Source of the DNA: Streptomyces collinus Tu 365 | GTDB taxonomy: Bacteria; Actinomycetota; Actinomycetes; Streptomycetales; Streptomycetaceae | DNA length: 64,000 nt | NCBI RefSeq assembly: GCF_000444875.1 | Contig: NC_021985.1 | Span: forward strand, 4,980,170-5,044,169 | Direction: 5' to 3' | Shown here: in pieces, positions 1 to 64,000 of the stretch | How positions within the stretch are numbered: the first letter of the stretch is position 1 | Layout: each line of letters begins with the position of its first letter | Position numbers and translations under genes: made by a program | The notes under the pieces: model-generated | Seen by the model: only the letters and a program-made list of their open reading frames with translations | Databases searched by the model: none | Told to the model about the DNA's origin: nothing

Positions 1-488
1 CCCTGTGGGCGCTCAGCTACTACCCCCACCCCTACCGCTTCCTGCCCGAGCGCACCCGCCACTACCTGGTCCGCAGGGTCCTCGGCCCGCTCGGCGCCTG
101 GTGGCTGCGCGACCGCTTCGAGGGCAGGGTGCAGGTCCAGGAGGTGGACCGGGTGCTGGCCGCCGAGGCACGGGACGGCAGCCCCGTCCTGACCGTCCGC
201 ACCCACGCGGGCGGCACCGAGCGGCTCTGCGCCGACCATGTCGTCGCGGCCACCGGCTACCGGGTGGACATCGCGGCGATGGACTTCCTCGGCCACGGAC
301 TGCGCACCCGGCTCGCCGTCAGCCGGGGCACGCCCCGGCTGGGCGCCGGTTACGTCTCCTCCGTCCCCGGCCTGTACTTCACCGGCCTTCCGGCGGCCTC
401 CTCGTACGGTCCGGTGATGCGCTTCGTGTGCGGCACCGAGTTCGCCTCGCCCCGGCTGGCCGGGCATCTGGCGGCCGCCCACGGCTGA
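1..488 (+). CDS. FAD/NAD(P)-binding oxidoreductase, C-terminal part
   Basis: This is an open frame entering from the left edge and ending at TGA 486-488, so only about the last 161 residues are visible. It contains VVAATGYRVDI, the ATG-type motif of flavin monooxygenases and pyridine nucleotide-disulfide oxidoreductases. That is followed by VPGLYFTGLPAASSYGPVMRF, a typical C-terminal FAD-contact segment. The Rossmann GxGxxG part would lie left of the window, so the substrate cannot be inferred. A GC-rich hairpin follows at 524-553. The family call is fairly secure; the exact function is unknown. Confidence 0.7.
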   Translation, partial: LWALSYYPHPYRFLPERTRHYLVRRVLGPLGAWWLRDRFEGRVQVQEVDRVLAAEARDGSPVLTVRTHAGGTERLCADHVVAATGYRVDIAAMDFLGHGLRTRLAVSRGTPRLGAGYVSSVPGLYFTGLPAASSYGPVMRFVCGTEFASPRLAGHLAAAHG

Positions 489-523
489 GCCCGGGGGCGC
501 CTCCGGCGGCTCCCCGGCCGTCC

Positions 524-553
524 GCCGCCCGCCGCCACGGGGCGGCGGGCGGC
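524..553 (+). terminator. GC-rich hairpin terminator
   Basis: A perfect 13-bp stem (GCCGCCCGCCGCC at 524-536, its complement at 541-553) with an ACGG loop begins 36 bases after the oxidoreductase stop codon. It has no U-tract, as is usual for Streptomyces terminators. Confidence 0.55.
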
Positions 554-684
554 CGGAGGTCGTCGCCCGGGCGCGGACGACAGGACCATCGGGCGGGCGA
601 CGGGCACCACTTGGGTCCGGGCAGCACACAAGTCCGGCCGCAGCGCGGTGAGTCGGCGGGGCGTGGGGTCCGTATTCTCTGATC

Positions 685-1497
685 ATGGCCGTACCCCCCG
701 CATACGCACTGATCGCCACCGACCTGGACGGGACGCTGCTGCGTGCTGACGACACCGTCTCCGACCGGTCGCTGGCCGCGCTCGCACGGGCGGCGCGGGC
801 CGGCGCCCGGCACCTGGTGGTGACGGGCCGGCCGGCTCCCCGGGTGCGGCCCCTGCTGGACGCGCTCGGCTGTACGGGGCTCGCGGTGTGCGGGCAGGGC
901 GCGCAGGTGTACGACGCCGGGACGGACCGCATGCTGTGGTCGGTCCGGCTGGACCGGGAACTGGCCGAGACCGCGCTCGGCAAGATCGAGGCCGAGGTGG
1001 GGCAGGTCTACGCGGCCGTCGACCAGGACGGTGTGGACGGGCTCACCCTGATCGAACCGGGGTACCTGATGCCGCACCCGACCCTGCCCGCGGTACGGGT
1101 GGGCCGGCGCGACGACCTGTGGCGCGAGCCCATCAGCAAGGTGCTGCTGCGCCACCAGACGCTGTCCGACGACGCGTTGGCGTCGATCGCGCGGTCGGCG
1201 GTGGGCTCGCTCGCGACGGTCACGATGTCGGGGCCGGGGACGGTGGAGCTCCAGCCGTGCGGTGTGACCAAGGCGACGGGTCTCGCGCTGGCCGCGGACC
1301 ACCTGGGGCTCGCCGCCGACCGGGCCCTGGCCTTCGGCGACATGCCCAACGACATCCCCATGTTCGGCTGGGCCGGGCACGGGGTGGCCATGGCCAACGC
1401 CCATCCCGAGCTGAAGGCGGTGGCCGACGAGGTCACCACGTCGAACGAGGACGACGGCATCGCCGTCGTCCTCGAAAGACTGTTCCCGGCCGGCTGA
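685..1497 (+). CDS. Cof-type HAD family hydrolase
   Basis: A 270-residue protein with the HAD nucleophile motif DLDGTLL (Asp13, Asp15) near the N-terminus and the acidic motif IV GDMPNDIPMF near residue 215. The long insert between them fits a C2-type cap. Family members are cytoplasmic Mg-dependent phosphatases acting on sugar phosphates, flavin phosphates or pyridoxal phosphate; the substrate cannot be read from sequence. It is 187 bases downstream of the oxidoreductase behind a terminator, so it is probably a separate transcript. Length is normal for the family. The ATG at 685 is the only good start. Confidence 0.85.
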   Translation: MAVPPAYALIATDLDGTLLRADDTVSDRSLAALARAARAGARHLVVTGRPAPRVRPLLDALGCTGLAVCGQGAQVYDAGTDRMLWSVRLDRELAETALGKIEAEVGQVYAAVDQDGVDGLTLIEPGYLMPHPTLPAVRVGRRDDLWREPISKVLLRHQTLSDDALASIARSAVGSLATVTMSGPGTVELQPCGVTKATGLALAADHLGLAADRALAFGDMPNDIPMFGWAGHGVAMANAHPELKAVADEVTTSNEDDGIAVVLERLFPAG

Positions 1498-1532
1498 CCG
1501 GGACCTCAGTGGTGATCGGTCACCGGAGCCCG

Positions 1533-2012
1533 TCAGTAGGCGCCGAAGACGTTGTCGATCGACCCGTAGCGCTTGGCCGCGTAGTTGCAGGCGGCCGTGA
1601 TGTTGGCGACCGGGTCGTAGATGTTGAAGGACGTTCCGGCCACGTGGTACGCGTTGAACGTCGGGTCGATGACCTGGAGCAGGCCCTTGGACGGGATGCC
1701 CGCAGCGGCGTTGGAGTCCCACAGGTTGATGGCGTTCGGGTTGCCGGACGACTCACGGATCACGTTGCGGTAGATGCCGTTGTAGGTGCCCGGGATGGCC
1801 TTCTCCTTCATGATCGCGAGGGATTCGCGGATCCAGCCGTCGAGGTTGTTCGGGTACCCGGCCGGGGTGGTGGAGACGGTCGTGGCGGCGGGGGTGGCGG
1901 CGGAGGCGCTGGTCGCGCCGATGAGGGGGAGCGCGAGAACGGCGGCACCGGTACCGGCGACGGCGAGCGTGCGGAAGAGACGGTTGGTACGGCGCTGGGC
2001 GGCAGCAGGCAT
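1533..2012 (-). CDS. Secreted lytic transglycosylase (SLT domain)
   Basis: About 159 residues. The start chosen is the ATG at 2012, MPAAAQRRTN. It is followed by arginines and a hydrophobic stretch ending ATSASA, a Sec signal peptide. The mature part has RESSGNPNAINLWDSNA, where the Glu of RESSGN is the expected catalytic acid of the goose-lysozyme/SLT fold. Later come SKGLLQVIDPTF and aromatic residues of the substrate groove. It should cleave peptidoglycan glycan strands outside the cell. The long leader carries a c-di-AMP riboswitch, which fits the known use of ydaO riboswitches before Streptomyces cell-wall hydrolase genes. A longer frame to 2096 would read through the leader and is not preferred. 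Confidence 0.85.
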   Translation of the reverse strand: MPAAAQRRTNRLFRTLAVAGTGAAVLALPLIGATSASAATPAATTVSTTPAGYPNNLDGWIRESLAIMKEKAIPGTYNGIYRNVIRESSGNPNAINLWDSNAAAGIPSKGLLQVIDPTFNAYHVAGTSFNIYDPVANITAACNYAAKRYGSIDNVFGAY

Positions 2013-2089
2013 GGCGAAGATCCTCTCCGTCGCCTGCGAGGTGAGCTGTCGGGTTCGGGCGGGGAGGTGCCCGGCCGTGCCCCTGGGGG

Positions 2090-2225
2090 GAGGCACGACT
2101 TCACCCCTAGCCGTTCCGGCGCGACATGTGCCGTCCGGTCCGGCGACTTACCTGGGTCCCCCGCTCCTGCCCTACGAATGAGTCCGTCGATGGGTGATGC
2201 CAGGCGCGGCAGGATTCGGCGTTCG
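2090..2225 (-). ncRNA. c-di-AMP (ydaO/yuaA) riboswitch
   Basis: On the minus strand the leader of the transglycosylase gene contains GCCGAATCCTGCC near 2208-2220, GGGCAGGAGCGGGGGACCCA near 2152-2171 and CTAGGGGTGAAG near 2099-2110. These resemble the conserved blocks of the ydaO class: paired Gln/CUGCC arms, the GGAGCGGGGGAACC core and the terminal GGGGTGAA. It sits 80-210 bases upstream of the start codon. In Streptomyces this riboswitch class controls resuscitation factors and cell-wall hydrolases; high c-di-AMP turns expression off. Boundaries are approximate. Confidence 0.8.
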
Positions 2226-2731
2226 CCTGACAGGCCCGGAAGCTATGCGAGAGCACATGTCCGGAACAAGCGTCGGATTCACATAAAGCGCTAGTTGACC
2301 TTGATCTGTGCCTTATGGGGTGCTTGATCCTTTGCGGTTGCCAACCCTCAACTGGCCGCTGCGGCAAGGGCGCACCGCCGGTGGCGCGATCGTTCGGGTG
2401 CGATGGCCGCCGTGACCCAACTCACGAAATGACAAAGCGTACCAAATCAGACATGGGGGATTCGGGATATTTGCTGGTCATGGCACGAAAGGAGTAATCC
2501 TCCCTCCGTATGGGTCGCAACAAAATGGACTAATACGTACTAAGTCCGTGTATCTCGTTTCTTATCCGATGATCGAAAACATACCGGCCGTGATCCGATA
2601 CCGCCCGGGCTGGACCGGTGGGCGCTATCGGTGATCGAAACAGGACCGGATACGCTGACTTGAGTGATGGCAGCGACCTATCGACAAACCGCGTAATCGC
2701 GCAGCAGACACCAGCAGACAGGAGACCCCTC
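2226..2731. other. Intergenic region between divergent genes
   Basis: This holds the upstream part of the riboswitch transcript for the minus-strand transglycosylase and the promoter region of the plus-strand polyprenyl synthase. It is clearly richer in A and T than its neighbours, especially 2400-2620. Short open frames here have no coding character. The only clear signal is the ribosome site AGGAGA at 2720-2725 before the GTG at 2732. Confidence 0.5.
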
Positions 2732-3742
2732 GTGACCGTCGTCGGGCCGTTCGGGCTGAGCGTGCGGGACCAGGCTCTGGAAGCCGATGTCCAAGCCGGA
2801 TTGGCGGCTGTCGAGGAAGGCTTGCTCGAAGCCACCAAGAGCGAGGTCCCGTTCATCACGGAGGCCGCGCAGCACCTTGTCAGGGCCGGCGGGAAGCGGT
2901 TCCGGCCGCTGCTCGTGATGCTCGCGGCGCAGTTCGGCGACCGGCACGCGCCCGGCATCGTGCCGTCGGCCGTGGTCGTGGAGCTGACCCACCTGGCGAC
3001 GCTGTACCACGACGACGTCATGGACGAGGCGGCCGTGCGCCGCGGCGTGGACAGCGCCAACACGCGCTGGGGCAACTCCGTCGCGGTCCTGACCGGCGAC
3101 TTCCTGTTCGCCCGCGCCTCCCAGATCCTCGCCGACCTCGGCCCCGAGGCGGTCCGGGTGCAGGCCCTCGCGTTCGAGCGGCTGGTCACGGGCCAGATCC
3201 TGGAGACCGCGGGCCCCTCGGACGGGCGTGACCCGGTCGAGCACTACCTGGACGTGCTGGGCGGCAAGACGGGCTCGCTGGTCGCGGTCTCCTGCCGCTT
3301 CGGCGCGATGATGTCCGGCGCCGACGAGACGGTCGTCGACGTGCTCACCCAGTACGGCGAGCGGCTCGGCGTCGCCTTCCAGCTCGCGGACGACGTCCTG
3401 GACATCGCCTCCGACTCCCACGAGTCCGGCAAGACGCCCGGGACCGACCTGCGCGAGGGCATCCCGACGCTGCCCGTGCTCCGGCTGCGCGAGCGGGCCG
3501 CCCGGCTGGGGCTGCCCGAGGACGCCGCGCTGTGCGAGCTGCTGGACTCCGACCTCAGCGACGACGCCCGGCTCGCCGAGGCGCTCGCCGCGCTCCGCGC
3601 GCACCCCGCGCTCGAACAGGCCCGCCGGGACACCGTCCGGTACGCCGAGGAGGCGCGCGCCGCGCTGGCCCCGCTGCGTGAGTGCGAAGCCAAGGCGGCC
3701 CTCCTGGAGCTGTGCGACGCGGTCGTGCACCGGGCAGGCTGA
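2732..3742 (+). CDS. Polyprenyl diphosphate synthase
   Basis: A 336-residue trans-prenyltransferase. The first aspartate-rich motif is YHDDVMDE and the second is QLADDVLDI; GGKRFRPLL before the first is the IPP-binding region. It condenses isopentenyl diphosphate units onto an allylic diphosphate, and in this lineage probably makes the menaquinone side chain. That is an inference from family and taxonomy; the product chain length is not readable here. The open frame extends to an ATG at 2618, but GTG 2732 is preferred because AGGAGA lies 6 bases upstream and the extension has no homology-like character. A long hairpin follows the stop. Confidence 0.85.
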   Translation: MTVVGPFGLSVRDQALEADVQAGLAAVEEGLLEATKSEVPFITEAAQHLVRAGGKRFRPLLVMLAAQFGDRHAPGIVPSAVVVELTHLATLYHDDVMDEAAVRRGVDSANTRWGNSVAVLTGDFLFARASQILADLGPEAVRVQALAFERLVTGQILETAGPSDGRDPVEHYLDVLGGKTGSLVAVSCRFGAMMSGADETVVDVLTQYGERLGVAFQLADDVLDIASDSHESGKTPGTDLREGIPTLPVLRLRERAARLGLPEDAALCELLDSDLSDDARLAEALAALRAHPALEQARRDTVRYAEEARAALAPLRECEAKAALLELCDAVVHRAG

Positions 3743-3757
3743 GCCCCCCGTACCCGC

Positions 3758-3815
3758 CGCGAGGGCGGTGCCTCCCGCTCGACCCCTACGGGTCGGGGAA
3801 GGCACCGCCCTCGCG
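3758..3815 (+). terminator. Hairpin terminator after polyprenyl synthase
   Basis: A 16-bp perfect stem: CGCGAGGGCGGTGCCT at 3758-3773 pairs with 3800-3815, with a further imperfect inner stem. It starts 15 bases after the stop codon. Confidence 0.65.
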
Positions 3816-3985
3816 TGTCATACCGCAGTCGTACACGAGTTGGCTCCGTGGTCTGACGATTCCTCACGGCCGATTTGGTCAGATGGGAACCACGGAAATC
3901 ACCACTCCTCACCGATTCGGGTGAGAATGGCGGCTCAGGTGGACCAGCGTGGACAGCCGCCGCCGACGACGGAGGTAAGGCACTG

Positions 3986-5260
3986 ATGGCACCGTACGAA
4001 TCCGACGACACGACGGGCACCGCGCAGGACGACGACCTGCGCACGGGGCGCCGCAAGGCCGCCCGGTACGTGGTCCCGGTCGCGGTGGTGGGGGTGGCGG
4101 CGGTCACGATCGGGCTCGTCCCGGCGCTCGCCGACTCCGGTGACCCCGACCTGCCGAAGATCACCGCCCAGCAGCTCATCGACAAGATCGCCAAGTCGGA
4201 CGTGCAGCGGCTGTCCGGCACCGTGAAGATCACCACCGACCTCGGTCTGCCGAACCTCGGCGGCCTGGAGAGCAGCCTGGCGTCCGGCGCGGCCGGGCGC
4301 GGCGGCGGTTCCTCCGCCGACCCCAAGGGCAAGCTCACCGAGCTGGTCTCCGGCACGCACACCCTGCGGGTCGCGGCCGACGGCCCGGACCGGCAGAAGC
4401 TGTCGCTGCTGGAGAGCGGCGCCGAGTACAGCCTCATCCACGACGGCAAGGACGTCTGGGGCTACGACAGCAAGAGCAACGAGGTCTACCACGGCACCGC
4501 CGCCGACGCCGGCAAGGAGCATCGCGCCGAGCAGCCCGCCACGCCGAAGGACTTCGCCGACGAGGCCCTGAAGTCGGTCGACGACACCACGTCCGTGACC
4601 GTCGACGGCACCGCGCACGTCGCCGGGCGCGACGCCTACAAGCTGCTGATCAAGCCCAAGCAGTCCGGCACCACCGTCGGCGCGATCAGCATCGCGGTGG
4701 ACGCCGAGACGGGCCAGCCGCTGAAGTTCACCCTGACCCCGAGGAGCGGCGGCGCCGCCGTGCTCGACGCGGGCTTCACCCAGGTCTCCTTCGACCGGCC
4801 GGCCGCCTCCACCTTCGACTTCACCCCGCCCAAGGGCGCGAAGGTCACCGAGGGCAAGGCCGGCGACAAGGCCGGGCACGGGATGTTCGGCGAGTTCGGC
4901 CACGGCTGGTCGTCCGACGGCAAGGGCGCGGACGGCAAGGGCGCCCACGGCAAGCCGGATCTCGCGAGGCCCGGCAAGGGCTTCGGCACGGGCACGCAGG
5001 GCGCCACCGTCCTCGGCAAGGGCTGGACGTCCATCGCCACCTTCGACACCGGCGCCAAGGGCGGCCTGCCGACCGGCTCCTCCGGCGGCGCCCTCGGCGG
5101 CTTCCTGGGCTCGCTCGGCGACCACGTCTCGGGCAAGTTCGGCAAGGGCACGGTCTTCTCCACCCGCCTGGTCAACGCCCTGATCACCGACGACGGCAAG
5201 GTATACGCCGGAGCGGTCACCAAGGACATGCTGGTGAAGGCGGCCGACGCGGGGAAGTGA
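3986..5260 (+). CDS. LolA-like / DUF2092 membrane-anchored protein
   Basis: 424 residues. The start is ATG 3986, with GGAGGTAAGG 6 bases upstream; the frame upstream of it is not needed. There is a cytoplasmic N-terminus, then one hydrophobic segment (about residues 28-48, VVPVAVVGVAAVTIGLVPAL), then an exported domain of the LolA/LppX-like half-barrel type used to carry lipids. The C-terminal third is rich in Gly and Lys (repeats of GKGADGKGAHGK type) and probably flexible. The stop is followed within 60 bases by an ABC exporter ATPase in the same direction, so the three genes may form one envelope-export operon. The specific ligand is unknown. Confidence 0.7.
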   Translation: MAPYESDDTTGTAQDDDLRTGRRKAARYVVPVAVVGVAAVTIGLVPALADSGDPDLPKITAQQLIDKIAKSDVQRLSGTVKITTDLGLPNLGGLESSLASGAAGRGGGSSADPKGKLTELVSGTHTLRVAADGPDRQKLSLLESGAEYSLIHDGKDVWGYDSKSNEVYHGTAADAGKEHRAEQPATPKDFADEALKSVDDTTSVTVDGTAHVAGRDAYKLLIKPKQSGTTVGAISIAVDAETGQPLKFTLTPRSGGAAVLDAGFTQVSFDRPAASTFDFTPPKGAKVTEGKAGDKAGHGMFGEFGHGWSSDGKGADGKGAHGKPDLARPGKGFGTGTQGATVLGKGWTSIATFDTGAKGGLPTGSSGGALGGFLGSLGDHVSGKFGKGTVFSTRLVNALITDDGKVYAGAVTKDMLVKAADAGK

Positions 5261-5315
5261 TCCCGCACCGGGGGGAAGCGGCCCTTCGCGGGCACGACGA
5301 GTCGAGGGGGAGCCG

Positions 5316-6290
5316 ATGGACGAACCGTCCGCCGCACGGCGCGAGCCGGAGGAGGGGCCGGCGCCTGTCATCGCCACGCGCGGCCTCACCAAGCGCTACC
5401 GGGGCGGACAGCTCGCCGTCGACGGTCTCGACCTGACCGTCCCGGCGGGCAGCGTCTTCGGCTTCCTCGGACCCAACGGCTCCGGCAAGACGACCACCAT
5501 CCGCATGCTGATGGGCCTGATCGAGCCGACCTCGGGTACGGCCCGGGTCCTGGGCCGCCCCATGCCCAGGGCCGGCCGTGCGGTCCTGCCGCACGTCGGC
5601 GCGCTGATCGAGGGCCCGGCCCTGTACGGCTTCCTGTCCGGCCGGGACAACCTGCTGCGCTACGACGCCGCCGACCCGACCGCCGACCCGCGCACCCGGC
5701 GCGCGCGGGCCGCGGCCGCCCTGGACCGGGTGGGCCTCACGGCCGCCGCCGGCAAGAAGGCGCGGGCGTACTCGCTCGGCATGAAGCAGCGCCTGGGCCT
5801 GGCCGCCGCCCTGCTCCGGCCGCGCCGGCTGCTGGTCCTGGACGAGCCGACCAACGGACTCGACCCGCAGGGCATGCGCGAGATCAGGACCCTGATCAGG
5901 GAACTGGCCTCCGACGGCACGACCGTGCTCCTCTCCTCCCACCTCCTCGACGAGATCGAGCAGGTGTGCACGCACGCGGCGGTGATGACCCAGGGCCGCC
6001 TGGTCACGCAGGGCGCGGTCGCCGACCTGGCGGCCGGTGCGCGCGGCCGGCTGGTGGTGACCACCCCGGACCCCGGTGAGGCGGCCCGGGTGCTGAAGGA
6101 GCAGGGCGTCGCCGATGTGATCACGGACGGCGACCGGGTGACCGGTGAACCGCCCGAGCGTGACCTCGCCGAGGTGACCGCCGCGCTGGTCACGGCGGGC
6201 GTCCGGGTGCGCGGTCTGATGCTCGAACGCGCCTCACTGGAGGACGCGTTCGTGGCACTGACGGGGGAGGGTTTCGATGTCGCGGGCTGA
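5316..6290 (+). CDS. ABC transporter ATP-binding protein
   Basis: 324 residues. Walker A is GPNGSGKTT, the signature is YSLGMKQRLGLA, Walker B is LLVLDEPTNGLD and the switch histidine lies in LSSHLLDE. The C-terminal 100 residues match the accessory domain of DrrA/CcmA-like exporters. It energises the permease encoded next, whose start codon overlaps this gene by 14 bases, a sign of translational coupling. The upstream LolA-like gene may supply the extracytoplasmic partner. Confidence 0.92.
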   Translation: MDEPSAARREPEEGPAPVIATRGLTKRYRGGQLAVDGLDLTVPAGSVFGFLGPNGSGKTTTIRMLMGLIEPTSGTARVLGRPMPRAGRAVLPHVGALIEGPALYGFLSGRDNLLRYDAADPTADPRTRRARAAAALDRVGLTAAAGKKARAYSLGMKQRLGLAAALLRPRRLLVLDEPTNGLDPQGMREIRTLIRELASDGTTVLLSSHLLDEIEQVCTHAAVMTQGRLVTQGAVADLAAGARGRLVVTTPDPGEAARVLKEQGVADVITDGDRVTGEPPERDLAEVTAALVTAGVRVRGLMLERASLEDAFVALTGEGFDVAG

Positions 6291-7185
6291 GGCCCTGCGG
6301 GGCGTGGCGGCACAGGACGGCGCGGCGCCGGCCGTGCGTCGGCCCCGCCCCCTGTGGACCTTCGGGCTGCTGCGCAGCGAGCTGGTCACCACGCTCCGGC
6401 GCTGGCGCACGCTCGCGCTGCTCGGGGTGCTGGCGGCGGTGCCGGTGCTGGTCGGGATCGCGGTGAAGCTGGAGACGCGCGGCGGCTCGTCGGCCGGTCC
6501 GGACGGCGGCGGGGGACCGGCGTTCCTCGCGCAGATCACCAACAACGGCCTCTTCCTGGTGTTCACGGCGCTGGCCGCGACCCTGCCGTTCTTCCTGCCC
6601 ATGGCGGTCGGCGTGGTCGCGGGCGACGCGATCGCGGGCGAGGCGGGCGGCGGCACCCTGCGCTATCTGCTCGTCGCCCCGGCGGGCCGTACCCGGCTGC
6701 TGCTCACCAAGTACACGACGGTCATGGCCTTCTGCGTCCTGGCCACCCTGGTCGTGGCCGTCTCCGCGCTGGCCGCCGGGGCGCTGCTGTTCCCGCTCGG
6801 CGACCTCACGACCATCTCCGGCACGCAGATCTCCTTCGCCGAGGGCCTCGGCCGGGCGCTGCTGATCGCCCTCGTGGTCGCCGCCTCGCTGGTGGGCGTG
6901 GCCGCCCTCGGCCTGTTCGTGTCGACCCTGACCAACAGCGGCATCGCGGCGATGGCGACGACCGTCGGACTGCTCATCACGGTCCAGATCCTGGACCAGA
7001 TCCCCCAGTTGCACGCCGTGCAGCCGTACCTCTTCCCGCACTACTGGCTGTCCTTCGCCGACCTGATGCGCGACCCCGTCTACTGGGACGGCCTGGTGCG
7101 CAACCTCGGCCTCCAGGTGCTGTACGCGGCCGTGTTCGGCTCGGCGGCCTGGGCGCGGTTCACGACGAAGGACATCAGCGTCTAG
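6277..7185 (+). CDS. ABC transporter permease (ABC-2 type)
   Basis: 302 residues with about six hydrophobic segments (for example LALLGVLAAVPVLVGIAV, LPFFLPMAVGVVAGDAIAG, AALGLFVSTLTNSGIAAMATT), typical of ABC-2 exporters. The motif GEAGGGTLRYLLVAPAGRTRLL after the second segment is the usual cytoplasmic coupling helix. It begins inside the ATPase gene (ATG 6277). Its TAG stop at 7183-7185 lies inside the left inverted repeat of the palindromic element at 7182-7361, so that element may be acting as its terminator or may have inserted exactly at the gene end. Confidence 0.88.
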   Translation: MSRAEALRGVAAQDGAAPAVRRPRPLWTFGLLRSELVTTLRRWRTLALLGVLAAVPVLVGIAVKLETRGGSSAGPDGGGGPAFLAQITNNGLFLVFTALAATLPFFLPMAVGVVAGDAIAGEAGGGTLRYLLVAPAGRTRLLLTKYTTVMAFCVLATLVVAVSALAAGALLFPLGDLTTISGTQISFAEGLGRALLIALVVAASLVGVAALGLFVSTLTNSGIAAMATTVGLLITVQILDQIPQLHAVQPYLFPHYWLSFADLMRDPVYWDGLVRNLGLQVLYAAVFGSAAWARFTTKDISV

Positions 7186-7361
7186 GGCCTGTTGCGAAAG
7201 TGGCCTCGTCGCCCGAAGGGCGGCCGGGCGGCGTCCGGTGCGTGCTCTCGGCGTGCCGCCCGGAAGTCCTCGTACTGGGCGTACTCGGGCTTTCGGGCGG
7301 TGCGGCGAGAGTGCGTGCCGGGCGTCGCACGGCAGAGGACCACTTTCGCAGCAGGCCCTAG
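7182..7361. repeat. MITE-like palindromic element
   Basis: Terminal inverted repeats of 22 bases with one mismatch (CTAGGGCCTGTTGCGAAAGTGG at 7182-7203 against 7340-7361 read backwards) enclose an interior that is itself an imperfect palindrome. CGTGCTCTCGGCGTGCCGCC on one side mirrors CGCACTCTCGCCGCACCGCC on the other. There is no coding capacity. The shape fits a miniature inverted-repeat element or a very long bidirectional terminator. CTAG occurs at both tips. Confidence 0.6.
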
Positions 7362-7366
7362 CGGGC

Positions 7367-7954
7367 TCAGGCGTCCTGGTGGGGGAAGCGGGCGAGCGGT
7401 GCCTCGCGGGCGAAGAAGGTCTTGGCGCGGGCCAGCGCCTCGGTGTCCCTGGCGACGTCCCCGGGTGCGCTGCCGTTGCCCAGCAGCACCCCGCCGAAGC
7501 GCATCCCCAGGTAGGCGGCGGAGTTGTTGAGCGTGCCCACCAGCGGGTCGGCGACCGAGGGCTCCCGGTCCGCGAGCGCGGCGACGCCCCACAGGGTGTG
7601 CCCGGCCATCCCGGCCCGGAAGTCCAGGCCCGGGGTGCGCAGCCAGCCCGACCAGTGGTCGAGGTAGCGCTTGGTGAGGCTGGACACCGAGTACCAGTAC
7701 AGCGGCGAGGCGATCACCAGGTCGGTCGCCGCGAGCGTCTCGTCCAGCAGCAGACCGGAGGCGGTGTCCGAGGACGGGCGCACGCGGTCGCTGTCGTGCC
7801 GCAGGTCCTCGAAGTCGGGCAGCGGATGGGCGGCGAGGCGGATCCAGCGCTGTTCGACGTCCGCGGGCAGTTGTTCGGCGGCCTCGCGGGCCAGCAGTTC
7901 GGTGTTGCCGTCGAGGCGGGCGCTGCCCAGGACGAACAGGAAGCGGCGGCTCAT
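7367..7954 (-). CDS. NAD(P)H-dependent FMN reductase, flavodoxin fold
   Basis: 195 residues beginning MSRRFLFVLGSARLDGNTE, where GSARxxGNT is the FMN phosphate loop of flavodoxin-like NADPH oxidoreductases (Pfam Flavodoxin_2/FMN_red). The second flavin contact is SPLYWYSVSSLTKRYLDHW. It should be a soluble two-electron reductase for quinones or flavins. The start is ATG 7954; longer in-frame extension upstream crosses a palindromic operator and is unlikely. A perfect inverted repeat lies 40 bases upstream. Confidence 0.82.
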   Translation of the reverse strand: MSRRFLFVLGSARLDGNTELLAREAAEQLPADVEQRWIRLAAHPLPDFEDLRHDSDRVRPSSDTASGLLLDETLAATDLVIASPLYWYSVSSLTKRYLDHWSGWLRTPGLDFRAGMAGHTLWGVAALADREPSVADPLVGTLNNSAAYLGMRFGGVLLGNGSAPGDVARDTEALARAKTFFAREAPLARFPHQDA

Positions 7955-7993
7955 GGGACCCCCAGAGTGAGCGATGTCGTACCGCGAATGCAA

Positions 7994-8016
7994 GCGTATG
8001 CATCTTATGCATACGC
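7994..8016. promoter_or_regulatory. Candidate operator, perfect inverted repeat
   Basis: GCGTATGCAT at 7994-8003 and its exact complement at 8007-8016 are separated by 3 bases. This lies 40 bases upstream of the minus-strand flavin reductase start. The geometry suits a dimeric repressor (MarR, TetR or HxlR type), but no regulator gene is adjacent. Confidence 0.5.
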
Positions 8017-8230
8017 AAGCAGTTTTTCTCAAGGGGTTTCCGGGGCTCTCAAGGGGTTCGCGGCGTCTCGGAGAATCCGAGGAGTCCCGAGGAGGTCTCG
8101 GAACGGGTTCCGGGGGTAGGGCTGGTGCGAGGCTGTGACGTCGTGGTGACGCGTGAGCCGGGCCGAACCGACACACTGGTCAGCAGGACGCGTACGACCG
8201 GATCGTGACGCCGGGGGAGTGAGGGAACCG

Positions 8231-9442
8231 ATGTCTCGACTCAGCTTCGAGAAGAGGCGGGCGCAGCAGCCCGCGGCGCACCCGTCGGCGGTGCACGTCC
8301 GGGTGTCCGGCGAGGGCGGCGCTTCGGTGGGCGGGACGGTGCTGGCCGCCGCCGAGGGCGAGGACATCCAGCAGGCCGTGCTGAACCACCTGCAGCGCCT
8401 GGCCATCAGCCTGGGCGCCCCGATACGGGCCACGATCCACGACGACCGCGCCGGCTGCGTGGTCCCGCTGGAGGTCTTCGCGGACGGCTCCAGCCGGATG
8501 GCGGGCGCCCCCGTACGCGTCGCCCCCGGCGCCTCCACCGCGAGCACCGGCGTGCCCCAGGGGCCCACCGGACAGTTCGGCCCGCCCCCGGCCATGACCG
8601 GGGACGCGCCCCGCGCCGCCACCGGACCGGAGCCCGCCCCCGCGGCCGACGCGCGGCCCGGGACTCCGGGAGCCGCCGCGGTGTCGCGGGCCGTGACCGC
8701 CACCGCCTCCTGGCCCGAGCCCGCCGCCGACGTGCGTCCCGTACCCGCCGTCGTGTCCTGGCCCGAGCCCGCTGACGCTTCCCGGCCAGCCGCCGCCCCC
8801 GACTCCCACCGGCCCGCCCCGGAGCTCCGGCGGATGCCCGTGGCCGCTCCGGTTCCCGCGCCGCTGCTCGACCCCGCGCCCGTGCCGGCCGGTTCCGCCA
8901 CGCCCACCCCCGCGCGCGGCTTCGACGCCGTCGCCGAGGAGGTGCTCGGGGACGAGCCCGTGACCGAGACCGCCGAGGGCGCGGAACTGCTCGCCGGGCC
9001 CCTGGCGCGGATCAACGAGGCCGTGCGGGACGGCCGTATCGAGGCCGCGGCGGAACTCGCCGACCGCGCGGTCACCGAGGCCTCCGATGCGCTGGGCCCG
9101 CACCACCCCGAGGTGCTGCACCTGGGCGAACTCACCGCGTACATCGCCTACCTGGCGGGCGATCCGGTGCGCTCCTTCCACCGCTGCCTGGACCTCGCCC
9201 GGCTGCGCCGGCGGGCCGGGGACGCGGAGGCGGCCTACGGCAACGTGCAGAGCGCGGCCACCGCCTGGCGGGCGGTGCGCGACCCGCAGGAGGGCCTGCG
9301 GCTCGGCGGCGAGCTGATCGAGCTGTGGACCGAACTCGCGGCGGAACCGGGCCCCGCGGCCGAGGACCCGGACCCGTTGCGCTCCGCGCGGGCCCGCATG
9401 GTCCGCCTGACCGACCGCGCCGCCCGCGCCGAACGGTCCTGA
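8231..9442 (+). CDS. Tetratricopeptide-like protein with Pro/Ala-rich linker
   Basis: 403 residues. Residues 1-95 form a compact N-terminal domain; 96-235 are a Pro/Ala-rich, probably disordered linker containing repeated SWPEPA units; 240-400 contain helical repeats (INEAVRDGRIEAAAELADRAVTEA, YIAYLAGDPVRSFHRCLDLARL, AYGNVQSAATAWRAV) of TPR type. There is no signal peptide or membrane segment. Such Streptomyces proteins are usually annotated as hypothetical, and the likely role is protein-protein contact. Start ATG 8231 lies after GAGGGAACC. Antisense frames of similar length are shadows of the skewed codon usage. Confidence 0.7.
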   Translation: MSRLSFEKRRAQQPAAHPSAVHVRVSGEGGASVGGTVLAAAEGEDIQQAVLNHLQRLAISLGAPIRATIHDDRAGCVVPLEVFADGSSRMAGAPVRVAPGASTASTGVPQGPTGQFGPPPAMTGDAPRAATGPEPAPAADARPGTPGAAAVSRAVTATASWPEPAADVRPVPAVVSWPEPADASRPAAAPDSHRPAPELRRMPVAAPVPAPLLDPAPVPAGSATPTPARGFDAVAEEVLGDEPVTETAEGAELLAGPLARINEAVRDGRIEAAAELADRAVTEASDALGPHHPEVLHLGELTAYIAYLAGDPVRSFHRCLDLARLRRRAGDAEAAYGNVQSAATAWRAVRDPQEGLRLGGELIELWTELAAEPGPAAEDPDPLRSARARMVRLTDRAARAERS

Positions 9443-9479
9443 CCGGCCGATCGGGCGCGGGCATCGGCTCACCCGAGGG

Positions 9480-9947
9480 TCAGTGGACGCAGAACTCGTT
9501 GCCCTCCGGGTCGGTCATCAGCACCCACTCGCCGCCCGCCTCCTTCACCTCGCGCAGGACGCGGGCGCCGAGCGACTCCAGCCGGGCCACCTCGTCCGCG
9601 CGCCGGCCGGCGCGCGGGTGCAGGTCGAGGTGGAGCCGGTTCTTGACGGTCTTCGCCTCCGGGACGCGCTGGAAGAGCAGCCGCCGCCCCAGCCCGGTCC
9701 CCGAGTCCGGGTCGACCGGGTCGTCGGGGTGACGTACCGCGATCAAGTCCCGGAAGGCGGGACGGCCGTGGTGGTCGACGGTGGCCGCTTCGGGCAGCGC
9801 GCCGAGCGACAGCAGCCGCTCGACGAGCGCGCTGTTGTCCTCGGTCTCGTAGCGCAGCGCGGCGGCCCAGAAGTCGGCCTGCGCGTGCGGGTCGGCGGCG
9901 TCGACGACGAGCTTCCAGTGCAGCGGTTCAGGTGTCTGCGTCGGCAT
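9480..9947 (-). CDS. VOC family protein (glyoxalase-like)
   Basis: 155 residues, start ATG 9947. It contains LHWKLVVDAADPHAQADFWAAALRYE, NRLHLDLHP and EWVLMTDPEGNEFCVH, the paired beta-alpha-beta-beta-beta halves of the vicinal oxygen chelate fold; the metal-ligand positions are His in LHLD and the Glu of GNEFC. Members include glyoxalases, dioxygenases and resistance proteins. This subfamily is small and usually uncharacterised, so the reaction cannot be assigned. Confidence 0.82.
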   Translation of the reverse strand: MPTQTPEPLHWKLVVDAADPHAQADFWAAALRYETEDNSALVERLLSLGALPEAATVDHHGRPAFRDLIAVRHPDDPVDPDSGTGLGRRLLFQRVPEAKTVKNRLHLDLHPRAGRRADEVARLESLGARVLREVKEAGGEWVLMTDPEGNEFCVH

Positions 9948-10033
9948 GGGCCCAGTTGTAACGGCCACCACTGACAGCCGGCCCCCACCGGCGACGACGC
10001 CCGACGCGGGCCTCGCGGGCACCGTGGCCGGAC

Positions 10034-10075
10034 CCCGCCGGGCACGGCTCCGGAGGTCCCGCCGGGCACGGCTCC
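10034..10075. repeat. Short direct repeat between genes
   Basis: CCCGCCGGGCACGGCTCC occurs twice, at 10034-10051 and 10058-10075. It lies in the 187-base GC-rich gap between the VOC gene and rarD. No function is apparent. Confidence 0.5.
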
Positions 10076-10134
10076 CTGGGCCCCGCGGGGACCGCCCCGT
10101 CAGGCCTCGCACCGGGGCCGAGCCGAGGGCCGAG

Positions 10135-11100
10135 TCAGGCCTCCACCCGGGTCGGGTCAGGGGCCGGGTCGGGCCTCGTCTCCGCGCGCGGGGACACCAC
10201 GACCACCCTCGTCCTGCGCGCGGAGCGCAGCGCGTCGGCGGTCAGCAGGCCTAGCGCCAGCCACACCAGCGCGAAACCGGCCCAGCGCGCGAGCGGCATC
10301 GACTCGTGGAAGTAGACGACGCCGAGCACGAACTGGAAGACGGGCGCCAGGTACTGCAGCAGCCCCAGCGTGGACAGCGGCACCCGGATCGCCGCGGCGC
10401 CGAAGCAGACCAGCGGCAGCGCGGTGACGAAGCCGGTCGCGGCCAGCAGGGCCCCGTGGCCGGCCCCCTCGGAGGTGAAGGTGGAGCCGCCGTGCGCGGA
10501 CAGCCACAGCAGATAGCCGAGCGCGGGCACGAACTGGATGGCGGTCTCCGCGGCCAGCGACTCGACGCCGCCGAGGGCGACCTTCTTCTTCATCAGCCCG
10601 TAGGTGGCGAAGGAGAAGGCGAGGCAGAGGGAGATCCACGGCGGATGGCCGTAGCCGACGGTCAGCACGACGACGGCGGCGAAGCCCACCGCGACCGCCG
10701 CCCACTGCGCGCGCCGCAGCCGCTCCTTGAGCAGCAGCACGCCCATCGCGATGGTCACCAGCGGGTTGATGAAGTACCCGAGCGACGCCTCGACCACGTG
10801 GCCGGAGTTCACCGCCCAGATGTAGACGCCCCAGTTCACGGTGATGACGGCCGCGGCCAGCACCACGAACGCCAGCCGCCGCGGCTGCCGCAGCAGCTCA
10901 CCGGCCCAGGCCCAGCGCCGTACGAAGACCAGGGCGGCGATGACGAAGACGAGGGACCACACCATGCGGTGGGCCAGGATCTCCATGGCCCCGGCGGGCT
11001 TCAGCAGCGGCCAGAACAGCGGGACGAGGCCCCACATGCCGTACGCGGCGAAACCGTTCAGCAGGCCTGTCCGATGCTCACCCTTGGACGTCCCGGGCAC
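10135..11100 (-). CDS. rarD: EamA family transporter RarD
   Basis: 321 residues with ten hydrophobic helices in two EamA repeats. The N-terminal GLLNGFAAYGMWGLVPLFWPLL and NWGVYIWAVNSGHVVEASLGYFINPL are hallmarks of the RarD branch of the drug/metabolite transporter superfamily. It is an inner-membrane carrier of unknown substrate. It starts at GTG 11100. Short cytoplasmic tails at both ends are charged, as usual. A hairpin 60 bases upstream separates it from the next gene. Confidence 0.88.
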   Translation of the reverse strand: MPGTSKGEHRTGLLNGFAAYGMWGLVPLFWPLLKPAGAMEILAHRMVWSLVFVIAALVFVRRWAWAGELLRQPRRLAFVVLAAAVITVNWGVYIWAVNSGHVVEASLGYFINPLVTIAMGVLLLKERLRRAQWAAVAVGFAAVVVLTVGYGHPPWISLCLAFSFATYGLMKKKVALGGVESLAAETAIQFVPALGYLLWLSAHGGSTFTSEGAGHGALLAATGFVTALPLVCFGAAAIRVPLSTLGLLQYLAPVFQFVLGVVYFHESMPLARWAGFALVWLALGLLTADALRSARRTRVVVVSPRAETRPDPAPDPTRVEA

Positions 11101-11158
11101 GGGCCCCTCCTTCTCACCTCACACACGCAGCACGCGAGAACGAAGGTAGCGCCGGAAA

Positions 11159-11204
11159 CCCCGCCTGTCATGTCCGTATCGCCATACGGTCATGACAGGC
11201 GGGG
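11159..11204. terminator. Long bidirectional hairpin
   Basis: CCCCGCCTGTCATG at 11159-11172 pairs perfectly with 11191-11204. An inner CCGTAT/ATACGG stem continues it, giving an almost complete 46-base hairpin. It lies 25 bases downstream of the NmrA-type gene stop and probably ends that transcript. Confidence 0.7.
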
Positions 11205-11228
11205 TGAGGGTGCTCACGCGCGCCTTCG

Positions 11229-12083
11229 TCAGCCCTTGAGCGCGGTGGCGACCGCCTCCGCGAGCGGGGTGGTCGGACGGCCGGCCAGGCGGGACAGGTC
11301 GCCGGTGGTGACGACCAGTTCGCCCTTGCCGATCGACACGTCGACCCCGGCGAAGATCTCGACGAGCGGCTCCGGCAGTCCGGCGCCCGCCAGGATGCCC
11401 TTCAGCGCCTCCACGGTGACGGCGTTGTAGGCGATCTCCCGGCCGGTCTGCCGGCTCAGCTCGGCCGCGTACTCGGCGAAGCTCCACGCCTCGTCGCCGC
11501 CCAGCTCGTACGTCGTGTTCTCGTGCCCCTCGCCGGTCAGCACGGCGACCGCCGCGGCGGCGTAGTCGGCGCGCGAGGCCGAGGAGACCCGGCCCTCGCC
11601 GGCCGCGGCGACGACGGCGTCGTGCTCCAGCACCGGGCCCAGGTTCTCGGTGTAGTTCTCGTGGTACCAGCCGTTGCGCAGCAGGCTGTAGGGCAGGCCG
11701 GAGGCGAGCAGCGCCTCCTCGGTGGCCCGGTGGTCGTCGGCGAGCGCGGCCTTGAGGCTGCCGGGCGCGCTCGTGTAGGCCAGCAGGGCCACGCCCGCCG
11801 CGCGTGCGGCGTCGATGACGACCCGGTGCTGGCCCACCCGGCCCTTGTCGAACTCGTTGCCGGAGATCAGCAGGACCTTGTCGCCGGCCGCGAACAGGCC
11901 GTCGAAGGTCTCGGGCCGGTTGTAGTCGGCGACGGCCAGACGGACACCGCGGGCCGCGAGCCCGGCGGCCTTCGCCTCGTCGCGCACGACGGCGGTGATC
12001 CGCTCCGCCGGGACCTTCTCCAGCAGCTGCTCCACGACGAGACGGCCGAGGTGTCCGGTGGCTCCGGTGACGACGATGCTCAT
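11229..12083 (-). CDS. NAD(P)-binding reductase, NmrA/QorB type
   Basis: 284 residues beginning MSIVVTGATGHLGRLVVEQLL, a TGxxGxxG Rossmann dinucleotide site. YTSAPGS and RNGWYHENYTENL match the atypical SDR subgroup of NmrA and NAD(P)H:quinone oxidoreductase type 2. It probably reduces quinones or acts as a redox sensor. It is transcribed divergently from an HxlR regulator 91 bases away. That arrangement is common for QorB-like genes under redox- or aldehyde-sensing HxlR control. Confidence 0.87.
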   Translation of the reverse strand: MSIVVTGATGHLGRLVVEQLLEKVPAERITAVVRDEAKAAGLAARGVRLAVADYNRPETFDGLFAAGDKVLLISGNEFDKGRVGQHRVVIDAARAAGVALLAYTSAPGSLKAALADDHRATEEALLASGLPYSLLRNGWYHENYTENLGPVLEHDAVVAAAGEGRVSSASRADYAAAAVAVLTGEGHENTTYELGGDEAWSFAEYAAELSRQTGREIAYNAVTVEALKGILAGAGLPEPLVEIFAGVDVSIGKGELVVTTGDLSRLAGRPTTPLAEAVATALKG

Positions 12084-12145
12084 GAGGGGGGCACTCCTTG
12101 GGGGTTGGCTTTGCACTCACCCTAGGAGTGGCACTAACCAATTGA

Positions 12146-12172
12146 AAGTACCCACTTTGAAGTAAGGTACTT
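12146..12172. promoter_or_regulatory. Candidate HxlR operator
   Basis: AAGTACC at 12146-12152 and GGTACTT at 12166-12172 form a 7-bp inverted repeat, with an inner ACTT/AAGT pair. It lies directly before the HxlR start codon in the divergent promoter region, the expected place for autoregulation. Confidence 0.5.
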
Positions 12173-12174
12173 CC

Positions 12175-12579
12175 ATGGCGGTAAGCGAGAAGGTCCTGGA
12201 GTCCGAGGCGATGTGCCCCCACCGGCTCGTGCTGGAGCACGTCACCAGCCGCTGGGGCGTCCTCGTGCTGATCGAGCTGCTGGAGCGGCCGTACCGCTTC
12301 AGCGAGCTGCGCCGGGCCATCAGCCGGTGGGGCGGCCGGGGCGTCAGCGAGAAGATGCTCACCCAGACCCTCCAGACCCTGGAGCGCGACGGCCTGGTGC
12401 ACCGCGACGCCAAGCCGGTCATCCCGCCCCGCGTCGACTACTCGCTCACCGGCCTCGGCCGAGAGGCGGCTCAGCAGGTGCGCTCGCTGGCCCGGTGGAC
12501 GCACGAGCGCCTGGCCCAGGTGGAACAGGCCAGGCAGGCGTACGACGAGGCCCGGGAAGCGACGCCCCGGGCCTCGTAG
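12175..12579 (+). CDS. HxlR family winged-helix regulator
   Basis: 134 residues. CPHRLVLEHVTSRWGVLVLIELLERPYRFSELRRAI is the HxlR winged-helix N-terminus, with a conserved Cys at position 14, the site that senses oxidants or electrophiles in relatives such as YodB and QorR. RVDYSLTGLGRE is the wing. It probably represses itself and the divergent reductase and releases when the Cys is modified. That last point is inference from relatives. Confidence 0.88.
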   Translation: MAVSEKVLESEAMCPHRLVLEHVTSRWGVLVLIELLERPYRFSELRRAISRWGGRGVSEKMLTQTLQTLERDGLVHRDAKPVIPPRVDYSLTGLGREAAQQVRSLARWTHERLAQVEQARQAYDEAREATPRAS

Positions 12580-12619
12580 GAACCGCCGCGACGGCGCCGG
12601 CCGTCGCGGTCCGGACGGC

Positions 12620-13681
12620 TCAGCCGACGACCGTCCAGGTGTCGCCGCCGGCCAGCAGCGCCCCGAGGTCGCCCTTGCCGCGCTGCTCGATGGCCGCGTC
12701 GAGCTGGTCGGACATCGCGGTGTCGTAGACCGGCCGCTCCACGGACCGGAACACGCCGATCGGGGTGTGGTGCAGCGTGTCCGGATCGGCCAGCCGGGAG
12801 AGCGCGAAGGCGGTGGTGGGGGACGCCGCGCCGGCGTCGTGCACCAGGATGTCCGCCTCGTTCTCCGGGGTCACCGTCACCACCGTCAGATCGCCGGTCC
12901 GCCGGTCCCGCACCACACCGCGGCCGCCGTCGGTCCCGAACCGGATCGGCTGCCCGTGCTCCAGGCGGATCAGCGCCTCCTCGGCCCGCTGCTTGTCCTT
13001 CAGCGCGTCGAAGGCACCGTCGTTGAAGATGTTGCAGTTCTGGTAGATCTCGATCAGGGCCGTGCCCGGGTGGTCGGCGGCCGCCCGCAGCACCTCGGTC
13101 AGGTGCTTGCGGTCGGAGTCGATCGTGCGCGCGACGAAGGACGCCTCCGCGCCGATCGCCAGCGACACCGGGTTGAACGGCGCGTCCAGCGAGCCCATGG
13201 GCGTCGACTTGGTGACCTTGCCGACCTCCGAGGTGGGGCTGTACTGCCCCTTGGTCAGGCCGTAGATCCGGTTGTTGAACAGCAGGATCTTCAGGTTCAC
13301 GTTCCGGCGCAGGGCGTGGATCAGGTGGTTGCCGCCGATGGACAGCGCGTCGCCGTCACCGGTGACCACCCACACGCTCAGGTCGCGGCGCGAGGTCGCG
13401 AGACCGGTGGCGATGGCCGGGGCACGGCCGTGGATGGAGTGCATCCCGTAGGTGTTCATGTAGTACGGGAACCGGGAGGAACAGCCGATCCCGGAGACGA
13501 AGACGATGTTCTCCTTCGCCAGCCCCAGCTCCGGCATGAAGCCCTGCACCGCCGCCAGGATCGCGTAGTCACCGCAGCCCGGGCACCAGCGCACCTCCTG
13601 GTCCGACTTGAAGTCCCGCATCGACTGCTTGGCCTCGGCCTTCGGGACCAGCTGCAGCAGCCCGTTGGTGGCGTCAGTCAT
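12620..13681 (-). CDS. korB: 2-oxoacid:ferredoxin oxidoreductase, beta subunit
   Basis: 353 residues. CPGCGDYAIL (residues 34-43) contributes cluster/TPP-side cysteines. VVTGDGDALSIGGNHLIHAL followed by LLFNN is the thiamine diphosphate GDG-NN motif. With KorA it converts 2-oxoglutarate or a related 2-oxoacid plus CoA to acyl-CoA and CO2, reducing ferredoxin. Its start overlaps the korA stop by 8 bases, so the two are one translation unit with korA first. It lies four genes from a nuo operon that lacks the NADH-oxidising module, so reduced ferredoxin may feed that complex. Confidence 0.92.
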   Translation of the reverse strand: MTDATNGLLQLVPKAEAKQSMRDFKSDQEVRWCPGCGDYAILAAVQGFMPELGLAKENIVFVSGIGCSSRFPYYMNTYGMHSIHGRAPAIATGLATSRRDLSVWVVTGDGDALSIGGNHLIHALRRNVNLKILLFNNRIYGLTKGQYSPTSEVGKVTKSTPMGSLDAPFNPVSLAIGAEASFVARTIDSDRKHLTEVLRAAADHPGTALIEIYQNCNIFNDGAFDALKDKQRAEEALIRLEHGQPIRFGTDGGRGVVRDRRTGDLTVVTVTPENEADILVHDAGAASPTTAFALSRLADPDTLHHTPIGVFRSVERPVYDTAMSDQLDAAIEQRGKGDLGALLAGGDTWTVVG

Positions 13682-15602
13682 CGATGGCCTCCTTCAGCGC
13701 GGCGGCGAGCTGTTCCGCCTTGAACGGCATGCCGTTGACCTGGTTGTACGAGTGGGCGTCGACCAGGTACTTCGCCCGGATCAGGGTGGCCAGCTGCCCG
13801 AGGTTCATCTCGGGGATCACGACCTTGTCGTAGCGCCCCAGCACCGCGCCCAGGTTGCGCGGGAAGGGGTTGAGGTGCCGCAGGTGCGCCTGCGCGATCG
13901 ACTCGCCGGCCGCGCGCAGCCGCCGTACCGCCGCCGTGATCGGGCCGTACGTCGAACCCCAGCCGAGGACCAGCGTGCGCGCCTCGTGCGGGTCGTCGAC
14001 CTCCAGGTCCGGGACCTCGATGCCGTCGATCTTGGCCTGGCGGACGCGGACCATGAAGTCGTGGTTGGCCGGGTCGTAGGAGATGTTGCCCGTGCCGTCC
14101 TGCTTCTCGATGCCGCCGATGCGGTGCTCCAGGCCCGGAGTGCCCGGGACCGCCCACGGCCGCGCGAGGGTCTGCGGGTCCCGCTTGTACGGCCAGAAGA
14201 CCTCGGTGCCGTCCTCCAGCGTGTGGTTCGGGCCCGAGGCGAACTGCACCCTCAGGTCCGGCAGCTCCTCCAGGTCCGGGATCCGCCACGGCTCGGAGCC
14301 GTTGGCCAGATAGCCGTCGGAGAGCAGGAACACCGGGGTGCGGTAGGTCAGCGCGATCCTGGCCGCCTCCAGCGCCGCGTCGAAGCAGTCCGCCGGCGTC
14401 ATCGGGGCGACGACCGGGACCGGCGCCTCACCGTTGCGGCCGAACATCGCCTGGAGCAGGTCCGCCTGCTCGGTCTTGGTGGGCAGCCCCGTCGAGGGGC
14501 CGCCGCGCTGGATGTCGACCACCAGCAGCGGCAGCTCCAGCGAGACCGCCAGACCGATCGTCTCGCTCTTGAGCGCCACACCCGGGCCGGACGTGGTCGT
14601 CACCGCCAGCGAACCGCCGAAGGCGGCGCCCAGCGCGGCGCCGATGCCGGCGATCTCGTCCTCGGCCTGGAAGGTGCGCACGCCGAAGTTCTTGTGCTTG
14701 GACAGCTCGTGCAGGATGTCGGAGGCCGGGGTGATCGGGTAGGAGCCGAGGAACAGCGGCAGGTCCGCCTGCTGGGACGCGGCGACCAGGCCGTAGGCCA
14801 GGGCCAGGTTCCCGGAGATGTTCCGGTAGGTGCCGACCGGGAACGCCTTCGTGGCCGGGGCGACCTCGTAGGAGACGGCGAAGTCCTCCGTCGTCTCGCC
14901 GAAGTTCCAGCCCGCGCGGAACGCGGCGATGTTGGCCGCGGCGATCTCGGGCTTCTTGGCGAACTTGCTGCGCAGGAACTTCTCGGTGTTCTCGGTGGGC
15001 CGGTGGTACATCCAGCTCAGCAGGCCCAGGGCGAACATGTTCTTGCTGCGCTCGGCCTCCTTGCGGGAGAGGTCGAACTCCTTGAGCGCCTCCACGGTGA
15101 GCGTGGTCAGCGGCACCGGGTGCAGGTTGTAGCCGTCCAGCGAGCCGTCCTCCAGCGGGGAGGCGGCGTAGCCGACCTTCTGCAGGGCGCGCTTGCCGAA
15201 CTCGTCGGTGTTCACGATGATCTCGGCGCCGCGCGGCACGTCGCCGATGTTGGCCTTCAGGGCGGCCGGGTTCATCGCGACCAGCACGTTCGGCGCGTCG
15301 CCCGGGGTCAGGATGTCGTGGTCGGCGAAGTGGAGCTGGAACGAGGAGACACCGGGCAGGGTGCCGGCGGGGGCACGGATCTCGGCGGGGAAGTTGGGGA
15401 GCGTGGAGAGGTCGTTGCCGAAGGACGCGGTCTCCGAGGTGAACCGGTCACCGGTGAGCTGCATGCCGTCACCCGAGTCCCCCGCGAACCGGATGATCAC
15501 CCGGTCCAGGCGCCGCACGTCCTTCGCTCCGCCCGGTTTGCGCTGCTCTCCCACGACGGCGGCGTCGGCCTGCTCCGCTGGGCTGCTGACCTGGCTGGTC
15601 AC
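13674..15602 (-). CDS. korA: 2-oxoacid:ferredoxin oxidoreductase, alpha subunit
   Basis: 642 residues with the gamma domain fused at the N-terminus (RVIIRFAGDSGDGMQLTGD, then TPGDAPNVLVAMN). It is followed by the alpha pyrimidine-binding domain (GSYPITPASDILHELSKH; TTTSGPGVALKSE; DIQRGGPSTGLPTKTEQ). This fused form is typical of actinobacterial Kor enzymes. The start is taken as GTG 15602 because AAGGAGG lies 10 bases upstream; an in-frame ATG at 15701 has no such site. It forms the complex with KorB for oxygen-tolerant, ferredoxin-linked 2-oxoglutarate oxidation. Confidence 0.92.
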   Translation of the reverse strand: MTSQVSSPAEQADAAVVGEQRKPGGAKDVRRLDRVIIRFAGDSGDGMQLTGDRFTSETASFGNDLSTLPNFPAEIRAPAGTLPGVSSFQLHFADHDILTPGDAPNVLVAMNPAALKANIGDVPRGAEIIVNTDEFGKRALQKVGYAASPLEDGSLDGYNLHPVPLTTLTVEALKEFDLSRKEAERSKNMFALGLLSWMYHRPTENTEKFLRSKFAKKPEIAAANIAAFRAGWNFGETTEDFAVSYEVAPATKAFPVGTYRNISGNLALAYGLVAASQQADLPLFLGSYPITPASDILHELSKHKNFGVRTFQAEDEIAGIGAALGAAFGGSLAVTTTSGPGVALKSETIGLAVSLELPLLVVDIQRGGPSTGLPTKTEQADLLQAMFGRNGEAPVPVVAPMTPADCFDAALEAARIALTYRTPVFLLSDGYLANGSEPWRIPDLEELPDLRVQFASGPNHTLEDGTEVFWPYKRDPQTLARPWAVPGTPGLEHRIGGIEKQDGTGNISYDPANHDFMVRVRQAKIDGIEVPDLEVDDPHEARTLVLGWGSTYGPITAAVRRLRAAGESIAQAHLRHLNPFPRNLGAVLGRYDKVVIPEMNLGQLATLIRAKYLVDAHSYNQVNGMPFKAEQLAAALKEAIDD

Positions 15603-15888
15603 TGAACTGGACCTCCTTCGAGGCGGCTGTCCGGGCGTGGTCTTCCCAGGGACCATCCCAGGATCAACCCTACGTCGGTTAGGTAGCCTTCCCGTGGCCA
15701 TCCGTATGATGGACGGCTTTTCGAGACGGCCTGTCGCGCTGACTTGTCATGATGTCCCGCACCGCTCGAGCGCCGGTGTAGACGCTCCCCGCGATTTCCT
15801 CGGTCCTCCCTGCGTGGCCTCCCACCCGAGTACCCGGCTTCCACAGAAGCCGGACCGTCTGACGCGCTGCTGACACAGTGTCGGCCCG

Positions 15889-16560
15889 TTACGAGTTCAG
15901 GTAGGTCAGTACGGCCAGAACACGCCGGTGGTCGCCGTCGCTCGGGGACAGCCCGAGTTTCAGGAAGATGTTGCTGACGTGCTTCTCCACCGCCCCGTCG
16001 CTGACCACGAGCTGCCGCGCGATGGCCGAGTTCGTCCGTCCCTCCGCCATCAGCCCCAGCACCTCGCGCTCACGCGGAGTGAGCCCCGCCAGCACGTCCT
16101 GCTTGCGGCTGCGGCCGAGCAGCTGCGCGACCACCTCGGGGTCCAGCGCCGTACCGCCCTCCGCCACCCGCACCACCGCGTCGACGAACTCGCGCACCTC
16201 GGCGACCCGGTCCTTCAGCAGGTAGCCCACGCCCCGGCTGGAACCGGCCAGCAGTTCGGTGGCGTAGCGCTCCTCGACGTACTGTGACAGCACCAGCACG
16301 CCGAGTCCCGGGTGCTCCTTGCGCAGCCGTACGGCGGCCCGCACCCCCTCGTCGGTGTGCGTCGGCGGCATCCGCACGTCCGCCACCACCACGTCCGGCA
16401 GCGCGCCCTGCGCGTCCAGGTCGGCGATGGTCTTGACCAGCGCCTCCGCGTCCCCGACGCCGGCCACGACGTCATGCCCGCGGTCGGTCAGCAGCCGGGT
16501 CAGGCCCTCCCTGAGCAGCACCGAGTCCTCGGCGATGACCACCCGCACCCTGTCCTCCAC
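15889..16560 (-). CDS. Response regulator, NarL/LuxR type
   Basis: 223 residues. The receiver has VVIAEDSVLLREGL, the phospho-acceptor Asp in VVVADVRMPP and Lys in GYLLKDRV. The C-terminal LuxR helix-turn-helix is LTPREREVLGLMAEGRTNSAIARQL...EKHVSNIFLKLGL. The start is GTG 16560, with CGGGAG upstream. It is the only regulator for the two histidine kinases encoded immediately upstream on the same strand. Targets are unknown; korAB downstream or the divergent nuo operon upstream are natural guesses. Confidence 0.9.
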   Translation of the reverse strand: MEDRVRVVIAEDSVLLREGLTRLLTDRGHDVVAGVGDAEALVKTIADLDAQGALPDVVVADVRMPPTHTDEGVRAAVRLRKEHPGLGVLVLSQYVEERYATELLAGSSRGVGYLLKDRVAEVREFVDAVVRVAEGGTALDPEVVAQLLGRSRKQDVLAGLTPREREVLGLMAEGRTNSAIARQLVVSDGAVEKHVSNIFLKLGLSPSDGDHRRVLAVLTYLNS

Positions 16561-16922
16561 GTTCTCCCGGCCCCCCACAGCCCCGACCTTCCGACGGCGT
16601 CCTCGTACGGAAGTCCAGCATTCCAGCAAACGGGCCGTCGTGCGCAGGAGCCGGGCAAAGCGCGGCGCCGGGGACCGCGGGGGATCGTCCTGACGCGAGC
16701 CGGGGCGGGAGCGGCCGGTCGGACCGGTCGGATGCGCCGGGGCAGCTCGGCCGTCACCGGGTCAGGCCCGTCCGGGGCAGCCCGGCGGTCCCCGCCCGGC
16801 AGGGCGGCTCGGCGGCCTCCCGGTCAGGCCCGTCGGGGCAGCTCGGCCGTCACCGGGCCAGGCCGCCGGGGCCATTCGGCAGTCGCCCGCCCGCCCGGCA
16901 GGGCAGCTCGGCGGTCTCCAGG
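16561..16922 (-). repeat. Degenerate repeats of the kinase gene's 3' end
   Basis: The gap between the kinase stop and the response-regulator start is filled with imperfect copies of the last 30-40 bases of the kinase gene, such as CAGGGCAGCTCGGCGGTC near 16903 and GGGGCAGCTCGGCCGTCACC near 16741 and 16837. These would each encode a decayed AELPW-R tail. No other gene is visible. Confidence 0.55.
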
Positions 16923-18287
16923 TCAGGCCCGCCAGGGCAGTTCGGCGATCACGCGGGTGGGGCCGCCGGCCGGGGAGTCCACCACCAGGACGCCGTCCAC
17001 CGCGCCCAGCCGGCCCGCCAGGCCGCCCAGGCCCGAGCCGCGGGTCGCGTCCGCGCCGCCCACCCCGTCGTCCATCACCTGGATCATCAGCCGGTCCGCC
17101 GAGCGCCACACGTCCACCGACGCCGACCGCGCCCGGCTGTGCTTGCTGACGTTCTGCAGCAGCTCCGAGACGGTGAAGTAGGCGATGCCCTCGATGGCCG
17201 GGACCGGCCGGGCCGGCAGGTCGACCTCCACCCGCACCGGCACCGTGCACCGGGAGGCGACCGACGACAGCGCCGCGTCCAGACCGCGGTCGGTCAGCAC
17301 CGCCGGGTGGATGCCCCGGGCCAGGTCCCGCAGCTCCTGCAGGGCCGTCTTCACCTCGCCGTGCGCGTCCTCCACCATCCGGGCCGCCGCCCGCGGGTCC
17401 TCCCGCAGCTTCTCCTTGGCCAGCCCCAGGTCCATGGCCAGGGCCACCAGCCGGGCCTGCGCCCCGTCGTGCAGGTCCCGCTCGATGCGGCGCAGGTCGG
17501 CGGCCGCCGTGTCGACCACCATCCCGCGGTCCTCCTCCAGCTCCACGACCCGCGCCGACAGCCGCGACGGCCCCAGCAGCCCCCGCACCATCAGCCCGTC
17601 CACCGCGGTCAGCCCGCGCACGACCCACGGCGTGACCAGCGTGAACAGAAGTCCGACCAGCGAGGTCATGGTGATCTCGAACGGGTTGTCGAGATACACG
17701 CTGTGGTGCGCGTCGCCGTACAGCTGCAGACCGCCCTGCCCGGCGTACATCGGGAACACCCAGAACCACAGCGGGTACGTCAGCAGCGCCCAGCCGTACA
17801 CCCAGAAGTTCACCGCCACCACGAACGAGAACACCGACCACGGGAACTGCAGCAGCGCGTACAGCAGGCTCCGCCACGAGGCGCCGCTCTTGAGCACCGC
17901 CCCCATCCACGCGAACACACCCGGCTTGGCCGTCCGCAGCGGCTCCGGGGCCGCCACCGCCACGCCCAGCAGCGCGCGGGCCCGGGAACGCTCCAGCGCA
18001 CCGAACCCCCGGCAGCCGGCCAGCGCCACCGCGAGCACCGGGACACCGAGGAAGGTCACCAGCAGGCCGGCGCCGAGCGCCACCATGGTGACCGTCCAGG
18101 TGAACAGCACGATCGCGACCGGCAGGCTCAGCAGCACATAGCCGAACTCGCGCCGGCTGCGCACCTCGAAGGGCGCCCGCAGCACGGCGGGCAGCCCGGA
18201 GCGCCCGGCCCCCTCGTAGGCGGGGAAGCCGGATCCGGCCGGGTGCCCGTGTCCCCGCCCGTGCTCCTGTCCGTACTCCGTGGCCAT
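16923..18287 (-). CDS. Sensor histidine kinase (NarL-partner type), copy 1
   Basis: 454 residues, start ATG 18287 with GAGGAG upstream. The N-terminal half has a putative sensor fold and several membrane helices (LLSLPVAIVLFTWTVTMVALGAGLL, LLQFPWSVFSFVVAVNFWVYGWALLTYPLWF). The HisKA_3 box [16 protein letters not shown] carries the phosphorylated His. The ATPase part includes ELLQNVSKHSRA (N box) and MDDGVGGAD and GSGLGGLAGRLGAVDG (G boxes). It has about 60% or higher visible identity with the next kinase over the catalytic half but a longer membrane region. It should phosphorylate the adjacent response regulator. Confidence 0.9.
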   Translation of the reverse strand: MATEYGQEHGRGHGHPAGSGFPAYEGAGRSGLPAVLRAPFEVRSRREFGYVLLSLPVAIVLFTWTVTMVALGAGLLVTFLGVPVLAVALAGCRGFGALERSRARALLGVAVAAPEPLRTAKPGVFAWMGAVLKSGASWRSLLYALLQFPWSVFSFVVAVNFWVYGWALLTYPLWFWVFPMYAGQGGLQLYGDAHHSVYLDNPFEITMTSLVGLLFTLVTPWVVRGLTAVDGLMVRGLLGPSRLSARVVELEEDRGMVVDTAAADLRRIERDLHDGAQARLVALAMDLGLAKEKLREDPRAAARMVEDAHGEVKTALQELRDLARGIHPAVLTDRGLDAALSSVASRCTVPVRVEVDLPARPVPAIEGIAYFTVSELLQNVSKHSRARSASVDVWRSADRLMIQVMDDGVGGADATRGSGLGGLAGRLGAVDGVLVVDSPAGGPTRVIAELPWRA

Positions 18288-18483
18288 CGGCTTCGTCCCG
18301 TTCTCCTCGTCATGGCGGTGGTGCCGCCGTGTCCGCCGTGTCTTTTCGCGGCGTGCAAGAAGCCTGGCGCGCGGAGCCTCGGCGGGCCATGGAGGCCGTC
18401 GGCCTCTTGGAGCGGGGGTTTTCCCCACCCCCGGCCCCGCCTTCGGCACCCCCGGCCCCGCTTCGGGCCCGCCTCGGGCCCGG

Positions 18484-19671
18484 TCAGTCCGTGCCCGCGC
18501 GGTCCCGCCACGGCAGTTCCGCCGTGACCACGGTCGGGCCGCCCTCCGGCGAGTCCACGACGAACAGCCCGTCCACGGCGCCCAGCCGGTCCGCCAGCCC
18601 CCGCATCCCGCTGCCGCCGTCCAGCCGGGCGCCCCCGCGGCCGTCGTCCAGGACCTGGATCAGCAGCCGGTCCTCCGAGCGCCACACCTCCACCGACGCG
18701 GTCCGCGCCCCGCTGTGCTTGCTGATGTTCTGCAGCAGCTCCGAGACGGTGAAGTAGGCGATGCCCTCGATGGCCGCCGCCGGACGCGCCGGCAGGTCCG
18801 CCGTCACCCGCACCGGCACCGTGCACCGGGAGGCGACCGACGACAGCGCCGCGTCTAGGCCACGGTCGGTCAGCACCGCCGGGTGGATGCCCCGGGCCAG
18901 GTCGCGCAGCTCCTGCAGCGCGAGCTTCACCTCGCCGTGCGCCTCCGCCACCATCGCCGCGGCCGTGTCCGGGTCCTCCAGCAGCTTCTCCTTGGCGAGA
19001 CCCAGCCCCATCGCCAGGTTCACCAGCCGGGCCTGCGCCCCGTCGTGCAGGTCACGCTCGATGCGGCGCAGGTCGGCGGCCGCCGTGTCGACGACCACCC
19101 CACGGTCCGACTCCAGCTCGGCGATCCGGCGCTCCAGCTCGTCCGACGGCGACAGCAGCCCGCGCACCATCGCCCGGTCCGCGTTGGCCAGCCCCCGGGC
19201 GACGAACGGCAGCACCGGCCACAGCACGAACAGCGAGACCAGCACGACGGCGAAGGTGAGCACCCCCCACGGCAGCCGGATCAGGTCGTACAGCAGGGTC
19301 CGCCAGCCCACCGGGTCCTTCAGCGCCAGCCACAGCCGCTGCACCGGACCGCCGCCACGGGCGATCGGCAGCGGCGTCGGCTCCTCCACCCACAGCCCGA
19401 GCAGCGCACGGGCCCGGGCCCGTTCCAGCTTGCCGAGCTGGCGGGCGCCCAGCAGGCAGACGGCCAGCAGCGGGAGCCCGACCACCGTGACGGTGAGGAC
19501 CCCGCTGACGAGCACCACGGTGAACACGTACGTGAAGCCCAACAGCGACACCGGCAGGTTCAGCAGGAGATGCGCGATCTCCTTCCAGGTGTGCGCGTCC
19601 AGGGCGAGCCGGGCCGCGGGCAGGCGGTCGGGGCCGTCGGTCCGGCCGGCGGCGGAGGCGGAAGCGGTCAT
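18484..19671 (-). CDS. Sensor histidine kinase (NarL-partner type), copy 2
   Basis: 395 residues, start ATG 19671. The transmembrane region [40 protein letters not shown] is followed by [16 protein letters not shown] and [12 protein letters not shown], then [28 protein letters not shown]. The catalytic half is a near copy of the neighbouring kinase, including long stretches of matching DNA, which indicates tandem duplication or gene conversion. The sensor halves differ, so the two may read different signals into one regulator. It is divergent from nuoA, with about 220 bases between start codons. Confidence 0.9.
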
Positions 19672-19895
19672 GGCGGCCAGCCTGCCGTGCCCGGCACCCC
19701 TCGCGCCATGCGGTGCGCCGCCGCCGTGTGCGGGGGAAAACCCCACCCCGCGCACGGCCCCCGCGTCTCACGCCGTGACGGGCCGCTTACCGTGTCTTTA
19801 TCAGGGCCTAGACTCCCGTGCGTACAGATCCTCGAATCACGGCGCGCCACAGGGTTCGGCAAGGTCACGAGGTCAGGGAACGAGGGAGACGGACG

Positions 19896-20315
19896 GTGCG
19901 GGAGACGTTGGGGCACTCGGCGGTCGCCGCGGGGAACGTCGTCGCGGCCGGCTACTTCCGGTCCTACTCGGTCGTGGGACTGCTCGCCCTCGTCGGCGTG
20001 CTGTTCGTCGCGGTCGCCTTCGGCGCGGGCCGCCTGCTGCGGCCGGTCGTGCCCACCCCGGAGAAACTCCTCACCTACGAGTGCGGCGTCGACCCCGTCG
20101 GCGAGGGCTGGGCCCACACCCAGGTCCGCTACTACGTCTACGCCTTCCTCTACGTGATCTTCGCGGTCGACTCCGTCTTCCTGTTCCCGTGGGCGACCGT
20201 CTTCGCCGCCCCCGGCTACGGCGCGACGACCCTCGTGGAGATGTTCGTCTTCCTCGGCTTCCTCGCCGTGGGCCTGCTCTACGCCTACAAGAAGGGGGTC
20301 CTGGCATGGACGTGA
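19896..20315 (+). CDS. nuoA: NADH-quinone oxidoreductase subunit A
   Basis: 139 residues with three membrane helices. [44 protein letters not shown] is the diagnostic NuoA loop and helices, including the YECG motif that sits at the quinone chamber entrance. The start is taken as GTG 19896, with GAGGGAGACGG just upstream; an ATG at 19818 is possible but lacks a ribosome site. It is the first gene of a ten-gene operon; its end overlaps nuoB by 10 bases. Confidence 0.88.
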
Positions 20316-20926
20316 ACCCCGAGCCCGCGCACCAGCCCGCGCACGAGCCCGTTCACCTGCCGGAGCCGAAGCGCCTGGGCGCGCTCGCCCGGCTGGCTCC
20401 CGAGCCGATGAAGGTGGTCCTGAACTGGGGCCGCCGCTACTCGCTGTGGGTCTTCAACTTCGGCCTGGCCTGCTGCGCGATCGAGTTCATCGCCGCCTCG
20501 ATGGCCCGCCACGACTTCATCCGGCTCGGCGTCATCCCCTTCGCGCCGGGCCCCCGCCAGGCCGACCTGATGGTCGTCTCCGGCACGGTCACGGACAAGA
20601 TGGCCCCGGCCGTCAAGCGCCTGTACGAGCAGATGCCGGAACCGAAGTACGTCATCTCCTTCGGCGCCTGCTCCAACTGCGGCGGCCCCTACTGGGACTC
20701 CTACTCCGTCACCAAGGGCGTCGACCAGATCATCCCGGTGGACGTGTACGTCCCCGGCTGCCCGCCGCGTCCGGAGGCGCTGCTCCAGGGCATCCTCAAG
20801 CTCCAGGAGAAGATCGCCCGCGAGTCGCTCGCACACCGCTACGGCGACGCCCGGCCGTCCGCCGCCGCGCTGCAGAGCGGCCTGGTGAAGCCGCCGGTGC
20901 CCGCGGCCGCCGAGGGGGACGCGTGA
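20306..20926 (+). CDS. nuoB: NADH-quinone oxidoreductase subunit B
   Basis: 206 residues. Cluster N2 ligands are all present: the tandem Cys in GLACCAIEF, the Cys of GACSNCGG and that of [13 protein letters not shown]2 normally passes electrons to quinone at the NuoB-NuoD interface, yet no nuoD is encoded in this operon. The N-terminal 25 residues are His/Pro-rich ([15 protein letters not shown]), unlike housekeeping NuoB. It starts inside nuoA and its TGA overlaps the nuoC ATG by one base. Confidence 0.92.
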
Positions 20927-22545
20927 TGAGCACGGCAGGCTGGCTGCCCGCCCCCGCCGAGGAGCTGTTCGGCCCGGAGGCCACCGCCGAGGAGGCGTAC
21001 GAGGTCCTGACGGTGGACGTCCCGCCGTCCTCCTGGCTCACCGCCCTCGAAACCGCCCGTACGACCCTGTCCTGCACCTACTTCGACTGGCTCAGCGCGG
21101 TCGACGAGCCCGGCACCGGCTTCCGCGTCTCCGCCCACGTCGTCGCCCTCTCGCCGGTCCGCCGGCTGCTGCTGCGCACGACCGTCCCGCACGAGGCGCC
21201 GGCCCTGCCCTCCGCCGTCGGCGTCTACGCGGGCGCCGCCTGGCACGAGCGCGAGACACACGAGATGTTCGGGGTCGACTTCGCGAACCACCCCGGCCTC
21301 GACCACCTGCTCCTGCCGGACACCTTCGAGGGCCACCCGCTGCGCAAGGACTTCGTCCTCGCGGCCCGCGTCGCCAAGGCCTGGCCCGGCGCCAAGGAGC
21401 CGGGCGAGTCCGACCACGGCGGCCCCAAGCGCCGCCAGATGCTGCCCCCAGGCGTCCCGGACCCCAACGAGTGGGGCCCGCTCAAGGGCACCCTCCCCGC
21501 CGCCCCGGCCCGCCTGGCCCGCCCCGCGCGCGCGGCGGGCGACCGCCCGGTACGGCGCACCCGCACGGCAGCGGCAGGCTCGGCGAGCCAGGCGGCCGAG
21601 CCGGACACCGCCGCGACCGCCCCCGGCGCGGTGGAGACCAAGTCCGGCGCGGCGGCCGGTCCCGCCGGTGCGGCAGCGCGGCCGCGGCGGAGCAGAAGCG
21701 CGAGCGAGGGCTCGGCGAGCCAGACGGCAGGGGCGGCGGAGGCCGGGACCGCGGCCGGGACGCCGTCCGGTACGGCCGCCGGGACGCCGTCCGGTGCTGC
21801 GGCCGAGTCGGCGACCGGTGCGGCGGCTGGTTCCGCTGGTGCGACTGGTCCGGCTGGTGCGGCCGGTCGGCCGCGGCGGTCGAGGAGTGCCGGGGAGGGC
21901 TCGGTGAGCCGGACGGCCGAGTCGGCGGCCGGGGACGACGCGGCGGAGCGGAAGCAGGCGGCCGCCGAGGGCGACGCCTCCCGTCCGGCGGCGGAGACTC
22001 CCGAGGTCGAGGGCCCGGCGGCCGAGGCATCGGTGGCGCATGAGCCCACGTCCGCGCCCGCGCCGGCGGGGCCGCGCCGCGCCCGCAGCGCCTCGGGCGG
22101 CTCGGCCTCGCAGCGGGCGGCGACGGAGGAACCGGCGGGGACCGAACCGGCGGGGACCGAACCGGCAGAGGGCGAGCCGGCGGGAAGCGGGCCGGCGAGC
22201 ACCGAACCGTCGGGTCCGGGCGACGGCCCCGGCCGTCCCGCCCGGCGCGGCACGGCCCCGCGCAGCTCGGACGCCCCGTGGCACCACGCCCGCCCGGCCT
22301 TCGACGAGGAAAGCGAGCCGGAGCGGGCACAGTCGCCCGAACCCGGGCCTGAGCCCGAGGCACCGGAGCCCCAGCCCGAGGCACCGGAGCCCGCGGCGGA
22401 GGCGCCCCGGCCCGAGGAGCCCCGGCCCGAGGCGGAGGCGCCCCAGCCGGAAACGCCAGAGGCCCTCCAAGCCCCCCGGGCCCCCGAAGACCGTGCCCCC
22501 GCCGACCGGGACACCCCCGAAGACCCCACAGGAGGTCCGCAGTGA
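20926..22545 (+). CDS. nuoC: NADH-quinone oxidoreductase subunit C with long disordered tail
   Basis: 539 residues, more than twice the usual NuoC. Residues 1-185 hold the 30-kDa subunit fold, with [20 protein letters not shown] and [18 protein letters not shown]. Residues about 190-539 are low complexity (Ala, Pro, Glu, Gly, Ser, Arg) with four copies of a motif like [14 protein letters not shown], then runs of [11 protein letters not shown] and PEPEAPEP. The NuoD domain that is fused or adjacent to NuoC in other complexes is missing. The tail may be a scaffold, or it may be expansion under weak selection. It overlaps nuoH by 4 bases. Confidence 0.88.
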
Positions 22546-23510
22546 ACGACGCGCTGGACGTCGCCCTGCGACTCCTGATCGTGTTCGTCGTCTTCCTCAC
22601 CTTCCCGCTGATCGTCGGCCAGACCGAGCACAAGGTGATGGCCCACATGCAGGGCCGTCTCGGCCCGATGTACGCGGGCGGCTTCCACGGCTGGGCCCAG
22701 CTCATCGCCGACGGCGTGAAGTTCGCGCAGAAGGAGGACGTGGTCCCGGCGGGCGCCGACCGCCGCGTCTTCCAGCTGGCCCCCGCCGTCGCCCTGCTGC
22801 CGTACCTGCTCGTCCTGCTCGCCATCCCGATCGGACCGGGCGAGGGAGCCGTCGGCCAGGTCCTCGACGCGGGCGTCTTCTTCGTGCTCGCGGTGATGGG
22901 CGTCGGCGTCCTCGGCTCGCTCATGGCCGGCTGGGCCAGCGCGAACAAGTTCTCCCTGCTCGGCGGCCTGCGCACGGCGGCCCAGCTGCTCGCCTACGAA
23001 CTCCCGATGCTGCTCGCCGCGGCCTCCGTCGCCATGGCCGCCGGAACCGTCTCCCTGCCGGGCATCCTGCACGCCTTCCACTGGTGGTGGCTCCCCTGGC
23101 AGATCGTCGGAGCGGTGGTGTTCTTCGTGGCCGGCCTCGCCGAGCTGCAACGGCCGCCGTTCGACATGCCCGTCGCCGACTCGGAGATCATCTTCGGCGC
23201 GTACACCGAGTACACCGGCCTCAGGTTCGCCCTGTTCCTGCTCGCCGAGTACGCCGGGATCATCGTCCTGTGCGGCCTGACCACCGTCCTCTTCCTCGGC
23301 GGCTGGCACGGCCCCTGGGGTGCCGACGGCCTGGGCTGGGTGTGGACCCTGCTGAAGACCGCGGTCCTCGCCTTCGTGGTCATCTGGCTCCGCGTGACCT
23401 ATCCCCGCCTGCGCGAGGACCAGCTCCAGAAGCTCTCCTGGACCCTCCTCGTCCCCCTCGCCCTCGCCCAGATCGCCCTCACCGGCATCGTCAAGGTGGT
23501 GATCTCCTAA
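22542..23510 (+). CDS. nuoH: NADH-quinone oxidoreductase subunit H
   Basis: 322 residues, GTG start within the nuoC stop (GTGA) and AGGAGG upstream. About eight membrane helices. The conserved quinone-chamber loops are present: [24 protein letters not shown] and [29 protein letters not shown]. It anchors the peripheral arm and links redox chemistry to proton movement. All usual charged residues of the E-channel loop are visible, so this subunit looks functional. Confidence 0.93.
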
Positions 23511-23512
23511 CC

Positions 23513-24067
23513 ATGTCCCCCATCCCCGGCTCCGGCCTCGCCAAGGGCCTGGCCGTCACCCTGCGCACGATGACGAAGAAGACGGTCACCGAGCAGTACC
23601 CGGACGTCCTGCCCGAACTGCCGCCCCGCACCCGCGGCGTGATCGGCCTCTTCGAGGAGAACTGCACGGTCTGCATGCTGTGCGCCCGGGAGTGCCCGGA
23701 CTGGTGCATCTACATCGACTCCCACAAGGAGACGGTCCCGCCCGCCGCACCCGGCGGACGCGAGCGCAGCCGCAACGTCCTCGACCGGTTCGCCATCGAC
23801 TTCTCCCTGTGCATGTACTGCGGTATCTGCATCGAGGTCTGCCCCTTCGACGCGCTGTTCTGGTCGCCGGAGTTCGAGTACGCCGAGACCGACATCCGCG
23901 AACTCACCCACGAGCGCGACAAGCTCCGCGAGTGGATGTGGACCGTCCCCGCCCCGCCCGCCCTGGACGCCAGCGCGGAGGAGCCCAAGGAGATCGCCGC
24001 CGCCCGCAAGACCGCCGAGAAGCTGGCGGCCGCGCAGGCGGAGCCGCAGCAGGGCGGTGAGTCATGA
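23513..24067 (+). CDS. nuoI: NADH-quinone oxidoreductase subunit I
   Basis: 184 residues. Two [4Fe-4S] motifs, [12 protein letters not shown] and [12 protein letters not shown], carry clusters N6a and N6b. In complexes without NuoEFG these are the natural entry point for electrons from ferredoxin. A helical, Ala/Glu-rich C-terminal tail of about 45 residues follows. The start ATG 23513 is 2 bases after the nuoH stop, and the end overlaps nuoJ (ATGAG, 4 bases). Confidence 0.93.
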
Positions 24068-24729
24068 GCCCCGCCGCAGCCCGGCACGGCATCGGGCTCG
24101 GTCTCGCCGCGGCCCAGCACGGCTTCCTCTCCCCGAACGGCGTCGAGATCGCCTTCCTGCTCGTCGGCCTGGTCACCCTCGGCGCCGCGCTCGTCACGGT
24201 CACCACCCGGCAGCTGGTGCACGCCGCACTGTGGCTGGTGGTCGCGCTCGGCGGCCTCGCCGTCGAGTACCTGCTGCTCACGGCGGAGTTCATCGCCTGG
24301 GTGCAGGTCCTCATCTACGTGGGTTCCGTCGTCGTCCTCCTCCTGTTCGGCCTGATGCTCACCCGCGCCCCCATCGGGCGGTCCCCGGACGCGGACTCCG
24401 GCAACCGGTGGGCGGCCCTCGCCGTCGCGCTGGCCGCCGCGGTCGCCCTGGTCTGGGTGGTCGTCGACGCGTTCCGCACCACCTGGATCGACCTGGGCGG
24501 CCCGGCCGCCGGCACCACCCGCGTCACCGGCGAGAGCCTCTTCCGGCACTGGGTCCTGCCCTTCGAGGCCCTCTCCGTGCTCCTCCTGGCCGCCCTGGTC
24601 GGCGCCATCGTCCTGTCCCGCAAGGCGAAGGCGGAGGCCCCGACGGACCCCGCGACCGGCGCCGAGGCCGCCGGCGCCCCGGGCACCGCTCCCGCGCCCC
24701 GCCCCGGCGCGAAGGAAGGCGCCCGCTGA
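24064..24729 (+). CDS. nuoJ: NADH-quinone oxidoreductase subunit J
   Basis: 221 residues, five helices. [45 protein letters not shown] contains the TM3 pi-bulge region and the Glu used in the proton path. The C-terminus is a charged Ala/Pro tail. It overlaps nuoI at its start and nuoK at its end (TGATG). Confidence 0.92.
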
Positions 24730-25115
24730 TGCACCTCGCCTACCCCGCCGTCCTCTCCGCCCTCCTCTTCTGCACCGGCCTGTACGGCGTCCTCGCCCGC
24801 CGCAACGCGATCCTGGTCCTGATGTCGGTCGAGCTGATGCTCAACGCCGTCAACCTCAACCTGGTCGCCTTCGACGTCTGGCTCAGCCGGGCCGCCCGGG
24901 ACACCCTGCACTCCGGCCAGGCGCTGACCCTGTTCACCATCGCCATCGCCGCCGCCGAGATCGGCATCGGCCTGGCCATCGTGCTCGCCGTCCACCGCAA
25001 CCGCGGCACCTCCGACATCGACCGACTCCGCGACACCGCCGAGGGCCACGGCGACGACACCGACGGCCCCGGCACCGGTACCTCCGCGGCCGAGAAGGCT
25101 GAGGCCACCGCGTGA
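24729..25115 (+). CDS. nuoK: NADH-quinone oxidoreductase subunit K
   Basis: 128 residues, three helices. It has [29 protein letters not shown], with the conserved Glu of helix 2, and [18 protein letters not shown], with the second Glu. A 30-residue acidic tail is added beyond the usual length of about 100. It overlaps nuoJ by one base and nuoL by four. Confidence 0.92.
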
Positions 25116-27106
25116 CCACGACCACCCTCGCCGTACTCGTCCCCCTCCTGCCGTTCCTGGGCGCCGCCGCCGGACTCCTCCTGGGCCGCACCGCGCCCGG
25201 ATTCGTCCGCCCGCTCGCCGTGCTGCCGGCCCTGGCCGCGCTCGCGCTCGCCGCCACGGTCGCCGTGCGCCAGGGCGGCGGCCCGGCCCTCCACGCCCAG
25301 ACCGAACTGACACCCACCGGCTCGGTCCCGATCGACCTCGCCCTGGACATCGACGGCTTCGCCGCGCTCGTCGCCGTCCTCGTCGCCTTCGTCGCGACCT
25401 GCGTGCAGATCTACTCCACCGGCTACCTGCGCGACGATCCGCGCTACGCCTCCTACGCGGCCCTCGTCTCCCTGTTCACCTCCGCGATGCTCCTCGTCGT
25501 CTACTCGGGCGACCTGATCGTGCTGCTGGTCGGCTGGGAGGTCATGGGCATCTGCTCCTACTTCCTGGTCGGCCACTACTGGGAGACCCCCGAGGCCCGT
25601 GCCGCCTCCCTGAAGGCCTTCCTCGTCACCAAGCTCGGCGACGTGCCCTTCCTCATCGGCCTGTTCGCGCTGGGCACCGACGCCGGGTCCTTCGACATCC
25701 CCCGCGTCCTCGCCACCGTGGCGAGCGGCGGACTGCACCACCCGACCCTGGTCGCCCTGCTGCTGCTCGCGGGCGTGGCCGGCAAGTCGGCCCAGTTCCC
25801 GCTGCACACCTGGCTCCCCGACGCGATGGCGGGTCCGACCCCCGTCTCGGCGCTCATCCACGCCGCGACGATGGTCGCCGCCGGTGTCTACTTCGTCGCC
25901 CGCCTCCTACCGGTGTTCGAGGCCTCCCAGGCCGCGATGGTGGTCCTCGCCGTGATGGCCGCCGTGACCATGACCGGCTCGGGCCTGGCTGCCCTGGCCC
26001 AGGACGACATCAAACGCGTCCTCGCCTACTCGACCATCGGCCAGCTCGGCTACATGACCGGCGCCCTCGCCGTCGGCGAACGCGGCGCCGCCGTCTTCCA
26101 CCTCCTGTCCCACGGCGCCTTCAAGGCGCTGCTGTTCCTCGCCGCCGGCGTGATCATCCACGCCGCCGGCACCAACTCGCTGGCCGCCATGTCCCGCATG
26201 AGCCACCTGCGCGACCGGGTCCCGGACGCCTACTGGACGATGACCGTGGCGCTCCTCGCGCTCGTCGCGATCCCTCCCTTCAGCGGCTTCTTCTCCAAGG
26301 AGTCCGTCCTCGGCGCCGCCGAGCACGCGGCCACCGGGCACACCGCCCACGCCCCCGGCGCCGCCGGCTGGCTCGTCCTGGTCGCCGGCCTGCTCACCGC
26401 CCTGCTGACCGCCGCCTACGCCACCCGTCTGTGGCTGCTGGCCTTCCACGGCCGGGGCGCCGAGGCACCCGACCACGGCCGCCAGCCGCTGACCATGACC
26501 GTGGTGCTGTGGGTCCTGGCCGTGCCCTCCCTCGCCTTCGGCGGGCTCGCCTACCGCTCGCTGCCCGGCTGGTTCGACGGCCACGACCTGACCCCGACCC
26601 TCACCACCTCGATCCTCGGCACCGGCCTCGCCGTGGTCGGCGGCCTCCTCACCTACGGCGTCTGGCAGCGCACCAGCCCGCTCGCCGCCCTGGTGCCGCT
26701 GGGCGCGGTCGCCGCCCACCCCGAGGGCGACGCCGGGCTGGTCGAGGCGGAGGCCATCGCCACCCACGAACCCGCCTACGGCGACATCGCCTACGCACCC
26801 GACCCGGCCGACCCCGGCCGGCTGCTGCTCGGCCCGCTGCACCGGCCCGCGGCCGCCGGCTTCCACCTGGACGCCGTGTACGCGGCACTGTTCGTCCGCC
26901 CGGTCCAGGCCGGGGCGAGCCTCGTCCGGTTCCTCGACCGCGAGGTCGTCGACACCTACGTGCGCGGTGCGGCCGCGCTGCCCCGGCTGCTCGGGGCCGC
27001 CGTACGCCGTGCGCAGACCGGCAACGTGCAGACCTATGTGAGCGCGCTGCTCGCCGGCACCGTCGTCCTGGCGGTCGCCGTCCTCCTCGTCGCCACGGGA
27101 GCGTGA
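25112..27106 (+). CDS. nuoL: NADH-quinone oxidoreductase subunit L
   Basis: 664 residues, GTG start. It is an antiporter-like subunit with about 16 helices: [18 protein letters not shown] (conserved Glu), [33 protein letters not shown] (lysine/histidine channel), [21 protein letters not shown] and [19 protein letters not shown]. The C-terminal lateral helix region is present. It pumps protons at the far end of the membrane arm. Confidence 0.94.
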
Positions 27107-27112
27107 GCAGGC

Positions 27113-28687
27113 GTGATCGATATCAGCGAGTCCGTGATGCAGTTCCTTCTGGCGTTCGTCGTCGTCGGCCCGCTCCTCGGCGCCGTCGCCGCCCTCCTGC
27201 CCGCCCCGCCCGGACTGAAGGGGAAGTCACCCGAGCAGGCCGTGCTCCGGCACGGCGTGAGCGTCACCGGCGTGATCCTCGCCGCGGCGATCGTCCTCGC
27301 GCTCGGCTTCGACCACGACCACCCGTCGAAGATGCAGGCCACGACCGACATCAGCTGGATCCCCGCACTCGACGTGCGGATCCACCTCGGCATCGACGGC
27401 ATCTCCCTCCCCCTCCTGGTCCTGACCGCGCTGCTGACCTTCCTCTGCGCGCTCTACTCCTACTTCAAGCCGCCCACGGGCCCGTCCCCCAAGGCGTTCG
27501 TCGCGCTGCTGCTCCTGCTCGAGACCGGCACCCTCGCCACCTTCGCCGTCCTCGACCTGCTGCTGTTCTTCCTCGCCTTCGAGACCGTGCTCATCCCCAT
27601 GTACTTCCTCATCGCCCGCTGGGGCGGCGAGGGGCGGACCCGGGCCGCGTGGAAGTTCATCCTGTTCACGCTGCTCGGCTCCGTCGTCATGCTGCTCGGC
27701 CTGCTCCTGATCGGAATCAAGGCGGGCACGTTCGACATGGTGGCACTCGCCACTGACAACGGCCGGTCACTGACCACGTCCGTGCAGGTCATCGCCGTTC
27801 TGGCGATCGGTCTCGGGCTCGCGGTCAAGACACCGATGTGGCCGCTGCACAGCTGGCTGCCCGACGCCCACACCGCCGCCCCGACCGTCGGCTCCGTCCT
27901 GCTCGCCGGCGTCCTGCTGAAGATGGGCACGTACGGGTTCGTCCGCATCCTGCTGCCCGTCGCGCCGGACGGCTTCCACACCTTCGCCCCCTACCTCGCC
28001 GCCTTCGCCGTGGTCGGGATCATCTACGGATCCCTGGCCTGCCTGGCCCTGGCCAAGCGGGGCGCCAAGGGCGACCTCAAGCGGCTCATCGCCTACTCCT
28101 CCGTCGGCCACATGGGCTTCGTCCTGCTGGGCATCGCCACCATGACCCCGACCGGCGTCAACGGCGCCCTGTTCGCGAACATCGCCCACGGCCTCATCAC
28201 CGGCCTGCTGTTCTTCCTGGTCGGCGCGCTCAAGGACCGGACCGGCAGCACCGACCTCGACACCCTCGCCGAGGAGACCGGCGCCGCCCTCTACGGCAAG
28301 GCCCCGCGCCTCGGCGGACTGCTCGCCTTCGCCGCCGTCGCCTCCCTCGGCCTGCCCGGACTCGCCGGGTTCTGGGGCGAGATGCTCTCCCTGTTCGGCG
28401 CGTTCGAACCCGGGGCCGGCCTCAGCCGCCCCGCGTTCCTCACCTTCATGGCGATCGGCGCCTTCGGCACCCTGCTGACCGCCGCGTACATGCTCGTCGT
28501 GGTCCGCCGGGTCTGCATGGGCGACGTGCCGCGGGAAGCCCCCCGCCTCGCCGACGTGCACGGCTACGAGTTCGCGGCCTGGACCCCGCTCGTCACCCTC
28601 ACCGTCCTCGCCGGACTGTGGCCGAGGGCGCTGCTCGGCCTGACCGACCCGGCCGTGCAGCAGCTCCTCGCAGGAGGCACCCGATGA
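27113..28687 (+). CDS. nuoM: NADH-quinone oxidoreductase subunit M
   Basis: 524 residues, GTG start 6 bases after nuoL. It contains LLFFLAFETVLIPMYFLIARWGG (essential Glu), VKTPMWPLHSWLPDAHTAAPTVGSVLLAGVLLKMGTYGF and LKRLIAYSSVGHMGFVLLG, the antiporter signatures of NuoM. The full usual length with intact charged residues suggests it is functional. It overlaps nuoN by 4 bases (ATGA). Confidence 0.94.
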   Translation: MIDISESVMQFLLAFVVVGPLLGAVAALLPAPPGLKGKSPEQAVLRHGVSVTGVILAAAIVLALGFDHDHPSKMQATTDISWIPALDVRIHLGIDGISLPLLVLTALLTFLCALYSYFKPPTGPSPKAFVALLLLLETGTLATFAVLDLLLFFLAFETVLIPMYFLIARWGGEGRTRAAWKFILFTLLGSVVMLLGLLLIGIKAGTFDMVALATDNGRSLTTSVQVIAVLAIGLGLAVKTPMWPLHSWLPDAHTAAPTVGSVLLAGVLLKMGTYGFVRILLPVAPDGFHTFAPYLAAFAVVGIIYGSLACLALAKRGAKGDLKRLIAYSSVGHMGFVLLGIATMTPTGVNGALFANIAHGLITGLLFFLVGALKDRTGSTDLDTLAEETGAALYGKAPRLGGLLAFAAVASLGLPGLAGFWGEMLSLFGAFEPGAGLSRPAFLTFMAIGAFGTLLTAAYMLVVVRRVCMGDVPREAPRLADVHGYEFAAWTPLVTLTVLAGLWPRALLGLTDPAVQQLLAGGTR

Positions 28688-30219
28688 GCGCCCTGGCCCA
28701 GGCCCTGGCCGAGTCCGCGGTCCCGTCGGCGGTCCAGTCCGTCGACTGGCTCGCCATCGCGCCGCCCACCGTCACCGCCCTGGTCGGCCTCGCGGTGCTG
28801 GTCGCCGACCTGTTCGTGCCCGAGGCGCGCAAGCCGCTGCTCGGCTGGGTCTCCGTCGCCGGCCTGGCCGTCGCCGCCCTGACCCTGCTGCCGCTCCTGG
28901 ACGGCGACCGCAGCACCTTCTGCCTGCCCGGGAACCCGCGCGTGTGCAGCTACACCGCCGACCACTTCACACTCGTCATCCAGTTCCTCGTCCTCGGCGG
29001 CGCCCTGCTCGCGGCCCTGCTGTCGGTCACGAACGTCCAGGACGAGCACCGGCGCGTCCCCGCGGGGGAGTTCTGGTTCCTGCTTCTCTCCTCCGCGGCC
29101 GGCGCAGCCCTGCTGCCCGCCTCCCGCGACCTGGCCACCCTGATCGTCGCCCTGGAGGTCGCCTCCCTGCCCGCCTTCGCCCTCGTCGGCATCCGGCACG
29201 GCGACAAGCGGTCCTCCGAGGCGGCCCTGAAGTTCTTCCTGTCCTCGGTCACCGCCACGGCGGTCAGCCTCATGGGCATCAGCTTCGTCTACGCCTCCAC
29301 CGGCACCCTCTACCTCACCCAGGTCGCCCAGCGGATCCAGCACGTCGACGGACAGCTCCACACCCTCGCCCAGACCGGCGTCGTCCTCACCCTCGTCGGC
29401 TTCGCCTTCAAGACGGCCGCCGTCCCCTTCCACTTCTGGGTGCCCGACACCTACGTGGGCGCCCCGCTGCCCATCGCCGCCTACCTGTCGGTCGTCGGCA
29501 AGGCGGTCGGCTTCTCCGGCCTGATCCTCGTCACCGTCCTCGCCTTCCCGTCGTACGCCGACGTCTGGGGACCCGCGCTCGCCGCCCTGGCCGCCCTCAC
29601 CATGACCGTCGGCAACGTCGGCGCCCTGCGCCAGAAGGCCACGCGCGCGTACAGCGCCGTACGGCTGCTCGCCTGGTCCTCCGTCGGCCAGGCCGGCTAC
29701 CTGCTGGTGCCCATCGCCGCCGCCGGATACGTCAGGGACGGCCAGAAGGCGATCGGGTCCACGGTCGCCTACGCCCTCATGTACGCCGCTGTGAACCTCG
29801 GCGCCTTCGCCGTGGCCGCCGTGGTCGGCCGGTCGAAGTCCCTCAACCGGATCAGCGACTACCGCGGCCTGTACGCCACCAACCCCGTCACGGCGCTGCT
29901 GCTGGCCTTCTTCCTGCTGTGCCTCGCCGGCCTGCCGCCCGGCGTCATCGGCCTGTTCGCCAAGGTCACCGTGTTCGCCACGGCCGTCGACGCGGGCCTG
30001 GGCTGGCTCGCCGTGGTCATGGCCGTCAACGTCGTGATCGCCCTCTTCTACTACCTGCAGTGGGCGGCCCTGCTCTTCCGCGCCCCCGAGGGCGAACCCG
30101 CGCGACACCGGGTCCCCGCGCCCCTCACCGCGGCCCTCGCCCTCACCGGCGTCCTCGGCGTGGCCCTGTCCGGCGTGCCCCAACTGGTCCTGCGCTTCGC
30201 CGCCACCGGACTGTTCTGA
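28684..30219 (+). CDS. nuoN: NADH-quinone oxidoreductase subunit N
   Basis: 511 residues, start ATG 28684 overlapping the nuoM stop. It is the third antiporter-like subunit: LATLIVALEVASLPAFALVG (conserved Glu), FKTAAVPFHFWVPDTYVGAPLPIAAYLSVVGKAVGF and QKATRAYSAVRLLAWSSVGQAGYLLVP. It is the last gene of the operon and is followed by a very strong hairpin. No nuoD, E, F or G frame exists anywhere in the cluster or between its genes. Confidence 0.94.
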   Translation: MSALAQALAESAVPSAVQSVDWLAIAPPTVTALVGLAVLVADLFVPEARKPLLGWVSVAGLAVAALTLLPLLDGDRSTFCLPGNPRVCSYTADHFTLVIQFLVLGGALLAALLSVTNVQDEHRRVPAGEFWFLLLSSAAGAALLPASRDLATLIVALEVASLPAFALVGIRHGDKRSSEAALKFFLSSVTATAVSLMGISFVYASTGTLYLTQVAQRIQHVDGQLHTLAQTGVVLTLVGFAFKTAAVPFHFWVPDTYVGAPLPIAAYLSVVGKAVGFSGLILVTVLAFPSYADVWGPALAALAALTMTVGNVGALRQKATRAYSAVRLLAWSSVGQAGYLLVPIAAAGYVRDGQKAIGSTVAYALMYAAVNLGAFAVAAVVGRSKSLNRISDYRGLYATNPVTALLLAFFLLCLAGLPPGVIGLFAKVTVFATAVDAGLGWLAVVMAVNVVIALFYYLQWAALLFRAPEGEPARHRVPAPLTAALALTGVLGVALSGVPQLVLRFAATGLF

Positions 30220-30258
30220 GGACTTGTCACGCGCGCGTAGGGCACCCGAGGCCCCCAC

Positions 30259-30315
30259 GCGCGCGTCGGCCGTACGGGCACGTACGGGCACGTCACCCGT
30301 ACGGCCGACGCGCGC
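30259..30315 (+). terminator. Strong hairpin after nuoN
   Basis: A perfect 20-bp stem (GCGCGCGTCGGCCGTACGGG at 30259-30278 against 30296-30315) encloses a 17-base loop that repeats CGTACGGGCA. It lies 39 bases after the nuoN stop. Confidence 0.8.
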
Positions 30316-30421
30316 CCACGCACGCACCAGGGAACTCGCGCCCGCCGCCTGGCGTTGACCAGAGCGGGAGGGTCCACTGGACCCAAAGGGTTCCCCCGCT
30401 GCACGACTTGGAGGGCGTACC

Positions 30422-31285
30422 GTGCACCGCCGGCACAACGGGCTCAGGACCGCAGTACTCCTCGGGGGACTGTCCGCGCTCATCATCGTCATCGGCAGCT
30501 TCTTCGGCCGGACGGGACTGATCGTGGCCGTCCTGATCGCGCTGGGCACGAACGCGTACGCCTACTGGAACAGCGACAAGCTGGCGCTGCGCGCGATGCG
30601 CGCCCGCCCGGTCAGCGAGTTCGAGGCCCCGGCGCTGTACCGGATGGTCCGCGAGCTGTCCACGCAGGCCCGCCAGCCCATGCCCCGCCTGTACATCTCC
30701 CCGACCGAGGCGCCCAACGCGTTCGCCACCGGCCGCAACCCGCGTAACGCGGCCGTGTGCTGCACCGAGGGCATCCTGCGCCTGCTCGACGAGCGCGAGC
30801 TGCGCGGGGTCATCGGCCACGAACTGAGCCACGTCTACAACCGCGACATCCTGATCTCCTCCGTCGCCGGCGCCCTCGCCTCGGTGATCATGTTCCTGGT
30901 CAACTTCGCCTGGCTGATCCCCATCGGCCGGTCGGACGACGACGACGGCCCCGGCCTGCTCGGCATGCTGCTGATCATGATCCTGGGCCCGCTCGCCGCC
31001 AGCCTCATCCAGCTCGCCATCAGCCGCTCCCGGGAGTACGAGGCCGACGCCTCGGGCGCCCAGCTCACCGGCGACCCGCTGGCCCTCGCCGGCGCCCTGC
31101 GCAAGCTGGAGGCCGGCACCCAGCAGCTCCCGCTGCCCCCCGAGCCGCGGATCGAGACCGCGAGCCACATGATGATCGCGAATCCCTTCCGCGCCGGTCA
31201 GGGCTTGACGAAGATGTTCTCCACCCACCCGCCGATGGCGGACCGCATCGCCCGGCTCGAGAAGATGGCAGGTCGACACCAGTGA
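30422..31285 (+). CDS. htpX: Membrane zinc metalloprotease HtpX
   Basis: 287 residues, GTG start 30422. Two N-terminal helices ([33 protein letters not shown]) precede the zinc site HELSH (His133, Glu134, His137). The third ligand Glu lies in [11 protein letters not shown], with two further helices in between. It is an M48-family protease that degrades damaged membrane proteins on the cytoplasmic side. It overlaps the next gene by 4 bases, suggesting co-translation with the YccF protein. Confidence 0.94.
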
Positions 31286-31674
31286 GAATCATCCTGAACA
31301 TCATCTGGCTCGTCCTGAGCGGCTTCTGGCTGTTCCTCGCCTACCTGCTCGCGGGCGTCCTGCTCTGCGTCACGATCATCGGCATCCCGTTCGGGATCGC
31401 CTCCTTCCGCATCGGCGTCTACGCCCTGTGGCCCTTCGGGTACACCACGGTCGAGCGCCGGGACGCGGGCGCGCCCTCCTGCGTCGGCAACGTGCTCTGG
31501 CTGGTCCTCGCCGGCTGGTGGCTGGCCCTCGCGCACATCACCACCGGCATCGCCCTGTGCCTGACGATCATCGGCATCCCCTTCGGCATCGCCAACTTCA
31601 AGCTGATCCCGGTCTCCCTGCTGCCCCTGGGCCGCGAGATCGTCAGCACGGACGAGCCGTTCGCGGGACGCTGA
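31282..31674 (+). CDS. YccF domain membrane protein
   Basis: 130 residues, GTG start overlapping the htpX stop. Two tandem YccF repeats each contain a helix pair ending [10 protein letters not shown] (residues about 31-40 and 94-103). It is a small integral membrane protein of unknown function, often found near stress genes. Coupling to htpX suggests a membrane quality-control role, which is inference. Confidence 0.88.
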
Positions 31675-31751
31675 GCACCGCCCCTGGACGCCCCCGGGCG
31701 CCGGACCCGCGGCCCCCGGCCGCCGGACCCGCCGCCCCCCCGGCGCCGGCC

Positions 31752-33029
31752 CTACCGCCCCCGAGCCCGACCGGAGCCGTCGGCGCCCCGCCCCGCCCAC
31801 CGGCGCCGTACGCCGTAGGCCAGCACGCCCACGACCAGCACCGCCGCCCCCACGGCGACCGAGGCCGCCGGAAGCGCGCACGCCAGCGTGGCGCACCCCA
31901 GCAACCCCACGGCCGGCACCACCCGCGTCCTCACGGCGGGGCTCAGCGTCCAGGCGGAGGCGTTGGCCACGGCGTAGTAGGCCAGGACGCCGAACGAGGA
32001 GAAGCCGATCGCGCCGCGCACGTCCACCGTCGCGGCCAGCACGGCGACCACCGCGCCGACGGACAGCTCCGCCCGGTGCGGGACCCGGTACCGCGGATGC
32101 ACGGCGGCCAGCGCCCCCGGCAGATGGCGGTCGCGGGCCATGGCGAGCGTCGTGCGGGACACACCGAGGATCAGCGCGAGCAGCGACCCGAGCGCCGCCA
32201 CGGCGGCCCCCACGCGCACCACGGGCACCAGACCGGGCACCCCGGCCGCCCGCACCGCGTCGGCCAGCGGCGCCGTGGCCTGCCCCAGCCGGCCGGGGCC
32301 GAGCACGCTCAGCACGGCGACGGCAACGGCCACGTAGAGGACCAGGGTGATCCCGAGGGCCAGCGGGACGGCCCGGGGGATGGTGCGCGCGGGATCGCGT
32401 ACCTCCTCGCCGAGGGTCGCGATCCGGGCGTACCCGGCGAACGCGAAGAACAGCAGCCCGGCCGCCTGGAGCACACCGCCGGCCCCGGACGGCACCCCGA
32501 TCCCGAGCCGCCCGGCACCGGCCGCCGGCGAGGTCAGGCACACCACCACCACGGCGGCGAGGACGGCGAGCACGAAGGCCACGATCAGCCGCGTCAGCCA
32601 GGCGGACTTCTGGATGCCGCCGTAGTTCACGGCGGTCAGCGCCACCACGGCCGCCACCGCCACCGCGTGCGCCTGCCCCGGCCAGACGTACGCCCCCACG
32701 GTCAGCGCCATGGCCGCGCAGGAGGCCGTCTTGCCGACGACGAAGGCCCAGCCGGCGAGGTAGCCCCAGAACGGGCCCAGCCGCTCCCTGCCGTACACGT
32801 ACGTCCCACCGGACGCCGGACAGCGGGCGGCCAGACGGGCCGAGGACATGGCGTTGCAGTAGGCCACCACGGCCGCGACGGCCAGCCCGAGCAGCAGACC
32901 CGGCCCAGCGGCGCGCGCGGCCGGGCCGAGGGCGGAGAACACGCCCGCGCCGATCATCGAACCGAGACCGACTAGGACGGCGTCCCGCAGCCCCAGGCTG
33001 CGTCGCAGCTCGGTGCCGGAAGTGGTCAT
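31752..33029 (-). CDS. APC family amino-acid permease
   Basis: 425 residues, start ATG 33029. It begins LGLRDAVLVGLGSMIGAGVFSALGPAA, the unwound helix 1 substrate site (GSMIGAGVF) of the APC superfamily. AFAGYARIATLGEEVRDPARTIPRAV is the helix 6-7 signature. Twelve hydrophobic segments are visible. It probably imports an amino acid or amine; specificity is not readable. It converges on the YccF gene with a 77-base proline-codon-like GC-rich gap. Confidence 0.9.
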   Translation of the reverse strand: MTTSGTELRRSLGLRDAVLVGLGSMIGAGVFSALGPAARAAGPGLLLGLAVAAVVAYCNAMSSARLAARCPASGGTYVYGRERLGPFWGYLAGWAFVVGKTASCAAMALTVGAYVWPGQAHAVAVAAVVALTAVNYGGIQKSAWLTRLIVAFVLAVLAAVVVVCLTSPAAGAGRLGIGVPSGAGGVLQAAGLLFFAFAGYARIATLGEEVRDPARTIPRAVPLALGITLVLYVAVAVAVLSVLGPGRLGQATAPLADAVRAAGVPGLVPVVRVGAAVAALGSLLALILGVSRTTLAMARDRHLPGALAAVHPRYRVPHRAELSVGAVVAVLAATVDVRGAIGFSSFGVLAYYAVANASAWTLSPAVRTRVVPAVGLLGCATLACALPAASVAVGAAVLVVGVLAYGVRRRWAGRGADGSGRARGR

Positions 33030-33184
33030 GGGGCGCACCCTACTGAGGCGCGCAACCGTGCGAGCGACCGGCGACGTCCTCTTCACCGACACGACATGAA
33101 CACGCGCGCGCCGGACAGCCGATCCTCACCGGATTCTCAGAGGCCGGTCAGCACGGGGACAGCGCGGGAGGGCAGGTTCAGGGC

Positions 33185-33451
33185 ATGAGCATCATCGGTT
33201 GGATCATCCTGGGGCTTCTGGCCGGAGCCATCGCCAAGCTTCTGCTCCCGGGCCGCGACCCGGGCGGCTTCATCGGGACGACCCTCATCGGCGTCGCGGG
33301 CGCGTTCATCGGCGGCTGGATCTCGGCCCGCTGGCTGGACCACCCGGTCAGCAAGCACTTCTACGACGGCGCGACCTGGGCCGCCGCGATCGGCGGCTCC
33401 CTCGTCCTGCTGATCCTGTACCGCATCCTGTTCGGCAACTCGCGCGACTGA
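33185..33451 (+). CDS. GlsB/YeaQ/YmgE family stress membrane protein
   Basis: 88 residues with three helices. MSIIGWIILGLLAGAIAKLLLPG and GGFIGTTLIGVAGAFIGGWI are the glycine-zipper signature of the transglycosylase-associated (YeaQ/YmgE) family. Members are small stress-induced membrane proteins. It has no close partner gene; a bidirectional hairpin lies 48 bases after its stop. Confidence 0.9.
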   Translation: MSIIGWIILGLLAGAIAKLLLPGRDPGGFIGTTLIGVAGAFIGGWISARWLDHPVSKHFYDGATWAAAIGGSLVLLILYRILFGNSRD

Positions 33452-33498
33452 GGCGGCGCGGCTCGGCGCTGCGGGGGCGCCCGGCGGCGCGCGGGCGG

Positions 33499-33544
33499 CA
33501 TGACGGAGGGGCGGGCATCACCGGATGCCCGCCCCTCCGTCATG
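33499..33544. terminator. Bidirectional hairpin terminator
   Basis: A 21-bp perfect stem, 33499-33519 against 33524-33544, with a 4-base loop. It serves the converging GlsB-like and YajQ genes. Confidence 0.8.
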
Positions 33545-33564
33545 TCACCTGCCGCCCACCGGTC

Positions 33565-34053
33565 CTACCGGTAGTTGACGAACTGCAGCGCGAAGTCGAA
33601 GTCCTTGCCCTTCAGCAGGGCGATCACGGTCTGGAGGTCGTCGCGGCTCTTGGAGCTGACGCGCAGTTCCTCGCCCTGGACCTGGGCCTTGACGCCCTTG
33701 GGGCCCTCGTCACGGATGATCTTCGCCACCTTCTTGGCGTTCTCCTGCGAGATGCCCTCCTCGATGGAGGCGAAGATCTTGTACTCCTTGCCGGACAGCT
33801 GCGGCTCGCCGGCGTCCAGCGCCTTGAGCGAGATGCCGCGCTTGATCAGCTTGGACTGGAAGACGTCGAGGACGGCGTTGACCCGGTCCTCGGAGTTGGC
33901 CTCCATCAGGATCTTCTCGCCGGACCACGAGATCGAGGCGCCCACACCCTTGAAGTCGTAGCGCTGCGAGATCTCCTTGGCGGCCTGGTTGAGGGCGTTG
34001 TCGACCTCCTGCCGCTCGACCTTCGAGACGATGTCGAAACTGGAGTCGGCCAT
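33565..34053 (-). CDS. YajQ family cyclic-di-GMP/nucleotide-binding protein
   Basis: 162 residues, start ATG 34053. It begins [36 protein letters not shown], the conserved YajQ N-terminus, and has two ferredoxin-like repeats. Relatives bind c-di-GMP (shown in Xanthomonas) or tRNA/ATP, and some aid phage or virulence gene control. The role in Streptomyces is not established. It is the last chromosomal gene before tRNA-Tyr. Confidence 0.93.
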
Positions 34054-34278
34054 GTCCTGTGGCTCCTTGTATCGGGGTGCGTATCGGGTGCGTACCGGCG
34101 TACGCGGCGGCGGCCGCCGGGCCCGGCAGGGAGCCGGTCCGCATCCGCCCCAGCCTAGCCACCCCGCGACCCGCCGGGTGCAGATCAATCGGGTGGCGAA
34201 GCACCCCTGTGCATCGGGTATTGTTTACGTCGTTGCCACGGAGCACCGCCGAAAAGCGGTTCGAACGGCAGCATCCCC

Positions 34279-34360
34279 GGCGGTGTGCCCGAGCGGCCAA
34301 AGGGAGCAGACTGTAAATCTGCCGGCTCAGCCTTCCCAGGTTCGAATCCTGGCGCCGCCA
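34279..34360 (+). tRNA. tRNA-Tyr (GTA)
   Basis: An 82-base class II tRNA. The acceptor stem GGCGGTG (34279-34285) pairs with CGCCGCC (34353-34359), with one G-T pair. The anticodon GTA is at 34313-34315 in the loop CTGTAAA. There is a long variable arm and the T-arm CCAGGTTCGAATCCTGG. CCA is not encoded. Its 3' two-thirds from 34308 is duplicated exactly at 50807-50863, so it is the attachment site of the integrated element and is kept functional. Confidence 0.96.
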
Positions 34361-34364
34361 CACG
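34308..34364. repeat. attL core (57-bp direct repeat, left copy)
   Basis: Identical to 50807-50863, starting AGACTGTAAATCTGCCGG and ending CGCCACACG. It runs from the anticodon stem to 4 bases past the tRNA 3' end, so integration rebuilds an intact tRNA-Tyr. Confidence 0.93.
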
Positions 34365-34366
34365 AC

Positions 34367-34412
34367 CGAAAGGGTCTGTGACCAGCAGCAATGCTGATCG
34401 CAGGCCCTTTCG
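34367..34412 (+). terminator. Element-borne tRNA terminator
   Basis: CGAAAGGGTCTGTG (34367-34380) pairs with 34399-34412. An inner ACCAGCA/TGCTGAT stem completes a near-full 46-base hairpin that starts just outside the att core, so the element itself supplies it. Confidence 0.6.
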
Positions 34413-34490
34413 TCGTTGACGGGGTCAGTGTGGGTGCTATGTGCGCTTTTTCCCAGTCTGTCTCACTTGGATTCGCGTGCTGACCAGCCC

Positions 34491-34512
34491 GTGTGGGGCA
34501 GGCGTGGGGCAG
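34491..34512. repeat. Tandem 11-bp repeats, candidate integrase arm sites
   Basis: GTGTGGGGCAG and GCGTGGGGCAG stand in tandem between the att core and the integrase stop codon. A matching pair (GTGTCCCCCAG GTGTCCCCCGG at 51000-51021) occupies the same position in the neighbouring element remnant, which supports a role as arm-type Int binding sites. Confidence 0.5.
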
Positions 34513-34524
34513 CTTCGCGTACCT

Positions 34525-35892
34525 CTACCCGCCGTTCTTCAGCGCTCGCTCGATCCGGGCGTTCGCCGTGGCGGCGCCGCCGTCCAGGCACTTGGCGTAC
34601 ACCCGGAACAGTACGGCCACGCTGTGGCCGGCGCGCGCGGCCACTTCCTGCGGCTCCACCCCGGAACTGAGCCATGTGGACACGGCAGCATGCCGAAGGT
34701 CATAAGGACGCTTGGCCAACTGCGACGCGCGCTGAGCGGGCGTGAGGGCCCGTGCGCGAGCTTCTGCCCACACCTCGCCATATCCGGTGTCCTGGATGAG
34801 CCCACCGCGCTGGGTGCGGAACAGGCGTCCGTCTGGGGCGACGCCGTACGCGATGACGTGCCACCGCAGCAGGCTCACGAGGTCGGGCGGGATCGGCACC
34901 GGGCGGACCGCCTTCCGAGGCCGGTGCTTGAGCCCTCGCCGGTCGTGTGCTTCGCCGCTGTCGGTCCATGCTGATCCTGAGCGCGGACGGGTCTCCCGTA
35001 GCCATAGGGTCCCCCACCCTCGGCGGGGGAGGTCGCAGTCCTGTAGGCGGAGGCCGATGACTTCCGCCGGCCGTGCTGCCGCGTAGTACATGCACCCGAA
35101 GAATGCGACCAGGCGGCGCCCGCGGGCGCTCTGTGTGCGCACGGCGTCGAGCAGTGCGAGAGCCTGCCGGGGATCTGGGACCGAGGCCGGGTCCAGTTCC
35201 TCCGCAACCTGCTCCGGAGCCTTCCACTGCACTTGTGGCAGAGGGTTATCCGTCAGTCGGCCGGCGTCGACGGCGTAGCCGAGCGCGTTGTGAAAGATGG
35301 CCCGCTTCCGGCGGATGGTCGACGCGGACGCCGTGGTGCCGTCCAATTTCATGGTCAGGGCGTCCAGGGCGGCGCGCACCTGCATGCGGTCCGCCAGTGC
35401 AGAGGTCGGCAGGGATTTCCGCTCGAACCATGCCAGCACGGCGGCTACCTCGTCCGGCGGTTCTTCGTTCCGGCGGCTCACGTTGAATGCCCAACTGTAG
35501 AGAGCCGTCCGCACCGTCCTAGCGTCGGCCATGCCCTTGCTGTCCTTGACGAGCGCCGGCGTCACCGTGGCCATGGCTTCCGCGAGTGTCCGGCGCGTCG
35601 AGCCGGGGGAGTGCTGCCACTTCATCTCGATGTACTCGCGGGCGTGTTGATACCAACTCACGTCGTTGCGCTGCCGCAGCTCGGAGAGTGGTACGCCGGT
35701 GAACTCGTCGAAGGGCTCGCCGGCGTGTGCCGCGCGCAGAAGTTCAGCGCGTCGCCCCTCTGCCAGCGTCTTTGTGCGGAACGTCTGAGAGTGCGGAGTC
35801 TCGCCTGTCTTCCAGCGCAGCTCTGCGGAGGTTTGGCCCCGGTCTTTCCTCTGCCGTACTGACCAGATGCGAACGTCGTATGTCTTCCCCAT
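34525..35892 (-). CDS. Tyrosine recombinase/integrase of the AICE
   Basis: 455 residues, start ATG 35892 with AGGAAGG upstream. An N-terminal arm-binding domain and a SAM-like core-binding domain (about 75-185) precede the catalytic domain: Arg274 in YAAARPAEVIGLRL, Arg400 in RPYDLRHAAVS, His423 in ARAGHSVAV and the nucleophile Tyr432 in LFRVYAKCL. The first His of the HxxR box is Tyr, as is common in actinobacterial integrases. It recombines the tRNA-Tyr attB with attP. It lies next to attL, oriented toward it. Confidence 0.93.
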   Translation of the reverse strand: MGKTYDVRIWSVRQRKDRGQTSAELRWKTGETPHSQTFRTKTLAEGRRAELLRAAHAGEPFDEFTGVPLSELRQRNDVSWYQHAREYIEMKWQHSPGSTRRTLAEAMATVTPALVKDSKGMADARTVRTALYSWAFNVSRRNEEPPDEVAAVLAWFERKSLPTSALADRMQVRAALDALTMKLDGTTASASTIRRKRAIFHNALGYAVDAGRLTDNPLPQVQWKAPEQVAEELDPASVPDPRQALALLDAVRTQSARGRRLVAFFGCMYYAAARPAEVIGLRLQDCDLPRRGWGTLWLRETRPRSGSAWTDSGEAHDRRGLKHRPRKAVRPVPIPPDLVSLLRWHVIAYGVAPDGRLFRTQRGGLIQDTGYGEVWAEARARALTPAQRASQLAKRPYDLRHAAVSTWLSSGVEPQEVAARAGHSVAVLFRVYAKCLDGGAATANARIERALKNGG

Positions 35893-35964
35893 CGGGGGCC
35901 TTCCTGTGAAAGGGGGCCCGGTATGCGCCGGGCCCCCTTGGGCGATGCCGGTGAGCTGGTGGAG

Positions 35965-36153
35965 TCAGTAGGCGGGCGAATCCAGGCGGTTGAGCCAGTC
36001 GTCGAGGTCGGTGCGTCGCACCCGCAGGTGGCCGTTGGGCAGCTTCACCAGCCGCGGCCCCTGGCCACGCGCGCGCATGCGGTAGAAGGCGGCGCGGCTC
36101 ATGCTGATCTCTTGGAGGACTTCGGGGAGTTTGAGCATCTTGGTGCTGGCCAA
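35965..36153 (-). CDS. Excisionase-like helix-turn-helix protein
   Basis: About 62 residues. KMLKLPEVLQEISMSRAAFYRMRARGQGPRLVKLPNGHLRVRRTDLDDWLNRL is a MerR/Xis-type winged helix (HTH_17). The start is probably TTG 36153, since AAGGAG lies 8 bases upstream; ATG 36192 and ATG 36138 are alternatives. It lies directly upstream of int on the same strand and would bend attachment DNA for excision. The GTAGCGG repeat cluster begins just upstream of it. Confidence 0.8.
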   Translation of the reverse strand: MASTKMLKLPEVLQEISMSRAAFYRMRARGQGPRLVKLPNGHLRVRRTDLDDWLNRLDSPAY

Positions 36154-36202
36154 GGCGGTGACTCCTTCTTGGGGTGAGGCGTCCGGCGGCACTCTCAGAA
36201 GT

Positions 36203-36404
36203 CCGCTACTTCCGCTACCGCCGCTACCTCGCAGGTCACGGGCCTGTTGGAGGTAGCGGGAAGGGGTAGCGGTAGCGGACGGGTAGCGGTGCGGTAGCGG
36301 CTTCGGATGCCCGTTACCGCTACCGCGTTATCACTGGTCAAGCCGTGTTTTCGGTGCCAGGTAGCGGAGGTAGCGGACTTTCCGGGGGTGGGGGGCAGTA
36401 GCGG
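36203..36404. repeat. GTAGCGG iteron cluster, candidate replication origin
   Basis: Twelve exact copies of GTAGCGG or its complement CCGCTAC plus one variant (CCGTTAC) lie in about 200 bases. Minus-sense copies begin at 36203, 36212, 36221 (9-base spacing) and 36317. Plus-sense copies begin at 36253, 36266, 36272, 36283, 36294, 36361, 36370 and 36398. The array spans the gap between xis and the DUF3631 gene and runs into the 3' end of that gene, where it encodes a Pro-rich tail. This is the layout of an iteron origin or a Xis binding array. Confidence 0.7.
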
Positions 36405-37483
36405 GCCCACGCGTCGTGCAGATCAGCGGCGTAGTAGCCCTTGAGGACGCTTCCGGCGGTCTTGATGTTGCGGGAGGCGATGGGCTCGTTGTCGGCCGTC
36501 ATGTACTCGGCGAGCATCCGGGACAGGCGCCGGTTGTCGAGCGGCTTGCCGTGCAGGTCGGCCCAGGGTGCGTCGTCCAGGGCGTTGAGCCGGTCCAGGA
36601 TGGCGACGGTGGGCAGGCGGTCGATGCCGACCATGACGTGATCGCGTAGATCGGCAAGCAGCCGAATCCCCATGCTGCCCTTGTCGTTGGCCTTGGACGC
36701 CGTCACCAGGGTCACGCATGCTTCCCGAGCCCGCTCGGGCCAAGCACCGCCGGCGGCGTCCGCGACCGCGAGCAGGGGTTCCCATACGTCCGCCGGTCGG
36801 TCGGTGACACCTTCGGGCATGTCCGGCCAGGCGTCCACCACTCGCGCACGTGCCTGTTCGGCCCACTGCGCCAGCCGCTCACGGAGCTTGTGCCCCTGCG
36901 CCTCGTGGATGCGAGCCCGGAACGGTTCCACGCGTTCGTTGCGGGCCCGGCGGCGCATGCGGATGACAACGGAGCGGGTCAGGATCGTGTCGGGCAGGGA
37001 GCCGAGCCCGGCGACCGCGACCGCGCAGTACGAGGGGAACGCCTGCACAGTCTGGTTGCCGCCATCGCCGATACACCGGTAGGTGACCCCGGAGCGGCGG
37101 TGTCCGGCGTTGAGGAACCCGCGCAGTTCCTCGTTGTCCCCCGCCTTCGGCCCGAAGATCGTGTCGATCTCATCGAACAGGATCGTCGGCCGGCCGTTCG
37201 CCCCCGACACCGCGCGGAACAGAGCGGCGGCGGACGCGTTCACGGCCGTCATGGACTGCGGCACCAGCGTTTCCACGATCTCCAGGGCTCGCGACTTGCC
37301 CGATCCCGGCTCGGGGGACAGGAAGGCCAGGCGGGGCGTGGAGTCGAAGCAGTCGAGCAGGTGGGCGTGTGCGTCCCACAGGGCGACGGCGACGTAGGCG
37401 GCCTCGGTGGGGAAGACGTTGAACCGTCGGTGGAAGGCTTCCACCTCGTCCAGCAGCGCGGCCCCGTCCATGGTGGGGGTCAT
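36338..37483 (-). CDS. DUF3631 / AAA-like replication protein
   Basis: 381 residues, start ATG 37483 with AGGGAGGGC upstream. A P-loop is visible in LAFLSPEPGSGKSRALEIVETL and Walker B in PTILFDEIDTIFGPKAGDNEELRGFLNAGH; the DUF3631 domain follows (about 190-370). Such proteins pair with Prim-Pol proteins in AICEs and phages as helicase-like partners. Here the two flank one small gene, with ATGA overlaps throughout. The C-terminus PPPPESPLPPLPG is written by the overlapping iterons. Confidence 0.85.
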   Translation of the reverse strand: MTPTMDGAALLDEVEAFHRRFNVFPTEAAYVAVALWDAHAHLLDCFDSTPRLAFLSPEPGSGKSRALEIVETLVPQSMTAVNASAAALFRAVSGANGRPTILFDEIDTIFGPKAGDNEELRGFLNAGHRRSGVTYRCIGDGGNQTVQAFPSYCAVAVAGLGSLPDTILTRSVVIRMRRRARNERVEPFRARIHEAQGHKLRERLAQWAEQARARVVDAWPDMPEGVTDRPADVWEPLLAVADAAGGAWPERAREACVTLVTASKANDKGSMGIRLLADLRDHVMVGIDRLPTVAILDRLNALDDAPWADLHGKPLDNRRLSRMLAEYMTADNEPIASRNIKTAGSVLKGYYAADLHDAWARYCPPPPESPLPPLPGTENTA

Positions 37484-37911
37484 GCGGCGGCCCTCCCTTC
37501 GGTGGATACGGCGGGCATTCCGGTGCAGGCGGATCGGTGGGCGTCGTACTCGGTGACCAGCGCGGTCACGGCCTGGGGGCCGGTGGCGGTGCTGGTCTGT
37601 CCGCAGGGGCAGGTGTAGGCGGCGGTGGGAGTGTCGCCGGGGCGGGTGGACCAACGGGCGCCGTCCCAGTGGTGGCGGTAGACCGGTGGGGCGTAGATCC
37701 GGATACCGGGCCGCTCCGGGGTGGGGTCGGCCGTGCCGTGCCGGGCTTCGTCGGTCTGGAACCGCTCAGAGCGAAGTGCAGTGACGACGCCCTTGCGGGC
37801 GGCGCCTGTCGGCTCGCCCACGGCTGGCCCGGGCCCGGCTTTCTCGGCGCCGTGCCGGCCGGTGGGTGTCGGGGCTTGGCCTTCCAAGCGGGGAGTGGCG
37901 GGGGCGCTCAT
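37480..37911 (-). CDS. Small AICE protein with Cys pair
   Basis: 143 residues, start ATG 37911, overlapping both neighbours by ATGA. The N-terminal half is Pro/Ala/Gly-rich and basic. The C-terminal half has YRHHWDGARWSTRPGDTPTAAYTCPCGQTSTATG and ends in EYDAHRSACTG, so TCPC...HRSAC could bind zinc. It is not a recognised family. Its placement between Prim-Pol and the DUF3631 helicase suggests an accessory replication role. Confidence 0.65.
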   Translation of the reverse strand: MSAPATPRLEGQAPTPTGRHGAEKAGPGPAVGEPTGAARKGVVTALRSERFQTDEARHGTADPTPERPGIRIYAPPVYRHHWDGARWSTRPGDTPTAAYTCPCGQTSTATGPQAVTALVTEYDAHRSACTGMPAVSTEGRAAA

Positions 37912-38810
37912 GCCGCCTGCCTGGGTCGGGCTTTGCGGATGGAGCCGTCCAGGGCGCTGCGGATGGTGGTGCGGCACTCGGCCGCGGTGAGTCCCACCGC
38001 CTCGCCCGCCCCTTGGAAGGCGTCCTCAACCGTCTGCCGGGGGAGGTCGCCCCACGCGACGAATCGCCCCACCTTGAAGGCGCATCGGTTTAGCACGGTG
38101 TTGCGCAAGCCTTCCGGGGCGGCGGTCACCACCGCGCACTCGGCTTCCAGCGCGGCCAGTGCCGCCCGGCTGCCGCCCACCGCTGGCAGCCGCAGCGACC
38201 CCTCAGGGCGCGCGGGCGCGGGCTCCAGGATGCTCAGCAGCCACGCGGGCAGAGGGGCGGCCAGAGAGGCGCACAGCGCCTCGTACCATCCGGCGGCGGT
38301 GACGCTACCGGCGGCGACGACGTATCCGCCCCACGCGCGGGTGTCGACCGAATCCGCCACGGTGCCCGCCGTGTTGCCCAGCCGGGCGCCCGGCGGGCAG
38401 GTGAAGTAGAGATGCTCTCCACCGCTCGCGGTCCGCACCCGGTAGGTGTTGGGGACGGCGTGTCCGGCGCGCTCGCAGAGCGCTGCAAAGGTGGTCGCGC
38501 CGCAAGGCGCGTCCGAACTGTTCTTGTCCTTGGGCACGTCCAGGTCGATGACGACCAGCCCGGACGGGCCGGTGGCGATGCCGACGTTGAACGGCGCCCG
38601 CGACCATGCGGCGCGGATGCGGGCGGGGTCGGTGGTGGCGCGCTGCTCCCACTTCACGTGCCCGGTCGTGCACGGGTCGGTGCGGGTGCAGGTCTTCTCT
38701 CCGTGCAGGGCGGGCGGCTTGCTGCCGGGCCTGCACGGGAAGACGTGCCAGCCGCGCTCGGCGGCGGTTAAGGCTGCACGGAGCAGCGCGGTTTGGGCGT
38801 CATGGGTCAT
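37908..38810 (-). CDS. Bifunctional DNA primase/polymerase (Prim-Pol)
   Basis: 300 residues, start ATG 38810. The Prim-Pol fold is in the first 190 residues: GWHVFPCRPGSKPP at the start, VVIDLDVPK as the catalytic DxD and ASGGEHLYF as the following His motif. The C-terminal part (FKVGRFVAWGDLPRQTVEDAFQGAG...) is a PriCT-like helical domain. This is one of the three recognised AICE replication types, besides RepSA and RepAM. It should initiate element replication at a nearby origin, plausibly the iterons at 36.2-36.4 kb. Confidence 0.88.
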   Translation of the reverse strand: MTHDAQTALLRAALTAAERGWHVFPCRPGSKPPALHGEKTCTRTDPCTTGHVKWEQRATTDPARIRAAWSRAPFNVGIATGPSGLVVIDLDVPKDKNSSDAPCGATTFAALCERAGHAVPNTYRVRTASGGEHLYFTCPPGARLGNTAGTVADSVDTRAWGGYVVAAGSVTAAGWYEALCASLAAPLPAWLLSILEPAPARPEGSLRLPAVGGSRAALAALEAECAVVTAAPEGLRNTVLNRCAFKVGRFVAWGDLPRQTVEDAFQGAGEAVGLTAAECRTTIRSALDGSIRKARPRQAA

Positions 38811-38899
38811 GCTGGATGTCTCCAGTTCTCTTGATGGTGCTGGGTGACAAGGGCGGCCCCGCGGCTTTGGCGAGACGATGGGGGCCGCCCTTGGCGTAG

Positions 38900-39364
38900 C
38901 TAGCTGTGGAAGTGGTTGCGCTTGAAGACCGCCCGGCGGATGTGGACCGTGGTGCCGCCCTTGTGGCCGTTGGAGCTGAAGACCTGGACGGCGATCCAGC
39001 CGCCGAAGAGGACGGCGGCGAGGATGATGAGCTGGGTGATCAGCGCCGTGAGTGCGGTGATGAACGTGGTGAGCAGGAGCAGTCCGCCGCACACGGCGAG
39101 GAACCCGACACCCCCGAGGGCGACGTTCACCGCCGTCCGGGACACGGGTGGCTTCGCCGCGAGCGGTTCGGGCTGCAGGGCGTTGACGGCGTAGCCGGTG
39201 ACGATCCGCCCGTTGGGCAGGACGATGCTCGCCACCGCCGGCACGGCGCCCGGTTGCATGAGGACGACCGGCGCCGGTACGACAGCGGCCGGGGTGATGG
39301 GGGCGGGCTGATGGACCGCGACATCCCGCAGCGCGGACGCCGGGAGGTGCTGTTCGGGGTACAT
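38900..39364 (-). CDS. SpdD-like transfer-associated membrane protein
   Basis: 154 residues, start ATG 39364. A soluble Pro/Val-rich N-terminal half is followed by two strongly hydrophobic segments (VALGGVGFLAVCGGLLLLTTFITAL and LITQLIILAAVLFGGWIAVQVF) and a basic tail. Size, topology and position between Prim-Pol and traB fit Spd proteins, which help plasmid or AICE DNA spread between mycelial compartments. Assignment rests on context and topology. Confidence 0.6.
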   Translation of the reverse strand: MYPEQHLPASALRDVAVHQPAPITPAAVVPAPVVLMQPGAVPAVASIVLPNGRIVTGYAVNALQPEPLAAKPPVSRTAVNVALGGVGFLAVCGGLLLLTTFITALTALITQLIILAAVLFGGWIAVQVFSSNGHKGGTTVHIRRAVFKRNHFHS

Positions 39365-39388
39365 GTGGAATCCCTTCCGGTGCTGGGT

Positions 39389-39545
39389 CAGGGAGGCGGC
39401 GGCACCCCCTTGGGGATGCCGTGTGGAGGGGGTTTCGGGCCGCTGAGCTGGGGTGCCTCCCTGCCTCCCTGGGCGATCATTTGCACTGGTCACGGCCAGG
39501 GAGGCGGGTCAGGGAGGGGGTGAGGGAGTTCTCCCTGCCTCCCTG
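39389..39545. repeat. CAGGGAGG octamer cluster, candidate clt/TRS
   Basis: Exact CAGGGAGG or CCTCCCTG octamers begin at 39389, 39456, 39464 (in direct tandem), 39497, 39510 and 39538. Near copies lie at 39521, 39530 and 39560. All are in the noncoding 203 bases after the traB stop, where clt loci with 8-bp TraB recognition repeats lie in Streptomyces plasmids. Confidence 0.65.
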
Positions 39546-39567
39546 ATCCGGGCGGGGCGGCTCCCTG

Positions 39568-41685
39568 CTATCCGGCGTCGGAAGCGGAACCGTCGGTGTC
39601 ACGATGGGCAAGGGCGCGGGCGATGTGGTCGCGGCCGACGACCATGCGGCCGTCGGACTTGTACGGCTCGGCGCCGGTGCCGTCCAGGACGCGGGTGAGG
39701 TCGACGGGCGACCAGGTGCCGTAGGCGTCCGGGTTCAGTACGGAGAGCCGCTTGAGCACGTCCTGGGTGCGCAGCCGCGGGGCGTCGCCGATGACGGCGG
39801 CGATGTCGGCGAGCGGGTCACGCTCCTCGTCGTCGCGTTCGATGGCGTGCAGGGTGGTGACGCCGTCGCGCAGGGCCTTGGCCCGGTCGGTGATGGCTTC
39901 GGCGGTGGCGTCGTCGATGAAGTGCGTGCGCACGGTGATGGAGGACTGGCCGGCCGGGATGGTGATGCCGTCGGAGGCGACGACCAGGGTGCCCCGGTCC
40001 AGCCCTGGGCGCAGCAGGTTCGGGGCGGCGCCGCCGTCCACGGCCTTGTCGCCCAGCGCCATGCGGGCCTGCGATTCGGTGCCGAGTGCGAGGGAGGCGC
40101 GGGTGTGGGCGCCCTCGCGGACCAGCTTGGGCAGGTTCTCGTTGGTGGGGTCCTGGGTGCCCTGCCACATCAGGACGTTGACGGCGCGGCCCTGGTTGTG
40201 GATTTTGCGGACGGCCATGAAGTACCGGGAGTTGGCCTTGGCGCCGCCGTAGGGGCGCTTGTCCTCGTCCTTGGCCGGGCACATGAACGCGACCTGTGCC
40301 TCATCGACCAGCACGATCAGCGGCGGGAACTGGGTGCCGGGCGGGGCCTGGATGCGGCGGTTCATCTCGTCCACCGCGCCTTCGACCATCTCGGTCACCT
40401 GGATCACGTGCTCATCGGTGGGGCCCTGGATGAGGGTGAGGGCGAGGCCGTCGAACATCTTCCAGTCGCCCACGCCCTTGAGGTCACCCATGAGGAACTG
40501 CACCGACTTGTCCAGGGACAGCCACAGCGCCAGGGACCGCAGGGCCACGGTCTTGCCCTGGTTCGACAGGCCGGTGATGAGCAGGTGCCGCTGATACAGG
40601 CTCAAGTTCGCGGCGTCGCCGCGCAGGTCCTGACCCCACGGCGCTTTGCCCTTGGCGTAGTCGGCGGTCATCGTGTCGTCGGTGGCCAGCGGGGACGGGC
40701 CGATCGGCTCGTCCAGCGCCCCGGAGTCGGCCACCCACAGCCGCACTGTGCGGGCGGCGGTCGGGATGGTGATGAACACCTCGTGCTCGTGCCGGGACAG
40801 GTTCTCAGCGAGCTTCCGACGCCGGTTCTGCACCTCGATCGTGGACACCCCCGACGGGAGGGTGACGTCGACTTCCACGCCGCATCCGGCGATGACGATC
40901 GGGGACAGCATCGACGCACCCGCGTCGCCCATCTCCTGAATCGCCTTACGCAGGGCAGGTACCCCCAGGTCGCGTAGGGCCTTGACCACGATCGACGGGG
41001 TGATCGGCTCGCCCTCACCGTTGCGGACGCCTGCCGGCAGTGCCCACTGGGGTGCGGCCTGTTGGTGGGCCCCGACGGACCACAGGGCGAGCAGGGCGAG
41101 GAACGGGCCGACCGTCAGGGCCGGTCCCCACACCACTTGCACGATGGTGATCAGCAGGTTGATGAACTTGATGACCGCCATGAGCGGAGTGACGACCTCG
41201 GTGGCGTCCTTGGTGGCGATGGCCATCGCGACGCCGAGCAGGACCAGTCCACCGACGCCCATACCGGCGCTCACGGCCGCGCCCTTGGCCGCGTCCAGCG
41301 GCGAGTGCAGCAGGTCCATGCGGCGGCGGTGGCGGGCGTCGCGGAATCGCTGCCCCCGCTCCTCCCACTCGGCAGCCGCCTCGAAGTTCCCCGCGGCTTC
41401 AGCGGCGCGGAGCATGCGCTCGTACCGGGCGGCGGTGCGACCGTCCCACGCCCGGCGGCCCACGATCCGCGCGCCCCCGAGGACGTACAGGCTGTGCCGG
41501 GCGACCGTGCGCGCGGCCGTCCTGGTGGCCTCGTGGGTGACGGCCGTGCGTACGGCGCGTCCGGACCGGAGCCACAGGGGGACCGGCGGTGCGGCCGGCG
41601 GGTCGGGGACCACGGTCAGTGTGGTCACGGGCGGGTCGGGCTCGGGGTTGGTGTCTTTGTGCAGGTGGACGACGTTGCCGCTCAT
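39568..41685 (-). CDS. traB: FtsK/SpoIIIE-type DNA translocase TraB
   Basis: 705 residues. Two or more membrane helices at about 136-158 and 170-202 are followed by a hexameric motor: Walker A GLSNQGKT (372-379) and Walker B LIVLVDEAQ (456-464). The C-terminal 80 residues (about 620-700, RLRTQDVLKRL...RMVVGRDHIARALA) look like the winged helix that reads 8-bp transfer repeats. Members move double-stranded DNA between hyphae as a single protein. Start ATG 41685. Confidence 0.9.
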   Translation of the reverse strand: MSGNVVHLHKDTNPEPDPPVTTLTVVPDPPAAPPVPLWLRSGRAVRTAVTHEATRTAARTVARHSLYVLGGARIVGRRAWDGRTAARYERMLRAAEAAGNFEAAAEWEERGQRFRDARHRRRMDLLHSPLDAAKGAAVSAGMGVGGLVLLGVAMAIATKDATEVVTPLMAVIKFINLLITIVQVVWGPALTVGPFLALLALWSVGAHQQAAPQWALPAGVRNGEGEPITPSIVVKALRDLGVPALRKAIQEMGDAGASMLSPIVIAGCGVEVDVTLPSGVSTIEVQNRRRKLAENLSRHEHEVFITIPTAARTVRLWVADSGALDEPIGPSPLATDDTMTADYAKGKAPWGQDLRGDAANLSLYQRHLLITGLSNQGKTVALRSLALWLSLDKSVQFLMGDLKGVGDWKMFDGLALTLIQGPTDEHVIQVTEMVEGAVDEMNRRIQAPPGTQFPPLIVLVDEAQVAFMCPAKDEDKRPYGGAKANSRYFMAVRKIHNQGRAVNVLMWQGTQDPTNENLPKLVREGAHTRASLALGTESQARMALGDKAVDGGAAPNLLRPGLDRGTLVVASDGITIPAGQSSITVRTHFIDDATAEAITDRAKALRDGVTTLHAIERDDEERDPLADIAAVIGDAPRLRTQDVLKRLSVLNPDAYGTWSPVDLTRVLDGTGAEPYKSDGRMVVGRDHIARALAHRDTDGSASDAG

Positions 41686-41776
41686 AACGGCAGGCTCCTG
41701 ACTGCCCCGGATCGGGGCGAAGCGAGGGGGGAGGGCGCGGTGAGGGGGCCGGGCCGCGTGGGCCCGGCCGGGCTGG

Positions 41777-42094
41777 TCACCACCAGCGGGAGGACTTCTG
41801 CGCGGCGCGGGCGGTGGCGGCCTCGTTGACGATCCGCTGCCGCTCGGTGTGGAGCGCGGCGATCTCCGCGACGAGCCGGGTCTCGGCCGACTGCCACGCG
41901 GTGTCCAACTGCCGTTCGGCGCGGGCGGGGCTGTTGCCCCTCACGATCCGGTACGAGCCGCCGGCGAGGGCACCGAGGACGGCGCGGCGCTCGCGGCCGT
42001 CCAGCGGCCACATCTCGCGGTTGCGGACGGCTTCGAGCTTGCGGTTGGTCTGCTGGATGGCCTTGTCCAGGCGGCGGGTGTCGGGTTTGCCCAT
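41777..42094 (-). CDS. Small basic coiled-coil AICE protein
   Basis: 105 residues, ATG 42094 with GAGGAG 8 bases upstream; GTG 42103 would place the ribosome site too close. It is highly charged and helical (LDKAIQQTNRKLEAVRNREMW and AETRLVAEIAALHTERQRIVNEAATARAAQ), probably coiled-coil. It is not a recognised family. It lies in the spd/tra operon upstream of traB. Confidence 0.65.
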   Translation of the reverse strand: MGKPDTRRLDKAIQQTNRKLEAVRNREMWPLDGRERRAVLGALAGGSYRIVRGNSPARAERQLDTAWQSAETRLVAEIAALHTERQRIVNEAATARAAQKSSRWW

Positions 42095-42095
42095 G

Positions 42096-42437
42096 TCAGG
42101 CACTCCTCAGGGAGGGTTCGGGGAAGGCGCAGGGGGTGCACATGCCGAGCGATGCGGGGATGACGTAGCCCGCGTCACGGCGGCAGGAGGGGCAGAGGCG
42201 GCGGGCGCGGTTGGCCTTGGCCAGCGCCGCTCGCCGTGCGGGCGTCATGGGCCGGACGGGCTTGGCCAGGTCGACGCGGTACAGGTAGGCGACCAGCGGG
42301 CCCCGCCGTCGGCGCGGCCGTTCGAGCTGTGCCGCCACGTCCTGGCCGCCCGGCCGCAGGCCGCGTGCGCGGAGTTGGCGGCGGGTGGCGTAGCCGTCCG
42401 GGGCGAGGCGCCACCGGAAGACCGGCAGTGCCCCCAT
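42096..42437 (-). CDS. RRQRL motif-containing zinc-binding protein
   Basis: 113 residues. ATRRQLRARGLRPGGQ near residue 17 is the RRQ-L motif and CPSCRRDAGYVIPASLGMCTPC is a four-cysteine zinc knuckle, the two marks of this AICE/plasmid family. Its start codon overlaps the stop of the SpdB-like gene (TGATG). The role is not established; it is typical of tra/spd operons. Confidence 0.82.
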   Translation of the reverse strand: MGALPVFRWRLAPDGYATRRQLRARGLRPGGQDVAAQLERPRRRRGPLVAYLYRVDLAKPVRPMTPARRAALAKANRARRLCPSCRRDAGYVIPASLGMCTPCAFPEPSLRSA

Positions 42438-43570
42438 CAGCCGGCCCGCTCGGCGAGCAGCGCGTCACGCAGCTTGCGCGCGTTGGCCGGGGAGGTGCGC
42501 AGTTCCCGGCGGATGCCCTCGCCGGTGATCTGCGCGTCCGGCCAGTCGGCGGTCATGGTGCGGGCCTCGGTCAGGAGTTGTTCGGGGGTGCGTCGCGTCC
42601 GGGGTGCCTTGGCGGCGTCCGGGACCCGGTACGTCGCCCGACGCTGCCGGGTCGACTCGGCAGCCACTGATCGGCGCACGGTCGGATGCGTAGGGGTCGA
42701 CTCGATCGGGGCAGCAAGCGCGGGGATCGGCTTGAGCGGCAGGCTGGACTTGCCCGCGTCCGCCGGGACCGGGTCGGGTACCGGGAGGCGAGTCAGGGTG
42801 ATCGTGACCGGGGTCGATTCCGGCTGGTCAGCCGTAGACCGAATCATCTCGGTCTTTGTCGATTCCTCCGCATTCGTGCTCGCGGTGGTCGCCGGACCGA
42901 TCAGGCCGACCGACGGCAGGGACGGCGGGTCGGTCGGGGTGGTGAACATGCCTGCCAGCGCGGCATCCGCACCTGCCGTGACGCGCTCGCACTGCACATC
43001 GAGCAGCCGGGTGCCTAGGGTGTGGTCGCCGGTGCCGACCCTGCGGGCCAGACGCCACGACTTGCGCTCGGACCACTTCTTAACGCGGTCGCTGGGGTGG
43101 TTGGCGGCCACCGCCCGGTAATAGGCCAGTTGCCGTACGACGGCCGCCGCGCGGGCCTCGGCTTCGGCGTCGTGGCCATCGGTGTGGACGACGATCCGCC
43201 GGGCAAGGAACGCCATGCCCTCGGCCGAGACGCACATGCCCATGGGGGTCACGGCGTAGATCACGGTACGGCCGGCGTCCGGGCCGACCATCGCGGCCAT
43301 GACCGAGGCGGCGGCGGGCAGCGCCCACAAGCCGAGTCGGACGAGGCGGGGTGAGGACTGTCCCAGCATGGTCAGGCCGAGCAGGACCAGGCCGAGCACG
43401 GCGGTGGCGCCCTCGCCGGCGGCGACCGCACCGAGCGCGGTGCCGGTGCCGTAGGCGTGGCCGATATTGCTGAACGTGCCGTAGGCGCCGATGCCGCCGA
43501 CGGCGGCCATGATGACGAATGCGACCCCGAGAACGATGCGCTGCGGGGTGGTCAGTTCCTTGCGATTCAT
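42437..43570 (-). CDS. SpdB-like DUF2637 membrane protein with C-terminal HTH
   Basis: 377 residues, ATG 43570. Four helices in the first 125 residues (VLGVAFVIMAAVGGIGAYGTF, AVAAGEGATAVLGLVLLGLTML, LGLWALPAAASVMAAMVG, VTPMGMCVSAEGMAFLARRIV) are followed by a long Thr/Pro-rich linker. The end is a basic domain (LLTEARTMTADWPDAQITGEGIRRELRTSPANARKLRDALLAERAG) with a helix-turn-helix look. DUF2637/SpdB proteins act in intramycelial plasmid spread and may bind DNA and TraB. Confidence 0.8.
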   Translation of the reverse strand: MNRKELTTPQRIVLGVAFVIMAAVGGIGAYGTFSNIGHAYGTGTALGAVAAGEGATAVLGLVLLGLTMLGQSSPRLVRLGLWALPAAASVMAAMVGPDAGRTVIYAVTPMGMCVSAEGMAFLARRIVVHTDGHDAEAEARAAAVVRQLAYYRAVAANHPSDRVKKWSERKSWRLARRVGTGDHTLGTRLLDVQCERVTAGADAALAGMFTTPTDPPSLPSVGLIGPATTASTNAEESTKTEMIRSTADQPESTPVTITLTRLPVPDPVPADAGKSSLPLKPIPALAAPIESTPTHPTVRRSVAAESTRQRRATYRVPDAAKAPRTRRTPEQLLTEARTMTADWPDAQITGEGIRRELRTSPANARKLRDALLAERAG

Positions 43571-43839
43571 TACGCGGCACCGCCCGACAGGCGCGTGCCG
43601 GCCGCACGGTTGACCAGCGCGACCCGCGCGGCGAGAGCCCGGCGGCGGGCGCGACGGATGCGGCGGGCGTCCAGCTCGGTCGGGGTGCGGTCCAGGGTGA
43701 CGATGTGCGCGTCCAGCAGGTCGACGTCCGCCAGGATGACGGGCATCTCGCGCTCGATCGCGTCCAGCTCCGCGTCCGTCGGCTCCATGAAGTCGGCGAA
43801 CGCGGTAACAGCGTCCTGAACTGTGACGATGTGCTCCAT
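43570..43839 (-). CDS. DUF6284-like small protein
   Basis: 89 residues, ATG 43839. The first half is acidic (MEPTDAELDAIEREMPVILADVDLLDAHI) and the second is Arg-rich (DARRIRRARRRALAARVALVNR). This matches the small DUF6284 proteins found as first gene of AICE spd operons. Its stop overlaps the start region of the SpdB-like gene by one base. Function unknown. Confidence 0.72.
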   Translation of the reverse strand: MEHIVTVQDAVTAFADFMEPTDAELDAIEREMPVILADVDLLDAHIVTLDRTPTELDARRIRRARRRALAARVALVNRAAGTRLSGGAA

Positions 43840-43972
43840 TGGGTCGTGTTCCTTTCGAGGTGGAACGGCCCGAACAGCACCCCTCGGAGTTGCCCCTCCG
43901 GGGGGTGCGCGCCGGTGATCGGAGAAAGCCGCGCGTTTCACGCGGCCCGGCCACTGAGCAGCGGCCGAAGTG

Positions 43973-44014
43973 CCCCGGACCGGACTCGAACCGGTCGGGC
44001 TGCGTACGGGGCAC
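43973..44014 (-). other. tRNA-like 3' fragment (T-arm plus acceptor-like stem)
   Basis: On the minus strand GACCGGTTCGAGTCCGGTC forms a 6-bp T-stem with the canonical TTCGAGT loop. It is enclosed by TGCCCCG and CGGGGCA. It resembles the 3' end of a tRNA-Leu-class gene, but no matching 5' acceptor strand or anticodon arm was found. It may be a fossil tRNA or a leader structure. Confidence 0.35.
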
Positions 44015-44187
44015 GCCGGTCTTCTCCGCCTTGTTTCCGACCCCTTCGGGCAGGCGGACCACGGGTTACCAGCAGTTCCCTGTGTGAGGTTGTCAAGGAC
44101 CCAGCAGCTCAGGGCCCCACATGGAAGCGAGCTATCCCGAACCGCACGGCTTGAAGGCAGCCCTAAGAAAGCCCCTCCCGGCCCGCT

Positions 44188-44258
44188 GTCCTAGGACTGC
44201 GAGCGACCTGAGGAGACCATGGCACGCAGTCCTAGGACTGTCAACAGTCCTAGGACTG
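44188..44258. promoter_or_regulatory. Triple palindromic operator CAGTCCTAGGACTG
   Basis: Perfect 14-base palindromes lie at 44227-44240 and 44245-44258 (18 bases centre to centre). A 10-base core copy lies at 44188-44197. All are directly upstream of the GntR gene and between it and the spd operon, as expected for KorSA-type autoregulation and repression of transfer genes. Confidence 0.75.
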
Positions 44259-44291
44259 TGCTTGACTGAATCGCGTCGAGAGGAGTTCTGC

Positions 44292-45086
44292 GTGGCACCG
44301 AAGTGGCGCGACCTGGCGGACAGGTTCGCGGAGCAGATCAAGAGCGGTGAGTATCCGCCGGGCGCCCAGTTGCCCCAGATCAGAGACCTAGTCGAGGCTG
44401 GGGAAGGCTCCAAGGAGACCGTCCACAAGGCATACAAGGCGTTGGAGGCTGAAGGTCTCGTAACCTCGACGCGCGGACACGGCACCGTGGTGCGGTCGCG
44501 TACGCCGCTCAAGAGGCTCGGCATTGCCCGATACGACAAGGCAAAGTGGCGCGACGGCGAGGAAGTCGCGTTCATCGCTGACCGCGTCGCATCGGGTCGC
44601 GCATACAAGCGCGACGAGCAGACGCAGACTGTGAGCCGCGTCCAGGCGGACAGCCTTGTAGCGGAGGGGCTCGGCGTCCCAGTTGGCTCCGAGGTGTACG
44701 CACGAGCACGTCTCGTGAAAGAGGGGACGCAGCCAACTCATACCCTGACCAGCTACTACAAACCAGAGCATGTAGAGGGGACGCGCATTGTTGACCCCAC
44801 TCCAGGCCCTGCCGGCCGTGGTGGCGGGTACCGGGTCCTCTATGACGCCGGATACGAGATCGACCACATGAGAGAGGCCCTGTTCGCCCGCATCCCCACG
44901 GCTGACGAGGTGCAGCTCCTGCAGCTCCCCGCCGGTGAACCTGTAGTCGAGCTGCACAGGACCACTTACATGGCAGACGGCACGGTGGTCGAGTTCGCGG
45001 TGGGCGTCCACTCGGCTTCTCGATTCGCATGGGAGTACGACTTCAAGATTCCGGACTCAGCGCACGACGGGAAGGGGCAGGAATGA
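44292..45086 (+). CDS. GntR family repressor (KorSA-like)
   Basis: 264 residues, GTG 44292 with AGGAG 6 bases upstream. The N-terminal winged helix is WRDLADRFAEQIKSGEYPPGAQLPQIRDLVEAGEGSKETVHKAYKALEAEGLVTSTRGHGTVV. The C-terminal UTRA ligand domain is about 85-250 (EVYARARLVKEGTQP; VVELHRTTYMADGTVVEFAVGVH). In pSAM2-like elements KorSA keeps excision, replication and transfer genes silent. Three palindromes precede it. It overlaps the next gene by 4 bases. Confidence 0.88.
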   Translation: MAPKWRDLADRFAEQIKSGEYPPGAQLPQIRDLVEAGEGSKETVHKAYKALEAEGLVTSTRGHGTVVRSRTPLKRLGIARYDKAKWRDGEEVAFIADRVASGRAYKRDEQTQTVSRVQADSLVAEGLGVPVGSEVYARARLVKEGTQPTHTLTSYYKPEHVEGTRIVDPTPGPAGRGGGYRVLYDAGYEIDHMREALFARIPTADEVQLLQLPAGEPVVELHRTTYMADGTVVEFAVGVHSASRFAWEYDFKIPDSAHDGKGQE

Positions 45087-45757
45087 TCTCGACACAGACG
45101 TGGGAGGATGCCCGGCTTCTGTGGAACTACCACCGTATGCATCACGATCTGCGGCCCTGTTCGGTAGCCGTCGGTCTGGGCAGTCACGATCTCGGTGTAG
45201 CTGATGTGACGGCGGAGCTGTATCACCAGGGCATGGCGCCGGTCATCGTGTTCACAGGGGCCACCAGCCCCACGACCCGGGCGCGCATGCCACGCGGTGA
45301 AGCTGTCCAGTACCGCGAGCGAGTGCTGGAGCTCGGCGTGCCCGATTCGGCCGTAATCTTGGAGCCGCGAGCGACGAACACGGGTGAGAACATCGAGTTC
45401 ACCAAAGCAGTTCTGGCGGACGCTGGCGTCGAGGTGACCTCTGTCCTCCTAGTGAGCAAGCCCTACGAAGAGCGGCGTTCGTACGCCATGATGCGGAAGC
45501 TCTGGGCTGAGGTCGATGTGGTGTGCGCGTCCACGCCGATGGAGCTAAAGGAGTACGCCGACTCCATTGGGGACGCTCGCATGGTCATCGACATGATCGT
45601 GGGCGCCCTGCAAAGGGTGCTTGTCTTTCCGGGCTGGGACTTGGCCATCGAACAGGCTGTGCCGGACACCGTCGTGGCTGCTTATGAGCGCCTGTGTACC
45701 GAGGGCTTCACGAGCCGACTCCTGTCCGGTGAGGTCGCCTCTCGTCCTAACGTGTGA
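45083..45757 (+). CDS. YdcF/DUF218 family protein
   Basis: 224 residues, ATG 45083 overlapping the GntR stop. VAVGLGSHD, VIVFTGATSPTTRARMPRGEAVQYRERVLELGVPDSAVILEPRATNTGENIEF and VLLVSKPYEERRSYAMM form the DUF218 Rossmann-like core. No membrane helix is present, so this is the soluble YdcF branch. In pSAM2-like AICEs a regulator-linked gene pra or a Nudix gene sits here; YdcF in this position may act on a nucleotide-type signal read by the repressor's UTRA domain. That last point is inference. Confidence 0.83.
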   Translation: MISTQTWEDARLLWNYHRMHHDLRPCSVAVGLGSHDLGVADVTAELYHQGMAPVIVFTGATSPTTRARMPRGEAVQYRERVLELGVPDSAVILEPRATNTGENIEFTKAVLADAGVEVTSVLLVSKPYEERRSYAMMRKLWAEVDVVCASTPMELKEYADSIGDARMVIDMIVGALQRVLVFPGWDLAIEQAVPDTVVAAYERLCTEGFTSRLLSGEVASRPNV

Positions 45758-45759
45758 CG

Positions 45760-45795
45760 GGTTGGCGGGTCCACTACTACATGGACCCGCCAACC
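45760..45795. terminator. Bidirectional hairpin terminator
   Basis: GGTTGGCGGGTCCA at 45760-45773 pairs with 45782-45795 around an 8-base loop. It lies 2 bases after the YdcF stop and about 60 bases past the microORF below the PIN-like gene. Confidence 0.75.
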
Positions 45796-45852
45796 GGAGT
45801 GGTGCGCCAGCGATGCTCCGCATGCGGGCTAGTAGGTAAGACCGCGCGGCCA

Positions 45853-45906
45853 TCACTCAGAAGCCGCCAGGTACAGGCGCATGAGCGAGTCGTAATCAAT
45901 GATCAT
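45853..45906 (-). CDS. 17-residue micro-ORF coupled to the PIN-like gene
   Basis: MIIDYDSLMRLYLAASE, starting by ATGA overlap with the PIN-like stop codon (stop 45903-45905, ATG 45904-45906) and ending TGA at 45853. It could be a translation-coupled micropeptide or simply the leftover end of a lost gene. There is no ribosome site beyond coupling. Confidence 0.25.
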   Translation of the reverse strand: MIIDYDSLMRLYLAASE

Positions 45907-47378
45907 ATCGGCGAATTGTGATCACCGTCATTACTGCCGTCGATGAGCGGTTGGTGGTAACTGGGCATCCGCTGCTCTAGCTGTGCAATTTCTTCGTTCA
46001 GGACGTCGCGTTCCATCGCTAGCTGCTGGCGCCGCCCAAGGAGCGAAATGGGTGCATTGGCACCCTGTTCGCGAATTTTTTCATCCAGTTCGGCCAGATG
46101 CGTATTCATTGCATCGAGTCGGCCACGGGTGTAGGCAAGCTTGTGCTGAGACTCCTTAGAAGGGCGAGGTGTCCCGACCTGAGTGGATTTCTCCCTTCTG
46201 TCAGTAGAGGAATTCAAATCGCCCAGGAGTGCTCTAAGATCTTCCGTCATTTCCCAATCCCGCCGCGAGATATTGAGTGCTACTGACCCGTCGGGCAATT
46301 CTTCGATGCTCCTCTCGATGAGGTACAGGAGCTGATCTGCCCGATTCGCGATTGTGCGTGCGGCTCGGACTCGGCTTGGATTGCGTCCGGGTGAGATCGT
46401 TTCCTCATGAAAATGATCCCTTATCTTCAAGAGGTCAACCATCAGGGCGTTGAATTCGTCCGGGTGTAGGTGCAAGGTTTTGGTGTTGGAACTACCCTCT
46501 TGCGCCTGGGCGACGGTGGACTCGCTGACGATCGCCCCTAGCTCAGACTTAGCGACCTTCAGAAACGTTCCCAAATCGGTTAGCAAGAAATCCTGGCCAC
46601 AGCGCTCCTTAAACTCAGAAATCAGCTTAGGGTGGGGACCAATCGTTAGTCCGGCCTCGCTGTAAACCCAATCGTCCTTAGTGTCATTCGTTACTAAAAT
46701 CACTGGCATTTCGCGGAGTTTGGCCTCGCGCAATACTTGCTCCCAGACGAAATAATCACCGTGGGCATTGTCTGCCTTGCCTGAGTCTCGATATCCCGGC
46801 GGGATCCTATCGCCTGCTCGCGTGCTGTAATTCTCTAGGAACTCCTTTTCTTCTTCGTCGGCGAACGGCGCTCCGACCTTCTGATCGAAGATATCAGCCA
46901 ATGACTGCAGGATTGGGTCATCGGTGATGACCTTAACCAAATCCAAATCAAACGCGTCACCATGGCGTTTGATTTCGTCTATTGCCATATCGAATGCCTT
47001 GTTTAGGGGATCGATCAACGCCCTCTTTTCCTCTGGAGACATGGAGCGCCGCTTGGTGAAGGTGTTGATCTCTTGGATCGCTTTGTTCCTTGATTCATTC
47101 AACACCTTGGGGACGGTCGTGTAGAGGGCGATGTGCTCCTTTATGGCATCAACTCGACGAGAATAATACTCCTTCACCACCTGATGGGAGACCCACAAGC
47201 GATCTTCCAGTTTTGTCAGAGCCTGCAAAAGCTCGTCACGCGCTTGAGGGGTGAATCTATATAGATTCAGCAGGACGTTAGTGTCGAGCGTTACGAGATA
47301 CTCGGTAACTCCTTTCTTGTAGTCTTCCGTTGACCTTCTCCACATTCCTTCGAACCCTGTCAGGAAGGAAGATTCCAT
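45903..47378 (-). CDS. PIN-like domain protein (possible defence cargo)
   Basis: 491 residues, ATG 47378. VTLDTNVLLNLYRF (first Asp of a PIN nuclease), WVSHQVVKEYYSRR (conserved Glu), GKADNAHGDYFVWEQVL and PVILVTNDTKDDWVY (later Asp residues) give the complete acidic set of the PIN_8/DUF4935 type. The C-terminal 200 residues are helical, with a coiled coil (LAYTRGRLDAMNTHLAELDEKIREQG...LAMERDVLNEEIAQLEQRM). Base composition is clearly less GC-rich than the neighbours, so it is a recent import. It is probably an RNA or DNA nuclease in anti-phage or abortive functions; this is inference. Confidence 0.75.
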   Translation of the reverse strand: MESSFLTGFEGMWRRSTEDYKKGVTEYLVTLDTNVLLNLYRFTPQARDELLQALTKLEDRLWVSHQVVKEYYSRRVDAIKEHIALYTTVPKVLNESRNKAIQEINTFTKRRSMSPEEKRALIDPLNKAFDMAIDEIKRHGDAFDLDLVKVITDDPILQSLADIFDQKVGAPFADEEEKEFLENYSTRAGDRIPPGYRDSGKADNAHGDYFVWEQVLREAKLREMPVILVTNDTKDDWVYSEAGLTIGPHPKLISEFKERCGQDFLLTDLGTFLKVAKSELGAIVSESTVAQAQEGSSNTKTLHLHPDEFNALMVDLLKIRDHFHEETISPGRNPSRVRAARTIANRADQLLYLIERSIEELPDGSVALNISRRDWEMTEDLRALLGDLNSSTDRREKSTQVGTPRPSKESQHKLAYTRGRLDAMNTHLAELDEKIREQGANAPISLLGRRQQLAMERDVLNEEIAQLEQRMPSYHQPLIDGSNDGDHNSPI

Positions 47379-48028
47379 TTCGTGACCCCCAGGAAGGTGT
47401 GCCCGCGCATCGACAAGGTAGCTCAATGGGGGCAACTGCCGGGCCTACTTGCGAAATATCGGTAGGGTTAATTGTGTGGCCTGTAGCCAGCTTCGTCCGA
47501 GATGGGCGGCCTGGCCGCTCCCTCCAGTGCATTGGAGGTCAGGGGCAGGGCTTGGCTAATCCAAGGGCCTCCGAAGCCGCCTAACCAACTGCGTAAGGCC
47601 GGGGCAACTGACGCGTCCGTACACGCTGACGGCAGCCTTCGACGGCAACAGCGGCGGCGGTGCCGTATCAGATGAGACAGCCTCCCACCTCGCAGGGCGG
47701 CCGCCGACGCGACTCTGACACTGGCGCCAGGGCGTGCGGAAGGAACTAGAAAGGCGGCGGTCTTGCGCCAGCCGATGGCGGATCGTCCCGGCTTGGCATG
47801 AGGCCTCTGCCCCTGGTCTCAGTTGCAGTCCCAGTTGACACTAATTCCGAGGTGGTTCGTTTCTGTCCACGGCCGTCTGGCACGGCGCCTGACCAGCGGC
47901 GCAAGGCTCATGACAGATGTCCGTGGACACGTCCGGACCAAGATCTGACAACTCGTAATGCGTAGTCCTTGCGGACAGGTAGGAAGACCCATCCCTCCCC
48001 TGGTCTCCAGGGGAGGGCCTGCCGAGGA
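47379..48028. other. Intergenic region between PIN-like and restriction genes
   Basis: 650 bases with no convincing coding frame on either strand. The only clear structure is the hairpin CCCTCCCCTGG-TCT-CCAGGGGAGGG at 47993-48017, which would terminate the restriction gene transcript. Confidence 0.5.
47993..48017 (-). terminator. Hairpin terminator after restriction gene
   Basis: A perfect 11-bp stem with a 3-base loop, 12 bases downstream of the minus-strand stop at 48029. Confidence 0.7.
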
Positions 48029-49714
48029 CTAGCGGAGTGCCGCTGAGTGCCGGTCTTTTGCGGTGGCGGCGAGGATCCGGCGAAGCTTCTCTCGGTTGAC
48101 GCCATACGTCTTGAGAGCGTGGCAGTTGGGGCACAAGGCGATCATGTTCCAGGGGACGTCAGGCCCGTCCTTGGCCAGGTCCTGTACGTGGTCGACCTGC
48201 AAGATTGGGTTGCCGGCTGCAGTGAGCTCCTTGGGGTGGCCGGCGCATCGGGGGCTCTCACAGTTGCCCTTGCTGCGGCGGATGACTGCCGCTCTGGCGC
48301 CGGGGTCACGGACAAAGCGGTCCGCAAGCGAAGGCTTCTGGAGCCGCCCTCGTCGCTCGGCGTTGGCTTCTGCGTTCAGAGTCAGACGCTTGTATGCGTC
48401 CTCGTCGCTCTCGGAGGTGTCACGCACCTTCGGATCTACGTCGCTCGGGCGGTAGGAGTCTGTGTCGTCGTACAGGATGCCCGTGTCGGCATCCAGGGCC
48501 TCGAAGACTTCCGAAGGCCATGTCTCCCGCTCCGGAGAGGGAACCGGAGCCAGGATCCAGTGGAACTCGCGTCGCCACTCTTTGTCTGCTCCGACGCCCC
48601 ATCGCATCCGGCGCTGGACGATGACAGCCCAAGTCTCGAAGCTGAACTGCCCCTGGTAGGGCTTGTGCCAGTAGCGGAGAGGGCGCCCCGCGGCCTGGTA
48701 TTCGGCCATCAGCTCGTTGCCATCGGTGATCTTCTGGTCGCCAGACAGTCCGTCTCCCACGTAAGCGATCCAGTTCGTGTCCGGGATGCGGCTGTCGTTA
48801 TATGGCCCCTTCTCGTCCGAGAAGGCACTCAAGATGCCGTCGGCGAGGCAGCCGATCCCTGCCATTTTTTGACCGCCGTACGCCCGCCAGATGGCGTCGC
48901 GGTCCTTGAAGCTCTCGCCTAGCTGTGGGCGAAGCGCGTCGGCCCACCGGCCGGCGAGTAGCTCGTGCAGCCCGAAGTCCTTGAGCAGGTCGGGGGGCAG
49001 CGGGTAGAAGTACCGCAGGATGAGGCCAGCTGCGGCAGAGGCCGCGGCTTCGGGATGAGACTGCAGCAGTGCATAGTCGTCCTCACGGAGCCCGCCGGCG
49101 GGGTCGACTTGGTTCAAGGACTCCTGGGTGGGACGGCGTCCCCGGCTGGTGAGGATGAGGTCTTCTGCACAATCCAAGACCCACAAGTCGTCGCGCACGA
49201 GTGCCCAAAATGGATATCGGGCGGCATCCGTTCCATCATCGACCTGGGCATATTTCACCAACAGCGATGCCACGGCATCACGCGTAGCCGACCAGGATCG
49301 CGTGCGAGGGGTGCCGGCCACAGCCTGCCCGATTGCCCACAGAAGAAGCACGGGCCTGTGCAACGCCGTTCCGTCCACGCGGCGTGCCGGCCGTACGTCT
49401 CCCACGCGGCGATGGAAGGTCTTGGGCGGCTCCACGACGGTGAAGCCTTCCCGTCTCAACCAGGCCACCGCGTGCTTAAGGCCTCCGCTGAACCCCGGCG
49501 TTGAGGGCTTGAGCGCTACGCCGAAGTCGTACAGATGGGCGACCCCGGCTATGGCCTTCGAGTCGTACTGCCGCCCCTCGTGAACGAGCAGGTACTTTGC
49601 GGCCGCCTGGTAGCCGTACTCGGCACGGAAGGCTTCGGGGCCGCGCCGGTCACACTCAGCAATCGCTCGCAGGATCCCCGCGCGCGTGATCTCGGAAGGT
49701 GGCATGGGCGACAC
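48029..49714 (-). CDS. ScoMcrA-like type IV restriction endonuclease (SBD-SRA-HNH)
   Basis: 561 residues; GTG 49714, or ATG 49705. An N-terminal head domain is followed by a sulfur-binding domain (about 100-200) with His119, Arg120 in GTALHRPVLLLWAI, Tyr167-Pro168 and Ala171 in RYPFWALVRDDLW, and Arg193. These match the ScoMcrA residues recalled for phosphorothioate DNA contact (H116, R117, Y164, P165, A168, R190) with a constant offset of 3. Next comes an SRA-like region (about 250-410) for methylcytosine. The C-terminal HNH has His509 in VDHV, Asn523 in WNMI and His532, with zinc cysteines in CESPRC and CPNC. It should cut incoming phosphorothioated or Dcm-methylated DNA. Confidence 0.9.
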   Translation of the reverse strand: MSPMPPSEITRAGILRAIAECDRRGPEAFRAEYGYQAAAKYLLVHEGRQYDSKAIAGVAHLYDFGVALKPSTPGFSGGLKHAVAWLRREGFTVVEPPKTFHRRVGDVRPARRVDGTALHRPVLLLWAIGQAVAGTPRTRSWSATRDAVASLLVKYAQVDDGTDAARYPFWALVRDDLWVLDCAEDLILTSRGRRPTQESLNQVDPAGGLREDDYALLQSHPEAAASAAAGLILRYFYPLPPDLLKDFGLHELLAGRWADALRPQLGESFKDRDAIWRAYGGQKMAGIGCLADGILSAFSDEKGPYNDSRIPDTNWIAYVGDGLSGDQKITDGNELMAEYQAAGRPLRYWHKPYQGQFSFETWAVIVQRRMRWGVGADKEWRREFHWILAPVPSPERETWPSEVFEALDADTGILYDDTDSYRPSDVDPKVRDTSESDEDAYKRLTLNAEANAERRGRLQKPSLADRFVRDPGARAAVIRRSKGNCESPRCAGHPKELTAAGNPILQVDHVQDLAKDGPDVPWNMIALCPNCHALKTYGVNREKLRRILAATAKDRHSAALR

Positions 49715-50390
49715 GGTAGATCAGAGCCCTGACAACCGTACTCAGTTGGGCAGTGCCCAGAGACGCCGCGGGCAGACAGCGAGTAACCGCCGGCAGCAAT
49801 GACGATCGATGGCCGCACCCGCTTACCGACTATTTTCGGCCATGTATAAATGCTCATTCAAATGTGAATCAATGTGGATGAATCGGTCAAGCTATAGACA
49901 AAATTGTGCCTATAGGGAAATGTGCACTTCAATTTAACTGAAGTGGACATTCCTGACCGTGTCACTGCAGGTCAGCCCAGGCGTAGCACCCTTGTGGAAA
50001 ATACCGCTAGAAGCCCCTTTAGGCAACCTTTGCCTTCTTGATCGCTGGAATTCTCGGCGCCGGAACTTTTTTGCAGGTCAGCGGCCTACTGCGGGCGTCG
50101 GCTAGGTTTCTCTGCAACAGGAACGGCCGGACGGTTCGCACCCGTCCGGCCGCCTAGGTCGACGAGTTCGCACCTCGCTGACCTGCGGAAACTCGCACTC
50201 TGCATGAATGGAGATCCATGGGAAGGCTACCAGTCCGGGGTAAGTGGCCCGGGGCGCCAGTGAAAGACCGCTTCAAGGCGACGGATGTAGCTGCCTGGCC
50301 GCTCTTCAGCGTGGCGCAATGCGGGCGGTATCTCCTCTTGGGTGCGCGCACGCAGGGCGGCCGGTGTGACCGGGGGGTCGGGCGGGGGCG
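49715..50390. other. Right-end noncoding region of the AICE
   Basis: The stretch 49840-50060 is markedly AT-rich for this genome and includes CACTTCAATTTAACTGAAGTG, a 7-bp inverted repeat. Further right, GCAGGTCAGCG (50073-50083) is repeated inverted at 50176-50186, enclosing an 11-bp hairpin at 50124-50152. Short open frames are weak. It probably holds the promoter of the restriction gene and integration-related sites. Confidence 0.5.
50124..50152. terminator. Hairpin
   Basis: CGGCCGGACGG (50124-50134) pairs with CCGTCCGGCCG (50142-50152) around a 7-base loop. It is itself enclosed by an 11-bp inverted repeat at 50073 and 50176. Confidence 0.45.
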
Positions 50391-50687
50391 ATGCGGGTGA
50401 CGCAGTCCACGTGTGCATCCAGCTCCCTTGCATCACCGCCATCCCCTGGCACTTCGCCTTCGGCAGGTGGAGGCCAGGTCTCGTTCAGAACGATCTTTTG
50501 GACGGTGGTTGGCTTCACCGCAGCGTTCTGGCTGGCGTACGTAGTGCTCGTTGTTACGAGCCCTCACGGCGAACAAGTGAAGACCGCCATCGAGACCATG
50601 AAGGGCGCTGGCCTCTCTGGGCTTGGCACGATCTTCGGCCTTGCCGGCAGAGCCTTGACTGGTAGTCCCGGGAACGAGCAGAGCTAG
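50391..50687 (+). CDS. Small single-pass membrane protein
   Basis: 98 residues. TIFWTVVGFTAAFWLAYVVLVVT (about 34-56) is a good membrane helix, followed by ETMKGAGLSGLGTIFGLAGRAL. The first 30 residues are Ser/Pro-rich and the true start is uncertain. It is not a recognised family. It is the last gene before attR, so it is probably element-encoded. Confidence 0.5.
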   Translation: MRVTQSTCASSSLASPPSPGTSPSAGGGQVSFRTIFWTVVGFTAAFWLAYVVLVVTSPHGEQVKTAIETMKGAGLSGLGTIFGLAGRALTGSPGNEQS

Positions 50688-50806
50688 GCATGTTGCACCC
50701 GCGACCCACCAGGTGTGGCCGTCCCACCGACAGTCGCCATGGGGAGCTTGTGGGGTCGTCTAGTTGGGCACGCCAAAAACCCCAGCTCAACTGAGCTTTC
50801 GTACAG

Positions 50807-50863
50807 AGACTGTAAATCTGCCGGCTCAGCCTTCCCAGGTTCGAATCCTGGCGCCGCCACACG
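50807..50863. repeat. attR core (57-bp direct repeat, right copy)
   Basis: Exact copy of 34308-34364. Because an integrase remnant with the same spacing of terminator and arm repeats follows, this site also served as attL of an older element. Confidence 0.93.
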
Positions 50864-50868
50864 GAGGG

Positions 50869-50911
50869 AAACCCCCTCTGATCAGGTTACTTACCTGATC
50901 AGAGGGGGTTT
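50869..50911 (+). terminator. Rho-independent-like terminator
   Basis: An 18-bp perfect stem (AAACCCCCTCTGATCAGG at 50869-50886 with 50894-50911) followed by T residues. It is the second element's counterpart of the hairpin at 34367-34412. Confidence 0.85.
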
Positions 50912-50999
50912 TTCGTTGTAGGAGTCCGTTCGATTCGCCGTGGACGAAGTGCGGCCGCGTCTCACCTCGTACCGCCCGTATCCCGACGTCAGTCACTGC

Positions 51000-51021
51000 G
51001 TGTCCCCCAGGTGTCCCCCGG
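51000..51021. repeat. Tandem 11-bp repeats of the integrase remnant
   Basis: GTGTCCCCCAG and GTGTCCCCCGG in direct tandem, 13 bases before the remnant integrase stop. They match in position the pair at 34491-34512. Confidence 0.5.
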
Positions 51022-51033
51022 GGGAGGGCATGT

Positions 51034-51347
51034 TCACTCGGGCTCGTGCCATTCCCGGAGGGCTGCGTCGATCCGGCTGTTCGCCCGCTCTCGGGGGTCT
51101 GGTCAAGGACCTTGGCGTACACCTTGTGCAGCACTGCGATGCTGTGGCCGGCGCGGCGGGCGCACTCCATGGCGTCCACTTCGGAGCTGAGCCAGAACGA
51201 CACCCCAGCGTGCCGCAGGTCGTAGGGACGCCGGGCCAGCAGTGAGGCTGTCTCCGCCTCGCTCAGCACATCCCGGCGGGCCTTAGCCCATACGCGGACC
51301 TGAGAGCCCGCCTGCTTGGTGCAGGGCGCTGCTGCTCGCAGAGGCAC
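51034..51347 (-). pseudogene. Integrase C-terminal remnant, truncated and frameshifted
   Basis: The reading VRVWAKARRDVLSEAETASLLARRPYDLRHAGVSFWLSS...RRAGHSIAVLHKVYAK parallels the intact integrase (RPYDLRHAAVSTWLSS, RAGHSVAVLFRVYAK). It keeps the Arg, His and Tyr catalytic positions. About 350 N-terminal residues are missing. After KVLDQTPE the frame slips; the other frame gives ANSRIDAALREWHEPE and a stop at 51034, which matches the natural end ANARIERAL. It is therefore a dead gene. Confidence 0.8.
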
Positions 51348-51437
51348 CCTCTGAGGGGGCGTCTGTGAGCAAGCACCACGCTCAGGCCAAGCCGGTTAAG
51401 GGGCGTAGGCCCCTGGAGACGCCGACTTGTCGTCGAA

Positions 51438-52250
51438 TTACGGTTCGATGCGGTTCTCGATCTTGCGGCCCTTGTTCCAGGCGTTCACCACGAGGCGGGT
51501 CGCCGTGGCCACCCTGGAGCCCGTGCCGCTGTTGTTGAAGCCGCCGCGTGAGGACTGGCTGAGGATCTCGGAGCGCCACTTGGCCGCCGTGCCCATGTTC
51601 AGGATCTTGCGGGCCAACTCCGTGTCGTCGACGAGGTCGCCCCATCGGCCGAGGAAGGCCCCGATGCCGCCCAGAAGCATGCCGTCCCAGGTCTCCGCGG
51701 CGCGTCCCCACGCCTCCTCGGCGACGGTGAGCGTGCGGTCGAAGACAGCGGCGCCGTAGCGGTCCACGATCTGCAGCACGCCGGACACGGCGCCGACACC
51801 GTTGGTCGATGACGAGCCGAGGGTCAGCCCGTGCTTGTCCAAGATCCTGTCCGTGTCGACGAACAGGGGGACACCGCCCGTGAGTCCGACCTGATACTCG
51901 TCGATGGGACGGGGCTTGTGGGACTCCCTGTTCTTGATCAGGAACAGAATCGCCTCCTGCGCCTGCTCCAGCCCGTGATGGACTTCAGCTCTGATCGTGG
52001 GGATGCCCGCCAGTGCGCAGGCGCGCCACCGGTGCTGTCCGTCGACGATGTAGAGGTCACCGTCGGAGCGCTCCGACACGATGATGGAGCCGATGGCTTC
52101 GCGCACCAAGTTTTTCGCGATGGTCTGCGCGCGCCGCTCGTTGAGAGTCCGCTGTGCCTGCGGGTCGATGTTGAGCTTCGTAATGGGAAGCTCAACCCCA
52201 TAGTCCACGTCGTGCTCAGGAAGATCGAACGAGTACCGAGCCTTAGGCAT
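51438..52250 (-). CDS. ParB/Spo0J nuclease-like domain protein (DUF6551 type)
   Basis: 270 residues, ATG 52250. PITKLNIDPQAQRTLNERRAQTIAKNL, then LYIVDGQHRWRACALAG (the catalytic-type GQHR motif of the ParB N-terminal CTPase/nuclease fold), ending in a helical region. There is no DNA-binding C-terminal domain of true chromosome-partition ParB. Such proteins occur on phages and integrative elements. It lies within the older element remnant. Intact length and no frame damage suggest it is still functional or recently so. Confidence 0.8.
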   Translation of the reverse strand: MPKARYSFDLPEHDVDYGVELPITKLNIDPQAQRTLNERRAQTIAKNLVREAIGSIIVSERSDGDLYIVDGQHRWRACALAGIPTIRAEVHHGLEQAQEAILFLIKNRESHKPRPIDEYQVGLTGGVPLFVDTDRILDKHGLTLGSSSTNGVGAVSGVLQIVDRYGAAVFDRTLTVAEEAWGRAAETWDGMLLGGIGAFLGRWGDLVDDTELARKILNMGTAAKWRSEILSQSSRGGFNNSGTGSRVATATRLVVNAWNKGRKIENRIEP

Positions 52251-52808
52251 GGTTGTGCCCTTCAGCGCTGCGTTAGGGGGAAGTTGTCGGCTATGCCGGG
52301 GATTTTGGGAGACAGCGCGTTTAATAATCTAATCACACGTCAGAAGGTGCGTACAAGTCCTCACGGTCCGGGAGACGTTGCCGGTTCAGGAAGGCTCGGG
52401 GCCGGAGGTGGGAAGTGGTCACCGAGGGCGGGAGTGATTCATGTAGAGGTCGACAGGCATGGAGTTACCTGACTCAAGGCGCAGGCATCTGGTTGCAGTT
52501 CTGGTCTCGCTTCACCTGCACGTTCTGGGCGTCCACCAGTGACCGACTTCGAGAGTCTGTCTGACGAGGGGTTAGGCCGGCCTGGCGAGTCCTCGTCGGC
52601 ACGGACGACCGCGAGGAAGGCGTGGGCGAGGTGACCTAGCGTGACCAGAAGGTGAAGCGGCGGACCTGGCGCTCGTCCGGAAGATCCTCAGCGTCCGTTA
52701 CCGCGGATCGCTAACGGTCTTCCCCCGGAGCTTGGAGAATGTCACCCAACTCGAGCTCTACTTTTTGGATAGCCCTCCGGACCACCGGACGGGAACAGGG
52801 AGGGACAC
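52251..52808. other. Intergenic region, no gene recognised
   Basis: 558 bases with only short unconvincing frames. The part near 52310-52340 is AT-rich (TTTAATAATCTAATCAC), a likely promoter for the ParB-like gene. Confidence 0.45.
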
Positions 52809-53150
52809 GTGGATCGACACGAGAAGAGGCGGCTCCGCGACTCCATCGGCGAGCATCTGGACGTGTCCAGCACGCGCCTGACGGACGACGAGGCGACATT
52901 CCTGGGCAACTTCATCGACGCGTACGACAAGACCTACAGGGGGCACACGGAGACCCGCACCAGGAGTGGTGCCGGCTGGAGCTCCGACGGGAAATACACA
53001 TATCGCGAGACGTTCACCGACACCTTCACCGACGACGTCGGCATCCGCCAGGACTATGAGTACCAGGACGACGACGGGGAGAGGAGGACGTCCACGAACG
53101 TGATCACGGATGCCCGAGGGGTCCTGAACTGGTTTAGAGACCGTACCTAA
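52809..53150 (+). CDS. Small acidic hypothetical protein
   Basis: 113 residues, GTG 52809 with AGGGAGGGACAC upstream. It begins with helices (RHEKRRLRDSIGEHLDVSSTRLTDDEATFLGNFIDAYDK). The rest is rich in Thr, Asp and Tyr (TYRETFTDTFTDDVGIRQDYEYQDDDGERR), perhaps beta-sheet. It is not a recognised family. It lies between the ParB-like gene and the decayed att site, so it probably belongs to the old element. Confidence 0.6.
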   Translation: MDRHEKRRLRDSIGEHLDVSSTRLTDDEATFLGNFIDAYDKTYRGHTETRTRSGAGWSSDGKYTYRETFTDTFTDDVGIRQDYEYQDDDGERRTSTNVITDARGVLNWFRDRT

Positions 53151-53196
53151 GTGGTGGTGGGGCCATGTGGGGTTGGTGCCCCCAGAGTGGGAAAGG

Positions 53197-53243
53197 CCCA
53201 GCTCAAGCTGATTGCGTCGCGCAGACTGTAAACGGGACGGCTC
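53197..53243. repeat. Decayed att half-site
   Basis: GCCCAGCTCAAGCTGA near 53197 followed by GCAGACTGTAAA (53221-53232) and CGGCTC (53238-53243). These keep the order and spacing of the tRNA-Tyr core seen at 50807. 18 of 23 bases of the core start match. Confidence 0.5.
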
Positions 53244-53292
53244 CTAGTCGTTCCGTGGCCATCAGTGCGTAGGTCTACGCTGCGGTGCATGG

Positions 53293-54063
53293 ATGATCTC
53301 TTGGGGGGCTAGTGAGTGTGACCAAGCGTACGAGGACGCTTGTCACGCCTGGCGATCTTCACTGGCGACTCTGCTAGGGGATACCTCACTGCTGGCGCGA
53401 TGGCAGGAGCGCCGGTATCAGTTCGCTCACCGAGTCGGAGCCCTACTGACCGAGATGCACTGCGACAGCTCTGGTACTGCGGGCCCGGTGCTCTACGGAG
53501 TGTTTGCATCAGGTGCAGGGCTTTGCTACGTAGGGCAAACGCAGGAGGCCGAACGTCGCCTGCGCGACCTTCCAGTGGGCGAGAGCCATCACCTAGCCAA
53601 CACGGTGCCACCCGAAGTCTGGGAGAGGGTGGTGGTGATCCGCTGGCCGCTGCTGCTCTGCGAGGCGCCACGGTCCGAATAGTTGGAGGTTGAAGCCATG
53701 GGCTCCGCGGTCTGCGGACTTGCGCTGGAGCACGCCCTTCAACTGGCAACGGCCCCTCCCTTGAACAGCCGCCGGCGGCGCACTTCCGGTGATTGGCAGC
53801 CTCGCAACCTTTCGCGTAGCCGTTCCCGCGGTGCCCTCCATTCGCAGCGGATACCGGAACTCAGTCGACTGACCCTCGCCGCCTGGAACGCCCTGTCAGA
53901 GGCGGAGGTCCCGAGAGGGGCAGCGGTAGTTGCCACTGAGGTCGGCCGAGTGGTGTTCCCGTCGGCACTGTACGAACTGCCTGGCGGTAGGTCAGGACCG
54001 GGACGCGGCAGTCCTGACCGGGAGAAAGCGCAGGTGGAAAGGCCCCCCTCGCGCGGACTATAA
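53293..54063 (+). pseudogene. GIY-YIG-like protein split by in-frame TAG
   Basis: One reading frame covers the whole span, interrupted only by TAG at 53680-53682. The upstream half has GPVLYGVFASGAGLCYVGQTQEAERRLRDLPVGESHHL, a GIY-YIG-like motif, and VWERVVVIRWPLLLCEA. The downstream half continues with CGLALEHALQLATAPPLNSRRR, ending FPSALYELPGG. The two halves read as one Streptomyces family protein. It is either a recent nonsense mutation or the halves are made separately from TTG 53683/ATG 53698. The start of the gene is uncertain. Confidence 0.65.
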
Positions 54064-54152
54064 AGCTGCCTCCTAGCTGCAAGAGTCGCAGACGCCAGTT
54101 GCCGGGAGTTGGACGAAGCAGCCCCGGCATATCGCTTCACCGCCGCTCAGTC

Positions 54153-54920
54153 CTACTTCAGTGCGACCCCGTCGCCCGCCGCAGTCGCCGAGCCGGTCGT
54201 TCCCGTTCCCGCGAAGTGCCAGCGCCAGGTGCCGGAGGCGTTCGCCGTGGTCGTCGTCCTCAGCTTGCCGGCGCTGTCGGTGGTCACCGTCTTGACGGTG
54301 GTGTAGGTCGAGGAACCGGACTTCCTGAACTGGAGGGCGACCTTCTGGGCGGCGAAGCCGGTGTAGGCGTTCGTGTTCCAGTCGGCCCGGGTCAGGGCGC
54401 CGGTCACCGTCAGGGTCCTGCCCTTGACGACCGGTTCGGGCGTCGCCTGGGTCGTCGCCAGCCTGGCGTGGCGCTTGACCTTCACCTTGGCGCTGCTGTC
54501 GAGGGTGTAGAAGTCGCCGTCGTAGGCGGCGGCTTCCACGTCGAGGTGCCAGGTGCCGGCCGAACTGTTGCGCAGGTCGGCGTAGTCGGTGCGGTCGGCC
54601 TCCAGGCTGTACGACCAGGAGCACTTCATGGTCTTCGACGTGGGACGCGTGCACGTCGGTGACTTCGCGTACTGGATGCGGTCGTCGGAGCTCACCAGCT
54701 TGAGGCCGACCATGCTCCTGATGCCCGAGTCGTCCTTGGCGGTGGCCGTCACGGCCAGCTTCTGCGGCGCGCTGACGCCCACGTCGACCGTGGACTTGCT
54801 GAAGGTCACCGAGGTGAAGACGATGTCGCCCTTGTGTTCGTCCGCCTGTGCGAGGGGCGCGACGAGGGTGAGCAGCATGAGGCTGCCGACGGTGGCGGCC
54901 GCGGCCGTACGGATGTGCAT
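54153..54920 (-). CDS. Secreted protein, C-terminal domain shared with divergent neighbour
   Basis: 255 residues with Sec signal peptide MHIRTAAAATVGSLMLLTLVAPLAQA. The N-terminal beta domain (about 30-145) resembles an immunoglobulin-type fold; Cys pair in SPTCTRPTSKTMKCSW. The C-terminal domain has PEPVVKGRTLTVTGALTRADWNT, VALQFRKSGSSTYTTVK and SGTWRWHFAGTGTTGSAT, nearly the same pattern as the product of the divergent gene. It is probably a cell-surface or matrix protein of unknown role. Confidence 0.75.
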   Translation of the reverse strand: MHIRTAAAATVGSLMLLTLVAPLAQADEHKGDIVFTSVTFSKSTVDVGVSAPQKLAVTATAKDDSGIRSMVGLKLVSSDDRIQYAKSPTCTRPTSKTMKCSWSYSLEADRTDYADLRNSSAGTWHLDVEAAAYDGDFYTLDSSAKVKVKRHARLATTQATPEPVVKGRTLTVTGALTRADWNTNAYTGFAAQKVALQFRKSGSSTYTTVKTVTTDSAGKLRTTTTANASGTWRWHFAGTGTTGSATAAGDGVALK

Positions 54921-55092
54921 GGCTCTCCTGGAACGGGGGACCGGATTTCCGCTCGTGGAGTCCGGGTGTGCAGGAGACCGTCCACCTGGGGCATTGGTTG
55001 TACGTCCACCTGGAGTTTCCGCGGTGCAGGCGTCATGGCCGTGCCAAGTAGGCTGCCGCTTCCTGTGACAACGGCTCTCTGACGAGGTGTGA

Positions 55093-55920
55093 ATGAAGAC
55101 AGGCAGACGAACCGCGGCGGCGGCCGCGTTCGTGGGGGCACTGGGGCTCTCGGCGCTGAACGCGCCGACGGCTCAGGCGGCGGACACCGGTATCACCGTG
55201 TCGGACATCGTCATCAACGACGGCAAGCCGGTCGTCGTCGGTACGACGAAGGAGGTGAAGCCGCCCATCAGTTTCGACATCGCGCTGCCTGCCGGGTACA
55301 GCACCGATGACCCTTCCCGCTACGACGCCTTCCCCTTCCTGTACCGCGGCAGCATGGAGACGGCGGCCGACACGGGGGAGAACTTCATCGGGCCCGGTGG
55401 CTACACCTGCTTCGAGAGGGACACCAAGCACGCCCACTGCGAGGGCGAACTCCACATCGACCCCGACCCGAGCCGCGACGAGGTCGACTCCAACAGTGAC
55501 GCCACGACCTGGAAGGTCGGTGTCTCCTTGCGGCTGTTCAAGGCCGACGGCGGCCTCAAGGCGGCCGAACGGGAGCCGCGCTCCCTGACCGTTCGGCTCA
55601 AGCGGGCTGCCAGGGCGACCACCGACGCCTCGCCGGAGCCGGTCACCAAGGGCAGGCCGATCACCGTGACGGGCAAGGTGACCCGGGCGAACTGGGGCAC
55701 GAAGAAGTACGACGCCTACGGCGGCCGTACGGTCAGCCTCCAGTTCCGCGCCAAGGGCGCCGCCGCCTTCAAGACGGTCAAGAAGGCCACCACCGGCAGC
55801 GCCGGGACGCTGAAGGCGACGGTCACCGCCTCGCTCGACGGCTCCTACCGCTGGGTGTACTTCGGCAACTCGACCACCGGCGTCGCCACCAGCGCGGCCG
55901 ACTACGTCGACGTGCGCTGA
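55093..55920 (+). CDS. Secreted protein, paralogue of divergent neighbour
   Basis: 275 residues, ATG 55093. Signal peptide MKTGRRTAAAAAFVGALGLSALNAPTAQA. A longer and different N-terminal domain carries a Cys pair in GGYTCFERDTKHAHCEGEL. The C-terminal domain PEPVTKGRPITVTGKVTRANWGT...VSLQFRAKGAAAFKTVK...GSYRWVYFGNSTTGVAT is homologous to that of the minus-strand neighbour. The genes are head to head with 172 bases between starts, so they likely share regulation. Function unknown. Confidence 0.75.
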   Translation: MKTGRRTAAAAAFVGALGLSALNAPTAQAADTGITVSDIVINDGKPVVVGTTKEVKPPISFDIALPAGYSTDDPSRYDAFPFLYRGSMETAADTGENFIGPGGYTCFERDTKHAHCEGELHIDPDPSRDEVDSNSDATTWKVGVSLRLFKADGGLKAAEREPRSLTVRLKRAARATTDASPEPVTKGRPITVTGKVTRANWGTKKYDAYGGRTVSLQFRAKGAAAFKTVKKATTGSAGTLKATVTASLDGSYRWVYFGNSTTGVATSAADYVDVR

Positions 55921-55977
55921 CGCCCTGCGGCGGCCGGAGTCCGGACGGCCCCGGCCCCGTCGGGTGCTGTGCCGCGC

Positions 55978-56730
55978 TCAGTCGTCCGCCGCAGGCCCCG
56001 CCGGGGCGTCCGGAGTGGACTCGGGCTTGGTGTGGAGGATCTCGCGGGCCTGGTCCGCGGCGCGGGCGAGGCTCTCGGAGACGAAGTCGAGGAAGCGGGC
56101 GGTGTTCTCCAGGCGGGTGGCGGCCGGGGTGCCCGCGCCGAGGACGCCCACGCCCTGCCGTGCGGTCTCGGCGACCTGGGCGGTGGACCGGGCGCTCGCC
56201 ATCATCGCCTGGTACATGACCTCGTCGTCGACGACGTAGCGGTCGCGGCGGCGCTCGTCGCGCTCCCGGCGGACGAGGTCCTGGCTCTCGAGGAACGCGA
56301 CGGCCTTGGAGACGGACGCCGGACTGACCTGGAGGCGCTGGACGAGTTCGGACGCGGTGAGGCTGCCGGTGTCGCTGATGGTCAGGCACGCCATCACCCG
56401 CGCCATCATCTGCGGCGTGCCCGACTGCATGAAGACGGTGGTGAGCGTCTCCTCGTACGCGCGCACGGCCTCGGGATCGCGCCCGTGGGCCTGCGCAGGA
56501 GCCGCCGGCCCGCGGGACGCGGCCTGCTTGCGGCGGTGGGCGCGGTGTTCGGTGGCGCGGTGGGCGACTTCGGCGCGGTAGGCGGTCGGGCCGCCGTTGC
56601 GCATGACCTCGCGGGTGACGGTCGAGGTCGGGCGTTCCAGGCGCCTGGCGATCTCCGCGTAGGCGAGGCCCTCGGCCAGCCCCAGCGCGATCCGCTGACG
56701 TTCCTGCTGGGTGAGCCTGCCTCCCGGCAT
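55978..56730 (-). CDS. MarR/GbsR-type regulator with IS30-like HTH
   Basis: 250 residues, ATG 56730. N-terminal LTQQERQRIALGLAEGLAYAEIARRLERPTSTVTREVMRNGG is an IS30-type helix-turn-helix. The middle SLTASELVQRLQVSPASVSKAVAFLESQDLVRRERDERRRDRYVVDDEVM is a MarR/GbsR winged helix. The C-terminus is a helical dimer domain. Two DNA-binding modules in one chain is unusual but known in Streptomyces. It is divergent from the DUF4097-DrrAB operon, with several GTTGCAACG-like boxes between, so it probably represses that exporter. Confidence 0.85.
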   Translation of the reverse strand: MPGGRLTQQERQRIALGLAEGLAYAEIARRLERPTSTVTREVMRNGGPTAYRAEVAHRATEHRAHRRKQAASRGPAAPAQAHGRDPEAVRAYEETLTTVFMQSGTPQMMARVMACLTISDTGSLTASELVQRLQVSPASVSKAVAFLESQDLVRRERDERRRDRYVVDDEVMYQAMMASARSTAQVAETARQGVGVLGAGTPAATRLENTARFLDFVSESLARAADQAREILHTKPESTPDAPAGPAADD

Positions 56731-56831
56731 CGCGGCCTCCTCCGTGTTTCTGCGTGTTTCTGCGTGCTGCTCCGTGTTGCTTGCGTCGTGCCGCTGCGCG
56801 GCGGTGCCAGCATAGCGTTCACCTTCTGCTC

Positions 56832-56957
56832 ATTGCAACGATCGCACTCAGGTGGCGTTGCGTTAGATCCCATGCCGTTGCAACGATTTCCCTGCACTGG
56901 CCTGCAGTTGAGCCACTCAAGCGCCGCAAGTGCGTTGCCAGTACTGTGAATGCAACG
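56832..56957. promoter_or_regulatory. GTTGCAACG box cluster
   Basis: ATTGCAACGAT at 56832, CGTTGCGTTAG at 56856, the perfect palindrome CGTTGCAACG at 56876-56885, CGTTGCCAG at 56933 and AATGCAACG at 56949. They are spaced about 20-24 bases in the first three. They lie between the MarR-type regulator and its divergent operon. Confidence 0.6.
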
Positions 56958-57022
56958 TAGCGTTTCTCATATCGGAAACAGCGGGCCGCATCGGCTCGCA
57001 CCGCATACCAAGGAGAAACACC

Positions 57023-57694
57023 ATGCAGAGGTTCGCCACCACCGCCCCCGTCGTCGCGGTCCTGGACATCCCCGCCGGCCGCGTCCAGCTCATCGCCGCC
57101 GACCGCGACGACACCACCGTCGAGGTCCGCCCCGCCGACGCCACCAGGAACCGCGACCTGAAGGCCGCCAAGGAGGTCGAGGTCAGCTACCACGACGGCG
57201 TCCTGCGCATCGGCACCCCGGAGGCGAAGCACCGCCTCCTCGGCCACTCCGGCTCCGTCGAGATCACCGTCCAGCTCCCCGCCGGCTCCCGCGTCCAGGC
57301 CAAGGCCGCCGACACCGACCTGCGCGGCGTCGGACGCCTCGGCGAAGTCACCCTCGAAGCCGCCCAGGCCACCGTGAAGCTCGACGAGGCCGACAGCGCC
57401 GACCTCACCCTCCAGGCCGGACCCGTCACCATCGGCCGCCTCACCGGCTCCGCCGAGATCAGCACCCTCAAGGGCGACCTGCACATCACCGAAGCCGTCC
57501 GCGGCACCCTCACCCTGCGCACCGAGTACGGACAGATCACCGTCGGCGCCGCCCGCGGCACCTCCGCCACCCTCGACGCCGGCACCACCTACGGCCGCAT
57601 CGACAACACCCTGCGGAACACCGAGGGCGCCACCGCCGCGCTCACCGTCCACGCCACCACCGCCTACGGCGACATCACCGCCCGCAGCCTGTGA
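57023..57694 (+). CDS. DUF4097 beta-repeat protein
   Basis: 223 residues, ATG 57023 with AAGGAG upstream. It consists of repeated beta strands (PAGRVQLIAADRDDTTVEV; VEITVQLPAGSRVQAKAADTDLRGVGRLGEVTLEAAQATVKL; EISTLKGDLHITEAVRGTLTLRTEYGQITVG), a beta-helix of the DUF4097 family. There is no signal peptide. In Streptomyces these often precede DrrA-type ABC genes, as here. Role unknown, perhaps sensing or regulating the exporter. Confidence 0.85.
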   Translation: MQRFATTAPVVAVLDIPAGRVQLIAADRDDTTVEVRPADATRNRDLKAAKEVEVSYHDGVLRIGTPEAKHRLLGHSGSVEITVQLPAGSRVQAKAADTDLRGVGRLGEVTLEAAQATVKLDEADSADLTLQAGPVTIGRLTGSAEISTLKGDLHITEAVRGTLTLRTEYGQITVGAARGTSATLDAGTTYGRIDNTLRNTEGATAALTVHATTAYGDITARSL

Positions 57695-57724
57695 CCGCAG
57701 CCGTTCCAAGAGGGGGCACTTCAC

Positions 57725-58714
57725 ATGACCGACCTGGCCATCGCGGCGTACGGGCTGCGCAAGTCCTACGGCGACAAGACCGTCCTCGACGGCGTCGACC
57801 TGGCCGTACCGCAGGGAACGGTCTTCTCCCTGCTGGGCCCGAACGGCGCCGGCAAGACGACCGTCGTCAAGATCCTCTCCACGCTCGTCGCGCCGGACCC
57901 CGGCACCGGCCCGATCCACATCGGCGGCCACGACCTCGCCGCCGATCCGCGGTCCGTGCGGGCCGCGATCGGTGTCACCGGGCAGTTCTCCGCCGTCGAC
58001 GGCCTGATCACCGGGGAGGAGAACATGCTCCTCATGGCGGACCTGCACCACCTCGGCAAGCGCGAGCGGCGCCGGGTCAGCACCGAACTGCTGGAGCGGT
58101 TCGACCTCACCGAGGCCGCGAAGAAGCCCGCCTCCACCTACTCCGGCGGCATGAAGCGCCGCCTCGACATCGCCATGACGCTGGTCGGCAACCCGCGGAT
58201 CATCTTCCTCGACGAGCCGACCACCGGCCTCGACCCGCGCTCCCGGCACACCATGTGGCGGATCATCCGCGAGCTGGTCGCGGAGGGCGCCACCGTCTTC
58301 CTCACCACCCAGTACCTGGAGGAGGCCGACGAACTCGCCGACCGTATCGCCGTGCTCCACGACGGCCGGATCGCCGCCCAGGGCACCGCCGAGGAGCTGA
58401 AGCGGATCGTCCCGGGCGGGCACGTCCGGCTCCGCTTCACCGACCCGGCCGCCTACCGGAGCGCCCTGGCCGCCCTGCGCGACGCCGCCCGGGACGACGA
58501 GGCCCTCGCGCTCCAGCTCCCGAGCGACGGCAGCCAGCGCGAACTGCGCGCCGTGCTCGACCGGTTGGACTCGGCGGGCATCGAGGCCGACGAGCTGACC
58601 GTGCACACCCCCGACCTCGACGACGTCTTCTTCGCCCTGACCGACGCCACGACCGCCACGAGCGCCACCACCGCCACCACCGCCACCCACCAGACCGAGG
58701 AGACCGCCCGATGA
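57725..58714 (+). CDS. Daunorubicin-resistance type ABC ATPase (DrrA-like)
   Basis: 329 residues. Walker A LLGPNGAGKTT, signature TYSGGMKRRLDIAMTL, Walker B RIIFLDEPTTGLDPRSRHTMW, and the DrrA-specific C-terminal domain. The C-terminus ends in a Thr/Ala tract (TATSATTATTAT) written by a GCCACC repeat. It powers the permease encoded next, with which it overlaps by 4 bases. It probably exports a hydrophobic drug or lipid. Confidence 0.92.
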   Translation: MTDLAIAAYGLRKSYGDKTVLDGVDLAVPQGTVFSLLGPNGAGKTTVVKILSTLVAPDPGTGPIHIGGHDLAADPRSVRAAIGVTGQFSAVDGLITGEENMLLMADLHHLGKRERRRVSTELLERFDLTEAAKKPASTYSGGMKRRLDIAMTLVGNPRIIFLDEPTTGLDPRSRHTMWRIIRELVAEGATVFLTTQYLEEADELADRIAVLHDGRIAAQGTAEELKRIVPGGHVRLRFTDPAAYRSALAALRDAARDDEALALQLPSDGSQRELRAVLDRLDSAGIEADELTVHTPDLDDVFFALTDATTATSATTATTATHQTEETAR

Positions 58715-59529
58715 GCACACCCCCGGCTCCCGCCCGCGCGACCCGGTTCCCGCTCGCCGTGCGCGACTGCTCCACGATGCTGCGCCGCAACCTCCTGCAC
58801 GCCCGGCGCTACCCGTCCCTCACCCTGAACCTGCTGCTCACGCCGATCATGCTGTTGCTGCTCTTCGTCTACATCTTCGGCGACACCATGAGCGCGGGCA
58901 TCGGCGGCGGCGGTCCCGACAGATCCGCGTACATCGCCTACGTCGTACCGGGCCTGCTGCTGATGACCATCGGCAGCACCGTGGTCGGCACCGCGGTCTC
59001 GGTGTCCAACGACATGACGGAGGGCATCATCGCCCGCTTCCGGACGATGGCGATCCACCGCGGCTCCGTGATCGTCGGGCACGTCGTCGGCAGCGTGCTC
59101 CAGTCCGTCGTCAGCGTGATCCTCGTCGGTGCCGTCGCCGTGGCCATCGGCTTCCGTTCCGCCGACGCCACCGTGCTGGAGTGGCTCGCGGCCTTCGGTC
59201 TGCTGGTGCTCTTCGCCACGGCGCTCACCTGGATCGCGGTCGGCATGGGTCTGGTCAGCCCGAACGCCGAGGCCGCCGGCAACAACGCGATGCCCCTGAT
59301 CCTGCTGCCGCTGCTGTCCAGCACCTTCGTCCCCCTCGACGCGATGCCGGGCTGGTTCCGGCCGGTCGCCGAGTACCAGCCGTTCACGCCCGCCATCGAG
59401 ACCCTGCGGGGCCTGCTGCTCGGCACCCCGATCGGCCACAACGGATGGCTGGCCGTCGCCTGGTGCGTGGGTCTCGCGGTGCTCGGCTACTTCTGGTCGG
59501 CCGCCAAGTTCGACCGCGCCGCGGAGTAG
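58711..59529 (+). CDS. ABC-2 permease (DrrB-like)
   Basis: 272 residues with six helices: LNLLLTPIMLLLLFVYIFGDTM, AYVVPGLLLMTIGSTVVGTAVSVSNDM, VVGSVLQSVVSVILVGAVAVAIGF, LLVLFATALTWIAVGMGLV, NNAMPLILLPLLSSTFVPLDAMPGW, WLAVAWCVGLAVLGYFW. EGIIARFRTMAIHRGSVIVG is the DrrB coupling region. ATGA overlap with the ATPase. Confidence 0.9.
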   Translation: MSTPPAPARATRFPLAVRDCSTMLRRNLLHARRYPSLTLNLLLTPIMLLLLFVYIFGDTMSAGIGGGGPDRSAYIAYVVPGLLLMTIGSTVVGTAVSVSNDMTEGIIARFRTMAIHRGSVIVGHVVGSVLQSVVSVILVGAVAVAIGFRSADATVLEWLAAFGLLVLFATALTWIAVGMGLVSPNAEAAGNNAMPLILLPLLSSTFVPLDAMPGWFRPVAEYQPFTPAIETLRGLLLGTPIGHNGWLAVAWCVGLAVLGYFWSAAKFDRAAE

Positions 59530-59578
59530 CCGCGACCACCGAGCGGGCCTCGGCCCGCGCCTCGCCCCACGGCCCGCG

Positions 59579-59648
59579 CGCCTCGCCTCCCGTCCTCTGC
59601 CTCCGCCCACCGCCCGCGCCTCGCCTCCCGTCCTCTGCCTCCGCCCAC
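59579..59648. repeat. Tandem repeat, 38-base period
   Basis: CGCCTCGCCTCCCGTCCTCT plus the next 12 bases occurs twice identically, 59579-59610 and 59617-59648. A partial third copy lies upstream near 59559. It lies in the 227-base gap between converging genes; no coding. Confidence 0.65.
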
Positions 59649-59756
59649 GACCCACGACTCGTCCCGCCCGGGGGCGGCGTGCACCGGCGATCCGCCGGAG
59701 CGCGCCGCCCCCTTCGGCGTACGCGGACAGCAGGCGCAGGGCAGGGGACGGCGACC

Positions 59757-61238
59757 TCAGCCGTGGCGGGCGGGCAGGTAGGCGGTCAGGCCGGTGCCCG
59801 GCAGCCGGTGGGGGGTCCAGGTGCGGGCGTAGTGGGGCGGTCCCGAGCGGGTCCGGGCGAGGGCGGCGCTGGGCTCACGGGCGGCGCGGCGCAGCAGGGC
59901 GGGCACGCTGGTGTCGCGGTTGTTGCCGCTGACGTTGGCCGAGGCGCAGCCGGTGTAGTACCCGATGGGCGGGGCGTGTTCGCCGCTGACCAGGCAGGGC
60001 GCGGCGAGGCCGAGGCGGTGCAGGTCGTTCGCGGCGGTGCGGTACTGGCCGGCGGTGGCGCGGGCGTCGGCCACGTTCCGGCCGAGGACCACGGCCTGTG
60101 TGCCGAGGTGCAGGACCAGCGCTACGACCGCCAGCGCGACGGCCACGGCCCGCTGCCGGGGCCGGCCGACCGCCCGTACGCCGTCCGCGGCCAGTGTGGC
60201 GAGCGGTACGGCGAGCAGGGCGTAGGCGGGGAGCAGGAAGCGCGGGGCGGAGTAGTCGATGAGCAGGAGGTACGGGACGCTCAGCGCGGCGGCGCAGGCC
60301 ACGGGCAGCACGGTGACCGCGACGCGCCGGGTGCGCCAGGCCACGGCACAGGCGGCGAGGGCGAGGACGGGCAACGCGGGCCACCACAGGGCGAGTCCGG
60401 GGTGGTCGAGTCGCGCGTGGCAGGGCCGGCAGAGCAGGGGACCGTCGACGCTGCGCCAGGCCAGGCCGGCCGCCCAGTGCAGGCCCATGCCGCCCTCGGT
60501 GGCGCTGGAGACGTGCAGCCGGGCGCCGACGCCGCCCCAGCGGACGTACGCCTCCGCGATCCACTCGGCGCTGCCCGCGACGAGTCCGGCCACCACGCCG
60601 AGCGCCGGCGCGAGGCGCCGCCGGGCCGGGACGAGCGCGCAGGCGGCCAGCAGGGGCAGCGCCAGCCAGACGCCGTCGGAGAAGCGGAACGACGTGGCGG
60701 TGGCGACCATGACGCCCAGACCGAGCAGGGGCACCCGCCGCCGTTCCCGGAGCCGTACGGCGCGCAGGAACCAGCCGGCCGCCGCCACCGAGGACAGGGC
60801 CACCCACAGGTTGGGCATGGCCTGCGGGCCGTACAGCAGGGTGGTCCACAGGCCGGCGAACAGCAGGGAGGCCAGGGCGGTGCGCCGGGTTCCGAGCAGC
60901 GGCCGCCAGACGCGGTAGGCCGCGTACAGGGCCCCGGCGGACAGCAGGGCCAGGACGACCCGCAGCACGGTGGTGGAGCCGGTGGCCGCGAGGACGGGGG
61001 CGGCCAGGAAGCTGATGCCGCGTGAGCGCGGGGCGCTGAACCAGGCGGCCGGGCGGTGCGGGTCGACCTGGGAGACGTACACCGTCTCGTCCCAGCCCAG
61101 CCCCAGGTGCGGGACGACGAGGGCGAGTTGGGCCACCGCGTAGGCGACGGCCACCAGCGCCGCCCACGGGACGGCGCGGGCCGGCCGGTACCGGGTGGCG
61201 AGGCGCGGCACGCCGTCCAGGCCCGTGGCGGTGGTCAT
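59757..61238 (-). CDS. GT-C/GT39-like membrane glycosyltransferase
   Basis: 493 residues with about eleven hydrophobic helices. The first extracytoplasmic loop has LGLGWDETVYVSQVDPHRP, with the DE pair typical of the catalytic acid site in ArnT/PMT-type enzymes, then RSRGISFLAAPVL. The C-terminal soluble tail has PCLVSGEHAPPIGYYTGC. It would transfer a sugar from a polyprenyl phosphate donor outside the membrane. It follows and overlaps uppP by 4 bases, consistent with shared polyprenyl carrier use. The acceptor is unknown. Confidence 0.72.
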   Translation of the reverse strand: MTTATGLDGVPRLATRYRPARAVPWAALVAVAYAVAQLALVVPHLGLGWDETVYVSQVDPHRPAAWFSAPRSRGISFLAAPVLAATGSTTVLRVVLALLSAGALYAAYRVWRPLLGTRRTALASLLFAGLWTTLLYGPQAMPNLWVALSSVAAAGWFLRAVRLRERRRVPLLGLGVMVATATSFRFSDGVWLALPLLAACALVPARRRLAPALGVVAGLVAGSAEWIAEAYVRWGGVGARLHVSSATEGGMGLHWAAGLAWRSVDGPLLCRPCHARLDHPGLALWWPALPVLALAACAVAWRTRRVAVTVLPVACAAALSVPYLLLIDYSAPRFLLPAYALLAVPLATLAADGVRAVGRPRQRAVAVALAVVALVLHLGTQAVVLGRNVADARATAGQYRTAANDLHRLGLAAPCLVSGEHAPPIGYYTGCASANVSGNNRDTSVPALLRRAAREPSAALARTRSGPPHYARTWTPHRLPGTGLTAYLPARHG

Positions 61239-62071
61239 GCGCTGAGCACTCCGCTCGTGAGCAGGCCGAACAGCAGGACGCCGACGGCGATCCGGTAGGT
61301 GACGAAGGCGTTGAAGGAGTGCCGGGCCACGAACTTCAGCAGCCAGGCGATGGAGGCGTAGGCGACCACGAACGAGACCGCGGTTCCGACGACGAGCGGC
61401 GCACCGCCGACCCCGGCGCCCATGGCGTCCTTGAGTTCGTACAGCCCCGCGCCGGTGAGCGCCGGGATGCCGAGGAAGAACGACAGACGGGTGGCAGCGA
61501 CCCGGTCCAGGTCCAGGACGAGCGCGGTGGACATCGTGGCGCCCGAACGGGAGAAGCCCGGGAAGAGCAGCGCGAGGATCTGTGAACAGCCCACCAGCAT
61601 CGCGTCCTTGAGGCCGGCGTCGTCCTCACCGCGTTTGTGCCGCCCCATCTGGTCGGCCGCCCACATGGCGCCGGACCCGACGACGAGCGATCCGGCCACC
61701 ACCCAGAGGGAGGCGAGGGGGCCCTCGATGAAGGGCTTGGCGACGAGGCCGACCACGACGACCGGCAGGGTGGCGTAGACGACCCACCAGGCGAACTTGT
61801 AGTCGCGGTGGTAGCGCTCCTCGCGGTGGACGAGGCCGCGGCCCCAGGCGGAGACGATCCGCACGATGTCCTTGAAGAAGTACACCAGCACCGCGGCGAT
61901 CGCCCCGACCTGGATCACGGCGGTGAAACCGACCACCGAGGTGTCGTCGACCGGGATGCCCATCAGCCCCTCGGTGATCTTCAAGTGGCCCGTGGACGAC
62001 ACCGGGAGAAACTCGGTGACCCCTTCCACGACGCCGAGGACGACCGCCTGGCCGACGCTGATCACGCTCAT
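61235..62071 (-). CDS. uppP: Undecaprenyl-diphosphatase UppP (BacA)
   Basis: 278 residues, ATG 62071. The catalytic motifs EGVTEFLPVSSTGHL (residues about 16-30) and PGFSRSGATMSTAL are both intact. Eight helices. It dephosphorylates undecaprenyl diphosphate at the membrane, recycling the lipid carrier for cell wall and glycan assembly and giving low bacitracin resistance. The frame is open far upstream, but MSVISVGQAVVLG is the family N-terminus. It is coupled by overlap to the glycosyltransferase gene. Confidence 0.93.
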   Translation of the reverse strand: MSVISVGQAVVLGVVEGVTEFLPVSSTGHLKITEGLMGIPVDDTSVVGFTAVIQVGAIAAVLVYFFKDIVRIVSAWGRGLVHREERYHRDYKFAWWVVYATLPVVVVGLVAKPFIEGPLASLWVVAGSLVVGSGAMWAADQMGRHKRGEDDAGLKDAMLVGCSQILALLFPGFSRSGATMSTALVLDLDRVAATRLSFFLGIPALTGAGLYELKDAMGAGVGGAPLVVGTAVSFVVAYASIAWLLKFVARHSFNAFVTYRIAVGVLLFGLLTSGVLSA

Positions 62072-62225
62072 CTGGATCCGTTTCTGTGGTGGACGCGGGC
62101 ACCGGCGACGCGGACGCCGGACGGGCGTGTGGCCGGGCTGCCGGCGGGGGATGGAGGGCGGGGGCGGGGCGTGTGGCCGGAGCCGGGGCAGAGGCACTGC
62201 CGGTGGGGCGGGAGTGGTGACCGGG

Positions 62226-62570
62226 TCAGGGGCGCACCCGGCGCGGGGGGCGGCCCGCCCGGCCGCGCCGGCGGGGCCTGCGGCGCGTCCGGGCGCGGCC
62301 GCGCCGGGTGGCGTCGAGGCGGGCGAACAGGTCCTCGTAGGCGTGGGCGACGTGCGCCGGGTCGAACCGGGTGGCGGCGAAGCGGGCGGGCTCGCCCGTA
62401 CGGCGGCGGGCGGGTGGACCCCCGCGCCGGTCCCGTGCCGGCCGGGGCGGGCGGACGGTGGCGGGCGTTGCGGGCGACGGGGACAGCCGGCGGGGCGGGG
62501 GCAGGGGCACCGCGGGTCCTTTCCGCCCGTGCGCCGTCCGGGCCAGGGGTGTCCTCGGGTACGGGCGCAT
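62226..62570 (-). pseudogene. Possible glycosyltransferase C-terminal fragment
   Basis: The gap 62072-62630 has no solid gene. One minus-strand frame contains PARFAATRFDPAHVAHAYEDLFARLDA, which looks like the final helix of a GT4-type glycosyltransferase, followed by an Arg-rich tail. The rest is Pro/Arg low complexity. It could be a remnant of a lost gene or chance. Confidence 0.25.
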
Positions 62571-62595
62571 GACACACTCGGAAGGCAGCAGCTTT

Positions 62596-62626
62596 TACAC
62601 CGCTGTAGAAGTTCTACACGACTGTA
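62596..62626. promoter_or_regulatory. Two BlaI/MecI-type operators
   Basis: TACACCGCTGTA (62596-62607) and TACACGACTGTA (62615-62626) each fit TACA-N4-TGTA, 19 bases apart. They lie 29-59 bases upstream of the BlaI-like start codon, ideal for autorepression of the regulator-peptidase operon. Confidence 0.85.
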
Positions 62627-62654
62627 GAAGATGCGGGAAGGAACGCCAAACCCC

Positions 62655-63032
62655 ATGGGCGCGCACACGCAGGGACAGGGCCCCCGGCGGGCCAACGGCG
62701 AACGCGAGGCCGAGATTCTCGGGGTGCTCCAGCGGGCCGACGGCGCGCTGACCCCCGGAGAGGTCGCCGAGCGCCTCGGCGGCGAACTCACCTACAGCAG
62801 CGTGGTGACGATCCTGACCCGCATGCACACCAAGCAGCTGCTGACCCGCACCCCGCGCGGCCGCGCCTACGCCTACACCCCGGTGACCGACGACCCCGGC
62901 TTCGCGGCCCGCCGCATGCGGTCCGTCCTGGAGGAGCGGTCCGACCGGCAGGCCGTCCTGGCCCGCTTCGCCGACGGCCTGTCCGCCGACGACGCGGAGC
63001 TGCTGCGCCAGCTGCTCGGCCCCGACCAGTAG
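62655..63032 (+). CDS. BlaI/MecI/CopY family repressor
   Basis: 125 residues; ATG 62655 (an in-frame ATG at 62631 lies next to the operator and is less likely). NGEREAEILGVLQRADGALTPGEVAERLGGELTYSSVVTILTRMHTKQLLTRTPRGRAYAYTPV is the winged helix. The C-terminal dimer helices carry the site usually cleaved by the partner peptidase. Two matching operators lie upstream. It is followed after 16 bases by an M56 peptidase gene. Confidence 0.92.
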   Translation: MGAHTQGQGPRRANGEREAEILGVLQRADGALTPGEVAERLGGELTYSSVVTILTRMHTKQLLTRTPRGRAYAYTPVTDDPGFAARRMRSVLEERSDRQAVLARFADGLSADDAELLRQLLGPDQ

Positions 63033-63048
63033 AAGAAGAGGCCGCCGG

Positions 63049-63987
63049 ATGCGCATAGCCGTCTACCTCCCCCTGCTGCTGTCCCTGATCGCCCCCTTCG
63101 GAGCGCGCCCGCTGGCGGAGCGGTGCGAGCCCCGCCTGGCCACCTGGCTGCTCACCACGTCGGCGCTCGTGCTGGGCACGGCGAGCACCGTCTCCCTGGG
63201 CCTGCTGGCCGTCACCGGACTGATCCGCGTCCCCCTGCTGGCCACTCTCGGCCACTGGTCGGCCCACACCGCGCAACGCTCCGACCCCACCGAACTGTCC
63301 GTCTCGCTGGTCGCCGGACTGCTCCTCGGCGGCGCCGTCCTCATGGCCGCCCGCATGCTCTGGAGGCGTGCCCGGACCCTCGCCGCGGCCGCCGTCGAAG
63401 CGGCCTGCATGCCCGCGGAGGACGGCCTGGTCGTGGTCGAGGACGAGGCCCCCGACGCCTTCGCGCTCCCCGGCCTGCCCGGCCGCGTCGTCGTCTCCAC
63501 CGGCATGCTGCGCACCCTGAACGAGAGCGAGCACGCCATCCTGCTCGCCCATGAACGCGCCCACCTGAAGGCCCATCACTACGCCTTCGTCGCCCTCGCC
63601 CAACTCGGAGCGGCGGCCAACCCGCTGCTGCGCCCGCTGGCCGCCGGGGTCACCTACACCATCGAGCGCTGGGCCGACGAGAACGCCGCCACCGCCACGG
63701 GCGACCGCACCCGCGTGGCCCGCGCCGTCGGCAAGGCCGCCCTCGCCGGCCACCGCGCGCCCGCCCGCACCCGCATGAGCGCGGCCCTGGGCATCCGCGG
63801 CGCCAAGGACGCGCTGGCCGGCGCGGGACCCGTACCCCGCCGCGTCGCCGCCCTCCTCGCACCGCCCCTCGGCCGCCACCCGGTCCTCGCCGCGGCGACC
63901 GCGGCCGTCGTGGGCGCCGCGGCCATGTCCACCGCCGAAGCCGCCCACGACCTCCACGTCCTGCTGATGACCGTCGGCGCGTGGTAG
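63049..63987 (+). CDS. M56 family metallopeptidase (BlaR1-like)
   Basis: 312 residues, ATG 63049. Four helices; the zinc site HERAH (His168, Glu169, His172) is in LLAHERAHLKAHH, with a third ligand likely Glu in ERWADENAA. It lacks the penicillin-binding sensor domain of true BlaR1, as is usual for actinobacterial M56 proteins. It probably cleaves the adjacent BlaI-like repressor when an envelope or metal signal is sensed. It ends 13 bases before the window edge. Confidence 0.9.
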   Translation: MRIAVYLPLLLSLIAPFGARPLAERCEPRLATWLLTTSALVLGTASTVSLGLLAVTGLIRVPLLATLGHWSAHTAQRSDPTELSVSLVAGLLLGGAVLMAARMLWRRARTLAAAAVEAACMPAEDGLVVVEDEAPDAFALPGLPGRVVVSTGMLRTLNESEHAILLAHERAHLKAHHYAFVALAQLGAAANPLLRPLAAGVTYTIERWADENAATATGDRTRVARAVGKAALAGHRAPARTRMSAALGIRGAKDALAGAGPVPRRVAALLAPPLGRHPVLAAATAAVVGAAAMSTAEAAHDLHVLLMTVGAW

Positions 63988-64000
63988 CCGGACGGCGCGC

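Follow-up and report, generated by a model that had tools for sequence, protein, structure and literature searches.

The alpha protein of phage P4 is a helicase-primase initiator that binds short iterons in two orientations; it is a single polypeptide, and its helicase belongs to a different family from the protein considered here. Classical iteron origins usually contain a DnaA box and an AT-rich stretch. The Streptomyces Prim-Pol plasmids pWTY27 and pFP11 combine a Prim-Pol gene with a second rep gene and adjacent repeats in both orientations, as does the present locus, and the accessible description states that Rep binds the repeats in origins of this iteron type (PMC3583192). In the Salmonella genomic island SGI1, an iteron oriV is likewise described between the rep and xis genes of an integrative element, but with 17-bp iterons, a putative DnaA box, AT-rich regions, and another type of Rep (PMC7433901). 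RepAM of pMEA300 belongs to the same PF12307 (DUF3631) family as the protein studied here and is reported to be responsible for autonomous replication of pMEA300. The comparison with RepAM is by description only; the accessible text yielded no description of an iteron origin, and it predicts rolling-circle replication (PMC3218068).

An iteron-like array beside the DUF3631 gene

The window, i.e., the whole 64-kb stretch of DNA analysed here, contains a 16.5-kb AICE integrated at a tRNA-Tyr gene (34279-34361). Its limits and main genes are as follows.

34308-34364, plus strand: att repeat at the 3' end of tRNA-Tyr, a 57-bp exact direct repeat with its second copy at 50807-50863; the two mark the AICE limits
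34525-35892, minus strand: tyrosine integrase (PF00589, E 7.8e-06; score 26.2 bits, cut-off 27.1)
35965-36192, minus strand: xis-like HTH_17/AlpA gene, start uncertain (PF12728 and PF05930 above cut-off)
36338-37483, minus strand: DUF3631 (RepAM-type) AAA+ protein of 381 aa (PF12307, E 4.2e-63)
37911-38861, minus strand, approximate limits: Prim-Pol primase/polymerase (PF09250, E 2.1e-46)
39568-41685, minus strand: TraB/FtsK-type transfer ATPase (PF01580, E 2.3e-07)

The order on the minus strand is the TraB/FtsK-type gene, Prim-Pol, a small unnamed gene, DUF3631, the array, xis, and int. Within the element, PF01580, PF12307, and PF09250 scored above cut-off and PF00589 just below. The element has the composition by which AICEs are defined (att repeats, in many cases located at a tRNA gene, that enclose an integrase, an FtsK/SpoIIIE Tra protein, and a replication module), and its PF12307 protein identifies the replication module as the RepAM (DUF3631) type. 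A PIN_8-domain protein encoded within 46000-47435 of the window is cargo of the AICE.

The array comprises 12 exact copies of GTAGCGG/CCGCTAC in 202 bp (36203-36404; exact match count over the 64-kb window), four on the minus strand (36203, 36212, 36221, and 36317) and eight on the plus strand (36253, 36266, 36272, 36283, 36294, 36361, 36370, and 36398), together with a non-repeat box, TGACCTGC. Exact 9-bp spacing between heptamers occurs three times, and one additional site, at 36311, carries a single mismatch. The preliminary description had claimed 12 exact heptamers in both orientations with several at 9-base spacing, and this is confirmed. The remaining 63.8 kb of the window contain eight copies, which corresponds to 0.025 expected per 202 bp and a Poisson P of ~1e-28 for 12. 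When the density of all heptamers was scanned over the 64 kb, the top-ranking 202-bp windows all fell at the array, and no second array was found. The 241-bp array stretch is single-copy in its own genome. The parts of the array are listed below.

36203-36227, minus strand: distal iteron block, made up of three heptamers spaced 9 bp apart, geometry kept in relatives
36231-36238, minus strand: invariant box TGACCTGC, conserved beside the arrays of relatives
36253-36300, plus strand: central iteron block, five heptamers (36253, 36266, 36272, 36283, and 36294), exact matches
36317-36323, minus strand: central inverted heptamer, exact match, with the one-mismatch site at 36311 nearby
36361-36376, plus strand: proximal iteron pair in the DUF3631 coding tail, which gives PLPPLP via two CTA codons
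36398-36404, plus strand: heptamer on the DAWARYC codons, probably not an iteron

The array had been placed beside xis and over the end of the DUF3631 gene. This position holds, with qualifications: nine of the 12 heptamers are intergenic, between the DUF3631 stop codon (which begins at 36338) and xis, and three (36361, 36370, and 36398) lie inside the gene. The heptamer at 36398 coincides with the codons of a conserved protein motif, DAWxRYC, in which W359, R361, and C363 are invariant, and it is missing in some relatives. It is probably a by-product of this motif rather than an iteron, which leaves 11 likely iteron sites.

Multiple short repeats beside a putative initiator gene are a defining feature of an iteron origin, and the array shows them. 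Nevertheless, between 36150 and 36450 we found no AT-rich stretch (no 20-mer fell below 50% GC), and a search for DnaA-like boxes that allowed two mismatches was negative, so the array, although iteron-like, is not classed with the classical DnaA-dependent iteron origins.

Conservation of the array across DUF3631 loci

Of 295 genomes in the genus, 154 gave a DUF3631 match in a protein search. Each of the 30 best loci, the window included, carried an array at the 3' end of the DUF3631 gene. In the closest relatives, the heptamer positions relative to the stop codon were identical to the base, while the spacers and the sequence beyond differed. For a larger set, which is a subset of the DUF3631 matches listed, 120 stretches were fetched, and 117 of these had a counted DUF3631 gene (88 array-class and 29 distant); with the window, 118 loci were classed, 89 as Prim-Pol type and 29 as distant. 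L111, where DUF3631 is decayed and an array is present, was left out of the counts, L110 and L151 lack DUF3631, and the locus-by-locus analysis leaves out L154-L179 and L189-L218. "Prim-Pol type" is the name of a clade; the HMM search found no Prim-Pol in the stretches of L042, L066, L105, and L106.

Every one of the 89 loci with a full-length Prim-Pol-type DUF3631 had a single heptamer repeated five or more times at the 3' end of that gene: CCGCTAC in 71, CCGCCAC in 10, CCGCAAC in five, and CGGTTAC in three. Absence from close relatives with the same Rep had been named beforehand as evidence that would speak against an origin; the array was present at all 30 of the best loci and at all 89 of the Prim-Pol type. 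At 18 of the 89 loci, the sites had switched together to another heptamer (loci of the CCGCAAC class also contain CCGCCAC sites), and this concerted replacement covers 5-15 sites per locus.

In the 29 distant loci (~42% identity), none of the four class heptamers reached the threshold of at least five copies, and neither Prim-Pol nor TraB was found in the fetched stretches. The box, searched as TGACC[T/A]GC in either orientation from stop-150 to +450, was present at 79 of 89 array-class loci and at all 29 distant loci, compared with 19.9% and 13.3%, respectively, of same-length control windows; the exact box is missing from 10 of the 89 array loci. At the origin, a box was followed by a pair of 7-mers (8-10-bp spacing, at least six of seven letters agreeing) in 99 of 121 array-class and 50 of 55 distant cases, against 53 of 433 and 7 of 92 for boxes elsewhere. 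The distant clade thus has the same plan with other repeats, e.g., ACTCGTC. One distant DUF3631 match was found among phages. At L183 (7584-9947), a single open frame matches both Prim-Pol and DUF3631, possibly a fusion or a deletion product.

The theta plasmid pFP11 carries CCCCTGACCTGC next to GGGACGC repeats (L246, 8294-8570). Its repeats differ from those of the AICE, and its second protein, unlike that of the AICE, is not DUF3631 (no PF12307 match; hhalign probability 1.7%). That pFP11 has this box but no DUF3631 as its second replication protein suggests a different factor as the user of the box. In addition, the same AICE gene set (int, an xis-like gene, DUF3631, Prim-Pol, and a Tra gene) makes up two circular plasmid records from Streptomyces, of 14,273 and 13,544 bp, which also have the array; these fit autonomous replication of the module, although they are suggestive only.

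The overlap with the coding sequence was then compared among the 89 loci. At 84 of them, the final 49 codons of DUF3631 contain two or more heptamers of the class in question. These coding-tail heptamers fall in all three frames and both directions and encode PLP, SAT, or other peptides. CTA accounts for 123 of 343 leucine codons in the last 50 DUF3631 codons, 22 of 2,674 in the gene body, and 11 of 1,088 in sampled genes of the window. Since the peptide varies with the frame and is written with rare CTA codons, these comparisons indicate that it is the DNA rather than the peptide that is conserved in the overlap. The preliminary description had regarded the Pro-rich C-terminus as a by-product of the origin; this is supported for PLPPLP, where heptamers read as PLP (elsewhere SAT) with rare CTA codons, but not for CPPPP, which precedes the heptamers.

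Heptamer class and the neighbouring proteins

We asked how often a locus and its nearest relative, judged by each protein in turn, share a heptamer class. Agreement was 85 of 89 for DUF3631 (shuffled mean 57.9, maximum 70) and 64 of 84 for Prim-Pol (shuffled mean 56.1, maximum 69). For Int (12 of 25; shuffled 12.1) and Xis (13 of 25; shuffled 12.2), it was at chance in these small samples, and a special link to Xis is not supported. When only the minority classes were considered, agreement was 15 of 18 for DUF3631, 4 of 16 for Prim-Pol, 2 of 8 for Int, 2 of 8 for Xis, and 0 of 3 for TraB. On the DUF3631 tree, the class changes five times, compared with a shuffled mean of 15.6 and a shuffled minimum of 13. 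The Prim-Pol tree has 14 changes against 15.7, a faint signal (21 of 500 shuffles gave 14 or fewer). The Int tree has seven against 7.6 (155 of 500 shuffles as low), and the Xis tree, with 19 rows, five against 4.9 (500 of 500 as low). The TraB tree of 46 loci has three changes, as in shuffles, and includes only three minority-class loci.

Of the four proteins Prim-Pol, DUF3631, Xis, and Int, only DUF3631 co-varies with heptamer class. This is the behaviour expected of a replication origin and strengthens the earlier proposal that the array is a candidate for one. The array touches the DUF3631 gene, and linkage inflates this co-variation; no co-variation is seen with Xis, which flanks the array on the opposite side, and linkage to the DUF3631 3' end leaves the joint change of 5-15 scattered sites unexplained.

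The same data bear on two other functions. Heptamers in the regulatory region of xis-int could be sites for Xis or for a regulator that times excision. The array does lie upstream of xis on the same strand, and in the AICE pSAM2, rep, xis, and int reportedly form an operon under pra. However, repeats serving as arm or operator sites would follow the type of Xis or Int, and heptamer class is random relative to both: at L099, Int and Xis are 96% and 84% identical to those of the window and DUF3631 is 68% identical, and the array is of the CCGCCAC class. In addition, some heptamers lie inside the gene upstream, and elements with unrelated neighbours also have the module, so that a regulatory role is highly improbable. 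The heptamers could instead form a clt transfer locus, recognised by TraB to guide conjugation of double-stranded DNA. Streptomyces clt loci are likewise described as clusters of short repeats, and one such locus extends over the end of its tra gene (PMC3583192); traB is 3.2 kb from the array. Nevertheless, the array is attached to DUF3631 and not to traB, TraB proteins ~90% identical are accompanied by different heptamers (L113 vs L035), and a TraB ~27% identical to that of the window (L035) by the same heptamer. The repeats are thus not specific to the TraB of the element, as far as the three comparable minority-class loci allow, and we consider a clt locus very unlikely.

We consider it very probable that the array is the oriV of the Prim-Pol/DUF3631 AICE, of the iteron type and read by DUF3631. 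This reading is supported by the anatomy of the array, conservation at the DNA level, the concerted change of repeats, co-variation with DUF3631 only, and a half-module in elements without DUF3631. Points against it are the lack of an AT-rich stretch and of a DnaA-like box, the linkage noted above, the faint Prim-Pol signal, the 10 array loci with no exact box, and the earlier prediction of rolling-circle replication for RepAM (PMC3218068, accessible text). Rolling-circle replication of that pC194-like kind would call for an HUH/Tyr nickase and a nick site; Pfam gave no nickase family for the proteins of the module, and the structural model of DUF3631 is an AAA+ fold. Within a limited literature search, we found no earlier description of such a DUF3631 origin.

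The model of the DUF3631 protein of the window (pLDDT 84.8, pTM 0.71, 69 sequences) is nearest to MCM helicases, with a best match at Z 17.0 (7.4 A, 299 residues) and the next at Z 16.8 (3.1 A, 236 residues). By sequence, no solved structure was matched at E 0.01, and searches of NCBIfam and PHROGs gave no name. C-terminal to the AAA+ fold, the model has helices as well as a beta hairpin (338-341 and 346-351), and from this secondary structure the C-terminal part is predicted to be a winged helix. The alignment columns most informative about class are residues 346 and 339, both in the hairpin. Residue 346 is V in the CTAC class, F or T in CCAC, and T in CAAC; residue 339 is N or S in CTAC and G in both CCAC and CAAC. 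Furthermore, L117 (CTAC) and L107 (CAAC) share 93% identity, and of the 26 positions at which they differ, five are within 339-346 (P 6e-05 for clustering in the 8-residue hairpin, a window chosen after the fact). The heptamers lie outside the codons of these residues (36446-36469). A comparison of closely related pairs that differ in class was diffuse, with 344 and 346 in the top 15 and many positions outside the wing as well. Residues 339-346 may set heptamer specificity.

We propose that DUF3631 (RepAM) is the initiator, a predicted MCM-like AAA+ ATPase that would read the heptamers via its C-terminal winged helix. On the excised circle, the inverted heptamer blocks beside the TGACCTGC box would nucleate DUF3631 multimers, which may open the duplex and serve as the helicase, after which Prim-Pol would prime. 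The box would perhaps be used by a host factor or by Prim-Pol.

Array-only elements and candidate satellites

Heptamer triplets alone were rejected as an origin marker, as they also occur in unrelated coding repeats (e.g., at L151). A long tandem array of CCGCTA hexamers (G080:C1:3207621-3207805), for example, gave 67 overlapping pattern matches and is apparently unrelated to origins. Box plus paired heptamers was therefore used, with the pattern TGACCTGC-N3-GTAGCGG-N2-GTAGCGG at up to one mismatch and the same pattern read backwards as a control. The pattern was found in 55 of 291 genomes, and the control had no match in any genome among the matches listed. When coordinates were compared by eye, the pattern matches listed fell at DUF3631 genes, intact or decayed; the exceptions were those of G057 and, in G165, five of six.

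The portion corresponding to 36203-36278 recurs as a module in array-only elements. In four genomes (G057, G165, Streptomyces typhae, and G429), half-modules of several classes adjoin one another and then follow in inverted orientation. L110 (7063-7983) combines CTACC with CTACA types, and there are CTACC, CTACA, and CCGCCAC types at L180 (G165:C1:8242838-8252300), the same three plus a TGCGTCA array at L188 (3697-4973), and CCGCCAC, CCGCTAC, and TGAGTCG at L219 (4987-13149). A short Prim-Pol remnant (53 bits) lies between the arrays of L110. L180 and L219 are delimited by tRNA-Arg 3'-end repeats of 44 bp, 9.4 kb apart, and of 42 bp, 8.1 kb apart, respectively, and the HMM search found no DUF3631, Prim-Pol, or TraB in either. 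These two att-delimited elements have the features of satellites, namely an int gene and att sites of their own, neither replication nor transfer genes, and cis sites shared with a helper; the count leaves out L221, which looks decayed, and L235, in which no integrase was detected. Arrays of TGCGTCA/TGACGCA with TGACC[T/A]GC boxes were also seen at L188 (4299-4493) and L245 (12143-12351), and GCTAGC-rich repeats near arrays or protein X (L219, 7140-7260; L244, 7050-7250) are possibly a further origin class.

A protein that we call protein X is common to L110 (4186-5265), L180 (13018-13929), and L219 (10055-10879) and is also present at L244 and L245. It occurs in four of 291 genomes (G057, G165, G023, and G168). 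The copies of L219 and L110 had no Pfam, NCBIfam, or PHROG match, and no names were obtained for the satellite proteins in NCBIfam and PHROGs. The X locus of G023 has a TGCGTCA array with boxes, and that of G168 has only other repeats, without known heptamers. G057 and G165 contain, besides the array-only elements, full loci with CCGCTAC arrays (L069 and L073, respectively).

Judged by their sequences, the array-only elements look like satellites with origins for several helpers. They could also serve as sponges, and this bears on a further explanation, in which the array contains incompatibility or copy-control sites only, DUF3631 being titrated by the array and initiation occurring elsewhere. 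Iteron-bound Rep can switch origins off in SGI1, according to the accessible description (PMC7433901). However, no other array was found in the window, and the architecture of inverted blocks plus box is kept down to the DUF3631 clade of only ~42% identity; we regard control sites alone as very unlikely.

For the oriV reading, the satellites can be set out as follows. A satellite (8.1 and 9.4 kb where delimited) would comprise int, xis, usually a GntR regulator, and protein X, with no initiator, primase, or transfer ATPase. Half-origins of up to four classes in one element would resemble a key ring for several helper initiators. A switchable code of wing and heptamer would keep AICEs compatible, and satellites would read across it. 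The chances are about even that Streptomyces chromosomes harbour a family of small satellites that hijack AICE replication through multi-class half-origins and that the DUF3631 wing and the heptamer form such a switchable initiator-origin code.

These results provide an exact candidate origin for the Prim-Pol/DUF3631 AICEs; the papers found say little about how such elements replicate. They also name a probable initiator together with residues on which its specificity may depend. AICE compatibility could be explained simply by the classes of heptamer, which would also be a marker for typing, and the origin module could serve orthogonal Streptomyces vectors. If the array-only elements are satellites, they would represent a new kind of parasite of conjugative elements, one that carries several alternative origins at once.

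Follow-up and report, generated by a model that had tools for sequence, protein, structure and literature searches.

Between traB and the next gene of an integrated element in Streptomyces collinus Tu 365 lies a noncoding stretch packed with copies of one octamer, which raises the question of whether this stretch is a clt locus and, if so, which part of TraB reads the octamer. A sequence-only reading of the region had proposed such a locus. The window referred to below is the whole stretch of DNA that was analysed (64,000 nucleotides, contig NC_021985.1, positions 4,980,170 to 5,044,169), and coordinates are those of the window unless a locus is named.

The integrated element

The element at 34308–50863 is an AICE. 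It has all the hallmarks of this class, namely an integrase, a Rep protein, an FtsK-like Tra protein and att direct repeats at a tRNA gene, and its features are as follows.

34308–34364, unstranded: attL, a 57-bp repeat overlapping tRNA-Tyr
34525–35892, minus strand: tyrosine integrase of the AICE (PF00589, slightly under the curated cut-off)
36200–36385, unstranded: second array, ten copies of CCGCTACC, probably iterons for replication
36338–37483, minus strand: RepAM-type replication protein (DUF3631; PF12307), start uncertain
37908–38810, minus strand: Prim-Pol replication protein (PF09250)
38900–39364, minus strand: small membrane protein encoded downstream of the array, resembling a spread protein in its position
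39366–39567, minus strand: probable clt array, comprising nine TRS sites and separating traB from the next gene
39568–41685, minus strand: traB, FtsK/SpoIIIE-family DNA translocase of 705 aa (PF01580, E=2e-7)
50807–50863, unstranded: attR, the other copy of the 57-bp repeat

The FtsK/SpoIIIE motor domain of TraB was matched by PF01580 with 30.9 bits (cut-off 24), and the small membrane protein encoded at 38900–39364 had no Pfam match. At the other end of the AICE there is a divergent gene for a GntR-UTRA regulator with CCTAGGAC palindromes upstream; the palindromes AGTCCTAGGACT at 44188–44258, also upstream of this gene, are likely its operators. A PIN_8-domain gene (45903–47378) is cargo close to the right end of the AICE.

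Octamer array between traB and the downstream gene

The array is noncoding, since it falls between the end of traB (stop at 39568) and the next gene, which starts at 39364, and it thus has the location that had been claimed for it. Within these 202 bp the octamer CAGGGAGG occurs six times exactly, at 39389 (+), 39456 (-), 39464 (-), 39497 (+), 39510 (+) and 39538 (-). The three near copies are two with one mismatch, at 39530 (-, CAGGGAGA) and 39560 (-, CAGGGAGC), and one with two mismatches at 39522 (+, GAGGGAGT). These counts are those of the sequence-only reading, and so is the direct tandem that it described, as the copies at 39456 and 39464 lie head-to-tail with 8-bp spacing; the same phasing is found in the pair 39530/39538. 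The region is therefore a cluster of short direct and inverted repeats in noncoding DNA adjoining a tra gene, with the following sites in the direction of traB transcription.

39560–39567, minus strand: TRS site 1, CAGGGAGC, a consensus site in 86 Asp-class loci
39538–39545, minus strand: TRS site 2, CAGGGAGG, 8-bp phased with site 3
39530–39537, minus strand: TRS site 3, CAGGGAGA, forming the palindrome CAGGGAG-AA-CTCCCT with site 4
39522–39529, plus strand: TRS site 4, GAGGGAGT, degenerate in this array (consensus CAGGGAG)
39510–39517, plus strand: TRS site 5, CAGGGAGG
39497–39504, plus strand: TRS site 6, CAGGGAGG
39485–39492, minus strand: central conserved element, TGACCAGT (TGAYSWGC in 141 of 163 relatives)
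39464–39471, minus strand: TRS site 7, CAGGGAGG, in tandem with site 8
39456–39463, minus strand: TRS site 8, CAGGGAGG
39389–39396, plus strand: TRS site 9, CAGGGAGG

A frequency no higher than in random DNA had been named as an objection to the clt interpretation. When the 202 bp were shuffled 5000 times with dinucleotides preserved, the octamer appeared 0.085 times on average and at most twice, so that the six observed copies exceed every shuffle; for CAGGGAG, eight copies were observed against a mean of 0.19 and a maximum of 3. Over the whole window there are 13 octamers where 4.35 are expected. The host genome (8.38 Mb) contains the phased pair CAGGGAGGCAGGGAG at two places, both inside the array. 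Chromosomal clt-like octamer clusters in the host were considered and rejected, as there is no phased pair outside the array and loose pairs are near the control level.

Conservation among relatives

Relatives were collected as 80 loci from a genome scan with TraB, and further searches reached about 35% TraB identity, giving a comparison set of 163 distinct traB loci. The order and orientation of the nine sites are constant among relatives, while the flanking genes and spacers vary: a single site, a tandem in phase, a gap of 2 bp, three sites in inverse orientation, the TGAYSWGC spacer, another tandem in phase and, at the end, one more inverted site. Almost every related locus has this architecture 3' of traB, even where TraB identity is as low as about 35%, and the more distant loci keep the array with different genes downstream. 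Across the 86 loci of Asp type whose TraB is 70% or more identical, the TRS columns average 97.7% identity and the other columns 79.6%. The array is the sole repeat family that tracks TraB through the approximately 160 related loci. The TGAYSWGC element between TRS sites 6 and 7 spans the TRS classes and is found in arrays of TraB-less elements too.

The second array of the AICE consists of ten copies of CCGCTACC between an excisionase-like gene and the DUF3631 gene, and several interchangeable types of it exist among relatives. Among the 80 loci, whose TraB is mostly Asp-type, CCGCTACC, CTGCGTCA, CCGCTACA, GCGTCACC and others were found at this place, with at least six types inside a single TraB class. 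Since it varies while the TraB class stays constant, the second array follows something else, which makes the TRS array the stronger candidate for the clt. The second array most likely tracks the replication module and is probably an ori.

Octamer type and TraB residue 678

Of the first 79 loci, five have CGGGGAG in place of nearly all copies of the octamer core. A scan of all TraB columns in these first loci showed that residue 678 alone separates the switched loci perfectly: the switched loci have His, the CAGGGAG loci Asp (69) or Glu (2), and four loci with altered arrays Asn. In the enlarged set, position 678 ranks first of 705 columns, with an adjusted R2 of 0.74 overall and 0.95 in the close set. 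Where loci had been chosen by protein search regardless of their octamer, 93 of 93 scorable Asp loci are CAGGGAG-type and 7 of 7 His loci CGGGGAG-type, counts in which shared ancestry was considered only through the motor-domain tree. Two other Asp loci (L171 and L172) have CAGTGGAG-type repeats and the wing APLRDG.

The converse search, for the CGGGGAG core in DNA and blind to TraB, gave 16 places in 14 of 395 genomes, and all 15 loci with a detectable TraB have His678. The sixteenth place (L112) holds a TraB remnant that likewise reads KSHG, as does a metagenomic locus of a distant subfamily found with the CGGGGAG pattern (L243), which brings the total to 17 of 17. Loci with His678 are dispersed over the motor-domain tree (six changes among seven loci), so the wing and array would have moved as a cassette or evolved repeatedly. 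Other combinations are known from one or two examples each: TGAGGGAG repeats with the enlarged wing KTRSDDG (L165), AGGGGAG repeats with the wing KYQG (L169 and L170), and CAGTGAG repeats with the wing YMSNG. Arrays are mixed or variable where residue 678 is Asn, Gly or Ser. Statistical co-variation with residue 678 thus points to a repeat specific for its cognate TraB, and the suggestion that the octamer may define a new TraB specificity gains support from the sequence comparison, which yields an apparent specificity code composed of a new octamer family and a candidate specificity residue.

The position of this residue was examined in an AlphaFold2 model of TraB residues 590–705, which adopts a winged helix (mean pLDDT 76, about 90 or more across most of the folded core).

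39592–39816, minus strand: TraB C-terminal winged helix, approximately residues 624–698, putative TRS reader (AlphaFold2 model)
39652–39654, minus strand: codon of Asp678, predicted wing tip, the TraB position with the strongest association to octamer base 2

In the model, residue 678 occupies the turn that links the strands of the wing; it may contact octamer base 2. Alignment of the recognition helix had been suggested as the place to look for specificity; the associated residue sits at the predicted wing tip instead. A fold search with the model returned generic winged helices at low scores, with FtsK gamma absent among the matches listed, and a PDB sequence search with the C-terminal domain gave chance centrin matches only.

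Arrays in elements without TraB

The CAGGGAG core pattern is present in 65 of 393 genomes, and among the approximately 50 loci fetched with it are eight that have full arrays and no traB nearby. In the 20-kb stretches around these eight, no open frame matched a TraB profile that does match the control loci. Five (L199, L200, L202, L204 and L205) are bounded by direct repeats of 20–44 bp at tRNA-Arg, tRNA-Ala or the apparent 3' end of a phosphoglycerate mutase gene, and have the features of IMEs, being integrated, with repeats and an integrase and no transfer protein of their own; the integrase of L202 is assigned only by similarity to that of L200. L203 has an 18-bp candidate repeat only, and no direct repeats were found for L198 and L201. 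The TraB-less elements contain integrases and, in various members, a DUF5906/D5_N protein, HNH proteins and GntR regulators. HK97-type capsid genes lie near the TRS array in two of them (L198:7394-8716 and L205:10839-12290, the latter element being bounded by 44-bp tRNA-Ala repeats), and a phage-satellite relationship is possible; named phage genomes gave no match to the array. The Rep of L200 was tried as a marker of array carriers and rejected, its relatives being mostly without GGGAG arrays.

Two of the elements carry complete CGGGGAG and CAGGGAG arrays side by side (L200:9829-10060 and L203:9838-10110). A TraB of the same family is encoded by three of the eight hosts, the other five now being without one; in the host of the dual-array L200 this TraB is of the His type and is accompanied by a CGGGGAG array. 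A complete CAGGGAGG array also lies away from traB on the Streptomyces cellulosae plasmid CP109096.1 (L244:7230-7422), whose TraB is unrelated; this record resembles a head-to-tail dimer. The TraB-less arrays, the dual arrays and the plasmid array are easiest explained by a portable signal for the TraB of another element, and judging by sequence the TraB-less carriers are apparently hitch-hiking mobilizable elements.

Proposed function and alternative explanations

Taken together, the sequence comparisons make it very likely that 39366–39567 is a clt locus that is read by the TraB winged helix, with base 2 set largely at the wing tip, and that is portable without traB. The array tracks TraB, co-varies with its winged helix and occurs as a stand-alone module in TraB-less elements, which supports this interpretation and is not expected of an operator, a terminator or a replication origin. 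From the same observations we infer the following route, including binding, pumping, the direct contact of residue 678 and the mobilisation of TraB-less elements. The C-terminal winged helix of TraB would bind the CAGGGAG-type octamers (TRS) of the array, TraB would assemble on the excised and replicated element, and its motor would pump double-stranded DNA into the recipient. The wing tip would largely set base-2 specificity, Asp678 going with CAGGGAG and His678 with CGGGGAG. Because the array would be recognised in cis, elements without traB can carry it, and a TraB of the right type resident in the same host would then move them. On balance it is probable that AICEs with a TraB of this large family form transfer-compatibility groups, set largely by the wing-tip residue and one TRS base, and that TraB-less parasitic elements, some with two arrays of different type, exploit these groups through clt arrays that match.

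The alternative with the most weight, which we nevertheless regard as rather unlikely, keeps the array as clt and has base 2 read by another part of TraB, with residue 678 merely hitch-hiking. The traB 3' end adjoins the array, so recombination can shift both together, and columns 684, 687 and 672 in the C-terminal region are likewise associated with the switch. However, no column performs better than 678, which alone separates the first five switched loci perfectly, and His is found in widely differing C-terminal contexts, some of them in distant families. Moreover, L047 and L065 are 93% identical and differ at 678 and at few other C-terminal positions.

Readings of the array other than clt fare worse. 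That it forms an RNA element (hairpins, or a terminator or processing region between traB and the next gene) agrees with an RNA fold z of -3.0 and with the two orientations of the sites, by which many can pair, but seems very improbable, as no terminator-like site was found at the array and full arrays also occur in traB-less elements and on a plasmid away from its traB. Pairing would not predict co-variation with one TraB residue, and the octamer changes are pairing-neutral by symmetry, so the co-variation is no evidence for RNA. Clustered short repeats also look like iterons bound by Rep, and AICEs replicate once excised (PMC9513070); we nonetheless give a replication origin hardly any credence, since it is the different array at 36200–36385, with six or more types inside one TraB class, that adjoins the replication genes, and the TRS arrays stay constant with unrelated Reps (DUF5906 in L200) and change with TraB. 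The noncoding position upstream of the next gene would suit an operator of that gene or TraB autoregulation. This is the least probable reading: no promoter-like site was found at the array, the GntR regulator at the other end of the AICE has its own CCTAGGAC palindromes, the downstream gene varies among relatives while the array persists, and TraB-less elements have arrays beside other genes.

Comparison with known systems

The clt interpretation would provide a clt motif family for many AICEs together with a candidate specificity residue; not even pSAM2, the archetypal AICE, has a described clt motif (PMC9513070). The natural Asp/His pairs suit swap experiments, and from a matching octamer it can be predicted which elements might transfer together. 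PMC9513070 raises the question of whether AICEs that share a host each rely on their own TraB pore or can hijack that of another, and the candidate elements described here seemingly live by such hijacking. In the literature searched, subscription journals aside, no description was found of the octamer family, the wing-tip association or clt-only elements. The locus thus appears to be of a known kind, the Streptomyces clt, with a new octamer family, and the clt-only elements appear to be undescribed.

Binding of clt repeats is established for pSVH1 TraB and, with other repeats, for pWTY27 (PMC3583192, PMC5133688, PMC12857230). In pSVH1, as Vogelmann et al. 2011 is cited in PMC3583192 and PMC5133688, TraB binds the 8-bp TRS GACCCGGA. 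Both systems have 8-bp repeats and a reader, putative in the present element, in the winged-helix domain at the C terminus of an FtsK-like TraB. They differ in that the carrier here is an AICE and in the octamer, CAGGGAGG being unrelated to GACCCGGA, a difference already noted in the sequence-only reading; the published pSVH1 reader is helix alpha3, whereas a wing residue is associated here. Elsewhere in the collection, approximately ten copies of (A)TCCGGGT, near the reverse complement of GACCCGGA, lie beside a DUF5906-type Rep (L226:4200-4380) and are possibly a clt for another TraB family. Like the present array, the pWTY27 clt adjoins the 3' end of tra and contains direct as well as inverted repeats; this locus of about 175 bp, which Tra binds in vitro, differs in repeat sequence (TGACACC/CCCGCCC) and architecture (PMC3583192). 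That of pJV1, to the extent that it is described in PMC3583192, also has multiple short repeats, nine CCGCACA[CG][CG], which are needed for transfer; the repeat sequence differs, and pJV1 is a plasmid where the present carrier is an AICE. The element itself resembles the AICEs with RepAM and Prim-Pol, which have an integrase, both replication proteins, an FtsK-like Tra and a tRNA site (PMC3218068). The TraB-less carriers, if correctly interpreted, would be mobilisable elements parasitic on double-strand conjugation. They resemble the IMEs that use T4SSs in depending on the transfer machine of another element, but known IMEs hijack single-strand T4SS transfer, whereas here the candidate TRS would be a signal for a double-strand TraB pump (PMC5704250).
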